This document shows positions 1 through 64,000 of a stretch of DNA of 64,000 bases, piece by piece. Position 1 is the stretch's first letter, and each line of letters begins with the position of its first letter. The notes below the pieces were generated by a model. That model did no database searches, was not told the origin of the DNA, and worked only from the letters and a program-made list of their open reading frames with translations. Position numbers and translations under genes: made by a program. Source of the stretch: Physcomitrium patens (Eukaryota > Streptophyta > Bryopsida > Funariales > Funariaceae); contig NC_037253.1 in NCBI RefSeq assembly GCF_000002425.4, positions 19,725,602-19,789,601 of the forward strand. Reading direction: 5' to 3'.

Positions 1-955
1 AGAAAACAATTTCTATTAAGATTATGGAGAATTCTTTTTAAAATTTTAAAGGTAGACATAAAGCTTTCTTCAACCTTTCATCCTCAAACTGATAGAAGGA
101 TAGAATGTGTAAACTAAGTTTTGGAGCAGTACTTAAGCTGTACCATCAATTATTAATAAGACAATTGAGAAACTCTCTTGCCTTTGGCAAAGTTTATTTA
201 TAATAATATGATGCATTCTTCTACGTAAGAAACATTTTTTTTTTTATCAATTATGGTAACCATTCATAACTTGATAGTTTATACTTTTTAAAAATTGATA
301 ATCCTATAACAAAAGGTTTGGCAAATTGTTTATTAGAGCTATATGCAATAATAAAGGTGTAATTAAAAGAAGCTCAAGAACAACAAAAGATCAATATAAA
401 TGCTTATAGAGAGGAACAACTACAATTTAATGTAAGAAACAAGATATAGTTGCTTTGTTGTAATATCAAGCCTACTTGTCCTTGTGATAAGTTGGATTAC
501 CACAAACTTAGACCTTTTCTTATTTATAGATAAATCAATCTAATTTCTTATCAATTATATCTATTGGAGGCAATGAAGATCCATCGTGTCTTCCATATGT
601 CTCTTCTTAAAGCATATAAGACTATAAATATCCCAAGAAGAACACAAGTTCTACCTCCTTCTATAGAAGTAGACAATATTGAAGAGTTTAAAGTAGAAGA
701 AGTTCTAAACTCAAGGCAGTACCAAAATAAATTAGAATATCTTGTCCATTGGCATGGATATGATATTAATTAATGCACACAAGAGCTAGTAAAAAATCTT
801 GCAAATGTTGCAAAGACGGTGGAGGCTTTTCATCAATGACATCCATCCAAATCAACATGGAGAATAGTATGTCTTTGCTATAGAAGAAACAAGGTCTAAA
901 GAAGATTACATTCTATCTTCTATCTTTCTTTATAGCTTCTATTTATTTAAGATAT
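1..955 (+). pseudogene. Chromovirus A: 3' end of pol (integrase C-terminus and chromodomain)
   Basis: This is the tail of a Ty3/gypsy polyprotein whose 5' part lies outside the window. Near 75-135 the plus strand encodes a decayed FHPQTD motif, the integrase segment around the catalytic glutamate. A readable stretch at 564-773 carries the conserved IHxVFHMSLL motif. A chromodomain follows (about 690-860), with VEEVLNSR and LEYLVHWHGYD. Chromodomains bind histone marks and steer integration into heterochromatin. Several in-frame stops show that the copy is dead. It is closest to the copy at 7175-13085. Clear as a family call; exact ends are approximate. Confidence 0.85.
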
Positions 956-962
956 TAGGAAG

Positions 963-1400
963 ATGGAAAACCAACAACCAACAAATTCAATTCAAAAACT
1001 TTTATTTGCAGACTTAGTATATGAGACATTGCGATTGTTAGAACCTTCACAAGGACAAAATTGAGATTAAGATCCTTAAGAACGACAAATTCTTCCTTGA
1101 ATGAATAGCAAGATACCACATTTTTGGTATCATGACTTTGGAAGAGATTCTCTATGCTTGGTGATTTTATAAGAAATAGAAACAATTCCTGACGGTATTT
1201 CAAATATTTTATTTGAATGAAGTTACGAAGGTCTAAACAACAAGCAAATAAAAAAGTAGTTTTTTTGCCTTAATATGAAATACTATTGATGGCTGAGAAG
1301 GCATATCAACTATCTTCAAAGAGAACAAAGATTGGAATATGTGGCAAATATAAATTGCTACAACTTAGATTTCTTCAATATATGAAGATTGCTTCTCATG
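963..1400 (+). pseudogene. Chromovirus A: accessory ORF3 downstream of pol
   Basis: A second coding-like stretch starts at ATG 963, after the chromodomain and before the 3' LTR. Its frame has many stops but keeps WYHDFGRD and, near the end, NYLQREQRLEYVANI. These segments recur at the same place in elements B, C1, C2 and D1, so they are not random. I recognise no domain. A pyrimidine-rich tract ending in TAG lies just upstream (about 915-935) and resembles a splice acceptor. A subgenomic spliced message is possible but unproven. Confidence 0.6.
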
Positions 1401-1436
1401 GAACTCATCACTAGAAAAAAGAATAATGTCATGGAC

Positions 1437-1637
1437 ATATATATGTAAACCAATAATTATCTATATGATTAGATAAAAGTAGATTAATTCCATACTATCA
1501 TCTATAGAAGCTTCATAGATGCTGCTTTGACTTTATACGTGTCTATAACTGATTTTTTAGGTTAGAAACGTGGTCAATAAGTTGGCCATGAGCCACACAT
1601 ATTGGTAGCTTGAAAAACAAGCTAACTATGTGATCCA
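1437..1637 (+). repeat. Chromovirus A 3' LTR, left part (U3)
   Basis: The LTR begins TGTCATGGACAT after an A-rich purine tract (1424-1436), like the 3' LTR of B at 12657. It contains a GAAnnTTC palindrome near 1506-1513. It is cut at 1637 by a larger element and resumes at 29553. Confidence 0.75.
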
Positions 1638-2845
1638 TGTGTGAGTCATCAAATTGATTCACTTATTATTTTAGGATAAAAATATACATTTAGAATACTT
1701 TAAATTATAATATATAGTGAGTAGTATAGAAATCCTTAGAATAATAAAAAAATTAGAATGTTAGTGGTGGAAATGGAGTTTTAGTAAGTCTTGGAGGTAA
1801 TTATCCTTATTGATTTAGTATTTTTATTTTATTATTGAATATTAAGGATTATTTATTAAGACCAATATTTATATTGGTCTTCTATCTATATGTACTTCTT
1901 GTAAAAACTATAAATGTTAGTAGTTAGAAGAAGCATGAGAAATAACCTCATGTTATTTTAGTTATTGATATAAAAAATAGGATTTATAGTGGATTTAAAT
2001 TAATTTTTATTATTATCAAAAACTATCAAGGTAGAAAAATGTATCTTTAAATGGATGTTAGTATTATAGAAATATATTGAATTTTTTAGACTTTATTTAG
2101 AATTTATTTAGAATTTATTAGGAATTTTTAGAGTAATTTTTAAGATCTTAGTAAAAATGAGTTTTACCACTTTGGAAGCCTTTATGAAGAAATGGAGTAA
2201 GATTTGAGGATTACACAAGTTTCCTAGGCTAATTGGGTATTTTTCAACGCCATGGTGAGGTCAAAATTGCAAAAATGTTGGTCCTAGTAGAAAATAGGAG
2301 GATCAGCAGTTAGTGTAGTCCTTGTAGGAAGGGGAGTGTATAAGTCCAATATGGGTTGTAACACCTTGAAGGTGGTTAGGAGGATAAGACTAAGGCTTTG
2401 TGGCCTCTCTAAAACACCCTTATGCACTATATGTGAGCCTTGGTGAGGCTCGAACCCTTGATCTATAAGTAAGTTACCTTTGAGATAAAATATTTTCACT
2501 TCACTTTTCAATTATTTACTACATATCTTTAAAACTTCATAACTTACTCATAATAATTCGGATTTACATGTTTCTTACGTCATTGGAAAGATAATAAAAT
2601 TAACTATCTAAAAATATAATTTTTATGTTTTTACTTTCATTTTTACTAGGTAAAAATACAGTGAACAAACTATGACTTAATTTTGGGTGTTATAATTGCT
2701 TCATGTCATTTATTTCAATTGCTTTGTGGTTGTTCTTCTTTTGTTCTTGTTATTTGCTTACTTTACTTCATACCACTAATTACAAGCATCTCTGAATTGA
2801 GACCATCTTGTAACTTGGGTTGAAGAGTGAAAATTTACACTCACA
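1638..2845 (+). repeat. 5' LTR of the Tat/Athila-like element
   Basis: This 1208-bp repeat aligns almost without gaps to 28345-29552. By eye about 96 percent of positions agree, with differences mostly transitions. Identical 75-codon minus-strand ORFs lie in both copies (2284-2511 here) and are not genes. Confidence 0.85.
2290..2515 (-). repeat. Possible tRNA-derived SINE inside the LTR
   Basis: On the minus strand a B-box-like GGGTTCGAGCC lies about 19 bases after an A-box-like TATCTCAAAGG, and a GAGCCT/AGGCTC hairpin follows. Both LTR copies contain it, so any insertion predates this copy. The spacing is shorter than usual, so the call is weak. Confidence 0.3.
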
Positions 2846-2848
2846 TTT

Positions 2849-2870
2849 TGGTGCGTTTGCTGGGAGATGG
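2849..2870 (+). promoter_or_regulatory. Primer binding site of the Tat/Athila-like element (tRNA-Asp type)
   Basis: TGGTGCGTTTGCTGGGA starts 3 bases after the LTR and matches 12 of 17 bases of the complement of the plant tRNA-Asp 3' end. That tRNA is used by many Athila/Tat elements. The mismatches are mostly C-to-T or G-to-A. Confidence 0.6.
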
Positions 2871-5459
2871 TGCTTCTAATGGGTGTGTGTGGATGTGAAG
2901 TTGCTTGTTATAATTGATTGTGCTTAGTTTTGTTGAGTGAAAAATTCAAGTAGCTCTTTATCATTGATAATTGTTCTACATCTCTTCTTTATTAGTAGAA
3001 ACAAAGCATTTCTATTTCTTACTTTACAAGATAGTAATTTTTTTATTATTTAGTTGATTATTGGTTTACTCTCGGATTTTCATCAATCAATTTTAACTTG
3101 GTACGTGTTTCAAATTCAAACTTTTTGAGGTTGTGTATCTTGATGTGAACTTTCTAAAAAGCTATTGCATGTTCAAATTGGAATTGATATGACTTTAAAG
3201 TGAGTTTTAGACTAGAAAGGGGTTCATTGTGTTGGTAGTTTCATGTACCTCATGTTTAGAAAGGCATCTCTTAGTGCCTGGTGACAATTCAATATTGGAA
3301 AATTTTAAGTACAAGAATCTTAGAGTTGAGATTTTAGTGGTGCAAAATTTGGTGCTATTGAATCAAAATTAAAATTATGGCGATTTTTGGAGTGGAGAGG
3401 GATTGCTGCCTTAAGCGGAATACAATTAAGGTTAGTGATTTCTACCTTTTCACTCATTTACATTATAGATTTTTTGTTATACTTGTAAACTTTGTGTTTT
3501 AAATTTTTTGTCTTAATTATATTAAATTATATAAAAAATTAAACTTAAATTAAAAATATAAGAAAAATAAACAATAATAATAAAAATAAAAATAAATAAA
3601 AATAAATAAAAATTAAAAAATATTAAAATAAATTAAAATTAAAATTAAAAAGATAATGATAAAATAAATAAATTATTTTAATAATAAAAATAAAAATCTA
3701 TTAATATTTAATTTTACTTTTAACTTTTAATATCACATTTATTCTTAATTAATATTATTTTGTTTTTAACTCTTAATTTTATTTTTATTTTTTAATTTTA
3801 ATTTATTTTTAATTAATTATTTTAATTTATTTTTTTACTTCTATTCTATTTTAATTTGACTTTTATTTTGAATTTTATTTATCTTTTTATATTTTCTTTT
3901 TTTGTTTAATTCTTAATTTAATTTTTATTTATTAATATTAATATTTTTTATTTTTTATTTTTTATTTTTTTTCATGCATGATAGTTTTATGTATTGAAGT
4001 AAGTTAATTTATTTTTTATTTATTCATTAGTTTATGTCTTTGCAATAGTGTTATTTCTAATCCTAAGTAGAATTCGAGTAGTTAAATGTTAGTATTAGCA
4101 TGTTTTGGTTGTTCTCTTTAGGTGGTTGTCACTTGCAAGTATAAAGGGTGGAGTTTGCCTTCAAGGTTTCATCACCCCCTTCCTTGTAATTTTTCTAGTT
4201 GAGGGCTTTTTATAGTGGTAGGAGGATTTAATCACTCCTTCGACTCCTCGTATCATTTCTTTTCATCCTTGTGAACTTTTAGTTCAGGGCTTTTCTTTAG
4301 TGGTAGGAAAATTTAATCACTCCTTCCACCCCTTGTATTCCTTCTATTCATAGAAAGTAGTGTAGAAGAAACTCAACAAGAACCTCAAGAGAATTCTTCA
4401 TCAACAAAAGAAGAAGAGATAGGTAGAAAAGTTAGCTAGAAGGAATTTGGAAAAAACAAGTAAAAAAGAAGAATAGAAGAAAAGAGAAGACCAACAAGTT
4501 CAAATCATAATCTAAGGTGAGTATCTTTTCAACAAACTTAATTGAATTTAAATTTATTTTGCTAATACAGATTGTGGTTGAGGTAAAAGTGTACAAGAAG
4601 AAAGAAAGAAAGTATTAATAGCTTGCAACTATGTAAGTCTTTGAACCTTGTCAATTATTCTTTCTTTGAAAATTTAGAAAATTACTTGAATATAAGGAGT
4701 GGGAGCTAGGAATTGGAGGGTAGAATCTAGGAGGAAGACGCAAGAAAGATAAGTTTTCAATCTCTCTTATAGATGTGGATGGACGAAGGTAGATAGAACC
4801 TTTAATCCATTATCTTTACACCTTAAACCCTTATTTAGAATGTTTAGTTTGAGATCGGCTAAGAAAAGAGTCATATATTTTAGAAGTTTATTAACAAGTG
4901 ATAGGTTGGTTAGAGATGCAATTAGGTGAATCCTTCTTCAATGTGATGTGATTTGTTTGCAAAGAATTATTTTTGTAATGTAACCTTTATTTTTAATTGT
5001 TATAGTAGGTAATTTCTTAATTGTCTTATTGTGAAAAAGTAAGAAAAAAAGAGAGCTTAGGCTCCTTGCTGTTCCGGTATGAATTTTTTTTTCACAACTA
5101 AGATTGCTTAGGATCACTCACACACAATAGTAGTTTTGTATAGCAATTAAAGTCGGGAATAGCCTTGCTTGAGGTCATACTTAGGCAAGCATTCTTCCTT
5201 TAGTTGTTTCTGTTTTGTTTCTCTTCCTTGTTAGAAGGTACTTAAGTAGATTGCAAGTGGAAGAATCAAGCATTTAAATTGTTGAGAAATTAGGTGGATT
5301 AAAAATTATGCTAAGTTGAATGATATGTTTATAGTCTTGTAGATATATCGTTCCACTAGATCTAAGCAATCCAATCTATCTTCACCTATAGGAAACGTTG
5401 GATCTATTGGCCAAAAAAACAAACCAAAGCTCAAAAAAGTACAGATATAACAATTAGAC
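2871..5459 (+). other. Untranslated leader of the Tat/Athila-like element
   Basis: About 2.6 kb with no supported gene. It holds a very AT-rich low-complexity stretch (about 3530-3980) and a tandemly duplicated segment of about 70 bp (4195-4262 and 4271-4345, both with TTTAATCACTCCTTC). Long leaders are normal for this group. Confidence 0.6.
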
Positions 5460-6740
5460 ATGCAATCCTCATCTCCAATATTAGAGGATATTTTTATTTC
5501 AAATTCAATTGAATCAAGTATGGACAAGGAAATAAGAGAGAAATGATTGGATCTTAACTCTCATAACTTAATTGTAGAGGTAAATCAAGAAAGAGTAGGG
5601 TCAACACCTCCTTCTCCTCCAATGGAATGTGAAAGAGAATCTATGTTGATCCTTATACCCATCAATCCCTTGGTTCAAAAAAAAGACTCGCCAATAGTAA
5701 TTCTTAAAGATTTACAAGCAACTCCTATGTCTTACAACCTCCCTATATTTAAAGGGACTAGAAACAATGATTCATTAGCACACGTGGAGAGATTCATAGA
5801 ACTTCTCATGACATGTTTAATAACCAATTCGGGTTATTATCTTGTATGATTTTCAAGTATTCTAAAAGATGGAGCTTATGAATGATATAGAAGCCACCTT
5901 CCTCAAATCTTTAAGAACTGAAACATGCTCATGAGAGCATTTTTAGAAAAGTTCAAGCCAAAAGTAGGGCAAAATAATGCCTTCATAGCCCTTTTTTCTT
6001 TGAGATAAGAAAAGGGAGAAGAAATATTTGAATATATTTGGCAATTTGAACTTATAGTGATTAGATTTGTGAAAACTCTTCTTACGAATGATACTCTCAT
6101 CCATATCTTTATTTAAGGATTTAATAATGAGGGATGAATTCGAGAGATCTTCAAAAGAAGACCAGATAATTTAGAGGAGGCCAAGAAAATAGCTTGGGTA
6201 GTAGAAGACATTAACAAGCAACAAGAGTGAATGTGGACGAAAGAAGACCATAAAATCTCCAATTTTATTTCTATACATGCTTAAAATATAGGAAATTTTC
6301 AAGAACATTTGTATAGGAGTGTGGAACCTTAATATGGCCAATAAAATGAGGGAAGAAATTCACAAGATGTAAGGTATTTGAAAATACCAACTGAAGAACA
6401 AGATTCTCAAATTCTTAAAGATCAACAATTATCTTCTCACATACATTACATCTCTTATGAAGAAGTATCTAATAAGGATAAATAGCTTCTTAAAATGCAA
6501 GCTTTGGTAATTATGACAAGGTCTATATATACTCGTCCTCCTGCTTCAATTGATAGTGAAAATAATTCAAAAGATTTTCTTCACTTTTTGGATTTGAATG
6601 AAGCTACAAAAGAGGCAATAGCTAGTATCAAAGATTCTAAGGAATTATTTCAAGTCCTTGAATCTAAGCCAAGTAGATTTCCAAGAAATTCAAAAGAAAA
6701 TATTAAGACAAAAGAAATTTCTTCTAAAAAAGAGTAGAAA
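5460..6740 (+). pseudogene. Tat/Athila-like gag
   Basis: A decayed capsid gene. The probable start is the ATG at 5460. The Retrotrans_gag-like core lies around 5700-6230, including a decayed AYEWYRSHLP-type segment near 5876-5905 and MRAFLEKFKPKVGQ near 5932-5973. An acidic and lysine-rich tail follows at 6495-6737. Frame breaks are frequent, for example a TGA at 5544 and a stop at 5847. Gag would form the cytoplasmic virus-like particle. Confidence 0.65.
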
Positions 6741-6779
6741 GGCCCTAGAGTTTCCGACTTTGAATTTAATTTTCCACTT

Positions 6780-7174
6780 CAATCTTAAAGTAAGAATCAA
6801 GTTGGATCATATGATTTATGGGAGGATTTGAAAAAAACCAAGGCAAACATAATAATTCGTCAATTGTTGGAGATTTTTGCAATAATGAGAAAGAACTTTA
6901 AAATAGGCTTTCTCATTAAAAGACACCAAAAAATTTTTAAAAAAATCTAAGCCAATATTAGAACTATTCAAGAGGCACAAGAAGTGAAGGCAATTGAGTT
7001 AGAAGTATCTATAGTGGATAAAATCATACCTTAAATCATTGTTGATGGAGGTAGTGGTTTAAACATTATGCTATTGAGAACTATGGAAAAATTAGGACTT
7101 AGTATTATTGGACCTTCTCTATTTGTAATCAATAAGGCTAATTAAAGCCAAGACATACTTTTTGGTCAAATAAA
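6780..7174 (+). pseudogene. Tat/Athila-like aspartic protease, N-terminal part
   Basis: The readable stretch contains IIVDGGSGLNIM (about 7039-7074), the D-[ST/G]-G active-site loop of a retroviral-type protease that would cut Gag-Pol. It is interrupted at 7174 by chromovirus B and resumes at 13091. Confidence 0.65.
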
Positions 7175-7728
7175 TGTTATAGATATAGACATGTAAACTA
7201 GTAATTACCTATATAAATAGGTAAAAGTAAATAGAAGTAGATAAAAGTAAGTTAATTCTATAATATCTTCTATAAAAGCTTCTTAGAAGCTTTATAGATG
7301 GTGCTTTGACTTTATAGGTGTCTATAATTGACTTTTTGGATTAAAAAAGTTGTCAACAAGTTGGCCATGTGTCACACATATTAGCTTGAAAACTAATCTA
7401 ACTATGTGGCATACACATAGAAAAATTTTCCTTGTAAGTCAAGGCATGTGTCCTACAAATTCAACATATATTAGAAGCTCTAAAGAACATTGCCACGTAG
7501 CACCTAGTTAGATAGTATATATACAGACAAGAATAAAGCCTTCTTCACTCTTGTCAACTCTTTTTTTGATTCTAGTCTAGTTTTAAGAGTCTCAAGTTTT
7601 CTTATCTTTTGGCAATAAGCCATTCTATTTTTTTTTAATATACGTACTTCTTTATTTCTATTTTAATATCATTCTTTGACACAAATTTTATTAATTTATG
7701 CATCATCTTTTAGTTCATGTCCTTTATA
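7175..7728 (+). repeat. 5' LTR of chromovirus B
   Basis: 554 bp, from TGTTATAG to CTTTATA. TATATATA (about 7516-7523) precedes the predicted transcript start at 7547. It matches the 3' LTR except for a block of about 125 bp after the first TTAG (near 7381), which the 3' copy lacks. Confidence 0.8.
7547..7557 (+). promoter_or_regulatory. Predicted transcript 5' end (R start) of chromovirus B
   Basis: ACTCTTGTCAA lies 31 bases after the start of the TATA box. It pairs with the 11-base site at 7731-7741 at 9 of 11 positions. Both mismatches are transitions expected from methylated-C decay. The same word is kept in the 3' LTR (12902-12912). Confidence 0.6.
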
Positions 7729-7730
7729 AA

Positions 7731-7741
7731 TTGATAAGAAT
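7731..7741 (+). promoter_or_regulatory. Self-primer binding site of chromovirus B
   Basis: TTGATAAGAAT begins 2 bases after the 5' LTR. The ideal complement of the transcript start would be TTGACAAGAGT. A tRNA-iMet-like TACCAGAGC also lies further down (7752-7760), which is unusually far from the LTR. Confidence 0.55.
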
Positions 7742-7935
7742 ACACTTACAATACCAGAGCTTTGTCTTGTCTTGATTAAAAGTAGATTACTCCTTTCTCA
7801 TAATAAGACATAAGTATATTAGAAGTTACGGATTACCTTCTTCTAAATTGCTATTATTCTTAGTATTTTTTTTGTCCTCAAGTCCTTTCTTCTACTTATC
7901 TTAAGTGGTATTAGATATTTTTTTTTGAATATTAT

Positions 7936-8900
7936 TATGGCAGAGCTTGTTGAAATGAAGAATGCAATGGCACAAATACAAAAGCAATTGAGGGAATTGA
8001 TGCTTGCGATGCATCAATTTAGCTTACCACCATAAGAATCAACAAAAATAGCAAGAAGTGAGGATATAGAAATGATTAGAGCTACTTCAATATTTGTACC
8101 AAATCATGTCCCTCTATCTATGATAAAACATCCTTCAAGTATTAGAGAACTAAGAGTTACTTTGTCTAAGAAGTTTGATGGTACAAGATCTAAATTTTAA
8201 GGATTTATTAATTAAGTACAACTTATGATTGAACTTCAACCTCAAAACTATCCAACTCCAGGATCACAAGTTAGATTCATTGATACACTTCTTTCACGTT
8301 CAGCACTATCATGGTTTTCATCTTTTTTTGAAGGACCAAATCCAATATTGGATAATTTGGAGGTATTTTAGGCAAAATTTTAGACCATGTATGGAGAACA
8401 TGATGCAACTTGTGTTGCAACCAACAAGATCCATATTTTACAACAAAAAAATTGATTTGTAACATTATATATTTCATAGTTTTGACAACTTGTAATTGAT
8501 ATCAAGTGGAATGATATTGCACTTATTAGCCAATTTTTCTATGAATTATAATATGAAGTAAAGAAATTGATGCTCAACTTACTTGATTCTCAAACATTGA
8601 GTTAAGCAATTGACTTTGCTATAAAATTCGACAATCAACTTTTTAAATTTCGATTTGAGAATCATACAAACAGACCTCAATGTTACTACAATTTGATGGC
8701 AATACCAACATCTCTTCAATACATATATTTAGAAGTAGAAGATATACAAATTAATGCAATATATTTTAAATCTCTTACCGAACAAGAAAAGATTTGTCGC
8801 CCTCAAGAAGGATTGAGCTTATATTGTGGAGAATCTAATTACATTACTCAACATTATCCAAAGAAACAACAAAATCACAAAATGAGAAGCACATCTATCA
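7936..8900 (+). pseudogene. Chromovirus B gag
   Basis: It starts at ATG 7936 with a methionine-rich N-terminus predicted to be helical (MAELVEMKNAMAQIQKQL). The capsid segment (about 8150-8420) carries KKFDGTRSKF and LSWFSSFFEGP, homologous to the gag of C1. The nucleocapsid zinc knuckle lies near 8820-8875 as LYCGESNYITQHYPKK; the last cysteine is now tyrosine, a G-to-A change. There are many stops. Confidence 0.75.
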
Positions 8901-8939
8901 AAAAAGACAATGTATCAAAAAAAAAAAAAATTCTAACTA

Positions 8940-9680
8940 TAATAGGGACAGTGCAGTTGGAATCTTGTACAATTTTTAATGAAGGTCCTATCCTCTCTTC
9001 AAAACCCTCTTCTTGTTTTATAATAGATTTAAGTTTAAGATTTAATAATTATAAAATCTCAACCTTGATATATTTAGGAGCCTCAGCTTGTTTCTTAGAC
9101 GTAGAATTTGTTAAAAGTCATAAAATACTATTAGTATAAAAAACCAAACTTATTCATGTAGAAGTCATAGATGGTCATTTGTTGTCTTCTAGAGATATTA
9201 CTCATGAAACACTTCCCATAGAAGTAGCAACAAATGATCATAATAGTTGCATAATCTTTAATATAATTAGATCTCTTTTTAATTCAATTATTTTAGGTTT
9301 ATTATAGTTAGAAAAGTATAATTCTTATATAGATTGAATTTCTCCTACCCTTGACTTTTCTAAATGCATAATTAAGAGTGAAATTAATCCAATAGAAAGA
9401 CATAAGTTTAGCACAATTAAACCTACATTTATAGGTATAAGAGTTTTTTTACATGCTGCAAAAGAAGGATCACTTTGTGTCATTTATGCCATACTTATTT
9501 TTAATGACGCAAAGACTTCCAGTGGCATTCACAGCTAATATCAAGAATTTCAAGATGTATTTAAGAAGAAGAATGTGGATACTCTTCGAAAATATTGTCC
9601 CTATGATTGTTCAATTGACCTTCAAAGAGGAGCATAATTGCCATTTGGATCAATCTATAGTTTATCACAAAATGAATTAG
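8940..9680 (+). pseudogene. Chromovirus B protease and linker to reverse transcriptase
   Basis: The protease active-site region reads YLGASACFLD (about 9068-9100), where C1 keeps DLGAFACFLD; the catalytic aspartate is lost. The linker before the reverse transcriptase (9440-9680) matches the same segment in C1. Frameshifts separate the pieces. Confidence 0.65.
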
Positions 9681-10960
9681 CTGAATTCAAGGAATATAGT
9701 AAAGAGAATCTGACAAAGAATTTCATATGCCATTTCAAATCACCAGCAAGAGCTCCAATCTTATTTGTGAAGAAGAAAAATAGATCATTGCGAATATCTA
9801 TTAATTATTGAAGACTCAACAAGATCACTATTAAGAATAGTTACTTTCTATCTTTGATATCCAAACTTTTTGATGAATTGAATCAATCTAAGATCTATAC
9901 AAAAATAGATCTATAGAAAGTATATAATTTAGTATGTATTAAAGAAGGAGATGAATAGAATGTATTTTGAATTAGGTATGGATATTTTGAATACAATGTC
10001 ATGTCTTTTGGACTTACAAATGCATTGGCAGCTTTTCAACATCTAATAAATGGTGTTTTTTGAGAGTTTTTAGATGATTTTTTTATCTATCATGTAAACG
10101 ATATTTTAATCTATTCTAAGAATACAGATTAACATGAACTTCATATTTGTGGTGTGTTATAAAAATTAAGAAATACGAGACTCTATGCCACGATAGAAAA
10201 GTATGTATTCTATACTACTCAAGTCAACTTCTTAGGATACATCATTTCAAATGATGGACTTATGATGGATCCTAAGAAAGTTTAAACAATTATGGATTAG
10301 AAGATTTCAAAAATGATAAGAGATGTCTAATGTTTTTTGGACTTTGTCAACTATTATCGGATCTTCATCAAAGACATTTCTTAAGTTGCAGCTCCACTTA
10401 TACTTTTGACTTGCAAAGACGAACTTCAATGGAGCAAAGAAGCTGAAGCATCTTTTGGAACTTTGAAGTTAGCCTTTACTTTTGTACCAATATTGTATCA
10501 CGTTAACTTTTCTAAGGAATTTTTAATGGAAATCGATGCATCAAACTTTGCTTTGGGTGTCGTATTATAACAAATGCAAATAGATGATAAACTTCATCTA
10601 GTAGCTTTTCATTCCAAAAAATTTTCAACAACCAAAATTAACTATGAAATCCACAATAAGGAACTTCTTACAATTATAGATTCATTTTAAGAATGGCATC
10701 ATCATCTAGAAGGTACTTCTAATTTAGTCACAGTATATACGGATTACAAGAATCTTGAGTATTTCATGTCAACACATGTTTTAAATCATTGCCAAGCCCG
10801 TTGGAGCATGTCTTTATCAAGATTTGATTTCAAGATCACATATTGACTCTGAAAATAATAAGGTTTGTCAGATGTCCTTTCTAGATATTCTTATCTTACA
10901 CCAAAAGAAGGAGATGTATCTTTTGATTAGCAAAGAATAACTTTCTTGAAGCCAAAGCAT
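9681..10960 (+). pseudogene. Chromovirus B reverse transcriptase and RNase H
   Basis: Reverse transcriptase blocks are recognisable in order: APILFVKKK (about 9752), a decayed LRISINY block, TKIDL (about 9902), [16 protein letters not shown] (about 10000-10045) and a damaged YLDD box around 10087-10105. RNase H follows at about 10520-10900, with EIDASNFALGVV and [15 protein letters not shown]. In-frame TAG and TAA codons abound. This is the Tf1/sushi-style polymerase type. Confidence 0.75.
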
Positions 10961-12110
10961 TTTCATCTTTGAGTAATAAAATCAACATTGATTGTTGATT
11001 CAATCCTTGTGAAACAAATCTAATCAAGTATGTCTTCTGATCTTTTTATTCAAAATATCAAAAATCCTTCTTTTAAGTCTCAAGATACTTCTAAGTTTGA
11101 ATTCAAAAATAACTTACTCTATTTTGAAGGTCAATTATATGTTCCAAAAGAAGAAGCATGATTACTTGATTTTCAAGCACATCACGACTTTCTAATAGTA
11201 TGACATTTTGGATACAACAAAACTTTGGAGCTTATATCTATAGATTTTTGGTATCAAGATTTTAGCAGATTCTTATTAAGATTCTAAAAGTAGATATAAA
11301 ACTATTTTCGACATTCTAACCTCAAACTCATAGACAAACAGAGCATGTTAATCAAGTTTTGGAGTAATATTTAAGATGTACTATCAACTACCAATAAGAT
11401 GATTGGACAACTCTTTTGCCATTGACAGAGTTTGCTTATAATAATGTGATACATTATTCTATAAAATAGACACCTTTCTTTGTCAATTATGGTTATCATT
11501 CATGACTTGATACTTTTGACTTTTCAAAAGCTGATAATCTTGTGGCAAAAGATTTGGCAAATCATTTGTCAAAGCTACATGCAACAATAAAGGTACAGTT
11601 AAAAGAAGCTCAAGGACAACAAAAGATCAATGCGGATATCTATTGAAAGGATTAACAGCCATTCTATATGGGTGACAAGGTATGGTTACTTCATCCCAAT
11701 ATTAAGACTACTCATTCTTATGATAAGTTGGACTATTATAGGCTTAGACCATTTTCTATTTTTGTACAAATCAATCTAGTTGCATATTGTTTATACCTAC
11801 CAAAGTCAATGAAAATCCATCCACTATTCCACATGTCTCTTTTTGAACCATATAAGACAGTAGACATACCAAGAAGAAGGCAAGTTCCGTATTCTTCTAT
11901 AGAATTGGACAATAATGGAGAATTCAAAGTGGAAGAAGTCTTAGATTCAAGGTAGTGCCAAAATAAATTAGAATATCTTCTCTATTACTATGGATATGAT
12001 ATTCGTGAATGGATATAGAAGCCGGTAAAGAATCTTATAAATGTAGCAAAGGTAGTGGAGGCTTTTCATTAACAACATCCATCAAAATCAAGATGAAAAC
12101 CTTCCGTATA
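10961..12110 (+). pseudogene. Chromovirus B integrase (internally deleted) and chromodomain
   Basis: The zinc-binding N-terminus (about 11090-11250, HFGYNKTLELI) runs straight into the segment around the last catalytic residue (about 11255-11390). About 370 bp that hold the first catalytic aspartates in C1 are missing. The C-terminus is readable at 11668-11955. The chromodomain spans about 11908-12080 (VEEVLDSR, then YGYDI). The deletion alone would make this copy non-functional. Confidence 0.75.
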
Positions 12111-12189
12111 AAAGAAACAAGATGTAGGCAAGATAACATTCTACTTTCATCTTTGTTTGTAGCTTCTTTGTGGTTGTGATGCTAAAGAG

Positions 12190-12615
12190 ATGGAAAACCA
12201 ATAACTAATGGATTCGATTGAAGAGCCTTTGTTTTTTGACTTGCCAGACAATACATTGCAATTGTCACAACCTTCAAGACGATACAATTGAGATGAAGAT
12301 CCTCAAGAACGACATGTTTTTCTTCAAATAGATGGCAAGATACAACGCGTTTGGTATCATGACTTTAGAAGAGACCTCCGATGTTTGGTGATTTTATTAG
12401 AGGTAGGAATAACTCCTGATAGTGCTTCAAATATTTTATTTGAAAGAAGTTATGAAAGCTTGAAGAATGATCAAATAATAGGATGGTCTTCTCATCCTAG
12501 TATGAGATACTATCGATAGTGTAGAGGCCCTATCAACCATCTTTGAAAAGAATAAAGATCTGAGTATGTGGCAAATATAATTTTTCGCATCATAGATTTA
12601 CTCAACATATGATGA
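12190..12615 (+). pseudogene. Chromovirus B accessory ORF3
   Basis: An open stretch after pol, from ATG 12190, with only a few stops. It encodes a protein of roughly 140 residues containing RVWYHDFRRDLRCLVILL (about 12350-12403) and a C-terminal segment ending GPINHL and SEYVANI. The C-terminal part aligns with ORF3 of C1, where the same region reads GLMNHLPREQQLEFIA. I recognise no known domain. A pyrimidine tract ending in TAG (about 12140-12162) precedes the start and could be a splice acceptor. Confidence 0.6.
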
Positions 12616-12656
12616 TCGCTCCTCATTGAACTCATCTCTAGAAGGGAGGAAGGTAA

Positions 12657-13085
12657 TGTCACGGAGATGTACATATAAGCTAGTAATTACTTGTATAAAT
12701 ACATAGAAGTGAATAGAAGTAGATAATAGTAAATTAATTCTATAATATCTTCTATAGAAGCTTTTTAAAAGCTTCATAGATGTTACTTTAACTTTATAGG
12801 TATCTATAATTAACTTTTTAGATTAAAAAAGTTGTCAAAAAGTTGGCCATATGCCACACATGTTAGATAGTATATATAGAGATAAGACTAAAGCCCTATT
12901 TACTCTTGTCAACTCCTTTCTTGCTTCTAGTCTAATTTCAAGAGTCTCAAGTTTCCTTGTCTTTTGACAATAAGCCATTCTAGTTTTTTTTTAATATACG
13001 TACTTCTTTATTTCTATTTTATTACTCTTTCTTTGACATGGATTTCATTGGTTTATGCATCATCTTTTAGTTCATGTCCTTGATA
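12657..13085 (+). repeat. 3' LTR of chromovirus B
   Basis: 429 bp, preceded by the purine tract AGAAGGGAGGAAGGTAA (12640-12656). It lacks about 125 bp present in the 5' LTR. TTAG repeats flank the lost block, suggesting a microhomology deletion. Confidence 0.8.
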
Positions 13086-13754
13086 ATAAGTGGTTGTAGG
13101 ATGATGATGGGAAATAAAGAATACTCTCTCACATTTAATGTGATTCACATGCATCCTATCAAAAATTCATATCCATTGCTTTTAAAAAGACCTTGGTTAA
13201 GGGTAACTAATGTAAAAATTGATTAAAAAGGTGAAAAGCCCCATATCATCTATGAGCCACCAAAAAACTTGACTAAAATCCTTATTCAATCCCAAGGATT
13301 TGCTTTAGCCAAAATTTTATCTCATTCTTTGGAAGATGAGATTTTAAGTCCTCAACGACAAAAAAGATTTAAAAAAAAAGTTAGATTTACTGATTTGGTA
13401 GCAAAGGAGGCGATTCATTCAAGTATGGTTCAACCAACTCTATTAGGATGTATGGACCTTGGATTATATGATTGGAAAGACGATAGAGAATTTATACAAT
13501 AGTTGAATGATCACCTAAGTTCAAGTGTAGACAAAGTTGTGAATATAAATTTTATAGAGAATTTTGTCACTTATCAACATGATGATTTAGAAGGAGATTT
13601 AACAATCCTAGTTGATGATATAAAATTTGAAGATATCTTTGGGGTGAACTTTGATAGTACTCAAGTTTACGAGTTGGATGACTTAATAGAGGAAAACAAC
13701 CTTACTCCATCCTTACAATTTAAACAAACTTCTAGTAGTCTTAAGACTAGAAAT
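13086..13754 (+). pseudogene. Tat/Athila-like protease C-terminus and protease-RT linker
   Basis: This continues the gene cut at 7174. LTFNVIHMHPIKNSYPLLL (about 13130-13187) is the protease C-terminal half. The acidic open stretch at 13269-13754, including LGLYDWKDDREFIQ, is the linker to the reverse transcriptase. Stretches of 77 and 85 codons stay open, separated by one TAG at 13500. The copia element cuts in at 13754. It is not a separate host gene. Confidence 0.6.
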
Positions 13755-14092
13755 TGTTGAAGTAAGTCACTTAGTAAAAGGTATTACCTTAGGTAAGTTG
13801 TTAGTAGTCAAAAGAAGGCAAAAGAGTATAAAGAAGTTAATATGGTGGTATGTAGGATTTATAAGTGGCAGCTAGGATTTATAGGTGGCAGTTAGGTTAA
13901 GAAAGAACCTAGTGTTTAGTTGGATGAAGTAGAAATAGATGTAGTATTAATGGAAGTTGCCTCATTAGTTGGCAACGACCACTTATAAGTAAGAAGTGTT
14001 GGAAGTAAGAGTAATCTTACTCCATACTTCCTTTTTGTGTACAACCTTGCTGATGCTAAGTGTTGTGACTTCAAAGTACTTGTTCTTCAATA
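13755..14092 (+). repeat. 5' LTR of the copia element
   Basis: 338 bp starting TGTTGAAGTAAG. The 3' copy is 318 bp and lacks one unit of a short duplication (GGATTTATAAGTGGCAGCTA-like, about 13855-13893). Confidence 0.9.
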
Positions 14093-14108
14093 GGTTATGG
14101 ATCCACTC
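14093..14108 (+). promoter_or_regulatory. Primer binding site of the copia element (half-tRNA-iMet type)
   Basis: GGTTATGGATCCAC directly abuts the LTR. It matches the complement of the anticodon arm of plant initiator tRNA-Met (GGTTATGGGCCCAC) at 12 of 14 bases. Both mismatches are transitions. Drosophila copia and yeast Ty5 use the same internal tRNA region. Confidence 0.65.
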
Positions 14109-14659
14109 ACCTTTAATTGTGAGTTTTGAAGTTCTTTGAAGTCTTTGTTGGTGTTAAGAGTAGATCTTATGATTGTTGCTGATGTTAGGATTTGGTATCT
14201 TCTAAATCTCCTTTTAGTATCCAATTGTTGATATACTTATGCTCTTACTTGTTGTTAAGTGCATTCATAATCTTAGAGGTTTTTAGATACCTTAGATTGA
14301 TGTTTAAGGACACTTGTGTTGTGTTTCCTTACTGAATTTCATCATTGGTGCTCTAACTTTGTGCTTTTATGTATTAAGCTTCTTAAGACATCCACTTATT
14401 ATAATAAGATGTACTTTGTGAGATTAGAAGTATTTTGTAAAAGAAAAGAAGTAATTAAAGATAAGAAAAGCTTATTAAAGAGGTTATCAGACTTGTGAGA
14501 AGTCTTATAAGTAAAGTTGAGAGTGATTGAAGAGTGTAAATAATAGTTCACTCATTAAGAGGGCATTCTGGTTTTCTAAGGCAGCAACATCTTCTTGTTG
14601 ATTTTGAGAGTTCATTCTTCTCTTTACTTGATTTTCTTTGATACACCCATTTTTTAGAT
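14109..14659 (+). other. Leader of the copia element
   Basis: About 550 bp between the primer site and gag. A 60-codon ORF (14316-14498) shows no homology and is probably chance. No other feature seen. Confidence 0.5.
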
Positions 14660-15462
14660 ATGGCTGCAAGTGATGGTGAGGATTTGAAAGTAATTGAAAA
14701 GTTTAGGGGTGACAATTTTTACTATTGGAAGAAAAAAATGGAGCTCTTATTGGCTTCATTAGACCTTTGGAACATTGTTGATGAAAGTGAAAAACCTCCA
14801 AGTAACAATACTGATGTGAAGGTGAAGAAGGAGTACAAATGATGTGAAAGGAAGACTTTTGGCATGATTGCAATAAATCTTGATGATGCCAACTTTTCAC
14901 ATGTAATTGCTTGTACTAGAATCTTCCATTCTTTGCAACATCTATGAGAGTAGAAACCTTCTCAACATTCTATGGACAAGAAAGAAGTTCTTAACAATAA
15001 AGATGGAAGAAAGAGATGACCTTATGGCTCATGTCAACAAGATAAAAGCACTTGCAAATCAACTAGCAGTTGTTGATACACCAGTTGATGATAGAAAAAT
15101 TGTGTTGATATTATTTTTGAGCCTTTCCAAGTCCTACAACTACCTCATTGTGGCATTGGAGTCCATCAATATGAAAGAGCTTACTATGAACTATGTCACG
15201 TCAAGACTTGTCCATGAAGTAATCAAGAGAAAAAAAAAAAAGAGCATCAAAGTGAGGATTTGGTTCTATTTTCAAGACAAAGTAAAGGTAGTTTTTTTCA
15301 CCAATATGATAATTCAAAGAACAATATGAGAAATTATTATATTTATAGAAAACCAAGTCACTTTGCTAGAAATTGCTTCAAAGCCAAGAAAGGAAATAGA
15401 GAGAATGCAAACAATGCTTGTGATAATATTTGTGAAGATGACTATGCTTTCATGGCAAGTTA
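14660..15462 (+). pseudogene. Copia gag
   Basis: It starts with MAASDGEDLKVIEKFRGDNF and shows the copia-type capsid pattern FYYWKKKMELLL (UBN2 family) over about 14660-15230. A zinc knuckle follows near 15336-15385, read as YIYRKPSHFARNCFKAK. Two cysteines and a glycine of CxxCxxxGHxxxxC are lost. A stop at 14840 and frameshifts break it. Confidence 0.85.
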
Positions 15463-15483
15463 AAGAGCCTCTATAGCTGCAAT

Positions 15484-15760
15484 GTCTAAGTGGATTATAG
15501 ATTCACGTGCTACTAAGCACATGACACCATATAAGTATTTATTTGATACTTATGAGGAAATTCCAAGAACCAAAGTTTGGTTGGGAGACAATGGCATGGT
15601 ACAATCCATTGGAATTAGTTCAATTGTTGTGGAGATCGATGTGAAGGACCAAATCAAGAGGATCAGATTGAAGGAAGTCTTACATGTACCAAAGATGAAA
15701 AAGAACCTCTTTTTGGTGAACAAACTTGTATCACATGATTGTAAGGTTTAATTTGACATG
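15484..15760 (+). pseudogene. Copia protease
   Basis: WIIDSRATKHMT (about 15493-15528) is the copia DSGAT active site with glycine changed to arginine. LHVPKMKKNLFLVNKLV near the end is the typical copia protease C-terminus. It is open for 89 codons, but the active site is damaged. Confidence 0.88.
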
Positions 15761-17165
15761 AATAGATGCTTTGTAAAGACAATGGATAGACAACATGTTG
15801 CCAAAGGCCTTAGAGATGAAAATCTCTACTTCATCAATTGTAAGAAGGTGAATGGAGTTGAAGTGGCTGCATTTACTGATTTTCCACAAGACCAAGACAA
15901 GTTTGAAATCTAGCATCAACGACTTGGTCATTTGAATGCCAAATGCATGAAAGAGATTCAATCCATAGTAAGTGGCTTGGATCTTGGTCATTTCAGCCAC
16001 AATGCCATGACACTTGCTTTTGAAGATTGTATACAAGACAAACAACAAAGGAGTTCATTTCCAAATGGAGTTGTAAGACGTGCAACCAAATTATTAGAGA
16101 TTATACATTCTGGTGTTTGTGGACCAATGAAGACACCATCAATTAAAAGAGCAAGGTACTTTGTCACATTCATTGATAATTTTTCAAGAAAAGTGTGGAT
16201 TTACATCATAAAAGCTAAGAGTGAGTATTTTTCAAGGTTTAAGGAGTTTAAAGCTCTTGTAAAAAAATAATGTGAATGCAAGATCAAAGTATTATGCATG
16301 GACAATGGAGGTGAATACACGTCAAAGTATTTTGATGAATTCTTGAAGATTCAAGGTATTATAAGACAAACCTCTATTCTTTACACTCCACAACAAAATG
16401 GAGTTGCTGAAAGAGTAAATCGTACCATTGTAGAGATGGCAAGGAGTATTGTTCATGCAAAATACCTTGGGCATGAGTATTGGACTGAAGCCATGGTTAC
16501 TTCAGTCTACATAAGGAATAGGTGCCCTATAAGTGCACTCACATCAATGACTCTATAAGAAGCTTGGAGTGGCAAGAAACCTTGTATTTCACACATGAAG
16601 ATCTTTAGATGCATTGCTTATGCAAAGATATTAGATTGCATGAGGTCCAAACTTGATGCAAAGAGTACAAAATGTGTATTTGTTGGATATTATGAAGGTA
16701 CAAAGGTATATATGCTAATGTGTTTAAAAACCAAGAAGATCATCAAAAGTCATGATGTTGACTTTTTGGAGCATAAGAGTGATTTTGAGTACTTGGAGAA
16801 GTGTTCAAGTAGGAGTAATGGTGTGTTTGTAGACACATCATTAATTTCAACAAAGAAAGAAGAAGAAGAAGAAGAAGAAGAAGAAGAAGAAGATGATGGT
16901 GACAATGAAGATGGAAGAAATGTAAATCAAGGTGAAGTGCCAAAGAAGGTAGACCATAGTGTACCTTCGATTGTTAGAACCAGCAATGAATACAATGAAG
17001 ATATTGATGATAATGATGATGATGAGAAGTTTCAACCTTTAAGTGAGAAAAGACAAGGTTTAAGGAAGAAGAAGCTTGGAAGAGAGGATGAAGTGGAAGA
17101 AGATGTAGCCTCTCCAAATGAAAGAAGATATCCTTTGAGAGAAAGAAAACCACGTGGTGAATAGT
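15761..17165 (+). pseudogene. Copia integrase
   Basis: The pre-integrase zinc domain (HQRLGHLN, about 15914-15937) has lost part of its CxxC. The catalytic core includes FVTFIDNFSRKVWIY (about 16160-16205), the DNGGEYTSKYFDEF block (about 16301-16342) and QQNGVAERVNRTI with its glutamate (about 16391-16430). The C-terminal region has a run of 11 glutamates from a (GAA)n microsatellite (about 16856-16891) and ends RRYPLRERK before the reverse transcriptase. Stops lie near 16268 and 16556. Confidence 0.9.
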
Positions 17166-17785
17166 GGAAGGAACACATATTTCCTCAAGTAAGTAAAAAA
17201 AATATGTCAATATTGCTCTTCCTGCTGATCCATTAAGTTTGTCTGATGTAATGAAGTCCATGAATGCTATGGAAAAAGAATACAAATCACTCATGGACAA
17301 TGAAACATAGAAATTGAGTCAACTTCCACCAAATCAATCTTCAATTGGTTGTAAGTGGGTGTTTAGAACCAAAAGGAATGCAATGGATAATATTGTGAGA
17401 TATAAGGCTAGATTGGTTGCCAAAGGCTACTCATAAGTTGCTGATATTGATTTTAATGAGATATTTGCTCCTGTGGCCAAATTCACCACCATTAGAAGCA
17501 TTGTAGCCATTAGAGCAGTAATGGACTTAGAGATGCATCAAATAGATGTAAAGATGGCATTCTTGAATGAAAGCTTAAAAGAAGATATCTACATGGATTA
17601 ACTTCAAGGATTTGTACAAGAAGGCAATCAACTTCTTGTTTGTAAGTTGAGGAAATCTTTGTATGGACTAAAGCAATCTCCAAGGACATAGTACCAACGC
17701 ATTGATACTTTCTTTGTAACTAAAGGATTTATAAGGAGTGAGGCTAATCATTCCTCATATGTAATGCAATCAAATGAATTCATAT
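17166..17785 (+). pseudogene. Copia reverse transcriptase, first half
   Basis: It carries GCKWVFRTKRN, RYKARLVAKGYS, FAPVAKFTTIRSIVAI, HQIDVKMAFLNESLKEDIYM and CKLRKSLYGLKQSPR. TGG and CAA codons have become stops, for example after DNET and GYS. The gene is cut at 17785 by chromovirus C1 and continues at 23676 in the same frame. Confidence 0.93.
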
Positions 17786-17805
17786 TGTTAGGGACATAGT
17801 CCTTA

Positions 17806-17871
17806 GAACCTTCTAGAGACAAGTTTTTAGAATCTTCTAGAAGCAAGTCTCTAGAACCTTCCAGAAACTTC
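17806..17871 (+). promoter_or_regulatory. Heat-shock element cluster in the C1 U3
   Basis: Three inverted-repeat arrays of the GAAnnTTC type. 17854-17871 is GAACCTTCCAGAAACTTC, four perfect alternating units. 17830-17842 is GAATCTTCTAGAA, three units. 17806-17813 is GAACCTTC followed by GAG. They lie about 45-110 bp before the predicted transcript start. Such arrays bind heat-shock factors. The 3' LTR keeps all three with sequence changes that preserve the units. Confidence 0.75.
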
Positions 17872-17914
17872 CTAAATAGGAGTATATATTGGAATCGAGG
17901 CTGAACAGTTCTTC

Positions 17915-17925
17915 AGTCTCGACAA
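17915..17925 (+). promoter_or_regulatory. Predicted transcript 5' end (R start) of C1
   Basis: AGTCTCGACAA starts 32 bases after the TATA box start. It is the exact reverse complement of the 11 bases at 18055-18065. The same offset is seen in C2. Confidence 0.75.
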
Positions 17926-18054
17926 CACATCTCTTGGAGCTCTAGCTCACTTCTCTGGTGTTGTTCTTGTATTCATCTGATTAATCTAGTTCTTGCTAGT
18001 TCTTCTTGAACTTCTTGTTAGATCTCGAGTCTATATTTCTGTATCCGTGACAAT

Positions 18055-18065
18055 TTGTCGAGACT
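18055..18065 (+). promoter_or_regulatory. Self-primer binding site of C1
   Basis: TTGTCGAGACT begins 2 bases after the 5' LTR end. It pairs 11 of 11 with the predicted RNA 5' end, the arrangement known from fission yeast Tf1. A tRNA-iMet-like TATCAGATC lies at 18080-18088, too far from the LTR for a normal tRNA site. Confidence 0.7.
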
Positions 18066-18332
18066 TCACTCACCTCAGATATCAGATCTAGTTTCTTCCT
18101 CATTAGAGTGTGGATTATCCCTCTGCTTGGAAGTATACCAGCATTTTAGAGGTTGCGAATTACCCTCCTCTAAACTGATACTTCTTTTGTTACAATATTG
18201 GAGTCTTATTCTTCTTGGAGAGAGTGAATTACTCCTTTTTTTGAAGCTCTTAAGGCATTTTAGAGGATGTGGAGTACCCTCCTCTAAACCAATATTGTCT
18301 TCTTGTATAGTCATTTCTGTCCTTTTCTTAGA

Positions 18333-19380
18333 ATGGCCGGAGGCCAAGACATTAATATGACAAAAAGTTCGGAGTCCAAGTTGGATGCTATCATGAATGC
18401 CCTCGCTATGTTATCGCAAAGAACTGCAAAGATTGAAGGAGTCGTGGCAAGGCTTCATAATGATGGAGCATCTGGGATGGCACAATCTAGGTTGCACCAG
18501 TCTCAAACTTCTGCACTTGGAGAAGCAACTTTGCCTCAAGTTCGACAAGCACCATTGGTTCTACAACATAAGGAGCCCCAAGTTAGCCTTCCCGACAAGT
18601 TTGATGGTACGCGTTCCAAGTTTCGAGGATTCATCAATCAAATCAGGTTGATAACAGTTTTATAGCCCAAACGCTATCCAACGGAGAAGTCACGTGTTCG
18701 GCTTATTGGAACCTTACTTACAGGGCAAGCTCTATCATGGTTTACTCCTTTGTTTGAGAAACGACCGTCTATACTAAACAACTTTGAAATCTTTTTGGAG
18801 GCATTTGTAGAAGCATTTGGTGAACACGACAAGGTTCGATGGGCTACAACAAAGATCCGGTCACTACGACAAGGGATGCGCTCTACATCAGTCTATGCAT
18901 CGGACTTCAAGCAATTAGCATGCAACATCAATTAGGATGAAGAAGCATTGATGAGTCAATTCTATTGGGATTTAAGGGACGATGTGAAGGATTTGCTGTT
19001 AACTCTTCCTAATCTGCAAACGCTCAACAAAGCTATTAGCCAAGCTGTGAAGTGTGATAACTGCCTATTTCAACGTCGCCAAGACCAACGTTCAAGACAA
19101 CATATGGTTCGCTACGTCCCAACTATGTCGACAAGCAGCGTGAATTTACATTCAAAGGTAGAAGACATGCAAATTGATGCGGTATGTGTCAAATCTCTTA
19201 CTCTAAAAGAAAAAAAAGTAGCGTATGGAGGAAGGTCTATGCTTGTATTGCGATGAAGAAGGCCACAAACTTGGAAACTACCCCAAGAAGCAAAATCGAT
19301 GTATTGTCAAGACTAGGGGTGCATTTGTTCAGGAAAACGAGGATGCCCAGCCACAATAGGAACCATGCGGCTGGATAGTG
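18333..19380 (+). pseudogene. C1 gag
   Basis: It starts at ATG 18333 (MAGGQDINMTKSSESKLDA). An N-terminal region with coiled-coil-like spacing (ALAMLSQRTAKIEGVVARL) comes first. The capsid follows (about 18590-19060) with DKFDGTRSKFRGFINQIRL, LSWFTPLFEKR and KIRSLRQGM. The zinc knuckle CLYCDEEGHKLGNYPKK lies at about 19238-19290, with its last cysteine changed to tyrosine. It is out of frame with the capsid because of an A8 run at 19210-19217 that C2 shares. In-frame TAG at 18663 and 18934 replace CAG and TGG (C2 keeps TGG at the second site). Confidence 0.88.
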
Positions 19381-19990
19381 AAATATCGCAACAACAACCA
19401 AGTTCCTTTCTTTCTGCTCAACTTGCCTTTTGCTTTATAATCCCTTTGCTTATTAGCCCTCAGAAACTGAGAACGTGAGCATTATTAGATTTAGGAGCAT
19501 TTGCTTGTTTCTTAGACAAAGAATTTACAAAGCATCATAAGATTCCTTTAGTACAAAAATCCAAACATGTTCACGTTGAGGTCATAGATGGGCGACCTTT
19601 ATTGTGTGGTAGTGTCACCTACGAATCAGAACCTATAGAAGTGATGTTTAAGGACCATAGTAGTCATATTATTTTCAATATTATTAGAACTCCATCAAAT
19701 CCTGTTATTCTTGGTCTTTCCTAGTTGGAAAAGCATAACCCATCTATAGATTGGAGGTTGCGGAAGATGACCTTTCCCACAAAACTACCCAAGAGTAAGC
19801 CTAGTCAAAAATCCTGAATAAAAAAATCCTTATTCATTGGAGCAAGAGCGTTTATAAGATCATCCAAGGAAGGTATACCGTTTGTCATTTATGCGGCTCC
19901 AACTACCAAGGAGAAGATCTCGACAGCAAGTATACCTGAGCAATATAAGGATTTTAAAGACGTGTTTCAAAAGAAGAATGCCGACATATT
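19381..19990 (+). pseudogene. C1 protease
   Basis: DLGAFACFLDKEF (about 19482-19522) is the active-site loop; the aspartate is kept and the serine is now leucine. VEVIDGRPL and SNPVILGLS are conserved with the other copies. A TAG at 19723 replaces the tryptophan seen in C2. Confidence 0.82.
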
Positions 19991-21330
19991 ATTGGAACAT
20001 CGACCATATGATTGCGCCATAGACTTATAGGAAAGAGCACAACCGCCTTTTGGCCCAATCTACAATCTATCGCAGACAGAGTTAGCAGAGTTGCGAAAGT
20101 ACATCAATGAGAATCTAGCCAAGAACTTCATCCATCATTCAAAATCGTCAACTGGAGCACCCATCTTATTTGTGAAGAAGAAAGATGGCTCGTTGCGGAT
20201 GTGCATGGACTATCGAGGCCTCAACAAGGTAACAAAGAAGAATCGTTATCCATTATCCTTCATTTCTGGTCTCTTAGAACAACATGGATGTACAAGGATC
20301 TTTACAAAAATTGATCTAAGAGGAGCTTACAACCTCGTACGAATGAAAGAAGGAGATGAGTGGAAGAGAGCGTTCCGTACAAGGTATGGCCATTTTGAGT
20401 ATAATGTCATGCCCTTTGGTCTTACCAATGCTCCAGCGATCTTTCAACATATGATGAATGACATTTTTCAAGAGCACCTTGACGATTTTGTTGTCATCTA
20501 TTTGGATGATATTCTAATATTCTCCAAAAACGAAGAAGAGCATGAAAAGCACGTTCGTTTGGTCTTGAAAAAACTACGCGAGCGAAGACTATATGCCAAG
20601 TTAGAAAAGTGTTAATTTCACCAAATAGAGATGGAGTTTTTGGGATTCGTTGTGACTATTGAAGGCTTGAAGATGGACCCCAAGAAGGTGGAAGCAATCG
20701 TGTCCTGGGAGGTTCCGAAGACGTTTAGAGACGTACAATGCTTTCTTGGTTTTGCTAACTTCTATCGGATCTTCATCAAGAATTACTCTCAAGTTGCTGC
20801 TCCTCTCACTCGGTTGACATGCAAGGATAAGCTGGAATGGGGACCTCTAGCGGAGAAGGCGTTTCAAGACCTGAAGATTGCATTTATTACGGCTCCAATC
20901 TTGATACATCTAGACTTTATAAAGGTCTTTTATTTAGAAATTTATGCTTCGGATTTTGCTTTGGAAGCTGTACATTCACAAATGGGAAAAGACAAGAAGC
21001 TCCATCTGATTACATTCTATTCTTGAAAGTTCTCTGCTGCTGAAATCAATTATGAGATCTACGATAAGGAATTTCTTGCTATAGTGGATTCTTTCCAAGA
21101 ATGGCATCACTTTCTTGAAGGAGCTGCACATCCAGTGACCATATACACAGATCACAAGAATTTGGAATATTTCATGTCGGCTCGAGTTCTAAATCGACGT
21201 CAAGCTCGGTGGAATATGTCGCTATCTAGGTTCAATTTTGTTATCACTTATCAACCTGGAAAGGACCAAGGACTATCTGATGCCTTATCGAGGAGATCGT
21301 ATCTTATACCAAAGGTTGGAGAAGGAGCGT
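19991..21330 (+). pseudogene. C1 reverse transcriptase and RNase H
   Basis: The RT is open from 20031 to 20615. It contains [58 protein letters not shown] and an intact [15 protein letters not shown] (YLDD at about 20500-20511). After one stop at 20613 the connection domain (20631-21026) keeps FLGFANFYRIFIKNYS. RNase H (about 20940-21300) has IYASDFALEAV, EINYEIYDKEFLAIVDSFQEW, TDHKNLEYF and a C-terminal LSDALSRRS. Only a few stops separate it from an intact enzyme. It would copy genomic RNA into DNA inside the particle. Confidence 0.92.
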
Positions 21331-22640
21331 TTTATCAACAATGTATGACATTGTTGAAGCCAGAGCAATTTCGACTTTGCACTACTATTATGCCAATTGA
21401 TACTAACTTCCTGAATCAGGTACGTGCCATGACCATTGAAGATTCAGTAGCCATTGATATCAAGCAGCGTGCCAATGATGACAAGTTCAAGGTGGAGGGA
21501 GATCTTTTATACTTTGAAGAGCGATTGTATATCCCAAAAGAACCAGCACGACTCCGAGTTCTTCAATCTTGCCACAATTTTCCAGCTGCGAGATATTTTG
21601 GATTCAACAAGACCTTGGAGCTTATTTCTCGAGATTTTTGGTGGCCTCAAATGTGAAAAGATGTGAAAGATTTTGTCCTCTCCTGCGACATCTGTTCAAG
21701 ATCCAAGAATCCTCAACATCGCCCTTATGGACTCCTACAGCCATTGCCAATTTCACGTCGACCATGGTCTTCAATTTCCATGGACTTCATCACGGATCTT
21801 CCATCATCGAACTCATTTGACAGCATCTTTGTCGTGGTAGATCGGCTTACAAAGATGGAGCACTTTGTTCCTTGCAAGAAGACATCGTCCAGTGAACTCA
21901 TAGCAAGGCTCTTTCTCGATAATGTGTATCGATATCATGGACTACCAGATGATATCGTATCAGATCGAGGAACCTAATTCATATCAAAGTTTTGGAGATC
22001 TCTCTTTGAGATACTGAAGGTGGATATCAAGCTTTCTTCAGCTTTTCATCCTCAAACTGACGGCCAAACGAAACGGATGAACTAAGTCTTGGAACAATAT
22101 TTACGATGCAGCATCAATTATCAGCAAGACGATTAGACCACATATCTGCTGCTAGCCGAGTTTGCATATAACAACACCCTCCATGCGTCGATTCAATACA
22201 CACCATTCTTTTCCAACTATGGATATCATCCGAAGCTTGATTTATTGAGTCCGTCAACAAATAACAATCCAACAGCTGAAGGATTTGCAAAACAACTATC
22301 AGAGCTTCAAAATACATTGAAGCTTCAATTACAATCCGCTCAAGAATCCTACAAGGCGTTTGCAGATAGATTTCAGAATCAAGCACCTACTTTCAAAATT
22401 GGAGATAAAGCATGGCTTCTTCGATGGAATATCAAGACCAAGCAACCATGTGATAAATTGGACTATCGAAGATTGGGACCATTTATCATGTAGAAGCAAA
22501 TCAATCTAGTGGCATACCGTCTGGAATTATCGGCTTCTATGAAGGTACATCCAGTCTTTCATGTTTCTCTATTGGAGCTTAATCGAGAGTCGTCTTTTTT
22601 TGAAAGAGTGCAATGTCCGCCACCTAGTATTGACATCGAG
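21331..22640 (+). pseudogene. C1 integrase
   Basis: The HHCC zinc domain (about 21570-21700) reads HNFPAARYFG then CDICSRSKN; the second histidine is now tyrosine, while C2 keeps it. The core has ISMDFITDLP with the first aspartate (about 21775) and DDIVSDRGT with the second (about 21945). In the GQTE box the glutamate is now lysine (about 22071). The C-terminus (22245-22493) has the GDKAWLLRWNIKT block. In-frame TGA at 21654 replaces a TGG kept in C2. The insertion enzyme is therefore dead at several points. Confidence 0.9.
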
Positions 22641-22832
22641 AACCACGAGGTATACGAGGTTGAAAAGGTACTGGATTCACGGTGAAGGTGGGGCAAGTTG
22701 GAGTATCTTGTTCATTGGTGCGGCTACGACATTAATGAGCGAACGTGGAAGCCAGTTGAAAATCTTGCTAATGCGCCGCAAAAGGTACAGGAGTTTCATC
22801 AACAACATCCTCATAAACCTAAGCCAGTTTGA
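22641..22832 (+). pseudogene. C1 chromodomain
   Basis: The plus strand encodes YEVEKVLDSR, a stop, then GKLEYLVHWCGYDINERTWKPVENL, a typical C-terminal chromodomain ending at TGA 22830-22832. Aromatic cage positions (Y, W, W/Y) are present. It probably targets integration to methylated histone H3 (family knowledge). Confidence 0.85.
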
Positions 22833-22993
22833 TGATAGCTTCCTTCTAAAGCTTACTCACCTAAGAATATAAGAAAGGAAGAGAACACCACCAAAATTTA
22901 CAGTTGATGTAGTTATTTTTTCCAAGATAAAGTAGAATTTTTTCAGTAGCCATAGTTTGGTCTTCTGATATAGATAGCCAAGAGATAGATACT

Positions 22994-23323
22994 ATGCCAG
23001 TCAGATTATCTCAACCGAGTAGCTCACGAAGGTGATCCCGAGATGAAGAACTACCTACACCACGACGACGACGGAGGATACCGAGTAACCAATTACTAGT
23101 GCTTGTATTTGAGTTCGAGCCTGCTTATGATGGTCAGCTAGAAGGCATGTTTGCAGGACAATTTCACAATGAGGACACGAAAGTTCATACTTGATCAGAA
23201 GTCGAAGGAGTGGACCACTACCGTTGGCTTCAAGGGTTGATGAACCACTTGCCTCGTGAACAACAGTTGGAGTTTATAGCAGACGTTATGCAACAGATCT
23301 TCATTTTCTTGCATTAGTACTGA
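22994..23323 (+). pseudogene. C1 accessory ORF3
   Basis: A reading frame of about 109 codons from ATG 22994 to TGA 23323, about 160 bp after the pol stop. Three internal stops (TGA after SSSRR, TGA after TKVHT, TAG near the end) look like decayed CGA, CGA and CAG codons. The N-terminus is basic, with a run of five arginines. The middle has VFEFEPAYDGQLEG and AGQFHNEDTKVHT. The C-terminus has VDHYRWLQGLMNHLPREQQL. C2 keeps the same frame, and B, A and D1 carry relatives. I recognise no domain. A TTTTTTCAG acceptor-like site sits at 22931-22939. Confidence 0.65.
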
Positions 23324-23361
23324 TTAACAACAACATTGCTTCTCAGAGACCTTGAAGCTAA

Positions 23362-23375
23362 AGGAGGGGGTGATA
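23362..23375 (+). promoter_or_regulatory. Polypurine tract of C1
   Basis: AAAGGAGGGGGTGA directly precedes the 3' LTR. It would prime plus-strand DNA synthesis. Confidence 0.85.
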
Positions 23376-23670
23376 TTAGGGACATAGTCCTTAGAACCTT
23401 CTAGAGACAAGTTTTTAGAATCTTCTAGAAACAAGTCTCTGGAACCTTCTAGAAGCTTCCTAGTTAGTAGAAGTTGTTTGAAAAGCTTCCTAAATAGGAG
23501 TATATATTGGAATCAAGGCTGAAGAGTTCTTCACTCTCGACAACACATCTCTTGAAGCTCTAGCTCACCTCTCTGGTGTTGTTTTTGTATTCATCTGATT
23601 AATCTAGTTCTTGCCAGTTCTTCTTGAACTTCTTGTTAGATCTCGAGTCTATATTTCTATGTCCATAACA
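23376..23670 (+). repeat. 3' LTR of chromovirus C1
   Basis: 295 bp, ending CCATAACA and followed by the target duplication CATAT. The heat-shock arrays are conserved. The transcript-start word differs at one base (ACTCTCGACAA). Confidence 0.92.
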
Positions 23671-23675
23671 CATAT

Positions 23676-24105
23676 TGATTGTCATCTTGTATGTTGATGA
23701 TCTAATTATCTTAATCAATACTATGAAGATGATGGATTGGTTGAAGGCAAAGTTAGAAAGAGAATATGAGATGAGTGATTTGGGAGAGCTTTACTATTGT
23801 TTAGGAGTAGAGTTTGTAAGAAATCATGCTAAAAAGACCATTATAATGAGCCAAAACAAGTATATTGAAGAGGTGTTGAAACGATTCAATATGGATGAGT
23901 GTAAGCCTATCAGAACACCTTTGGAGGCCAATTTGAAGTTAATGAAGCTCACAAATGAAGAATTTGTTGAAGTTGAAGGTCAAATTCCATACAAGACAGC
24001 AGTAGACTCACTAATATATGCAATGGTTGGCACAAGGGTGGATCTTGCATATGCGGTGAGTGTTGTGAGCCAACACATGTCAAAGGCTGGATCAATCCAT
24101 TGAAC
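23676..24105 (+). pseudogene. Copia reverse transcriptase, second half
   Basis: This resumes the gene cut at 17785. The catalytic YVDD box is at 23690-23701, then KLEREYEMSDLGELYYCLGVEF and QNKYIEEVLKRFNM, conserved copia blocks. It is open for over 140 codons, with a stop at 24101. Confidence 0.92.
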
Positions 24106-24645
24106 AACCATCAAAACGATCATGAGGTACTTAGAAGGCACTTTGAACTTCAAATTGTGCCTTGGAGGTGATAGCATTACTTTGCATGGTTATTATGATG
24201 TAGATTGGGCTGGACATGCAAATAATAAAAGACAATGGGGGATGTGTTCTTTTTTGGAATAGAAGCTATATCATAGAATTTCTAGAGACAACCAATAATT
24301 GCAAGGTCAACAATGGAGGTGGAATACATGGCAGCAAGCCATAGTGCAATGGAGGCAATATGGTTAAGACAACTTTTGGAAGACATTGGAGATGTGTAAA
24401 TAGAAACAACTCCAATGGAGTGTGACAATGAAGGATATCTTGCATTTGCAAAGAATCCCAAGCATCATTCGAGGACAAAACACATTAACATTCAACATCA
24501 CTTCATAAGAGAGAAGATTGAAATGGGAGTGTTTGATATGAAGTATTGTGCAATGGAAAATATGCTTGCTGATTTGTTGACAAAGGTATTAGTAAAAGAT
24601 AGACACCACATGTTGACAAAGGTATTAGGATTGAAAGCCCTTTGA
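24106..24645 (+). pseudogene. Copia RNase H
   Basis: It shows MRYLEGTLNFKLCLGG, YYDVDWAGHANNKR (decayed YSDADWAG), VEYMAASHSAMEAIWLRQLL, and HINIQHHFIREKIEMGVFDM in the open 3' stretch (24415-24645). Two frameshifts and several stops. AAAGTGGGAG (24654-24663) is the polypurine tract. Confidence 0.9.
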
Positions 24646-24663
24646 CTAATAATAAAGTGGGAG

Positions 24664-24981
24664 TATTGAAGTAAGTCACTTAGTAAAAGATATTATCTTA
24701 GGTAAGTTACTAATAGTCAAAAAGAAGCAAAAGAGTATAAAGAAGTTACTATGGTGGTATATAGGATTTGTAAGTAGCGGCTAGGTTAAGAAAGAACCTA
24801 GGATTTAATTGGATGAAGTAGAAATGGATGTAACGTTAATGAAAGTTGTCTCATTAGTTGGCAATCACCACCTATAAGTAAGAAGTATTGGAAGTAAGAG
24901 TAATCTTACTCCATACTCCCTTTTTATGTGCAACCTTGCTGATGCTAAGTGTTGTGACTTCAAAGTACTTATTCTTCAATA
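24664..24981 (+). repeat. 3' LTR of the copia element
   Basis: 318 bp, ending CTTCAATA, followed by GAAAT (24982-24986). About 90 percent alike to the 5' LTR by eye. Confidence 0.9.
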
Positions 24982-24986
24982 GAAAT

Positions 24987-25880
24987 GACATGGTTATCTA
25001 TCCACAAATTCCAAATGATTAGTACAAAGGCCTTATAGAACAAGTTCATATGCACAACCTTGATTACAAATTAATGGATGTATCTTTGGAGAATGAGGAT
25101 CCAAAATTCATCAAAGTAGGGATTCAGTTGACGAAAGATGAATTGACAAGTTATAAGTCATTAATTATGGCATACAAGGATGTATCTGCATCGTCTTATA
25201 AAGATCTTGAGAATATACCTCTAGAAGTAGCTCAACATAGAGTCCCTCTCCTTTCCAATTCAATTCTTATGAAACAAAAAGAAAGAAGAGTGAATCTCAA
25301 TCTGTAATTAATTATTAAGGTAGAATTAGAAAAATTCCTCCAAGCAAGATTTATTCAACCTGTGGAGATTACGCATTGAGTTTCACCTACAATTTTAGTC
25401 AAAAAGAAGAATGGAAAACTTTGAAAGTGCATAGATTATAAGAAACTTAACAAGTGCACTTGAAGTGTTCATTGATGAATTTAGCACCAAGTCTTCTAAG
25501 ACAAAATATTTGGAATGTCTCCAAATTAGTCTTCAACATTGTCAAAAGGCCAAGATTGTACTAAATCTTGACAAAATATTCCTAGCAATTTAAAAGGAAG
25601 TTCTATTAGGATATGTGGTATCAAAAAAAAATAGGAAATCCAATCCAAAAAAGGTCAAAGTTATTGTAGAATTAAAATCTCCTTCTTCTGTGAAAGAAGT
25701 ACAAAGGACGTTGGTACATATAGGATGGTATTGAGAAGTTATACAAGATTATGCTATACTTTTCATGTCCATAACTTGACTAATACAAAAAGAGGTGAAG
25801 TTTGAATGGGGTGACAAATACCAAGAGGTATTTGATATTCTTAAAGAAAAATTTAGTACCTTTTCTATCTTAAGATCCTC
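24987..25880 (+). pseudogene. Tat/Athila-like reverse transcriptase (palm deleted)
   Basis: It continues the pol gene interrupted at 13754. AYKDVSASSYKDLENIP, VAQHRVPLL and KQKERRVNLNL are Tat/Athila-type pre-RT and RT motifs. SPTILVKKKNGKL and YKKLNKCT follow. Then the sequence jumps to EVFIDEFSTKSS (about 25466), the decayed catalytic DD box, so roughly 250 bp of the palm are missing. LVHIGWYxEVIQDYA and LIQKEVKFEWGD form the connection. Non-functional. Confidence 0.8.
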
Positions 25881-26345
25881 TAATTGATCATTATCTTTTC
25901 ATGTATTTTGTGATACTTTATTTATAGCCGTAGGGAGCATGTTGTGTCAAACAAGTGGAAAAAAAGGCAAAGACTATTCTATAGCCTTTGCTAAGAGGCA
26001 ATTGATTCTTGTAGAGAAAAATTATACCACCATGAAACGAGAATGCATTGCCATTGTTTTTTCCATCAAAAAGTTTATACACTATCTTCTCTTAAATCTA
26101 ATGGTATTTTTTGTAGACCACATGGCAATCAAGTACCTTGTCAATAAGGCTGATTTAAATAGTAGACTTGCAAGGTATGTACTTCTATTAGAAGAATTTG
26201 ATTATACAGTGGAATATAAGCTAGGAAGGATGTACAAGCAAGTAGATCATTTATCTAGGCTATCAGACCAAATTGGTAAAGCCCGAATTGATGATACATT
26301 GATAGATGAGACCTTGTTTATCATTTCAACCTTATCCATTTGATA
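25881..26345 (+). pseudogene. Tat/Athila-like RNase H
   Basis: An open stretch of 134 codons (25939-26343). It has FHVFCDTLFIAVGSML, YSIAFAKRQLI, NYTTMKRECIAIVFSIKKF, FFVDHMAIKYLVNK and VDHLSRLSD. These are the standard RNase H blocks of non-chromovirus Ty3/gypsy elements. Confidence 0.85.
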
Positions 26346-27480
26346 TGAATTAATTACCAAGTTTCTTATAATTCAAGCCTTGCCTCCTCATATTTCTAAA
26401 ATAGAACGTAAGAAGATAAGAATTAATAGTAGAGACTTTGCCATATTTGGTGGCAAATTATATAGATGTGGAGTTGACGGGATGTTAAAGAGGTGTGTAA
26501 TGGAAGAAGAAATTTCTACTATTCTATCAGCATGTCACGATAGTGTATGCAGGGGTCACTTTTTAAGAATCTTAATAGGCCAAAAAATACTTAAAGTAGG
26601 TTATTATTGGCTCATATTGTTCTAAGTTGTGTATAAATATACTAAGACATGTGATTCATGTCAATAAAATACTAAGAATGACCTAAAGATGAATTTATCT
26701 CTTCATGTGTCTCGACCATTAGTTCCCTTTGAAAAATAGAGAATTGATTATATTGGAGAGATTCACCTTAATTCCATTAGTGGTATGAAATATATAATAG
26801 TAGAAATTGAATACTTCATCAAGTGGGTTGAGGTAAAAGTAATTAAAGCCAATGATGCCAAATAGGCTGCCAAATTTTTCTATGAACAAATTATCATTAG
26901 ATTTGGATGTCCAAAAATCCTAATTAGTAATAGAAGCAAGCATTTCTTAAATGAAGTGATAGAAGATTTGACCTTTCGATTTAAAATTGACCATAGAAAA
27001 ACTACTCCTTATCACCCTCAAACTAATGGACATATAAAAAGGGTAAATCAAACCTTAGTCAATATCCTTAAAAAAACTGTCACAACATCTAAAAAAATTG
27101 AGATACAAAGCTCTCTATAGCCTTATAGGCTTATAGAATAATGTTTAAAGTGAAAATCCAAGCAACTCTATTTTCCTTAGTTTATAGTATAGAAGCTATT
27201 TTACTAATTGAATTTGAAAATCCTTCCCTTTAAATTGCCTTGAAAGAAAGATTGTCAACTAAAAAATCTTTAATTGGAAGATTAGAGTGATTAGAAGGTC
27301 TAGACGGAACTAGAAGATAGAATGCTTAATATATAGAAGCCATTCAAAGAAGAAGAAAAATTACTTTTGATAAGGAACAAAAACTTAAAATCCTTAAGCT
27401 TGAGATGTTAGTTCTCTTATAAGATGCTAAGAAATTAGATTTTCTAGGAAAATTTGATGCCATATTGTTAGGCCCCTATT
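26346..27480 (+). pseudogene. Tat/Athila-like integrase
   Basis: The zinc domain spans about 26500-26670 (CHDSVCRGHF; TCDSCQ). In the core the first catalytic aspartate lies in RIDYIGEI (about 26740-26763). The second is replaced in LISNRSKHFLNE (about 26918-26953). TTPYHPQTNGHIKRVNQTL (about 27001-27057) is the glutamate box with E changed to K. No chromodomain is visible after it. Decay increases downstream. Confidence 0.82.
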
Positions 27481-27807
27481 TAATTAAAGAAGTCTTTTTA
27501 AATAACTCAATTTGGTTATAAATACTTAATAAAGAAGTTTTTCTATCAAAATATTTAAAAATAGATATAAATATAGAGTGTAATTTTTATCATATACAAA
27601 GTCAATGGCTTATCTTCAAATTCATCCTTATTCAATCCCTTAAGTGGCAAATTATCAAAATTGGGTAGAATTTAGAAGCTAAATCATTGGAGTTCAAGAT
27701 AAGCAATAGTCATATTCATTTGTTTTATTTTCTTTTTAATTTAATTCCTTCACCAAAAAATTAGAGATATTTTAATAAAAAGAAATAAGTACTAAATGAA
27801 ACTTTTA

Positions 27808-27809
<2 letters not shown>

Positions 27810-27848
<39 letters not shown>
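27810..27848. repeat. (TA)n microsatellite
   Basis: About 20 TA units in the 3' part of the Tat/Athila-like element. Confidence 0.95.
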
Positions 27849-27855
<7 letters not shown>

Positions 27856-27875
27856 GAATTGAAAGAATATATCTT

Positions 27876-28075
27876 AGTAAACATCCAAATGGCATAGAGG
27901 GATTGATCAAGTAAGAGGTTGTTAAGTAAGTGTCTCGGGTTTGAATCTGGTTGGAAAAAATGGGCTATTCTAATGAGCTAGTGTTAGTATAGAAAAAGAC
28001 CAATCTTAACACCCAACGGATATATAGATCTTAGAAGGTTGATAGTAAAATCCTCTCATATTAAAGAAGAATCTA
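27876..28075 (+). mobile_element. Candidate tRNA-derived SINE
   Basis: TGGCATAGAGG (27890-27900) fits the pol III A-box consensus exactly. GGGTTTGAATC (27938-27948) fits the B-box with one C-to-T change. Their 48-base start-to-start spacing is tRNA-like. A non-tRNA body follows to about 28075. Ends are uncertain because I could not identify a target duplication. Confidence 0.5.
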
Positions 28076-28344
28076 AAAAGATAACTTTTTTATTTTTTAG
28101 CTCTCATTTCTTTTTTATATATAATCATTAAATCTTAGCTTAGATTTAATTTTCTATTTCTTCCTTATTTAGATCTAGAGAACAAAAAATACTTTAGTTT
28201 CTTTAAATTAGAAAAAAAATACTCATTCTTATCTTAGATAGTTGTTAAAATACTTTTATAGAAAATTCTTCTTTTTATTCAATAGCATTTTTGAACGTCA
28301 ATTCTAGGTTCTTCTCCTTTATAAGTCGTCCCAGATGGTCGCTA
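28076..28344 (+). other. 3' untranslated region of the Tat/Athila-like element
   Basis: AT-rich, no coding signal. No clear polypurine tract before the LTR; the last bases read CAGATGGTCGCTA. Confidence 0.5.
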
Positions 28345-29552
28345 TGTATGAGTCATCAAATTGACTCAATTATTATTTTAGGATAAAAATATGTATTTAG
28401 AATACTTTAAATTATAATATATAGTGAGTAGTATAGAAATCCTTAGAATAATAAAAAAATTAGAATGTTAGTGGTGGAAATGGAGTTTTAGTAAATCTTG
28501 GAGGTAATTATCCTTATTGATTTAGTATTTTTATTTTATTGTTGAATATTAAGGATTATTTATTAAGACCAATGTTTATATTGGTCTTCTATCTATATGT
28601 ACTTCTTGTAAAAACTATAAATGTTAATAGTTAGAAGAAGCATGAAAAAGAAGTTCATGTCATTTTAGTTATTGATATAAAAAATAGGATTTATAGTGGA
28701 TTTAAATTGATTTTTATTATTATCAAAAACTATCAAGGTAGAAAAATGTATCTTTAAATGGATGTTAGTATTATAGAAATATATAGAATTTTTTAGACTT
28801 TATTTAAAATTTATTTAGAATTTATTAGGAATTTTTAGAGTAATTTTTAAGATCTTAGTAAAAATGAGTTTTACCACTTTGGAAGCCTTTATGAATAAAT
28901 AGAGCAAGATTTGAGGGCCACAGAAGTTACCTAGGCTAATTGGGTATTTTTCAACCCCATGGTGAGGTCAAAATTGCAAAAATGTTGGTCCTAGTAGAAA
29001 ATAGGAGGATCAGCAGTTAGTGTAGTCCTTGTAGGAAGGGGAGTGTATAAGTCCCATATGGGTTGTAACACCTTGAAGGTGGTTAGGAGGATAAGACTAT
29101 GGCTTTGTGGCCTCTCTAAAACACCCTTATGCACTATATGTGAGCCTTGGTGAGGCTCGAACCCTTGATCTATAAGCAAGTTACCTTTGAGATAAAATAT
29201 TTTCACTTCACTTTTCAATTATTTACTACATATCTTTAAAACTTCATAACTTACTCATAATAATTCGGATTTACATGTTTCTTACGTCATTGGAAAGATA
29301 ATAAAATTAAATATCTCAAAATATAATTTTTATGTTTTTACTTTCATTTTTACTAGGTAAAAATACAGTGAACAAACTATGACTTAGTTTTGGGTGTTAT
29401 AATTGCTTCATGTCATTTATTTCAATTTCTTTGTGGTTGTTCTTCTTTTTTTCTTGTTATTTGCTTACTTTACTTCATACCACTAATTACAAGCAACTCT
29501 TAATTAAGACCATCTTTTAACTTGGATTGAAGAGTGAAAATATACAGTTACA
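28345..29552 (+). repeat. 3' LTR of the Tat/Athila-like element
   Basis: The 1208-bp partner of 1638-2845, ending GTTACA. It includes the same minus-strand ORF (28991-29218) and SINE-like segment. Confidence 0.85.
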
Positions 29553-29868
29553 CCCACACGTAGAAAACTTACGTTATAAGCTAAGGCATGTATTTTGTAA
29601 AGTCAACGCATATTAGAGGTTCTATAGAACATCACCATGTAGCTCTTAATTAGATAGTATATATTGAGGCAAGAGTGAGGCCTTCTTCATTCTTATCAAC
29701 TCTTTTCTTGCTTCTACTGTAGATTTAAGAATCTCAAGTTTCTTTGTCTTTTGGCAATAGCCATTTCAGTTTCTTTTTAATATACATACTCTTTTATTGC
29801 TATTTTTTTAATTTTCTTTTAATTCAATTTTTCTAGATTTATGCATCTTCTAGTTCATATCCTTGAAA
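29553..29868 (+). repeat. Chromovirus A 3' LTR, right part (U3 end, R, U5)
   Basis: It resumes the LTR cut at 1637 with CCCACACGTAG. A TATATATT box (about 29658-29665), the decayed R start ATTCTTATCAA (about 29690) and a U5 ending CATATCCTTGAAA follow, as in LTR B. Confidence 0.75.
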
Positions 29869-30065
29869 CTGTTGCAATGAATGATATTTCTTTGGAACTG
29901 AGCTTTTGAATTTTTATTTTATAAATCGAGAGTTATATATCAAAAATTGTGTTGTGGAACTCCATCCAAGTTCAACTTTCTATTACAAATATTTTTCTTT
30001 GTACTCTACTTGAAATTTGGTAGATTGTATCAATATTATATCTAGTTTGAGGGGGTGCTGATTGA
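29869..30065 (+). pseudogene. Possible copia RNase H tail and polypurine tract
   Basis: The plus strand can be read as a decayed C-terminus with an LVDxINI-like pattern, then AGTTTGAGGGGGTGCTG (about 30043-30060). That resembles a copia polypurine tract running into a TG-starting LTR. No partner LTR was found, so this is weak. Confidence 0.25.
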
Positions 30066-32150
30066 GAGGCTTACATATCTTGCCTTCTCTCTTAGCTTGT
30101 GCTTTACATATGAGCCATTCTTTTTTTTGGTTTGTGATTGCTCATTTCAATATTGTTAGCACATTTAACCCATTCCTAGCTAACAAGGCTTACTATATTG
30201 AAGTATAGAATGTTCTCAAGGAATATTGACCATGAAAATCTTTTTCAATAATTCTCAATATATCAAGCCTAATGGCCAGAAGGTCAATCAATCACTTTCA
30301 GATTTTGGAGACTCAATTAACAAAAAATTTACACGTTGGAGCTGATTAAGGTATTAATAACTCTCATGCTGATCGCTTCACATTGTTGCTATGGAGACTG
30401 CTAAGCACAAGTCAAAGCCATCACTATTTTTTAGAAGCATAGAATAGAGCAAAGTGATAAAAAGGGCTGAAAATGATCCAACATATTTCTTTGATTAGTT
30501 GCAAGTTGATTCCAACTCCAAAATCTCAACCACTCTACATGAAATTATTATCCATGAATGGTTGAAATTAGCAAGTTTAGAAAGGTTAACTACGGAGATG
30601 GGATAATTATTATCAAAAGCCAATAGTATTGTCTCTTCTTATACTCATACTGTAGCAATGGTGAACTGCTAAGAAAGTGATCTAGAATTAATGTGGCAGT
30701 TTATAGTGACGGTGCATTATGATTCTTTTTACCTGACTCAGATTACAAGCACACACCTAGAGTGTCCATACACATATCCAAAGTTTTTGATTGGCTCATA
30801 TAGATTCCTATTCCATGGTCTCAGCCCTACTCTCTTAATTTTTTGTCTGACATGGTCTTAGTCTCCTTCTTTCTCTCCCTTGTCTCAACAATGTGATAGA
30901 CACCTACATACCTCGAGTTCTACTATCACAATTGCCTAAATGATTTGCATATGTCTCTTTCAACTATAAGAAAGCCTTGCAACATTCAATAATTACTTTT
31001 ATTTGTATAGTGATCCTACAACAATGTGTTGGATGTATTGCAGTTGAGTGTGCTTAGGAATGAATGGGAAGTATAGGTTGGAAAAATTGATACTCCTTGC
31101 TTTTCCTTGCTTGAAGATTCATGATTGTATATAAGTTGATTCTTACAACTATGGACCACGTAGTGTGCACATCATTCAATATTCATTCCAATCAAAGGTC
31201 AAGAAATTTGGCATTGATAAAAATGTACCTGAAATAGCCCCTCAGAAATTCAACACCATTATCCTTAGGTTGGCTAAGGCATTTTTTCATTATCCGCAAA
31301 AGACATAATGTTGTTTAGCTTCCCTAAGGGAGAGAATGGGAGACACACTAGATGACTCATGATTTAACGTAGAAGTACAGAGAGAGTGGAATCCTACTAG
31401 GTCAAGAGGCAATCTATGACAGAGCCTATAGACTATTGCAAGTGCAATGCAATTCAAAGGACATAAATCAAAGTCCTAGTAGCTAAAGTCTATACAAAAT
31501 TGGCGTATCTTCACCAACAATAAAGGCATCATGTGGTTTTCTAAGAGAAGCCTATATTGAAGGATTTGTATGAAACACTTCATAACTTACACTAATTTTT
31601 GGCTATCAACTCTGTGTAGATTGGTGATTGTATTCTTACAAGAACTAGGTTTGAAGATATCTATGATTGATTGTTGTTTAGTGAGAACCGTGATAACAAA
31701 AATATCGGTGTCATTTTCAATCATATTCAAGCTAATGTATGAGCCAGATCAAAAATCCATGTGAATTGTAATCATTTTGATGAACATTAATATACAGATT
31801 TATATCAAATATATTCATAAGTTCAAAGTAATGAGTGCAACGGACTTGATGCTTAGCCTTAATATTAAATCCACACCATTTATGGAATAGAGAAAGGGAG
31901 TGAATGTGAAAAAAGTATTGACCTATATTTTTCTTTTTCTTTTTTTTCTTTATTTCTTTTCTTATTGAGTAGATTTCAAATGGCTTCAAGTATTGGAATA
32001 GAACATGTAATACCATGAGAAATTTGAAGGATAATTTCTTGAATAAAATACCACATTATTTGATTATAATTAGACAACAAATTATTGTTTCAATTCAACT
32101 TTTGTATTGATGCTACATAGGTTGATTAAAATTTTAGAGGTGGCAATTGG
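30066..32150 (+). pseudogene. Unidentified decayed coding remnant
   Basis: Long stretches keep protein-like composition on the plus strand despite stops. Near 30480-30660 the frame gives an alternating charged/hydrophobic pattern including LHEIIIHEWLKLASLERL. Near 31675-31860 it gives SENRDNKNIGVIFNHIQA followed by CNHFDEH and QSNECNGLDA. I cannot assign a family. A retroelement or DNA-transposon protein is likely given the setting. Confidence 0.35.
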
Positions 32151-32199
32151 AATGCCATGAGATAGAAGAGAAGTATGTGCTAATAGATAGAGCTAAGCC

Positions 32200-32439
32200 T
32201 TGACTATCAGAACAAGGACTATGGCACCGAGATCAACAAATTTGCTAGCAATAACAACACCACTGAGGCAAAGAAGAGAAGAAAGGGGATCTAGATGTGA
32301 GTTCGAGGAAGGGAAGAAAAGAAGAAGATTAAGATCTATACCTACGAAAGGAAAAGGAAGGGGGTTGGTACCAATACATGGGCAAGAGAGAAAAATTGTT
32401 GATCAAGATCTATATGAGGAGAAAGAAAAAGGGATCTAG
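32200..32439 (+). other. 79-codon ORF, lysine/arginine/glutamate-rich
   Basis: An isolated, highly charged ORF (GKKRRRLRSIPTKGKGRG) in degenerate DNA. No recognised domain. It could be a retroelement fragment or chance. Confidence 0.2.
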
Positions 32440-32675
32440 ATGAGTCAATTAGAAACCTTGGGTGTGCGTATAGACATGATGGATGTACCTACAACAACTT
32501 GAAATGTGCTTTTAGTATGAGTTTTTTTTACATTGATCTATCTATTCTAAAAAATGGAGTTAAAATCAAAAATAGGAATTTAATATTTTTATGCATCTAA
32601 ACTATTATAATCATTAATTATTTAATATAATACTATTAATTTTGATAATTTTAATTATACAAGTATAATCACTAT

Positions 32676-32679
<4 letters not shown>

Positions 32680-32722
<43 letters not shown>
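32680..32722. repeat. (TA)n microsatellite
   Basis: About 21 TA units. Confidence 0.95.
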
Positions 32723-32724
<2 letters not shown>

Positions 32725-35639
32725 AAATTTTATTATATATATTTTTTATTCTTTATTTTTAATATTAAAATAAATAATTATATAAAAATTAGATAGAAGT
32801 AGAAATCAATAATTCTATATTATCTAATAAATTATCATAATAAATATATGATATTTTATAATTAGCATAGTCAAGCATTTGATTTTAGATAAATTTAGCT
32901 TTAAGTAAGTATGCATGATTTTTTATTATCTACTTATATTATATCATTTTGATTTGATTTTTTTAATAACTTCTTTTATTTTATTTTATATTTTTTATTG
33001 ATTTTAATATAAAAAAATAAATATATTTATAAATTCATTATATTTAAAAAATATAATTTTAAAATATTCATATTTTATTTTACTTCTTAAATCAAACTAT
33101 GTATCTTAAAGTACTTTTTAACTTCTTCTACCTCTTATTAAAGACTATCTTGTAACTTTCTTGATTATATCCAATCCATCAAAAATTATACATTTTTAAA
33201 GTATTGCTAACCAAAACTAAAAAATTGGTCTAATTTTTTAATAAATATATCAAAATATTAGATAATTTAGAATATCTAAGTTGGTTATTATAATATCTAC
33301 CAAAGTAAGAATGGGCATTGTCGTATTATGTGTTGTCTTGCTTGACAATGCATTAGGCATCTAGCTGTAGAAGATGAGGTTGTGTTTCACAAACATCCAA
33401 AAAATCTTAATAGATTTTATCCATATGAGAAGAATATAATTCAAATTCCAATTCAAAAGTATTAAAAACACTCTTCTTAGTAGCCTCAATCACACATAAA
33501 CTTCAATTACCTTGTTACTTTCATATTTAAGCAATTTAGATTTTTCTTATAAGCCCCAATTCTAATCAATGAGCTTTAGCAAGCTATAACTTCTAATTTG
33601 ACTGTCCACTTGATGTAAACATTTGCATGCAATCGTCAATATAAGTCTTCTATATGCTCAAGAATTTTCAGCCCAATCCAATTTATAGATTGTAAAGAAA
33701 CCTTCAAAAATTGTACTAATATCACTCGACCACCAACTTGAAAAGTAAAGAAAAAATCCCAGCAGTGATTTCTCCTTCTTTAACCATTAACTTTGACTCA
33801 AAATTGGTGTGCAATTTGATCTTCAAGTCCTTCAATACTATGCTAAATTTCACCTCGATCTGACTAGTTATCTCCAAATACCATAGAAACCCTATTCAAT
33901 CCCAAATTGCCAACTTTTGAAACCCTCTTATGCTAAAAACCAAATATCTCTAAATCACACCATTAGATTATTACAAAATTTTGTATATACTTAGCACATC
34001 CAATAATCCAAATGTTTTCAAATTTTAAACTATAGATGTTACACCAATTGCACGAACTAACCAAAATTACTAGCCTTAGTTATATCATATAAAATCCAAA
34101 TCAACAATATAAACCTTGACTTTGAATAATAATTTTTAAGTCCTCAAAAATCCTATAAAAAGAATACTTATGCCATTGAAAAGAGCTTTAAGCTAGCTCT
34201 CAAATCCTAAACTCCGATCTTCAAATGCCTCCTTAATTTGTCCTAGGCAATTGTTTTAGTAACTAGAAGTCTAATTTCGACCCAGCCTCACAAACAGTCG
34301 ACTCTTAGGTATCAATCTAATCTATCCTAAGGATTTTATAGCCTAATCATACCCTCAACTTGACCCTAGTATCAACCATACCAACCATTTATCTCTTCTA
34401 TCCTGATTTTAATAATTTATGGCCTTTCTAAGGTAGTAAAAAAGTTTCTATGTCCTAGAAGGTAAAAATACTAACTAATTTTTATCTACTTGCTATTAAG
34501 ACAAGAAAATAGGCTAAAAGGCTTTCATAAAAGTCTTATTAAAATATTTTGAATTCTTATTAAACTAATATAATAGAGTATTAATTTAAAAATCATTTTT
34601 TGTCGTATTTTTATCATATAATTGTATTACAACATGATAGTTTAAATTGTTGTAATAGATTCCACAACTATAATAAGTTCTAATTTGTATAAAACCTAAT
34701 ACATAATAAATTCTAATTATATTCCCAAAATTTTACAACTTTAATCTTAAAATATTCAAATTTTAGTCTTTAGATGTCTTAAGCTAATTTTAAAAATTTT
34801 AAATCACAATTCTAATATATTTTGAGTTGAAATCAATAGATTAAATTCTATATTAAATACATTATAATTTTAATTTGAATAATTTAATTTTAATCTTAAA
34901 AATTAGAAATCCTAATACTTATTATATCTAGATTAATCTTAAAATCTTGATTTTCAATCTTTAAAAAAAACTATAAATTTTATTAATCTTTGTATATTTC
35001 AATAAATCTAAAATATCTAGCAAATTTTATTAAAAAAAATTGATATAAGCTTATTTACACAAAATAATTTTGTATTAACATTTTATTGATTCTAAAATAA
35101 AAATTGGTTATGACTTACTTATTAACTGAAGTAAATGTCTATTAGAATTTGAATTTGTAAAAAAAACTAGAAATACATTCAAATTGTATATTTTTATTTT
35201 TTTTTATGATTTTTTTTAATTAATGAATTTTCAGCAATGAATTGGTTTTTTGAAGTATAATTTAACTTTAAAATAAATAAATTACTAAAAATAAATAAAA
35301 AAAGATTAAAATAAATTAATACTTAAAATAAATAATTATATTGAACAAATTTATTAATACAAATAGATTTAAAATAAAAAAATAAATTAAATTCATAAGG
35401 AATAATATATTATTATATTTTTTAAAAAAATAAAATAACTAAGGCTTTATAATTGATATTATTTGGATGTTATTGATTATATTTACTAATATTTATTTCA
35501 AATCAAAATATATTATTTTATTTAAAATTTTAAATATATATATTTAATAAAATTAAAAAAATTAATAATATAATATCAAATGTTGATATTATAATTTATG
35601 AATCATTTTATACAATCTAATATTAAAAATATAGAGTTG
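32723..35639. other. AT-rich DNA without a supported gene
   Basis: No open frames of note. At 33300-34450 the minus strand has higher complexity and a possible zinc-knuckle tail (HIIRQCP, near 33310-33345). It may be a decayed LTR-element 5' region, but nothing can be assigned. Confidence 0.4.
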
Positions 35640-36203
35640 TAAGAACTTGAGATTGAAAGATCTATGATAAAATCTATAGAAATAGATAATTATTATTGTT
35701 TTGGTATAGATAGTGATTTAAAAAGTCTGTAGTATTAGTAACAAAGACCTTTTTATTTAAAAAAAATATCACACAATTTATCAAAGTCTTAAATTACCTT
35801 CTAATTTGAGGCCAACAAAAATCTCTTGAATTTAATTCTAATATCCATCTCTTGATAAATTTCTTGATAAATTAAAATTAATCTTAAGAGGTTAGCATCA
35901 AATGTTATATAAATATTTCAATTTTGATATACATTTATAAATGCCTTAGATAGTATAATCTAGATTGTATATTTCTTATAAATTTATAATTATATAGATC
36001 CTTACTTGATTTAATTCATCAAAAAGTCATGATATCAAAGATAGAAGGTACCTATTTTTGATAGTAATCTTATTTAATCCTTAATAATCTATTCACATCC
36101 ATAATAATCTGTCTTTTTTCTTCACAAACAAGATAAAAGCTTTTTCTAAATATTTTAAATGGCATATGACGTTTTTGGCTATGTTTTCATTAATGTAGTC
36201 TTT

Positions 36204-36443
36204 TTAATATAACAAATTTATTTTGTAATAAGCTTTAAATTTATTCAATTGCAATTGAGTTCTTTTATAAAGATCAATTAAAAAATCATAAGAATATTTA
36301 TTTAAAAAAATATTTTTATATTTCTTTTCAAAAAAATCTTGATAACTTTTACATTGGATTGTAGTGCTACTTGAAGTCTTGTTACTTTTAAAAATAGGTG
36401 TAGCATAAATAATTTTATAAAATTTTTCTTTTATAACATACAT
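36204..36443 (-). pseudogene. D2 protease-RT linker
   Basis: A 79-codon open stretch with KEKFYKIIYATPIF and YQDFFEKKYKNI, homologous to the C1 segment before the RT (GIPFVIYAAP and YKDFKDVFQKKN). A fragment only. Confidence 0.65.
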
Positions 36444-37796
36444 AAAAGCTCTTGCATCTACAAGTAAGAATTTGATTGTATTAGATTTAGGACTTTCTAC
36501 TTGATTAGCAAAAGACTAGATTATTCTACAAAAAAAATTGAAATTACATGAAATCTAATCTATCTTAGAATTAAGTTTTTTGTAGTCTCAATAAACTTTA
36601 AATTATTGGATTAAAGAGATATTTAATAAAAATAAATATTATTAAACTACTATAATCATTTATTATAAAATTTATATAAATAGTTTCATAGATGACATCT
36701 TGAAAAGACAAAAACAAATGGCAATATATGATTTTTACATGCACAAGCTTAGCTTTCTTTATTAAGAACATACTACGTCTTTTAAAAAATCTTTATCTCA
36801 AAAAATAAGTTAAAACTCTTAAATCTAATAAGATAAAGGCTTGGTAGATTAAAGATCCTAAACAAATATCTATTATAAAATAAAATAAAGATTCTAAAAA
36901 TAAAAAAAAATAAGATTTAGACTAAATTTTGTATAAAATTCTAGCTATAAGATTCTTATTACAGCTGAATAATTTTTTTAATACATTAATTTTATTAACA
37001 ACTATGCTCCTTATTTTTGGTTGTATTATTTTTTTCGAAAATATTAAGTAATATTTTTAGATTCTCTACAATACCAATACAATCTTTTTTAATAATAATG
37101 ATTTTTTTTTTTTAGAAAAAAAATTAAAATATACCATGTAAATTTCTATAGATTTTCATCTTGATGAATAAGTTTTTAAAAACTTAATATTTGTTGTGAA
37201 AAATTGATTTGTTCTTCTTTAACCAAATCTTTTTTCTTGGCACCTTTTAAAGAGTTGATTTTACATGAAATGGCTTGAGCAATAAATTATTCCAATGAAT
37301 TTACTTTTAACATTTTTAATATTAAATATTTTCTTTTAATGCATATTGAAATTAATTGATAAAGACTTTATTCTTTCAATCTACATCGTAAGCAAGGTTT
37401 TGGAATTCAATACCATAAATAATAGTTGATTGTAACTCTTCTTGTTAAAAAAAATGATTTTTTTCTTATTTTTTTAAAATACTTTTCTTTGAATATGGCC
37501 AAAAATACTTCTAAAAATGGATTTAAATCATCTATAATGTATATTCCTTCTATCTCTATAATTAATAATTTTCGCAAATTTATAAGTCAAATCAAAGAAA
37601 GATATTTTATAACCTTTAATATTATATAAATATTTCTATAAATAAATATAGTTTATTTTTAAAAATAAAAAAATAAATATTTGAAAATAAAAAATATATA
37701 AATTTAAAGATAGATAATTTAAAATCTTTAAAACATGACATTAAATTAAAAATAATCCATACTTTTCTAAAATCAAAATAAGTATAACATATTAGT

Positions 37797-37807
37797 ATTC
37801 TTATCAA
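37797..37807 (-). promoter_or_regulatory. Self-primer binding site of D2
   Basis: On the minus strand TTGATAAGAAT lies 2 bases after the LTR. It pairs 11 of 11 with ATTCTTATCAA at the predicted transcript start (37980-37990, minus strand). Confidence 0.6.
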
Positions 37808-37809
37808 AC

Positions 37810-38335
37810 TATCAAAGATATGAATCATAACAAAATTCTAAAGAAATAATATTCTTTTGATACAAGAAGAGAGAAAGTAAACAAATCAAAGATGTGTGTA
37901 TGATAGAAAATAGAATAATCATTGCTAAATACAAAGAAACTAAATATTTTAAAGCTAAAACAATAACATAACAAACGCATTGATAAGAATAAGAAAGGTC
38001 TTATTTTTTCCTCTATATATACTATTTAATCAAGAAGATATATGATAATATTTTAAATTTTATTTAGATACATTTCATTCTAAATTATATGAAATATTTC
38101 CAATATATGCAATTATAATTAACTTTTAAAGAAAGTTTTCAACATGAACAACATGTGGCCAATTTTTTGACAGAGTTTTCAACCTATTAATGTCATGTAA
38201 ATACTTACATAATCGAATCCACATCTAACATACTTTTAAGAAGCTTTTCTATAAGTTATTATCAAATTGATTTACTTCTACTTAATTTTTTCAAATTCCT
38301 TTTATCTTTATTATAGTTGGTATGTCCATGATACA
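37810..38335 (-). repeat. 5' LTR of chromovirus D2
   Basis: 526 bp, on the minus strand beginning TGTATCATGGACATA, with a TATATATA-like box and the R start at 37990-37980. Homologous to LTR B and D1. Confidence 0.7.
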
Positions 38336-38932
38336 AAGCTATTATAACTATATTAGAATCAAAAAAAAAATCAAAAAAAAATCAAAAAAATAAAAAGATT
38401 GCATAATATCAATAACTCTATACTTTCATGTTGCTAGTATGTATTAGAGTGATGTCATAGTGTATAAAAAAGTGAAAATAGAAGAAATTTGAAGAAAAGA
38501 AAAAATACCAAAGTAGATTTAGAAGAATCAAAACAACTGACATATATTTTCACATACCAACAACTTAATTATTTTTATATGCCTTACTTCTACTCTACTA
38601 TAGCTCACCAATAAGCAAACAGTTCACTTCTTTAACAATTATAGATTACATTCTTTCAACTCAAGCCTATGCAAATCTTTCTTTGCACAAAAATATTATA
38701 TCAATTCAAATATACTAAATCTTTTTTAGATGCATAAAAATATCTTTAAAATCAACAACAATCTATTTTATCTAAAGTGGCTAGCTAAAGAAATAACAAT
38801 TTTTAACCATCTTTTGCTTTTATTCAAATTATTTATTTTTTTGATTATTATAAATCATAGTTAATAATCTAATTTACTTAAGAAATTTTTTTATATTAAA
38901 AGATTTTTTATTATAAGACTAAAAAAATGAAC
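38336..38932. other. Spacer between D2 and D1
   Basis: About 600 bp of AT-rich sequence with a poly-A-rich patch (38360-38395). No gene or repeat recognised. Confidence 0.5.
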
Positions 38933-39430
38933 TATCAAGGACATGAATTTCAAAGAAAGAAAATCTCAATACACTCTTGTATCACTCAAAAAGACTACGA
39001 AACCACTCAAAGATGATAATATATTGAACTTGAATGGTTATTACTAAAGACAAGAAGTCTAGAAAGTCTTAAAATAAGACTAAAGACTATAAAGGCATTG
39101 ACAAGAGTAAAGAAGGATTCACTCTTTCCTCCATATATATACTATCTAACCAAGAGCTATGTAGCAATATTCTATAGGACCTTGAAAACGTGTTGACTTT
39201 ATAAAATACATATTTTAACTTATAAGAAAAGTTTTTTATATGAGCGCCACATATTTAGCTTATTTTATAAGCTACCAATACATGTTACATATGATTAATT
39301 TATTGACTAAGTTTCTAACCTATCAATCAATTACAAATACATGTAAAATCAAAGCAATGTCTATAAAGCTTTCAAGAAGCTTCTCCAAAAAATATTATAA
39401 AATAAATTTACTTTTATCTACTTCTACTTA

Positions 39431-39478
<48 letters not shown>

Positions 39479-39499
39479 TAAGTATCTATATCCATGACA
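38933..39499 (-). repeat. 3' LTR of chromovirus D1
   Basis: 567 bp, starting TGTCATGGAT on the minus strand. It contains a (TA)n run (39433-39472) and a three-unit heat-shock-like array TTCAAGAAGCTTC (39371-39383). The R start ACTCTTGTCAA is at 39108-39098 on the minus strand. Confidence 0.8.
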
Positions 39500-39789
39500 T
39501 TACCTTCTTTCTAAGGAAGCCATCATAATTTCTTTCAAATAAAATATTTGAAACACTGTCAAGAATTGTTCTTACATCTAATAAAATCTCCAAATATTGG
39601 GAGTCTCTTCTAAGGTTATGATATTAAATATGTTGTATTTTTCCATCTATTCTATGAAAGACATATCATTTTTGAAAATTCTTCATCTCCATTATATCGT
39701 CTGAAAAATTGTGACAATTGCAATGTTTCATCCAATAACTCAGTAAGTGATAGCTCTTGAGTTGAATTTGTTGATTATTCATTTTGCAT
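39500..39789 (-). pseudogene. D1 accessory ORF3, truncated
   Basis: The minus strand from 39789 parallels ORF3 of B at DNA level, including the segment around the HDFRRD motif. The last third, with the conserved NHL region, is deleted before the LTR. Confidence 0.5.
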
Positions 39790-39859
39790 CTCTTTAGCAT
39801 CACATATATATAGAAGTTACAAACAAGAGTAGAAAATAGAATGCTATCTTTTCTACATT

Positions 39860-41064
39860 TTGTTTCTTTTATAGCAAAGATTTTCTATTCTTTACTTTGA
39901 TTTAAATGGATGTTGTCAATAAAAAGCATCAATCTTCTTTATTGCTTTTGTAAGATTTTTCATTGGCTTCCATGTACATTCACTAATATCATTTCCATGC
40001 CAATAAACAAGCTATTCTAATCTATTTTGGCATTGCCTAGAATCTAAGACTTCTTCTATCTTGAATTCTTGATAATTCTTTACTTCTGTAGGAGAAAGTA
40101 GTATTTATCTTCTTCTAGAGATATTCATTGTTTTATATGATTTAAGAATAGACATGTAGAATATATAATAGATCTTCATAGACTTTGATAGATATAATTG
40201 ATAAGGAACAACATTGACTTATTCACAAATAAAATAAAATAAAATAAAATAAAAAAATCCAAACCTATCATAATCCAACTTATTACAATAACATATAGTC
40301 TTGATATTGTTACAAAGTAACTATACCTTTTCACTTATGTTGAATTGTGGTTGTTCCTTGTCATAGGCATTTACATTGATCTTTTATCATTCTTGAGCTT
40401 TTTTTAACTATGCCTTTATTATTGTATGTAGCTCTAACAAATAATTTGTAAAATCTTTTGCCATAGGATTACAAACTTTTGAAAGGTCAAAAGTATCAAG
40501 TCAAGAATGATAACCATAATTGGTAAAAAAAGATGTTTGTTGAATAGAAGAATGTATTGAACTATTATCTTCATGATAATTGATGGTACACCTCAAATAT
40601 TGTTCTAGAACTTGATTCATCTATTTTGTTTGTCCATCAGTTTAAGAATAAAAAGCCAAAGAGAGTTTTATATCTACCTTTAAAATCTTAAAAAAAAAAT
40701 CTCCAAAATCTAGATATAAATTGAATCTTCCTAATTGATATAATATCCTTAGATAATCCATGATACCAATAGATATTGTCAAGAAAAAGCTTAGCCATTT
40801 CTTTACTTATCATACTTTTTATACATAGTATAAAATATGTTATCTTGATAAAATAATATACTACTACTAATATAAAATCATACAAACATGAAATTAAAAG
40901 ATCCATGATAACATCCATAGAACCAAAATCTATGGTTGTTTCAAAATAGATAATGGCTGAAGAAGTCCATAAGGTCAATGATGAGGAGTTTTAAATGTTA
41001 AAAAAAATATCACATGATTATATAAAGTCTTTGACTACCTTCCACATTTGAAGCTACTAAAAAA
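39860..41064 (-). pseudogene. D1 integrase and chromodomain
   Basis: Minus strand: the chromodomain lies at about 39890-40075 with IEEVLDSRQCQNRLE and WHGNDISECTWKP. The integrase C-terminus and core extend to 41060, including MAKLFLDNIYWYHGLSKDII (about 40735-40800), the block before the second catalytic aspartate. Many stops. Confidence 0.78.
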
Positions 41065-41392
41065 TATTAGATATTAGCTCTAGGAAGTTGTAGAAGATTC
41101 TAGAAGGTTCTAGAGAAGCTTTGTAGTTTGTAGAAGCTACTTGAGAAGTTTTTATGGTTGTAGAAGCAGCTTGAGAAGCTTCCTAACTCATAGAAGCTGC
41201 TTAAGAAGCTTCTTAGCTTGCGGTATATATAGGAACCAACATTGAGGGGATCCTTAGTCTCGACAATACACCTCTTAGAGCTCTAGCTCACCTCTCTAGT
41301 GTTGTTTTTATATTCATTTGATTAATCTAGTCTTGCTCATTCTTCTTGAGCTTTTTCTTTAGATTTTCAGTCAATATTCTAAATTCGTAATA
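41065..41392 (+). repeat. 5' LTR of chromovirus C2
   Basis: 328 bp with TATATATA (41224-41231) and R start AGTCTCGACAA (41256-41266). U3 contains three diverged tandem copies of a unit of about 35 bp with the core GTAGAAGCTRCTTGAGAAG. Confidence 0.88.
41093..41110 (+). promoter_or_regulatory. Heat-shock element in the C2 U3
   Basis: GAAGATTCTAGAAGGTTC is four perfect alternating GAA/TTC units at 2-base spacing, followed by GAG. The identical array is at 46786-46803 in the 3' LTR. Further GAAGCTTC palindromes follow downstream. Confidence 0.75.
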
Positions 41393-41394
41393 AT

Positions 41395-41405
41395 TTGTCA
41401 AGACT
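41395..41405 (+). promoter_or_regulatory. Self-primer binding site of C2
   Basis: TTGTCAAGACT lies 2 bases after the LTR and pairs 10 of 11 with the R start at 41256-41266. The mismatch is a G-to-A transition. A tRNA-iMet-like TATCAGAGC lies at 41420-41428. Confidence 0.65.
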
Positions 41406-41668
41406 ACACTCATCTTACATATCAGAGCTAGTTCCTTCTTATTAGAGTGTGGATTATCCCTCTACTTGAAGGTGTTGGCATTTTAGAGGTTGTGGATTAC
41501 CCTCCTCTAAACTAATATTTTTTCTATTATAATATTAGAGTCTAATCTTCCTTGGAGAGAGTGGATTATCCCTCTTCTTGAAGATTTAAGGTGTTTAAGA
41601 GGTCATAGAGTACCCTCCTCTAAACCAATATTGTCTTCTTGTAGAGTCATTTCTTTCCTTCTTTTAAA

Positions 41669-42720
41669 ATGGCCTGAGGTCAAGATATTAGTATGGCTGA
41701 AAGTTCGGAGTCCAACTTGGACACCATTATGAATGCTCTTACTATGTTATCATAGAAAATTGTAGAGATTGAAGGAATCATTGCAAGACTTCATAATGAT
41801 GGAGCATCTGGGATGGCACAATCAAAGATTCACCAGCCTCAAGCTGTAGCACCAAGAGAAGTAGCTTTGCCTCTAGTTCAACAAGGACTATTGATCTTAC
41901 AATGAAAAGAGCCCCAAATTAGTCTTCTAGACAAGTTCAATGGTATGCGTTCTAAGTTTCGAGATTTTGTCAACCAAGTTAGATTGATAATAGCTCTCTA
42001 ACTTGAACGCTATCCGACAAAGGAGTTACGTCTTGGATTGGTTGGAACTTTGCTCACGGGACAAGTTCTATCATAGTTTGCTCATTTATTTGAGAAAAGA
42101 TTGTCAATTTTGAACAACTTTGAAACTTTTTTGAAGGCGTTTGTAGAAACATTTGGCAAACATGACAAGGCGCAATGGACTACAACAAAGATCCGATCGC
42201 TACGACAAGGGGTACGCTTTGCGTCAGTCTACATATCGAATTTTAGACAATTAGTGTGTGACATCAATTGGGACGAGAAAGCATTAATGAGTCAACTTTA
42301 TTAGGGCTTGAGGGATGACATGAAGGATTTGTTATTATCTCTTTTCGATCCACGAATGCTCAACAAAGCCATTAGCCAAGCTATGAAGTGCAATAACCGC
42401 CTATTTCAACATCGCCAAGACCAACACTCAAGACAATATAAGGCTCACCATGCTCCAACTATGTCAGCAAGTAGCCTCAATTCACATTCAGACATGGAAG
42501 ATATACAAATTGACGCAGTACATGTCAAATCTCTAAGTTTAGAAGAAAAAAAAGTAACATATGGAGGAAGGACTATGCTTGTATTGCGGTGAAGAACGCC
42601 ATAGAGCTGGAAACTGCTCCAAGAAGCAAAATCGACGCATTGTCAAGATCAAAGGCACATTTATTTAGGAAAACAAAGATGCCCAGCCACAATAAGGATC
42701 GTGTGGCTGGACAATTCAAT
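41669..42720 (+). pseudogene. C2 gag
   Basis: It begins at ATG 41669, parallel to C1 gag, with MNALTML, the capsid block around 42050-42420 (LNNFETFLKAFVETFGKHDK; KIRSLRQGV) and a zinc-knuckle region near 42572-42620. The same A8 run as in C1 (42546-42553) puts the knuckle out of frame. A TAG at 42302 replaces a TGG kept in C1. Confidence 0.82.
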
Positions 42721-43380
42721 ACCACAACAACAATCAGGTTCCTCTCTTTTCGCTCAGCTTGTCCATTGCTTTACCATTCTTCTATCTTTTGGCCCTCAAA
42801 AACTAAAAACCATAGCATTATTAGATTCAAAAGCATCTGCTTACTTTCTAGATGAAGAATTTGTTAAGCATCACGAGATTCTTCTAATACAAAAATCTAA
42901 ATCCGTTCATGTAGAAGTAATAGATGGATGACTTTTATTGTTTGGTAGTGTCACCTATGAATCAGAACCTATAGAGGTGACGTTTAAAGACCATAGTAGT
43001 TATATTATTTTTAATATTATTAAAATCCCGTCAAATCCTATTATTCTTAGTCTTTCTTGGTTAGAAATGCATAACCCATCCATACATTGGAGATTACGAA
43101 AGATGACATTTCTTATAGAATATTTTGAGAGTAAGCTTGTTAGAAAATTCCAAATCAAAAATCCTTATTTATTGGAGCAAGAGCATTTATTACATCGTCT
43201 AAGGAAGGCACACCATTTGTCATTTATGTGACTTCAACTAGGAGAGAGAAGATTTTGAAAGCAAATATACTGGAGCAATATAAAGATTTTGAAGACGTGT
43301 TTGAAAAGAAGAACACCGACATGCTACCGGAGCATCGACCATATGATTGTGCAATAGACTTGCAGGAATGAGTATAACCA
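42721..43380 (+). pseudogene. C2 protease
   Basis: The active site reads LLDSKASAYFLDEEF (about 42820-42865): D and S are kept and glycine is now lysine. VEVIDG and LSWLEMHNPSIHWRLRKM follow. Frameshifted relative to gag. Confidence 0.78.
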
Positions 43381-44720
43381 CCTTATGGCCCAATCTACAA
43401 TTTGTCGCAGATAGAGTTAGCAGAGTTGCAAAAGTACATTCACGAGAATCTAACCAAAAACTTCATTTGTCATTCGAAGTTGCCAACTGGGGCACCAAAC
43501 TTATTTGTGAAGAAAAAAAATGACTCGCTGCGGATAAGCATGGATTATTGAGATCTCAACAAGGTGACAAAGAAGAATCGTTATCTATTATCGTTGATAT
43601 CAGGTCCTCTAGAATATCTTGGGCGTGCAAGGATCTTTATAAGGATTGATCTAAGAGGAGCTTACAACCTCGTGCGAATCAAGGAAGGAGACAAATGGAA
43701 GACAGCTTTTTGTACAAGGTATGGCCATTTTGAATATAATGTCATGTCTTTTGGTCTTATCGATGCTCTGGTGATCTTTCAACACATGATGAATGACATC
43801 TTTTAGGAGCACCTTGACGATTTTGTTGTCATCTATCTAGATGATATTTTGATATTTTTCAAGAACGTAGAAGAGTATGAAAAATACGTTCGTCTGGTCC
43901 TTGAAAAATTCCACGAGCGAGGACTTTATGCCAAGTTGGAGAAGTGCTTGTTTAACCAAATTGAGATGGAATTTTTGGAATTCATCGCAACTACGGAAGG
44001 CTTGAAGATGGATCCTACGAAGGTCGAAGGAATCGTATCATGGAAAGTTCCAAAGACGATTAAAAATGTACAATGTTTTCTTGGCTTTGCTAACTTCTAT
44101 TGAATCTTCATCAAGAATTATTCTCAAGTTGCTGCTTCGCTCACTTGGTTGACATGTAAAAACAAGCTTAAATGGGGACCTCTAGTGAAAAAAGTATTTT
44201 AAGATCTTAAAACGACATTTACTATGGCTCCAATCTTGGTACATTCGGACTTTGCAAAGGCCTTCTATTTAAAGACTCATACTTCAGATTTTACTATGGT
44301 AGTTGTACTTTCACAGATAGGCATAGACGAGAAGCTTCATCCGGTTGCATTCTATTTTTTAAAGTTTTTTGCTGCTGAGATCAATTATGAGATCCGTTGT
44401 AAAGAACTTCTTATGAAAGTGGTTTCTTTCCAATTGTAGTGTCACTTTTTCAAAGAAGTTACACATCTCGTGATCGTATATATGGATCATTAGAATTTGG
44501 AATACTTCATGTCCACTCACGTTCTGAATCGTCGTCAAGCTCGATGGAATATGTTGCTATCTAGGTTTAACTTTTTTATTACTTATTGGCCTGAGAAGCA
44601 ACAAGGACTATCCAATGCATTATCAAGGAAATCGTATCTAGCGCCAAAGGCTGGAGAAGCAGCGTTTGATCAACAGTGTACAATATTATTGAAGTCGGAA
44701 TAATTCAGGATTTGTTGTGC
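43381..44720 (+). pseudogene. C2 reverse transcriptase and RNase H
   Basis: It has [38 protein letters not shown] and an intact YLDDILIF box (about 43836-43860). A TAG at 43804 replaces a CAA kept in C1, and a TGA at 44101 replaces a CGG. RNase H (44224-44640) includes FYLKTHTSDFTMVVVLSQIG and [16 protein letters not shown]. Confidence 0.85.
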
Positions 44721-45960
44721 TATAGTGCCAATTGATGTTGACTTCCTCAACTAAGTAGATACTGCAACTATTGGAGATTCTATAGGCCTTGATATCATGC
44801 AACATGTCAATAATGACAAGTTCAAGGTGGAAGGAGATCTTTTATACTTTGAGGAACAGTTGTATATTCCAAAGGAACCAACACGACTCCAAGTTCTCCA
44901 ATCTCAATACAACTTTCCAACTGCAGGACATTTTGGATTCAATAAGACCTTGAAACTTATTTCTCGAGATTTTTGGTCGCCCCAAATGTGGAAGGATGTC
45001 AAGGATTTTGTCCTCTCTTGCGACATTTGTTCAAGATGTAAGAATCCTCAGCATCGTCTTTATGGTCTTCTTCAGCCATTGCTTATTCCACGTCAACCAT
45101 GGTCTTTAATTTCCATAGACTTCATTACGGACCTGCCGCCATTGAATTCATTTGACAACATCTTTGTTGTGGTAGATCGGCTTACAAAGATGGCATACTT
45201 TGTCCCTTGCAAAAAAACATCGTCAAACAAATATACAGCAAGGCTCTTCTTTGATAGTGTGTATCGATATCATGGTTTACTACATGATATCGTGTCTGAT
45301 AAAAGAACCCAATTTGTATCAAAGTTCTAGAGATCTCTCTTTGAGATATTGAAGGTGGATATCAAGATTTCTTTGGCTTTCCATCTTCAAACTGACGGCC
45401 AAACGGAACAAGTGAATCAAACTTTGGAGTAGTATTTACGATGCAACATCAACTATCAGCAAGTTGATTGAACTGCATATCTATTATTAGTCGAGTTTGC
45501 ATATAACAACATCCTTCATGCAACGACTTAACAAACACCATTCTTTTGCAACTATGGATATCATCTGAAGCTTAATTTGTTGAATCCGTCAAGTAATAAC
45601 AACCCGACAATTGAAAGATTTGTAAAACAACTATCGAAGCTTGAAACTACGTTGAAGCTTTAATTAAAAACTACCCAAGAAGCTTACAAGGCGTCCGTAG
45701 GTGAATTTTGGAATCAAGCACTTACTTTCAAAATTGGAAATAAAGTATGGCTGCTTCGACGAAAATATCAAAACCAAGCAGTCATACTTCGAATATCAAA
45801 ACCAAGCAGTCATGTGATAAGTTGGACTACTAGAGATTAGAACCATTTTTTATCCAGAAGCAAATCAATCTAGTGGTGTATCGTCTGGGATTATCGGTTG
45901 CTATGAAGATATACCCAATCTTTCATGTTTCTTTGTTGGAGCCTTATCAAGAGTTGTCTT
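44721..45960 (+). pseudogene. C2 integrase
   Basis: 177 codons are open (44797-45330), with AGHFGFNKTLKLI, CDICSRCKN, ISIDFITDLP and DIVSDKRT. GQTEQVNQTLE with an intact glutamate follows (about 45399-45430). All three catalytic acids are present, unlike C1, but the first zinc histidine is lost and stops occur at 45329 and 45429. A local duplication of about 45 bp (CAAAACCAAGCAGTCAT repeated) lies at 45757-45815. Confidence 0.85.
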
Positions 45961-46200
45961 GTTTTAAAAGAGTGTAATATCTGCCACCTAGTATTGAAAT
46001 TGAGAACCACAAGGAATACGAGATAGAAAAGGTAGTAGATTTGTGGCGTAAGTAGGAGAAATTGGAGTACCTAGTGTATTAGAACAGCTATGATATTAAT
46101 AAGCGCACATAGGAACCAGAGGAAAATCTTATCAATGTGTCACAAAAGATATAGAAGTTTCATCGACGCTATCCTCAGAAATCTAAGCCCTTTCGATGAA
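45961..46200 (+). pseudogene. C2 chromodomain
   Basis: KEYEIEKVVDLW followed by LEYLVYxNSYDINKRTxEPEENL (about 46008-46130), a decayed chromodomain aligned with that of C1. Confidence 0.75.
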
Positions 46201-46378
46201 AGTTTTTCACTGAAGTCCCTTCTCCTCGAAGCCTCTTAATCCTCAGCCTTACAAAGAAGGGAGAAAAGGAACCTCTAAAAGACATAGTTAGAGACTATAA
46301 ATCTGTAACCTGAGCCCATTCTTCTATGTTTAGTGCTTATTTTTTTGGTCTAATATGAATAGCAAAGAGATAGATACC

Positions 46379-46708
46379 ATATCAATCATGTCCTCTCAAT
46401 CGAGTATCCCACAAAGATGACCCCGAAATGAAAAACCACCTATACGACAAAGACGATGGAAGATACCTAGTAACAGGTCGCTAGTGATTGTGTTTGAGGT
46501 AGAACCTATCTATGGTGATCTTCGCGAAGGAATATTTGTAGGGCATTTTCACAATGAAGACACGAAAGTTCATGCTTAATCAAAAATTGAAGACGTAGGA
46601 TACTATCATTGGTTACAAGGACCAATGAACTACTTGTCATGCGAACAATAATTGGAGTATATTACAGACACTATGCGAAAAAAATTTAACTTCTTACATT
46701 GGTACTGA
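46379..46708 (+). pseudogene. C2 accessory ORF3
   Basis: It aligns codon for codon with C1 ORF3 to a TGA at 46706-46708. Conserved parts are RRWKIPSNRSLVIVFEVEP, GHFHNEDTKVHA and YYHWLQGPMNYL. Internal stops again sit at former CGA/CAA positions. The frame has been kept without indels across both copies. Confidence 0.62.
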
Positions 46709-46744
46709 CTTGCAATAGCAATGCTTCTCAAAGACCTCAAAGCT

Positions 46745-46757
46745 AAAGAGGGAGTGA
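46745..46757 (+). promoter_or_regulatory. Polypurine tract of C2
   Basis: AAAGAGGGAGTGA immediately before the 3' LTR. Confidence 0.8.
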
Positions 46758-47086
46758 TGTCAAGGACATATACTAGGAAGTTGTAGAAGATTCTAGAAGG
46801 TTCTAGAGAAGCTTTGTAGTTTGTAGAAGCTACTTGAGAAGTTTTCAAGCTCGTGGAAGCTGCTTGAGAAGCTTCCTAGTTGGTGGAAGCTACTTGAGAA
46901 GCTTTCTAGTTTATAGTATATATAGGAGCCGAGATTGAGGGGATCCTCAGTCTCGACAACACACCTCTTGGAGCTCCAGCTCACCTCTCTAGTGTTGTTC
47001 TTGTACTCATCTGATTAATCTAGTTCTTGCTGATTCTTCTTGAGCTTCTTGTTTAGATTTCCAATCAATATTCTAAATTCGTGACA
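46758..47086 (+). repeat. 3' LTR of chromovirus C2
   Basis: 329 bp, TGTCAAGGAC to TTCGTGACA, with the same heat-shock array and the R start AGTCTCGACAA (about 46950-46960). Confidence 0.88.
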
Positions 47087-49330
47087 ATATCATGAGACTT
47101 AAAAGAATTATTCTTAATATCATAAACAAGAAGATTAGATAACATACTCAATTGAATTTGCTTGAGAAAGCTTGAATCAACAGTCAATACTGATTTTATT
47201 AACTTTTGAAAATGCTCTAATTTCAAGAGGATTATTCTTTATTGATCAAAAGCTACATTTTTTTTTAATATAAGATAAAAACTTCTAAAAATGATGTCTA
47301 ACAAATCTTATTTTTTTTGGGATCAATAAATAATCTTAAAATCAAATCTTGATAAAAACATGCTCCAACAAGCTTGATGATGATTCAAAATAAATATCAA
47401 TATGAAGTACTTCAGATTCTTATAATCCATATATATATTATGACTGGATTAAAAGTACCTTCTAGATAATGATGCCATTCTTGAAATTAATCCATAATTA
47501 CAAAAAGTTCTTTATCATGGATTTTGTAATTAATCTTAGCTGCTAAAAATTTCCTAGAATGAAAAGCTATCAGATGGAATTTGTCGTCTTCTTCTATTTG
47601 TGATAAAATATCATTCATAGCAAAGTCTCATGTATTTGTTTTCATAAATAATACCTTAGAGAAGTCAACGCAATACAAGATTAGAGAAGTAAACTTCTTT
47701 TTGGAGAAGTTGATGCAATATAAGATCTTTCTTTAAAGCATCAAAGAATGCTTTGGCTTCTTTATTCTATGTGAGTTTTTTTCACAAGTCAAACAAATAA
47801 ATAGGGCTATAAATTGAAAAAAAAAATCATGATGAAGATTTTGTAATAATTAGCAAAATTCAAAAAATATTGTATATCTTTTATTGTTCTTAAAATCTTT
47901 CAATCTATCATAGTCTGAACTTTCTTTGAATTCATAATTAGTCGTTTGTTAGAAATGATGTATCCTAAGAAGTCAACTTGAGTAATGTTGAATATATATT
48001 TTCTATCTTTACATATAATCTTACATCTCTAAGTTTTTGTAACACACAAAAAATATAAAATTCATATTTTTTTGTATTCTTAGAATAGCTTAGAATATCG
48101 TCTAAATAGAAAAAAAAACAAAATTAAAAAAATATATAAAATACATCATTTATAAGATGTTCAAAAAGAATTAGTTTGTTTGTGAGTCCAAAAGGCATGA
48201 CATTATATTTGAAATGTCCATACTTAGTTCAAAAAGTAGTCTTCTATTCATTTCTTTCTTTGATGTAGACCAAGTTGTGTACTCTTCATAGATCTATTTT
48301 TATATAGATCTTTGCTTGATTGAGTTGGTCAAGAAATCTTAAAATTAAAAATAAGAAATATCTATTTTTTATGGTGATTTTATTAAGTTTTCAATAATCT
48401 ATGTATATCCACAAAGATCCATTTTTTTTCTTTACAAATAACATAAGAGCTCTTGCTAGAGATTTCAAATTGCATATGAAGTTTTTAGCCAAGTTCTCAT
48501 GAATGTATTCCTTTAGTATAGCCAACTCATTCTGCAATAAGCTATAGATTGGTCCAAATGGTGGTTAAGCTCCTTCTTGAAAATCAATTGAACAATCATA
48601 AGGTCAATGTTCTAAAAAAATATCTAATTTCATTTTCAAAAATATCTTTAAAATCTTAATAATAGCTAGGAATACCACTTGACATCTTTCTATTATCAAA
48701 AATGAATATGGCATATGTAACAAAAGATGATCTTTCTTTTGTAACATACATAAAAGCTCTATTACTTATCAACAAGGATTTGAATATACTAGACTTATGT
48801 ATTTTTACTTAATTAATAAAATTTTAGATTAAACTACTAAAAAAATTAAGATTATAAGAAATCTAATATATCTGAGGATTATATTTTTTAACTACAATAA
48901 TTCTAAAATAATCAAATTATATAGAAATCTTATCACATTAAATATTACTATACTATTATAATCTTTATTTACTACATCTAAAGGAACAATTTCATGGATA
49001 ACATCTTCAAAAGACAAAAAATAACCATCTGTGACTTTTACATGTATAGATTTAGTTTTCTTGATTAAATATATTTCTTATTTTTTGACAAAGACTTTGT
49101 ATATAAAAGAGATTGAGGCTCTTGAATCTAATAATGCATAGACTTTGTAATTTTTAGGTCTTAAACACACATCTATTATAAAACAAGATGAGGGATCTAA
49201 GGAGAGAATAGGACCTTTACTAGATGTTGCACATGATTTGAGCTGTATAGTCTTTATTGTAATTGGAAAAACTTATTTTTCAATACAGTATCTTCTTTGG
49301 CAATTGTGCTCTTCATTTTGTAATTACATT
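47087..49330 (-). pseudogene. D1 RNase H, reverse transcriptase and protease
   Basis: Minus strand. RNase H lies at about 47100-47600 and the connection domain at about 47600-47950. The RT is at about 47950-48560, with VMPFGLTN (about 48185-48208) and YLDDILSYSKN (about 48055-48090) legible. The protease region lies at about 48750-49300. Heavily decayed. Confidence 0.75.
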
Positions 49331-50400
49331 GCTTCTTTGGATAATATTAAGTAGTATATTTAGCTTCTGCATAATATAAGTATAAACCCTTTTGATGACA
49401 TCTAATTTTTTCCTACTTTGTGATAAATTTAAACGTACTGTGTCAATTTGTATTGATTCTAGTCTTGATGAATAAGTTTTTGAAAACTTAGGAGCTGCCA
49501 TCATTACTTGATTTATTCTTCTTAAGTCAAATCTTTATTCTTGATGTCTTTTAAATAATCAATTATTGCATATAATGACTTAAACAATAAATTATTTCAA
49601 AGAATTTTCTTTTGGCATTGTCAATAACAAATCTTTGATGTTATCCTTTAACATATATCAAAATTGATTGATAAGGACTTTGTCATTTTAGTCCATTTTG
49701 CAAGCAAGGTTATGAAAGTCAACAACATATATAATGGATGACCATAATCTTTATCGTAAAGATAAGAGTTTGGTCTCTTTTATTCTTTTTTGATCACTTT
49801 TTCCAAATATGACCATAAACACTTCTAAGAATGAATTCAAATCATAAAATAATCATGAATCCTTTTCTTTCAAAGGTGCAAACCAAGAGAGAGTACTTTT
49901 AGATAGAAATGCGCCTATAAATCTAACATGGGTAAATTCATTAGGATATTGGAAAAGATGCAATCTTAGATAAAACTTGACTTCTTGGAAAAATCTTCAA
50001 AATTTTGATCTTATTGTATCAAACTTCTTGAGCATATTAATTCTTATTTTTTTGTATTTATTAAAAAAAATCTTAATTTTAATTAAGAAATCAATCTACT
50101 TACTTCTTTCAATTATGCAACTTTTTAATATAGACTTTGGACTTCTTCTTTAGGCATAGGATTAGTGTTTTTATAATTGGCATTGATGATGTGTGAAATT
50201 TCTACCATAAGAGTATTAACAAGCTTATGAAGATTTACAATAGTTATAAATTTATTTTCACTTCTGCTAAAAGTAGCATCTATAATCTTTCTTTATATTT
50301 CAAACAACTCAACAAATATATAAGTCAAATTAAAAGAGAATAATCCTCAACTTCTAATGTTGAATAAAAATTTCTATAAAGAAAGATAATTTGCTCTCTT
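49331..50400 (-). pseudogene. D1 gag
   Basis: Minus strand. The nucleocapsid region (49313-49504 open) reads SRLESIQIDTVRLNLSQ, homologous to VEDMQIDAVCVKSL of C1. The capsid remnant extends to about 50400. Many stops. Confidence 0.65.
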
Positions 50401-50543
50401 TAAAATAAAATATTAAATAAATAAATAATATTAAATTTTTATTTATTTAGTTAAAAGTAGGTAGTCAGTAACCTTCAAAATATAATAATAGAAGTATGAT
50501 AATCCATCCACTTCTAAATCAAGATAAAAAATAATGAATTAGC

Positions 50544-50554
50544 ACTTTTATCAA
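50544..50554 (-). promoter_or_regulatory. Self-primer binding site of D1
   Basis: Minus strand TTGATAAAAGT, 2 bases after the LTR. The D1 3' LTR R start predicts TTGACAAGAGT; both differences are C-to-T or G-to-A. Confidence 0.5.
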
Positions 50555-50556
50555 AC

Positions 50557-50771
50557 TATTAAGGACATGAATCTCAAAGAAAGAAAATCTCAATACACTC
50601 TTGTGTCACCCAAAAAGACTAGAAAATCACATAAAGATGATAATATATTGAACTAAAATGGTTATTGCTAAAGATAAGAAGACTTGAAAGTCTAAAAACA
50701 AGCCTAAGGACTAAAAAGGCATTGACAAGTGTAAAGAAGGCTTCACTCTTGCCTCCATATATACTATCTAA
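50557..50771 (-). repeat. 5' LTR of chromovirus D1, truncated
   Basis: R and U5 are kept, including the R word at 50732-50722. U3 is missing beyond the TATA box, where alignment to the 3' LTR stops at about 50771. Confidence 0.7.
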
Positions 50772-51300
50772 TATAATCCACATAATTTTATTTATTTTTC
50801 TACTATAATATTTATAAAATTCTTAAATAGATAAACTTCTTTTATTTTTCAAAACTTATAATCATTCAAAATATTTTTAATTTTGAAAAATTCTTAGAGA
50901 TTCAAAACTAAACCAAATTACTTAATATGAATGCTCAAACAACTTATTAAAAGTCTTTTTATTAATTTTTTTTTCAATTAGCAAAATAACCCCGAAATTG
51001 TTGTAAATGTGTAGTTTTGTATATTAAGGTCTTATATTGATCTTGATTCATAATTGGTCCTTTTTGAGTATCAACATTTGATTTCTTAAGATAATTTTTT
51101 TTATAAAATATTTTTAATTCTTTCTTTAAGATGATTATATTATTTATTTTTCTAATATTTTTTTTGTCTTATTATGGTCTTATAAAATATATAGAAGCCA
51201 TTTCATAAAAAGACAACATTACCACTAAATATTTTAACTACTATCCTATCTTTTGCCTATATTTTGGTACTTTATTTTTTAATTAGAATTTTCTATAATA
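50772..51300. other. AT-rich transition zone
   Basis: No gene or repeat supported. Base composition changes from retroelement-like to gene-flank-like near 51300. Confidence 0.5.
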
Positions 51301-52515
51301 GCATCTATGTTTTATGTGTATATGTTGTGAAGCCACATGCAGGTTGTAGAATTTACTACACACAAATCATGCTAAAATTTGGTGAATACTGAAATGCAAG
51401 TAAAGAACATGGATACTGTAATAATGAGTTTGCGAACTTTCTTTTAACTGTATGTGAACATGTTTGTTAAATGTTTGTTAAATGTTTGTTTTTGGTTTTT
51501 TTCAAAGTCGCAGTAGGAGTACACCCAATGCGTTAATAGAACAAAAACACTACATGGCTGCAAAGACCCAAACACCTTGTCAACAGGGTTTGGGAGCACC
51601 AAAACACCAAAGCAGTTGTTCAAGAATTAATAAAAAATTCATAAAATGTATCGTTGGCTGCGCAGTAAACCACGATCAGTCTGCACTAATTAACACAGTC
51701 GCAAGAAACTTAAAGGTGGGGTAACCTACTGAAGAGCAGGTCCTGTCGTTCCTGTCCCTTCAACGTTGAAAAGATGACAGGAGGCCGGTAGGAGCGAAGA
51801 GGTAATTTCAATAATATCATTGTCAAACCAGAAAATCAGGGCAGCCATATTTATATTATTTACATTTTAATTCAGATGAACTCAGTGAAAATGGATATAC
51901 GACAGTGAAAAAATTGTTATCTAAGTAATTGAGATGTATACGGTTAGTACCTATTACTGGACAGTGACCACAACAGATTTCTAGCCACCGTTTCAATCAA
52001 TCAATCGTTTTTTGTCAAGCGCTAGATGAGTTTAGGATTAAAATTAAGGGTATTCTACATGGAATTCTGGTCCTGCAACCATTTACTTGAAATCACAATA
52101 GTCTCAATAAATTGAACAGTTGTCTTAGTATATTACAATACTTTCTGCAAACTCATTCACTACCACATACAAAATGATCCAATAAAAGGATTGTAGCATT
52201 CATGCGCAAAACCCACTTCACACTAACAAAAGCACATTCAAGCCCGACAAAGACATCAAAATGATCGTTATCACAAACTACCGTTCCTCAGGAAAAGAAA
52301 AAAGAAAAGAAAAAAAAAAAAAAAAAGGGGGGACTGCTACAGAAGCAATCCCGTTTCAAAAGGAAATAGGAAGTTTCTAAAACTGAAAAACACATCTTCA
52401 CATAAAGATGGAGTGCTACACACAACCGCTGCACTTCATTTAGTGAACGAACTGAACTCATCGTCGCAAGAATCCTGGGACAGATATACACGTGACCAAG
52501 GCATCGTCAGGTTTT
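51301..52515 (-). other. Region downstream of the SR45a-like gene (probable 3' UTR and flank)
   Basis: It follows the stop codon at 52516-52518 on the minus strand. A plus-strand homopurine run (52294-52333: AAAGAAAAG, A-run, G-run) is a low-complexity tract. I cannot fix the polyadenylation site. An 80-codon plus ORF (51482-51724) has no recognised features. Confidence 0.4.
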
Positions 52516-55286
52516 TCAACGACGGTATGGTGAGTAGCGCGGTGACCGGGAGCGTTCACGACGATATCCGCGGTATGGAGAATGTCGAGGAGAGCGTTCT
52601 CTGTCCCGACCATCTCTACCTCGGTAAGGTGAGTACCGTGGAGCACGACGATCACTGTAGCTATCTCTGCCTCCATTTCGTCCTCCATAGTCTCCTCCGT
52701 AACCACGCGAGTGAGCTTGCACGGCAGCTACAAGTGTCAGAAATGAGCATAGATCAGGAGACACCACTCTCTCACAAGCATTCCAGGCGTTTTATCAACA
52801 CCCACCACATGACAGCAATGCTCCTAAAACGCAATCCAAGCAAAGACTGCGGAGAAAAGGAAAAAAACAAAAAAAGCGAGTATATCCATTCAAGTGCAAA
52901 CTAGACCATCAATTAACCTAGAATAGTTACGTAACTATCCACTATTATCAAAAAAGGTAATTCAGATACACACCTCGTACACCAAGATATTCCCCAGGAG
53001 TTGGAGTCCTAGCTCGTTTCCTCTTTGCCTGCACATCAAAATGTCCAAATCAAGATACTAAAGTATAAACGGGAATAACCTTTCTCCTCGACGAGACTAG
53101 CGTAAATCTGCTCACAGCATTCAAATTTAAGATTTCTAAAATGTGAGTCGAGACTTTCAAAACTAGCACTGGATAGTGAAAACAATCACATGGTTTACTT
53201 AGACTAACGTTGCAAAATGTCAACGACACTATCTATTTGGTAGGAGCTAAATAAGCCAGCGGACATCTATGGACGAATAAGACGAATTGGTCAAGAGACA
53301 GGTCAGAAACATACATGAGCATGCACAGAAAAATGTAATAAAATTGAGCCAATCTTGCCGTCAGGCATCTGAGAAGTAGGTCATGTTAAATAGACTTATC
53401 GGGACTTGAACAAAACAAACTGTACTATAATCAAGGAGATAGTAAGACCATGTGGGGAACGAGGAGGTCATCCAACTGGAGTGACTGGCGATAACATCCA
53501 AGTTGAAGCAAATGCTGCCCCAACCCACCTCAAAGAACAAATGACCCGCAGGGACTCGTAAAACTGGAGGAGGAGATATAACAGATTGGGTTGAAACAAT
53601 TTGGACAACTCTGTTGCAGAAGTAGTTGTGATGCTATACTTGTGCAATGGCTTGGGGGTTGACTGGCCCGCTGAGACTTAGCACCACCAGCATGGCAAAC
53701 TCGAGTGGTTGATGCAAATTTGATCTGACTGAGGCAAACAACTGAAGCTGTCTTGCCGTCAACATCAACCGAGGATTGCAAGCTTGGCTTGAAAGGATGC
53801 AAAAGGAGTGTGCTGAAGCAGAGTCCAGCATCAAGCTTTGATCATATCGACTTGACATTTGAATATTACTTTCGATTCGATGACAAAAACGAGTGAATTG
53901 CGATCTGATGTGAGAATGGCATGCAAAGCTCCAAATTGGCGACTCGATTGCCTCAGTGAACCAGCATTAAGATTCCCTGCACAAACTTCGTAGTGGACTG
54001 CAAACTCGCTAAAGCACACCGGGTCGCACAATCTAAACCACTGGAAAGTTGACTGCCACAATAGTCGAATATTCTCTGGTCGACCAAAAGGTTCAAGGAA
54101 TACACGGAATCGCATTAGCACTACTGTAAGAAATTTTAGTACTTACTCTTCAATGTCGGGTATGATTGTCACATTCTAGAGCCATTAGCCATCCAGTGAA
54201 AAATTTTGCCCGACCTCATCTCATTGGTATTCAGCAGCTGATAATACGACTTGAAGAGTCTCAATGTGCTCTTCTCGACACGAAGCAAGAAAGTGTTAAA
54301 CAATGGGGTGGACTGACACACTCAGGAAAACTCCACGGCTTAAGAACTCACCTTCTCAACCGTTATGATACGCCCCTCAAGTGTCGAGCGATTGAGGTAC
54401 TTCACACAGCGATCAGCATCGTCTGCGTTGTCCATGGTTACGAAGCCGAAACCCCTAGATTCCCGAGTACGAGGATCAACCACAAGGCGGCATTCAACCA
54501 CCTGAAACACGATGTTCCTAGGTAGCATTAGGAATATAAACATTCAAGTAATTGTTAAGAGAAAGGGCCTTTCATTAAGAGTTGGTAAAGCCAGTTTAGG
54601 CAAGTACCTTTCCCTCACGAGAGAAATGTTCATCCAAATCTTTTTCTGTTACTCGAGTAGAAAGACCAGTAACGTATAAATTGTTTCCTGGATTAGTGGC
54701 ATCCTCCCTTACATCCGACCTGTCCCTGTTCCTTCGCAAAGCTCAGGATATACAGATAACTCACCATTTAGAGACGTGTTCAACGCTATAAAAATTGCAC
54801 ATTCCAAGTAGTTCATGGGAATACGTCAATATGTATACCAAAAAAGCAAAAAACAAAAAAAGGGGGGGCAGAAAGATCATCCGCATCAAGAAAATAACAA
54901 TTGACTGATTCTGTAGACCGACATCTGCCGTGCAACACGGTCGAGACAGGTCGTCTTGAAAAAGGAGTCAGGAGCCGTATGTAATACCTCCTTGAAGGTG
55001 GAGTTCTGGACCGTGAACGGCCACGAGACGAGCGTCTTGGAGATGGAGAGTCCGAATAACGATAAGGTGGAGTTCTATAGCAAGAAAACAGAAAGGACAT
55101 GAGGCTGTGTGATTACGATAACGATACACATTTCTGCCAAATCTAGTATCTAAATGCTGTAAATTAGACCTAAGATAATTTTAACAAACTCGTTCAAAAA
55201 CAATAGCACTAGTAATTCAAAAAAAAAAAAAAAAAAAAACAGCACTAGTACCTGCTGCGTCCTCTAGGAGAGTCCTGCTCAACCAT
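52516..55286 (-). CDS. SR45a: SR45a/transformer-2-like serine/arginine-rich splicing factor
   Basis: Six coding exons on the minus strand, all with GT-AG borders: 55286-55252, 55074-54988, 54725-54608, 54501-54352, 53028-52974 and 52727-52516. They sum to 657 bp with consistent phases, giving 218 residues. Domains: an N-terminal RS region (about 1-45, SPRGRSRTPPYRYSDSPSPR), one RRM (about 55-130) with RNP2-like NLYVTGL and RNP1 RGFGFV, then the linker KRARTPTPGEYLG, then a glycine- and RS-rich tail (RSRSPRYSPYRR). RS1-RRM-RS2 with this linker is the Tra2/SR45a signature. Such proteins bind exonic enhancers in the nucleus and recruit U1/U2AF factors. The 1.3-kb intron (53029-54351) after the RRM is long. 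An alternative 12-nt-downstream acceptor for the last exon also keeps frame. No sign of decay. Confidence 0.92.
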
Positions 55287-56100
55287 CACAAAATCAAACT
55301 GGTGTAAGGCAATACTACCGTAGAGTAGGACATGTGTCGATTCCTCACACCCCTCACCCTCACACAGGAGGTAACAATTACACCACAATAAAACCCTAAC
55401 CAGTGACTTCGATCAGTGCATAAACTGTAGAGCTCCCACACAGAGACCTCAATGAGCTAGATTTAGGTGGCGGTACACATGGTACACAAACAACTGATTG
55501 GAAACCACAAACCTATGTAACAGATTATACGAGTACGTGTCCCTACCCGATGAAGAAACTACATGAACACTAATCCTCACGATCCACCAGCACCACGAAG
55601 TGTAAGATCTTCGAATCAGTCATATTCCAACAACAACAACAACAACAAAGATATACTGGACATAAAGACTCGCAAACTAAAAAATCCGACGGTTCCATTC
55701 AACGAACACTTTTCACAAAAAAAACTCTATTGAAAATAAACAAACTCGACCCGAAGATGCGCAACGAACTAAAAACCGATAATCAACAAAAAGAAAACAA
55801 AAATAAATAAGCAAACAACCGCAACCAAACAACCCTAACAAAGACCATCCAAAACAATTTAAAACGCAATGATGACTGCCACCGAGGACACATTCAGACA
55901 ACACTAACCAATCCAAAACCGCCACGGCGCACACGCCGTAGACAGGTCGAAGGCAGGACCACGACACACAGAAACACAAAACATCTTAGGGTTTTGAGAT
56001 GACGATTCCGCCGAACGTACCATGATGTCAACAGGATATCAGAAAGCGCCGCTTTGCCAGTAGGAAGAAGCCGCGCAACAGTCGTCCGGCGTGAAGTGGA
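55287..56100 (-). other. 5' leader and probable 5' UTR intron of the SR45a-like gene
   Basis: On the minus strand a strong donor (ATG/GTACGT, border after 56021) and an acceptor (ACACCAG, exon resuming at 55298) bracket a possible 722-bp leader intron. If spliced, an ATG at 56023-56021 is in frame and would add five residues (MFDFV) before the start used here. The leader also has a poly-A-rich patch on the plus strand (55219-55239). Confidence 0.45.
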
Positions 56101-56137
56101 AACGTGACCGAGTGGAGTCAAGGGCAAGAGAGTTAGA

Positions 56138-56171
56138 GGAAGTAGAAGAGGAGGAGGAGGAGGAGGAGGAG
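56138..56171 (-). repeat. CTC/GAG microsatellite in the SR45a-like upstream region
   Basis: (GAG)n on plus, that is (CTC)n on the gene strand, about 8-10 units. Pyrimidine repeats like this are common in plant 5' UTRs and core promoters. Confidence 0.8.
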
Positions 56172-56329
56172 ATGGCGAAGAGAAGCAAGGAGCATAATGT
56201 AGTTAACCCTCGAAGTCCCCTCGCAGACACAGGCTTTGTAGGGTCAAGCTCGCCGCTGCCTACCTACGCGTTTCGTATTCCGTGGGTAGTTTATAGTTCG
56301 TATCGTATGCCGCGAGTTACATGACGTTT

Positions 56330-58148
56330 GTTCGTGTTGTGGACGTATTCCAAGGATCTGGTATTCTACATAAGGACTTTTCATTTTGTTTGCTTTTTTA
56401 TTAAAATATTTTAGTAATGATAAGAAAAATGTATAGATTTCTTAACATCTTTAAACTTTTTCTTTGGTATATTATCTCTAGAAAATAAAATAAGAAATGC
56501 AAATGGGTTTAAGTGTAATTGCAGTGACAAGACACTTTTCAAAAAGTTTTTGTGTATGCCTATGTGTCCGTACACAAGTGTGTATATGTATTTGTATATA
56601 CGTATATTTGTAATGAGAATTGATTACATGGTATTATATTCTTTGTAGATGGTGGTTAATATATTAAGGTCCTGAAAAGACTCTTTACCAAATATTAACT
56701 GCAAATATTTATTTATCTATTTCTAATGTAATGCAAATATGATTTCAAATATTTTGAATATAATTTTAAAATAACAAACTAATGAATATGTTTTTACTTG
56801 TATTGTATTAATACGAGTATAGCACTGGAATAAATATTTTCAGATTTTAAGAAATCAGAAAAAAAAAAAAAAAAAAAAAAAACATGTTTAAAAGCTCCTT
56901 TTAGCAAAAGATAAATAAAAAATAACTCATATCATATTGCATTTTCTGTGCAAGGGACAATGCAACAACTAAAGAAAAGAAATGCAGGGGGGAAATGTAA
57001 AGATGTATAAAACACTCTAATGTCGCAGCAATTTAGAGATTAACTCATTATTTTCAAATGGTTTTGAACAGGGCAACAAGTTTACATTTGAAGAAAAAAA
57101 AACAAAACAAAACAAAACAAACAATAACTTGTTCCACTGAAGAGATATAAGTTCCAGATTTGCCTCTTTTAAAAATAAGAATAAATAAAAAATTGAGTGA
57201 CTTTTCTAAGACAATTTTTCATGTAGAGACAATGTTCTGCACAACCAACAGCAACCACAAATATAGATAAATGAATGAACAAATCATTGACCACTAAAGA
57301 TTAAAAATCAAAGTAAACAGGTTTAGAAACAATCACTGTCCAAGGCCAATTTTGTTAGCTCTTCCCATCAATCAATAAAAAAAAACAAGGGTATGCAAAC
57401 ATGTAAGATGTCCTTGCAGGCATGGAAAGAAATCAGTGACGACAGACAATAGAACTGAGATGAGGGTGAATACAAATAGACAACATTTATCAAATAATAT
57501 GTTGTGGTCATCATAGGCATCTTAGATGAGAATGTCACTGTACTATGTTTCCTTTTTGTACCCAATTTGCATAAATTTAGGGTTCTTTATAAAACCCATT
57601 GATATTTGGATTGGATGTAGTGTTTTACAACTCACCTACTATATTGGTTTGCAGGAGTTAGTTGGGTACTAATTGCAAGCTTGCTTTAATTGTGGGAAAT
57701 ATTAAAAGAAGGGTCTTGTAGATTACGAGGTGGTTGATGGCCCTGTTCATCTGTTTTGAAGACATCAGCTTCTGGTTTGTGTTAAATTGTTGAGTTGAGT
57801 GTGACCTCGTGTCTCTAGGTAAAAAATGGTGTAAAATGAAGAGTCATTGTTTATACAATCTTAGAGGACATGCCATGGTACTCCTAGTGATCTTGTGTAC
57901 ACTTATGTGTGTGCTGATAAGTTTGTGGGTGCAGCTAGAGAACCAAATGCTTGCCAAGGAGGGCATTCTTATATAGAAGAGATTAGTGGTTTTTTGAAAA
58001 ATTAAAATTGAAACCAAGTTACAACATTTTTTTATATTAAAATATTGCATCCAAAATTAAAACTACCAATAAAGCATGGTTGTAAAATGTATAAATATCA
58101 AGTTCTGGTTTTATTTTAAAGAAGATACAATTTAAGTTTTTTTAGTGG

Positions 58149-58184
<36 letters not shown>

Positions 58185-58516
58185 TTATTATAATTATCTG
58201 GTAGTAAATTATTATCACGTTATAAGGATTCTTTTGTTAGAAAATATTAGTGTGTCAATTCTATTTTTAAAACATGTTTTAAATTGTTGTAAAGCTCTTT
58301 TAAGAAATAAATAAATAAGACATCAAAGTTATGCATTGAATTCTTCATTTTTCCAAAAAGGTCAAGGTCCAAAATCATCAAAATATAATCAACATCATTG
58401 TGCAAAACTCAAGTACAACCCTCAAAGATGTGAGTTGTTAGTTTTACAGTATTTTTTAAAGAACCAAATTCCTACTAAGAAGTTAAAAAGTACATTCATT
58501 GGCTTTTTTGATTGGA

Positions 58517-58557
<41 letters not shown>

Positions 58558-60145
58558 ACCAAATTAAATCATTGCAAAAAAAATTGTTTCTTCAAATAAA
58601 TCACCTGGTTTAAATTTCTTTGAATTCAATTAAATACACACAGAATGTTACTTTATGCTTGGTACAGAAGCAAATATAGCCTAGCTAAGGAAACAAAGAT
58701 GGAAAAATATATTGTACTGTTTTAAACAACATGTGGCGCTGATGGAGTTGATATCTTGAAGTTTACATTGATGCTTGATTTCAATGTATTATATTTAAAA
58801 TTTTGACATGTGTATGTATGTGTATATATATATACATACTTAATTACCAAAAATGACAATGGAGTTCATTCAAATGTTGTACTAAGATTTGTCTATGCAA
58901 TAGCATTCACTTGATATTAATGCTTGAAATGGTCAACATGCAAATTTTACAACTGTTTTTAATTTTTAAAAATTATTATTACTATTATTATTTCATCTTG
59001 AAATCCTTTGTTATTATTTTATTTTTAAATATTTTGTTGATTCTGAAATGGATATTGGAGGAAAAAAATTTGAAAAAAGTTGGTCTTTCTAAATTAAAAG
59101 TAAAACTATATTTGCACAGTTTTTCTTTTGATGTTTAAATCTGATATATTTCAAGCTTAAATAGTCCAAGTCCATCACATTATATTTATCTTTTTGTAGT
59201 TCAATTCATAAACTTTAAACATCCAAAATTTCAGGCACATTTTACAAAAAAATAAAATAATATTAATTAATATAATTTCTTGTTCAATTAACCAAGCTTT
59301 TAATTACTAGAATGTGCAAAACGATAGCAAATGAACATGTTAATATTTTCCTCTTCAGATCAAATTGAAATAAAGGATTTGATTCAATTGCCCTTATTTT
59401 TGAGATTAAAAAATCATATAAATATAGAAATTGATATTTAATTTAATAAACGAAGATTCACACCTATCAAATTAAATATATTATAGAAGTATGTATGAAA
59501 TACGTAGCTATATAAATATTATTATGGTAGGTAAATTATTAATATGAATTCATTAGAATTCAGAAATAAAATTCTATTAAAATGAAACTTTTGGAAGGGA
59601 TAACTTAACTGACTTGAAACTCGTGGTTATGTGATAGTAAAATAATAATATATGTATTTTTATTTCATTTATTATTATTTTTAGTGGCAGAAATAAGGCT
59701 TTCAGTATATCAAAAATGAAGAAATATTATTAAATACATAGACAAATTTAACAAGTGCATATTAATAAAATTCAATCATATTACGAGAATTAATTCTATA
59801 CAACAAGAAAAAACAGATTTAAGTTTTTAAATTCCATTTTTATTATTGAAACTCGTGTACCCTACTCAACAATACTAAGTATGTTTTTTTTAACAGTTTC
59901 AATTTGTAAATACATTCATTATTTTTGTAATTTTAAAGCTTCTGAAAAATCAAATTTTGACGATACTATAAAAAAATAATTAATATTTTATAAGCTACTT
60001 AATTTAACAGACATGGCCTTTCCATCAAAAACATATAATGAAAAAAGTAATCAATTTCAAAACATATTCTAATTATGATTTTGAATATGATTTTTTTTGT
60101 AGTTTCTAATGTATTTATAATTTTTCTTTCTTTCTTCTTATTTAG
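56330..60145. other. AT-rich intergenic region
   Basis: No supported gene. It contains poly-A runs (56860-56881), a (TA)n at 58153-58180 and a compound (CA)n(TA)n at 58517-58557. Short ORFs show no homology I recognise. Confidence 0.5.
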
Positions 60146-60256
60146 GTGGATATTGCTAAAACCCAATTGCATGACATTGCCCTTACAGATGAACTAATGG
60201 AGCAGACCTCACTCTTTATAATAAAAAGGATTGGTTGTGTAGTACAAGGGGGATGA
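60146..60256 (+). CDS. Candidate terminal exon of an unidentified gene
   Basis: A strong pyrimidine tract (TTTCTTTCTTTCTTCTTATTTAG, ending 60145) is followed by 36 sense codons and a TGA (60254-60256). The peptide reads VDIAKTQLHDIALTDELM, then a hydrophobic segment with LFIIKRIGCVV. Composition is protein-like and higher in GC than the surroundings. I could not find the upstream exons or name the protein. It may be the real last exon of a gene with exons in 56.3-60.1 kb, or a relic exon. Confidence 0.4.
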   Translation: MDIAKTQLHDIALTDELMEQTSLFIIKRIGCVVQGG

Positions 60257-61966
60257 TCCTCAGGTTGTTGCTTTGTGTTAAACAAATATTGTTTGTGTTT
60301 CCAACTTTACTAGAATGTGTTGATTTTGATGACATGTGAAGTTGTTTTGAATGTATTGGTTGTTGTAGAACCTTGTCTTACTTTCATGTTAAGAACATAT
60401 AGCAAAGAATTTAGGGATTTTTATACTTAGTGGACAAGGTGAGAGGTCAGAACTTTTAAATATATACCCACTTAGCTTTGGTAGAAATTTTGGGACTCCC
60501 ACACTTCTCCCCTACTGTGCAAAGTTGCAGATAATACACATCCAAGAACATGATGGTTGTTTGTTTGTATTGCATTCATGAGAAACTAATGCTGTGATGC
60601 AACATTGAAGCGGAGTTGCCTTAAGATAAAAAAATAGACAGTGAACGATAGAATTGAGATTTTGAAAAGCGTAACAATTTGAAATGTTGGCATCTGGTCA
60701 ATTGGTGAGTTGAGTGTGGTGGTGGTTCATTCTCAACAAGTAGAATGCAGTATCAGTTGATAAATAAATATAAGATTTGCTGTGATTGCTTAAGCTCTTG
60801 TAGATTACATTGTCATATCCTTGGGTTTGCCAGAAGCTTGACGGACGAAATTGATTTGGAGGTGATTACAAAAGGAAACAACTATTGGAGGAGAATACTT
60901 GGGCTTCAGAGGATGTTGTTATTTTTTTTAATTAGATCAATGATCAATCCCTCATCTACTGGTTCAAACCTCAAAATCAGAGCAATAGATTCACTAAGCT
61001 TTAAATTCTTTAAGGCGAGTTTTGCATTACGATAGTTATGGGTTGTGTTGTTCAAAATTGAAGGTAGATTTGTTTGATTTCCGGAATTACTCATCTATAT
61101 ATATATATATATATATATATATAATCCTTTGCATTTTATCAATAATATTACTGTTCATATTGGAATATATAATACATACATATACATATACAGAAAACAT
61201 AATTATGCACATATTTGGCAGGTTTATTATTAGTATCAGAGAGTGGGAGTGAGTCTTTCTGTATCCACAAACCATTACACTCCGTGAATCCAGAACTATG
61301 TCCGATCTAGACTCCCACATGTGGCAACGAACAACAACAAGAACGGAATCCAGTTACTCCTGCCACTTCGAACACTCACACAGACACATGCACACGCACA
61401 AGCACACAGTCGCACGCTCCCACAAGCAAGCAAGCAAGCGGTGAAGAAGCAGTCCCCATCGAATTGAATGCCGACGGTGGGCACTGACACATCGCGACCT
61501 CGCAATCTCGACGGGACCAGCGGCGCTGTTGTCAACGGGACCTGGACCCCACAAGATCATAGCGCCGCCGCCGACCGATCGATCCCCCTCCCCTTTCCTC
61601 CCCTGCCAGCAAAAATCTCAACATTCATAGCTCACTACCCACTCCCACCGAAGCCAACTCAATGCAGCTTCACCCCGCTCGGACCCTCCATATATCCCCC
61701 TTCCCATCCACGTCTCATCACACCTTGCCTGCTTCCATCGCTCATTGCCACATGCTCAAGCCTTGCTGCAGTGATCGCATGGTTTGTGCAATTCACGAAG
61801 GCTCTGTGGACTTCGCAAACGCTGGACAGACCTCGGATATCTAGTCTTCGGTCTGTCGATTGTCGTGATCTGTTCCCCTGAAGAAGCTTGAAGTGCGTGG
61901 CTGCAGGCGACAGGCAGCTTTCGATCGCTGGTCGATTGTTGTGGTGTGTTTTGAAGCTGTTGCATA
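60257..61966 (+). other. Intergenic region and upstream region of the Ole e 1-like gene
   Basis: A 96-codon ORF (60745-61035) has no recognised homology. A (TA)n lies at 61095-61123 and a CA-rich stretch at about 61374-61410. Close to the gene the DNA turns C-rich. TATATCC at about 61690 is a weak TATA candidate. The transcription start is unknown. Confidence 0.4.
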
Positions 61967-63086
61967 ATGAAGAATGTCGGGGTTGATCTGGTGCTGGCAA
62001 TACTGGTCTGCGTTTTCTTAGCTGCAGGAGCAGCAGCTGAAGGTCATGCGTTTGCTCAAACGAAAGTTTTTGTAGCCGATCGCAAGGACTTCACCAACTG
62101 GTCTGCTGTCATTGTGGGCAAGGTGTTCTGCGATCGATGCATTCAGAATAAAGTCTTCCCATTCGCGCATCCCATGAGCAGTATGTCGCCTCCCCCACAA
62201 TTGCGTTAGGACTTCTGCTTGTCGCTTGCAGTCCAATTATGTGAGTTCTGACCTGCTGTGACCGATTGCAGAAGCAAAGGTTTCGGTGCAATGCAAGGAC
62301 TGGTCAGGTCGAGTCGTTGGTTACGCCAGAACATCAACAAATTTCCTCGGAGATTTCATCGTGCAATTCAAAGGCAAGAAGGATCTGTCCGGATGTTCAG
62401 TTTACTTGGATGGAAGCTCGGATCGCAGTTGCAACATCATCGGAGGGGGACGTAGAGCCATCAGCTTGAAATCCAAGTTTTTGTTTCAAGCGTTCTACGT
62501 AGCGGATCCTCTATTCTACAAACCTGCAAGGCCGATGGGATTCTGCCCTAAGAAGAGCCGACCATCGCGTGGAAGAATCACGGTCCCCTTTCCCAACAGA
62601 CGCCCATCAACTTGCTCATATCTGTACGTAAAGGTTTCCCCTCCATGTGATTGGTTCATTGGACTTCTGCGTGTTATCGAATTGTTAGGAAACAAATGTG
62701 TTGCTCAAAAAATTGACTCAAATTCCTTGCGCTCGCGCAGGGACTGGCTCCGTCCTGACTACAGATGCTACTGGCCCAAGGATTTATCACCATGGAAAAC
62801 CTCAGTCGGCCGTGTGTTCGGTAGAGGAGCACAAAAGAAGTATGGCAATAAGCCGCTTGCGGGGGGTCTTCTCACAGGTGACGATCTTCTCCGCCAGGCC
62901 ATAACCGCCCTTCTCAACTCCCGAACAAACAAGCATTTCTATATGTCTCCGCGCGGAATCAAGGCCAAATTCTCCAAGGCACTGTCCGGTTCATGGAAAG
63001 CAAAGTCAGCTCAAGCGAATGCATTTCGGAATGCCAACAACGGCTACGGCAAGGGCAAGTGCTTGCTCGTACCCTGCAAGTGGTGA
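61967..63086 (+). CDS. Secreted Pollen Ole e 1-like protein
   Basis: Three exons: 61967-62180, 62272-62623 and 62741-63086, giving 303 residues. Residues 1-24 form a signal peptide (hydrophobic LVLAILVCVFLAAGAAA after MKNVGVD). The Ole e 1-like domain (PF01190 type) spans about 45-155, with GKVFCDRC, AKVSVQCKD and CSVYLDGSSDRSCN, giving the usual conserved cysteines. A basic C-terminal extension (about 190-303) with RCYWPKDLSPWKTSVG is conserved-looking but unassigned, and the protein ends CLLVPCKW. These proteins act in the cell wall or extracellular space; precise roles are mostly unknown. Intron 2 (62624-62740) is 117 bp, in frame and lacks stops, so retention would insert 39 residues. The upstream borders use GT-AG. 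Confidence 0.85.
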
Positions 63087-63435
63087 TCAGCTGCAGTTAG
63101 TTGCATTTTCCTATATGGGTTCTCTGAGCTCGTTCCCACAAGACTAAAACAGTTAATTAGTTGGTTCAGACCTTTCTCAATCCCTGCTACCACCTATTCA
63201 GTGGGCAAGATGGCATTGTTTTTTAGTGTTGTTACTTCAGCAGCTTCGACTGCCTAGTATTTCCATTGCAATTATTCTCTTACTCTAGCTTTATAAAAAA
63301 CACGTCTCATGGCGATTGTGCTCTTCCGTCTCAGAGCCATACAATTCCTTGCATTTTGGTGACTGATTCAATTTTTGAGCCTGTCCATTGTTGCGACGCC
63401 ACAAGGTTGAAGCTAATATTTCTGTTGTATAAACA

Positions 63436-63439
<4 letters not shown>
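63087..63439 (+). other. 3' UTR and downstream flank of the Ole e 1-like gene
   Basis: Non-coding; no unambiguous polyadenylation signal could be chosen. Confidence 0.4.
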
Positions 63440-63481
<42 letters not shown>

Positions 63482-63490
63482 GGGGGGGGG
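63440..63490. repeat. Compound (TA)n(TG)n microsatellite with a G run
   Basis: TA units, then GT units, then ten G. Confidence 0.95.
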
Positions 63491-64000
63491 GATTCTATAT
63501 ACTGTCCCATAACTTCTCCAACTTTGATATGTGGTTTGATGTTGAACATTTCACCCATGTTGCTGGTTTCGGTTCTGGTGCTCTGAGAGCGAGTTCACCC
63601 TTTTGTGGACTCCTTGAGCACATGTGTACAATGCTATTTCCTAGACATTTTTCTTGGAAAAAATCAATGCTAAAGTTCAACATTCGTTTCTATTGGATAT
63701 TCTATTTAGGGCAGTTTTGAAATTCCAAAATGGGGCATCAATAGAGGGTCAATCTCTTGGGGAAGAAATTAAGTCACAAATATGTTGTCAATGAATGTTA
63801 CCCAATCCTTTTGCCTCTTTTAATGCTCCATTATGAAATTCTATGTATTTGAAGAAGATGCACATCATATAAAAATTTAATATCAATTAGATTTTTTAAA
63901 TGAAAATTTATTTATTTACTTTTATAAAATTTGTATGATTGGTTGGAGACTTGATTTATTTTTATTTTTATTTTTCAAAATAATATATAGATTGATTGGC
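63491..64000. other. Intergenic DNA to the window end
   Basis: Becomes AT-rich after about 63840. Nothing supported. Confidence 0.5.

Follow-up and report, generated by a model that had tools for sequence, protein, structure and literature searches.

Self-priming by retrotransposons of the Tf1/sushi type is known from fungi and vertebrates. Elements of this group also occur in non-seed plants, according to the relevant passages of PMC10085805, and the corresponding part of PMC6317226 predicts self-priming for chromoviruses of the Tcn1 clade (REXdb) in mosses and club-mosses; the word “fern” is absent from the main text of the latter paper. A member of the same clade, SM-Tcn1, was described from Selaginella, and in the pertinent sections of PMC2864245 no self-priming was seen in it, nor were Tcn1-like clones obtained by PCR in 26 ferns and horsetails. 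For Physcomitrium patens itself, the copy counts given in PMC7466625 include 5092 complete copies of the transcribed element RLG1; a text search of the open-licence literature did not find “self-priming” in that paper. Since PMC6317226 already makes this prediction for moss and club-moss elements of the Tcn1 clade, self-priming in plants had been predicted before, and the novelty that a preliminary description of the present locus had implied is not supported; the moss find is real but mostly ordinary. What is added here is a co-change of primer and primer-binding site (PBS) between families within one copy-rich genome, and a matching layout, built on other words, in contigs that are probably from a fern.

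The window, i.e., the whole stretch of 64,000 nucleotides of P. patens DNA that was analysed, carries five elements, C1, C2, B, D1 and D2 (Table 1), which we regard with high confidence, jointly with self-priming as their mechanism, as decayed copies of two Tcn1-like chromovirus families of the Tf1/sushi group. The LTR ends of C1 are fixed, as had been described, by the target duplication CATAT at 17781-17785 and 23671-23675, and the K2P distance between its two LTRs is 0.127. The self-primer word (R word) in the 5′ LTR starts 32 nt after TATATA, and the PBS, which begins at LTR end +3, i.e., after a 2-nt spacer, is the exact reverse complement of this word in 11 of 11 positions, so that both of these points of the preliminary description were borne out.

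Table 1. Positions of the retrotransposon features in the window; R, self-primer word; PBS, primer-binding site.
Feature	Position	Strand	Remark
C1, Tcn1-like chromovirus	17786..23670	+	CATAT TSD, LTR comparison, domains; nested in copia element
C1 5′ LTR, TGTTAG...GTGACA	17786..18052	+	
C1 TATA box TATATATT	17883..17890	+	32 nt ahead of R word
C1 R word AGTCTCGACAA	17915..17925	+	putative RNA 5′ end
C1 PBS TTGTCGAGACT	18055..18065	+	2 nt past LTR
C1 reverse transcriptase piece (PF00078)	20031..20612	+	
C1 RNase H pieces and integrase zinc-binding start (PF17919, PF17917, PF17921)	20616..21653	+	two pieces, stop between
C1 integrase end: SH3_Tf2-1 (PF24626) and chromodomain (PF00385)	22401..22829	+	broken by stops
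C1 3′ LTR R word ACTCTCGACAA	23533..23543	+	1 change
C2, second C-family element	41080..47086	+	5′ start approximate; LTR K2P 0.132
C2 R word AGTCTCGACAA	41256..41266	+	
C2 PBS TTGTCAAGACT	41395..41405	+	10/11
B, decayed AT-rich element	7175..13085	+	LTR K2P 0.123; flanks ATAAA/ATAAG, ends read by eye
B R word ACTCTTGTCAA	7547..7557	+	
B PBS TTGATAAGAAT	7731..7741	+	one C-A mismatch and one G-U
D1 5′ LTR R word ACACTTGTCAA	50722..50732	-	
D1 PBS TTGATAAAAGT	50544..50554	-	
D1 3′ LTR R word ACTCTTGTCAA	39098..39108	-	
D2 R word ATTCTTATCAA	37980..37990	-	
D2 PBS TTGATAAGAAT	37797..37807	-	11/11
R word ATTCTTATCAA in LTR remnant of element A	29689..29699	+	

The pairing was compared with chance by matching each PBS to 2000 mononucleotide shuffles of its LTR, where for D1 and D2 a fixed stretch of 240 or 300 nt was taken as the LTR. 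The 11/11 match of C1 was reached by none of the 2000 shuffles, and the same was true of the 11/11 match of D2. C2, for which the same layout as in C1 had been claimed, indeed has it (10 of 11 pairs, P=0.002 against the shuffled LTR). In the same test the 9/11 pairing of B (P=0.35) and the 8/11 pairing of D1 (P=0.73, with a second site that ties with the R word) were not significant by themselves. The distance from TATA to the R word (31-32 nt) and from the LTR end to the PBS (2 nt) is constant in C1, C2, B and D2, the LTR ends of B and D2 being judged by the TGACA/TGATA motif. No TGG, by which alone a tRNA-type PBS was judged, was found at 0-5 nt past the LTR end in C1, C2, B, D1 or D2. A complementarity of at least 10 bp between the 5′ LTR and a site 0-5 nt past the LTR was found, B and D1 falling individually short of it. 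The existence of a B/D family with a different word was upheld, except that the word of D2 had been named wrongly and is ATTCTTATCAA rather than ACTCTTGTCAA; the further statement that B and D1 differ by transitions only fails for D1, the 5′ LTR word of which, ACACTTGTCAA, has a transversion. The part of the window in which D2 sits (34001-38000) has a GC content of 19%, and the D2 words look decayed by C>T/G>A.

Other repeats surround these elements. The LTR pair 13757-14093 / 24666-24982 belongs to a copia element that is split by C1, and GGTTATGG follows its 5′ LTR. Two 1.2-kb repeats (1637-2839 and 28344-29546, 97% identical) are probably the LTRs of an element that had gone into the LTR of A and that encloses B and the copia element; a tRNA-like TGGTGCG follows the 5′ copy. 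The stretch 62262-62480 encodes part of a Pollen Ole e 1-like protein (PF01190), a plant gene near the repeats. Within the window, Rfam at the gathering threshold gave no match and ARAGORN no tRNA gene.

The protein domains and the reverse transcriptase (RT) were used to place the elements. The chromodomain PF00385 of C1 was detected at 22686-22829 (E=4.4e-11), where a stop splits the domain, and SH3_Tf2-1 matched pieces of all three elements C1, C2 and B; for C2 and for B one piece each was scanned, and neither gave a chromodomain match. The RT tree comprised 34 rows with few named references and was built without Tf1, sushi and Cryptococcus Tcn1, two rows (L041 and L190) being omitted for stops. 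In this tree a branch of 23 rows, with a support of 99/97, includes C1 and Morchella and excludes three Tanacetum rows, which stand for the seed-plant chromoviruses. The neighbours of C1 are a row from the same genome (L182), L001, P0004, an Adiantum fern protein and rows of a ‘Trichormus’ MAG, with Morchella nearby. By its sequence, the RT of C1 is thus assigned to the Tcn1-like clade of the Tf1/sushi-like group. Scans of viral contigs found no relative.

The recurrence of the layout was followed in the genome (470,438,890 bases in 101 contigs, 470 Mb). Including the window's own, the places that were scored numbered 40 of 2541 for C1, 40 of 10638 for B, 40 of 2623 for C2 and 150 of 36050 first-look candidates for the RT. 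The leaders taken were 30 C1-like, 30 B-like and 20 C2-like, chosen because their match extended to the PBS or almost so, together with 20 that belong to RT copies with long open frames; this last set is “recent” by its open frames alone. One row was dropped per set because of gaps or because it was unplaced (L114, L175, L141 and the unplaced long-frame L212). Pairing was complete, at 11/11, in 14/19 long-frame, 16/29 C1-like, 2/19 C2-like and 2/29 B-like placed leaders. An exact pair together with TATA and the 2-nt spacer was present in 13 of the 20 long-frame leaders, whereas 20 rounds of dinucleotide shuffling gave a mean of 0.00; such shuffles served as the control for the R/PBS scans, reversed sequences being unsuitable because reversal preserves inverted pairs.

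The changes at pairs 2, 6 and 8 had been described as compensatory between the families. The logic of the comparison was that the pairing of each R word with the PBS of its own copy can be set against the pairing after swapping between families: the AGTCTCGACAA family (n=67) pairs at 10.19 of 11 with its own sites and at 7.30 when swapped, and the ACTCTTGTCAA family (n=29) at 9.45 and 7.50, respectively. The co-change between families at these three pairs therefore holds across copies. The family-wide test of R/PBS covariation that the preliminary description had proposed was positive in this between-family sense. Inside each family the two sites change independently of one another, which by the criterion of that description counts against covariation there, with double changes observed and expected by independence of 1 and 0.72 (C1-like), 2 and 3.05 (C2-like), 0 and 0 (long-frame) and 7 and 6.69 (B-like). 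Because the B-like double changes only reach independence, the perfect match of D2 is weak evidence; the 11/11 pairing itself stood, and its use as proof of compensation was dropped. Standard pairs result in six of the seven B-like double changes, a C>T with a G>A yields standard pairs by itself, and two of these doubles (L142 and L143) may represent one event; the clearest single exceptions within families are L132, where pair 7 went from G-C to C-G, and L121, where pair 6 went from C-G to T-A. Among the changes from the commonest words, transitions account for 18/18 (C1-like), 27/35 (C2-like), 5/5 (long-frame) and 43/58 (B-like), and C>T or G>A for 17/18, 25/35, 5/5 and 41/58, respectively. 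The long-frame set is mostly intact, for which reason the independent variation within families is read as post-insertion decay of dead copies; placement in this set required 8 of the 11 R-word letters, and its absence of R variation is partly selection. An extra conservation of R and PBS was also considered and dropped, as it was not consistently above the surroundings: of the 303 windows in the C1-like set, R holds rank 110 and PBS rank 119 (slightly more conserved); of the 350 in the C2-like set, 264 and 197 (not more conserved); and of the 585 in the B-like set, 211 and 479, the PBS being less conserved there.

Relatives outside the genome came from an RT-alignment scan of bacterial genome records, which yielded 75 loci resembling eukaryotic contamination. 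The exact 11-nt pair with TATA and a spacer of 2 was found in seven of them (L001, L003, L004, L005, L007, L009 and L062), whereas dinucleotide shuffles of the 75 loci gave means of 0.90 at any spacer and 0.10 at spacer 2. A scan that allowed one mismatch marked 22 of the 75 and had no valid control; exact pairs alone were used. L001 carries the C-family word and belongs to AVDCRST_MAG81, presumably from soil crust, going by the name. The other six come from the ‘Trichormus’ MAG and have different words, AAGGCGAACAA in L003, L005, L009 and L062, AAGGTGAACAA in L004 and CTCTTGATCAA in L007, each of which is paired with its own PBS. Plant-type retrotransposons with a self-priming layout inside a cyanobacterial MAG record appear to represent contamination. 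Trichormus azollae is the symbiont of Azolla, and PRJEB19522 is an Azolla metagenome study according to the pertinent part of PMC5901025. An Adiantum fern protein (P0048), with 77% RT identity, points in the same direction, and the self-primer loci of this MAG are probably of Azolla fern origin.

The best explanation for the two Tcn1-like families, and one that we consider highly probable, is self-priming by their own 11-nt RNA. Transcription would begin at the 11-nt word, some 32 nt downstream of the TATA box; it is the TATA distance of 31-32 nt that suggests this word as the 5′ end of the transcript. The RNA 5′ end would then fold back onto the complementary site 2 nt past the 5′ LTR, the RNase H of the element would presumably cut after nt 11, and the 11-nt RNA could in turn prime the minus-strand DNA. 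The self-priming layout of the Tf1/sushi type, as originally proposed, is supported by the geometry, the own-versus-swapped pairing, the RT tree, the chromodomain and the lack of TGG at the LTR end; overall, the observations of the preliminary description were confirmed in part and its interpretation was supported in part.

Priming by a tRNA would leave the 11-nt match incidental or make it part of some other leader fold, involved in packaging or translation control, and such a fold could also account for a conserved pairing of the 5′ end. This reading also draws on a 9-mer, TATCAGAGC, which is identical to part of the initiator-tRNA-Met site and which lies 10-14 nt past the self-PBS in 52 of the 88 placed leaders (18/29, 8/16, 13/24 and 13/19; the count leaves out 3 dropped and 8 unplaced rows); in the window, TATCAGAGC occurs at 41420 and TACCAGAGC at 7752. 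However, TGG precedes the 9-mer in only two of the 88, L225 and L226, which have the complete TGGTATCAGAGC at 1251 of the element's strand, no TGG lies at 0-5 nt from the LTR end of the window copies, where tRNA sites lie, and families with unrelated words have a complementary site at the primer position, all of which makes tRNA priming very improbable. The 9-mer is absent, with at least 3 mismatches, from the seven exact-pair contaminant leaders, and the complete TGGTATCAGAGC is carried by four other contaminant loci (L026, L027, L029 and L033), in which the scan found no exact self-primer pair. Priming at such a distance from the LTR would not be expected to leave a normal LTR terminus, so that the 9-mer is likely due to chance or a relic. 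It is very improbable that the leaders have two primer sites, a self-primer site and an initiator-tRNA-Met-like one kept as a relic or back-up of tRNA priming; if they did, such two-site leaders would show how one priming mode replaced the other.

An origin of the R/PBS match in chance or in the base composition of AT-rich, decayed repeats, matches like that of D2 being products of parallel deamination, would agree with the dominance of C>T and G>A among the changes and with the lack of significance of B and D1 alone, but it is hard to reconcile with the shuffles for C1, with the 13 of 20 leaders and 7 of 75 loci set against their controls, and with the own-versus-swapped contrast between the families. 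This noise reading is extremely improbable and largely refuted for the families, and could still apply to the single copies B and D1. A third alternative is compatible with self-priming and concerns only the origin of the co-change between families, which might come mainly from the primer being copied into the PBS during plus-strand synthesis and not from selection for pairing; from general knowledge of reverse transcription, the PBS would then track R automatically. B, however, has ACTCTTGTCAA in both LTRs and TTGATAAGAAT as its PBS, and several other copies keep a variant PBS beside an unchanged R, observations that post-insertion decay also explains, and copying as the main cause appears possible though rather unlikely.

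Self-priming was also considered at the level of RNA folding, using 20 leaders: the five window copies, seven contaminant and eight long-frame leaders, the latter two groups being picked for exact pairs. At least 10 of the 11 R:PBS pairs were predicted in 18 of the 20, 15 of the 20 having been selected for exact pairing, and the leaders of B and D1 had 0 and 6 predicted pairs, respectively. The folding energy of the whole leader was ordinary when compared with shuffles (z -0.12 for C1 and -0.88 for C2). In the Tf1 element of fission yeast, as far as described in the relevant parts of PMC7175516 and PMC10085805, the 11-nt RNA 5′ end is complementary to the PBS, which is the layout found in the window, and the central duplex of Tf1 is predicted in most of the leaders folded too. 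The two systems differ in the downstream duplex of the Tf1 “pretzel” (LTR with the stretch past the PBS), which was unsupported in the 20 leaders folded (z -1.9 to 1.2), in the plant host, and in that cleavage of the RNA is here a presumed step.

Closer to the window elements are the plant members of the Tcn1 clade. SM-Tcn1 of Selaginella is, in the part of PMC2864245 that describes it, likewise of the Tcn1 clade and from a non-seed plant. The clade as treated in the corresponding passages of PMC6317226 showed no essential difference from the window elements and has in common with them a Tf1/sushi-like RT, a chromodomain, no tRNA PBS, a non-seed plant host and a self-primer that is predicted to pair over 10 bp or more, 0-5 nt past the LTR. 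RLG1, a chromodomain gypsy element that is very abundant according to the pertinent part of PMC7466625, may be the same as the elements studied here, in a genome with 36,050 first-look RT candidates, of which 150 were scored. With RLG1 being transcribed, as that part of PMC7466625 reports, P. patens would be a convenient place to test self-priming in plants.
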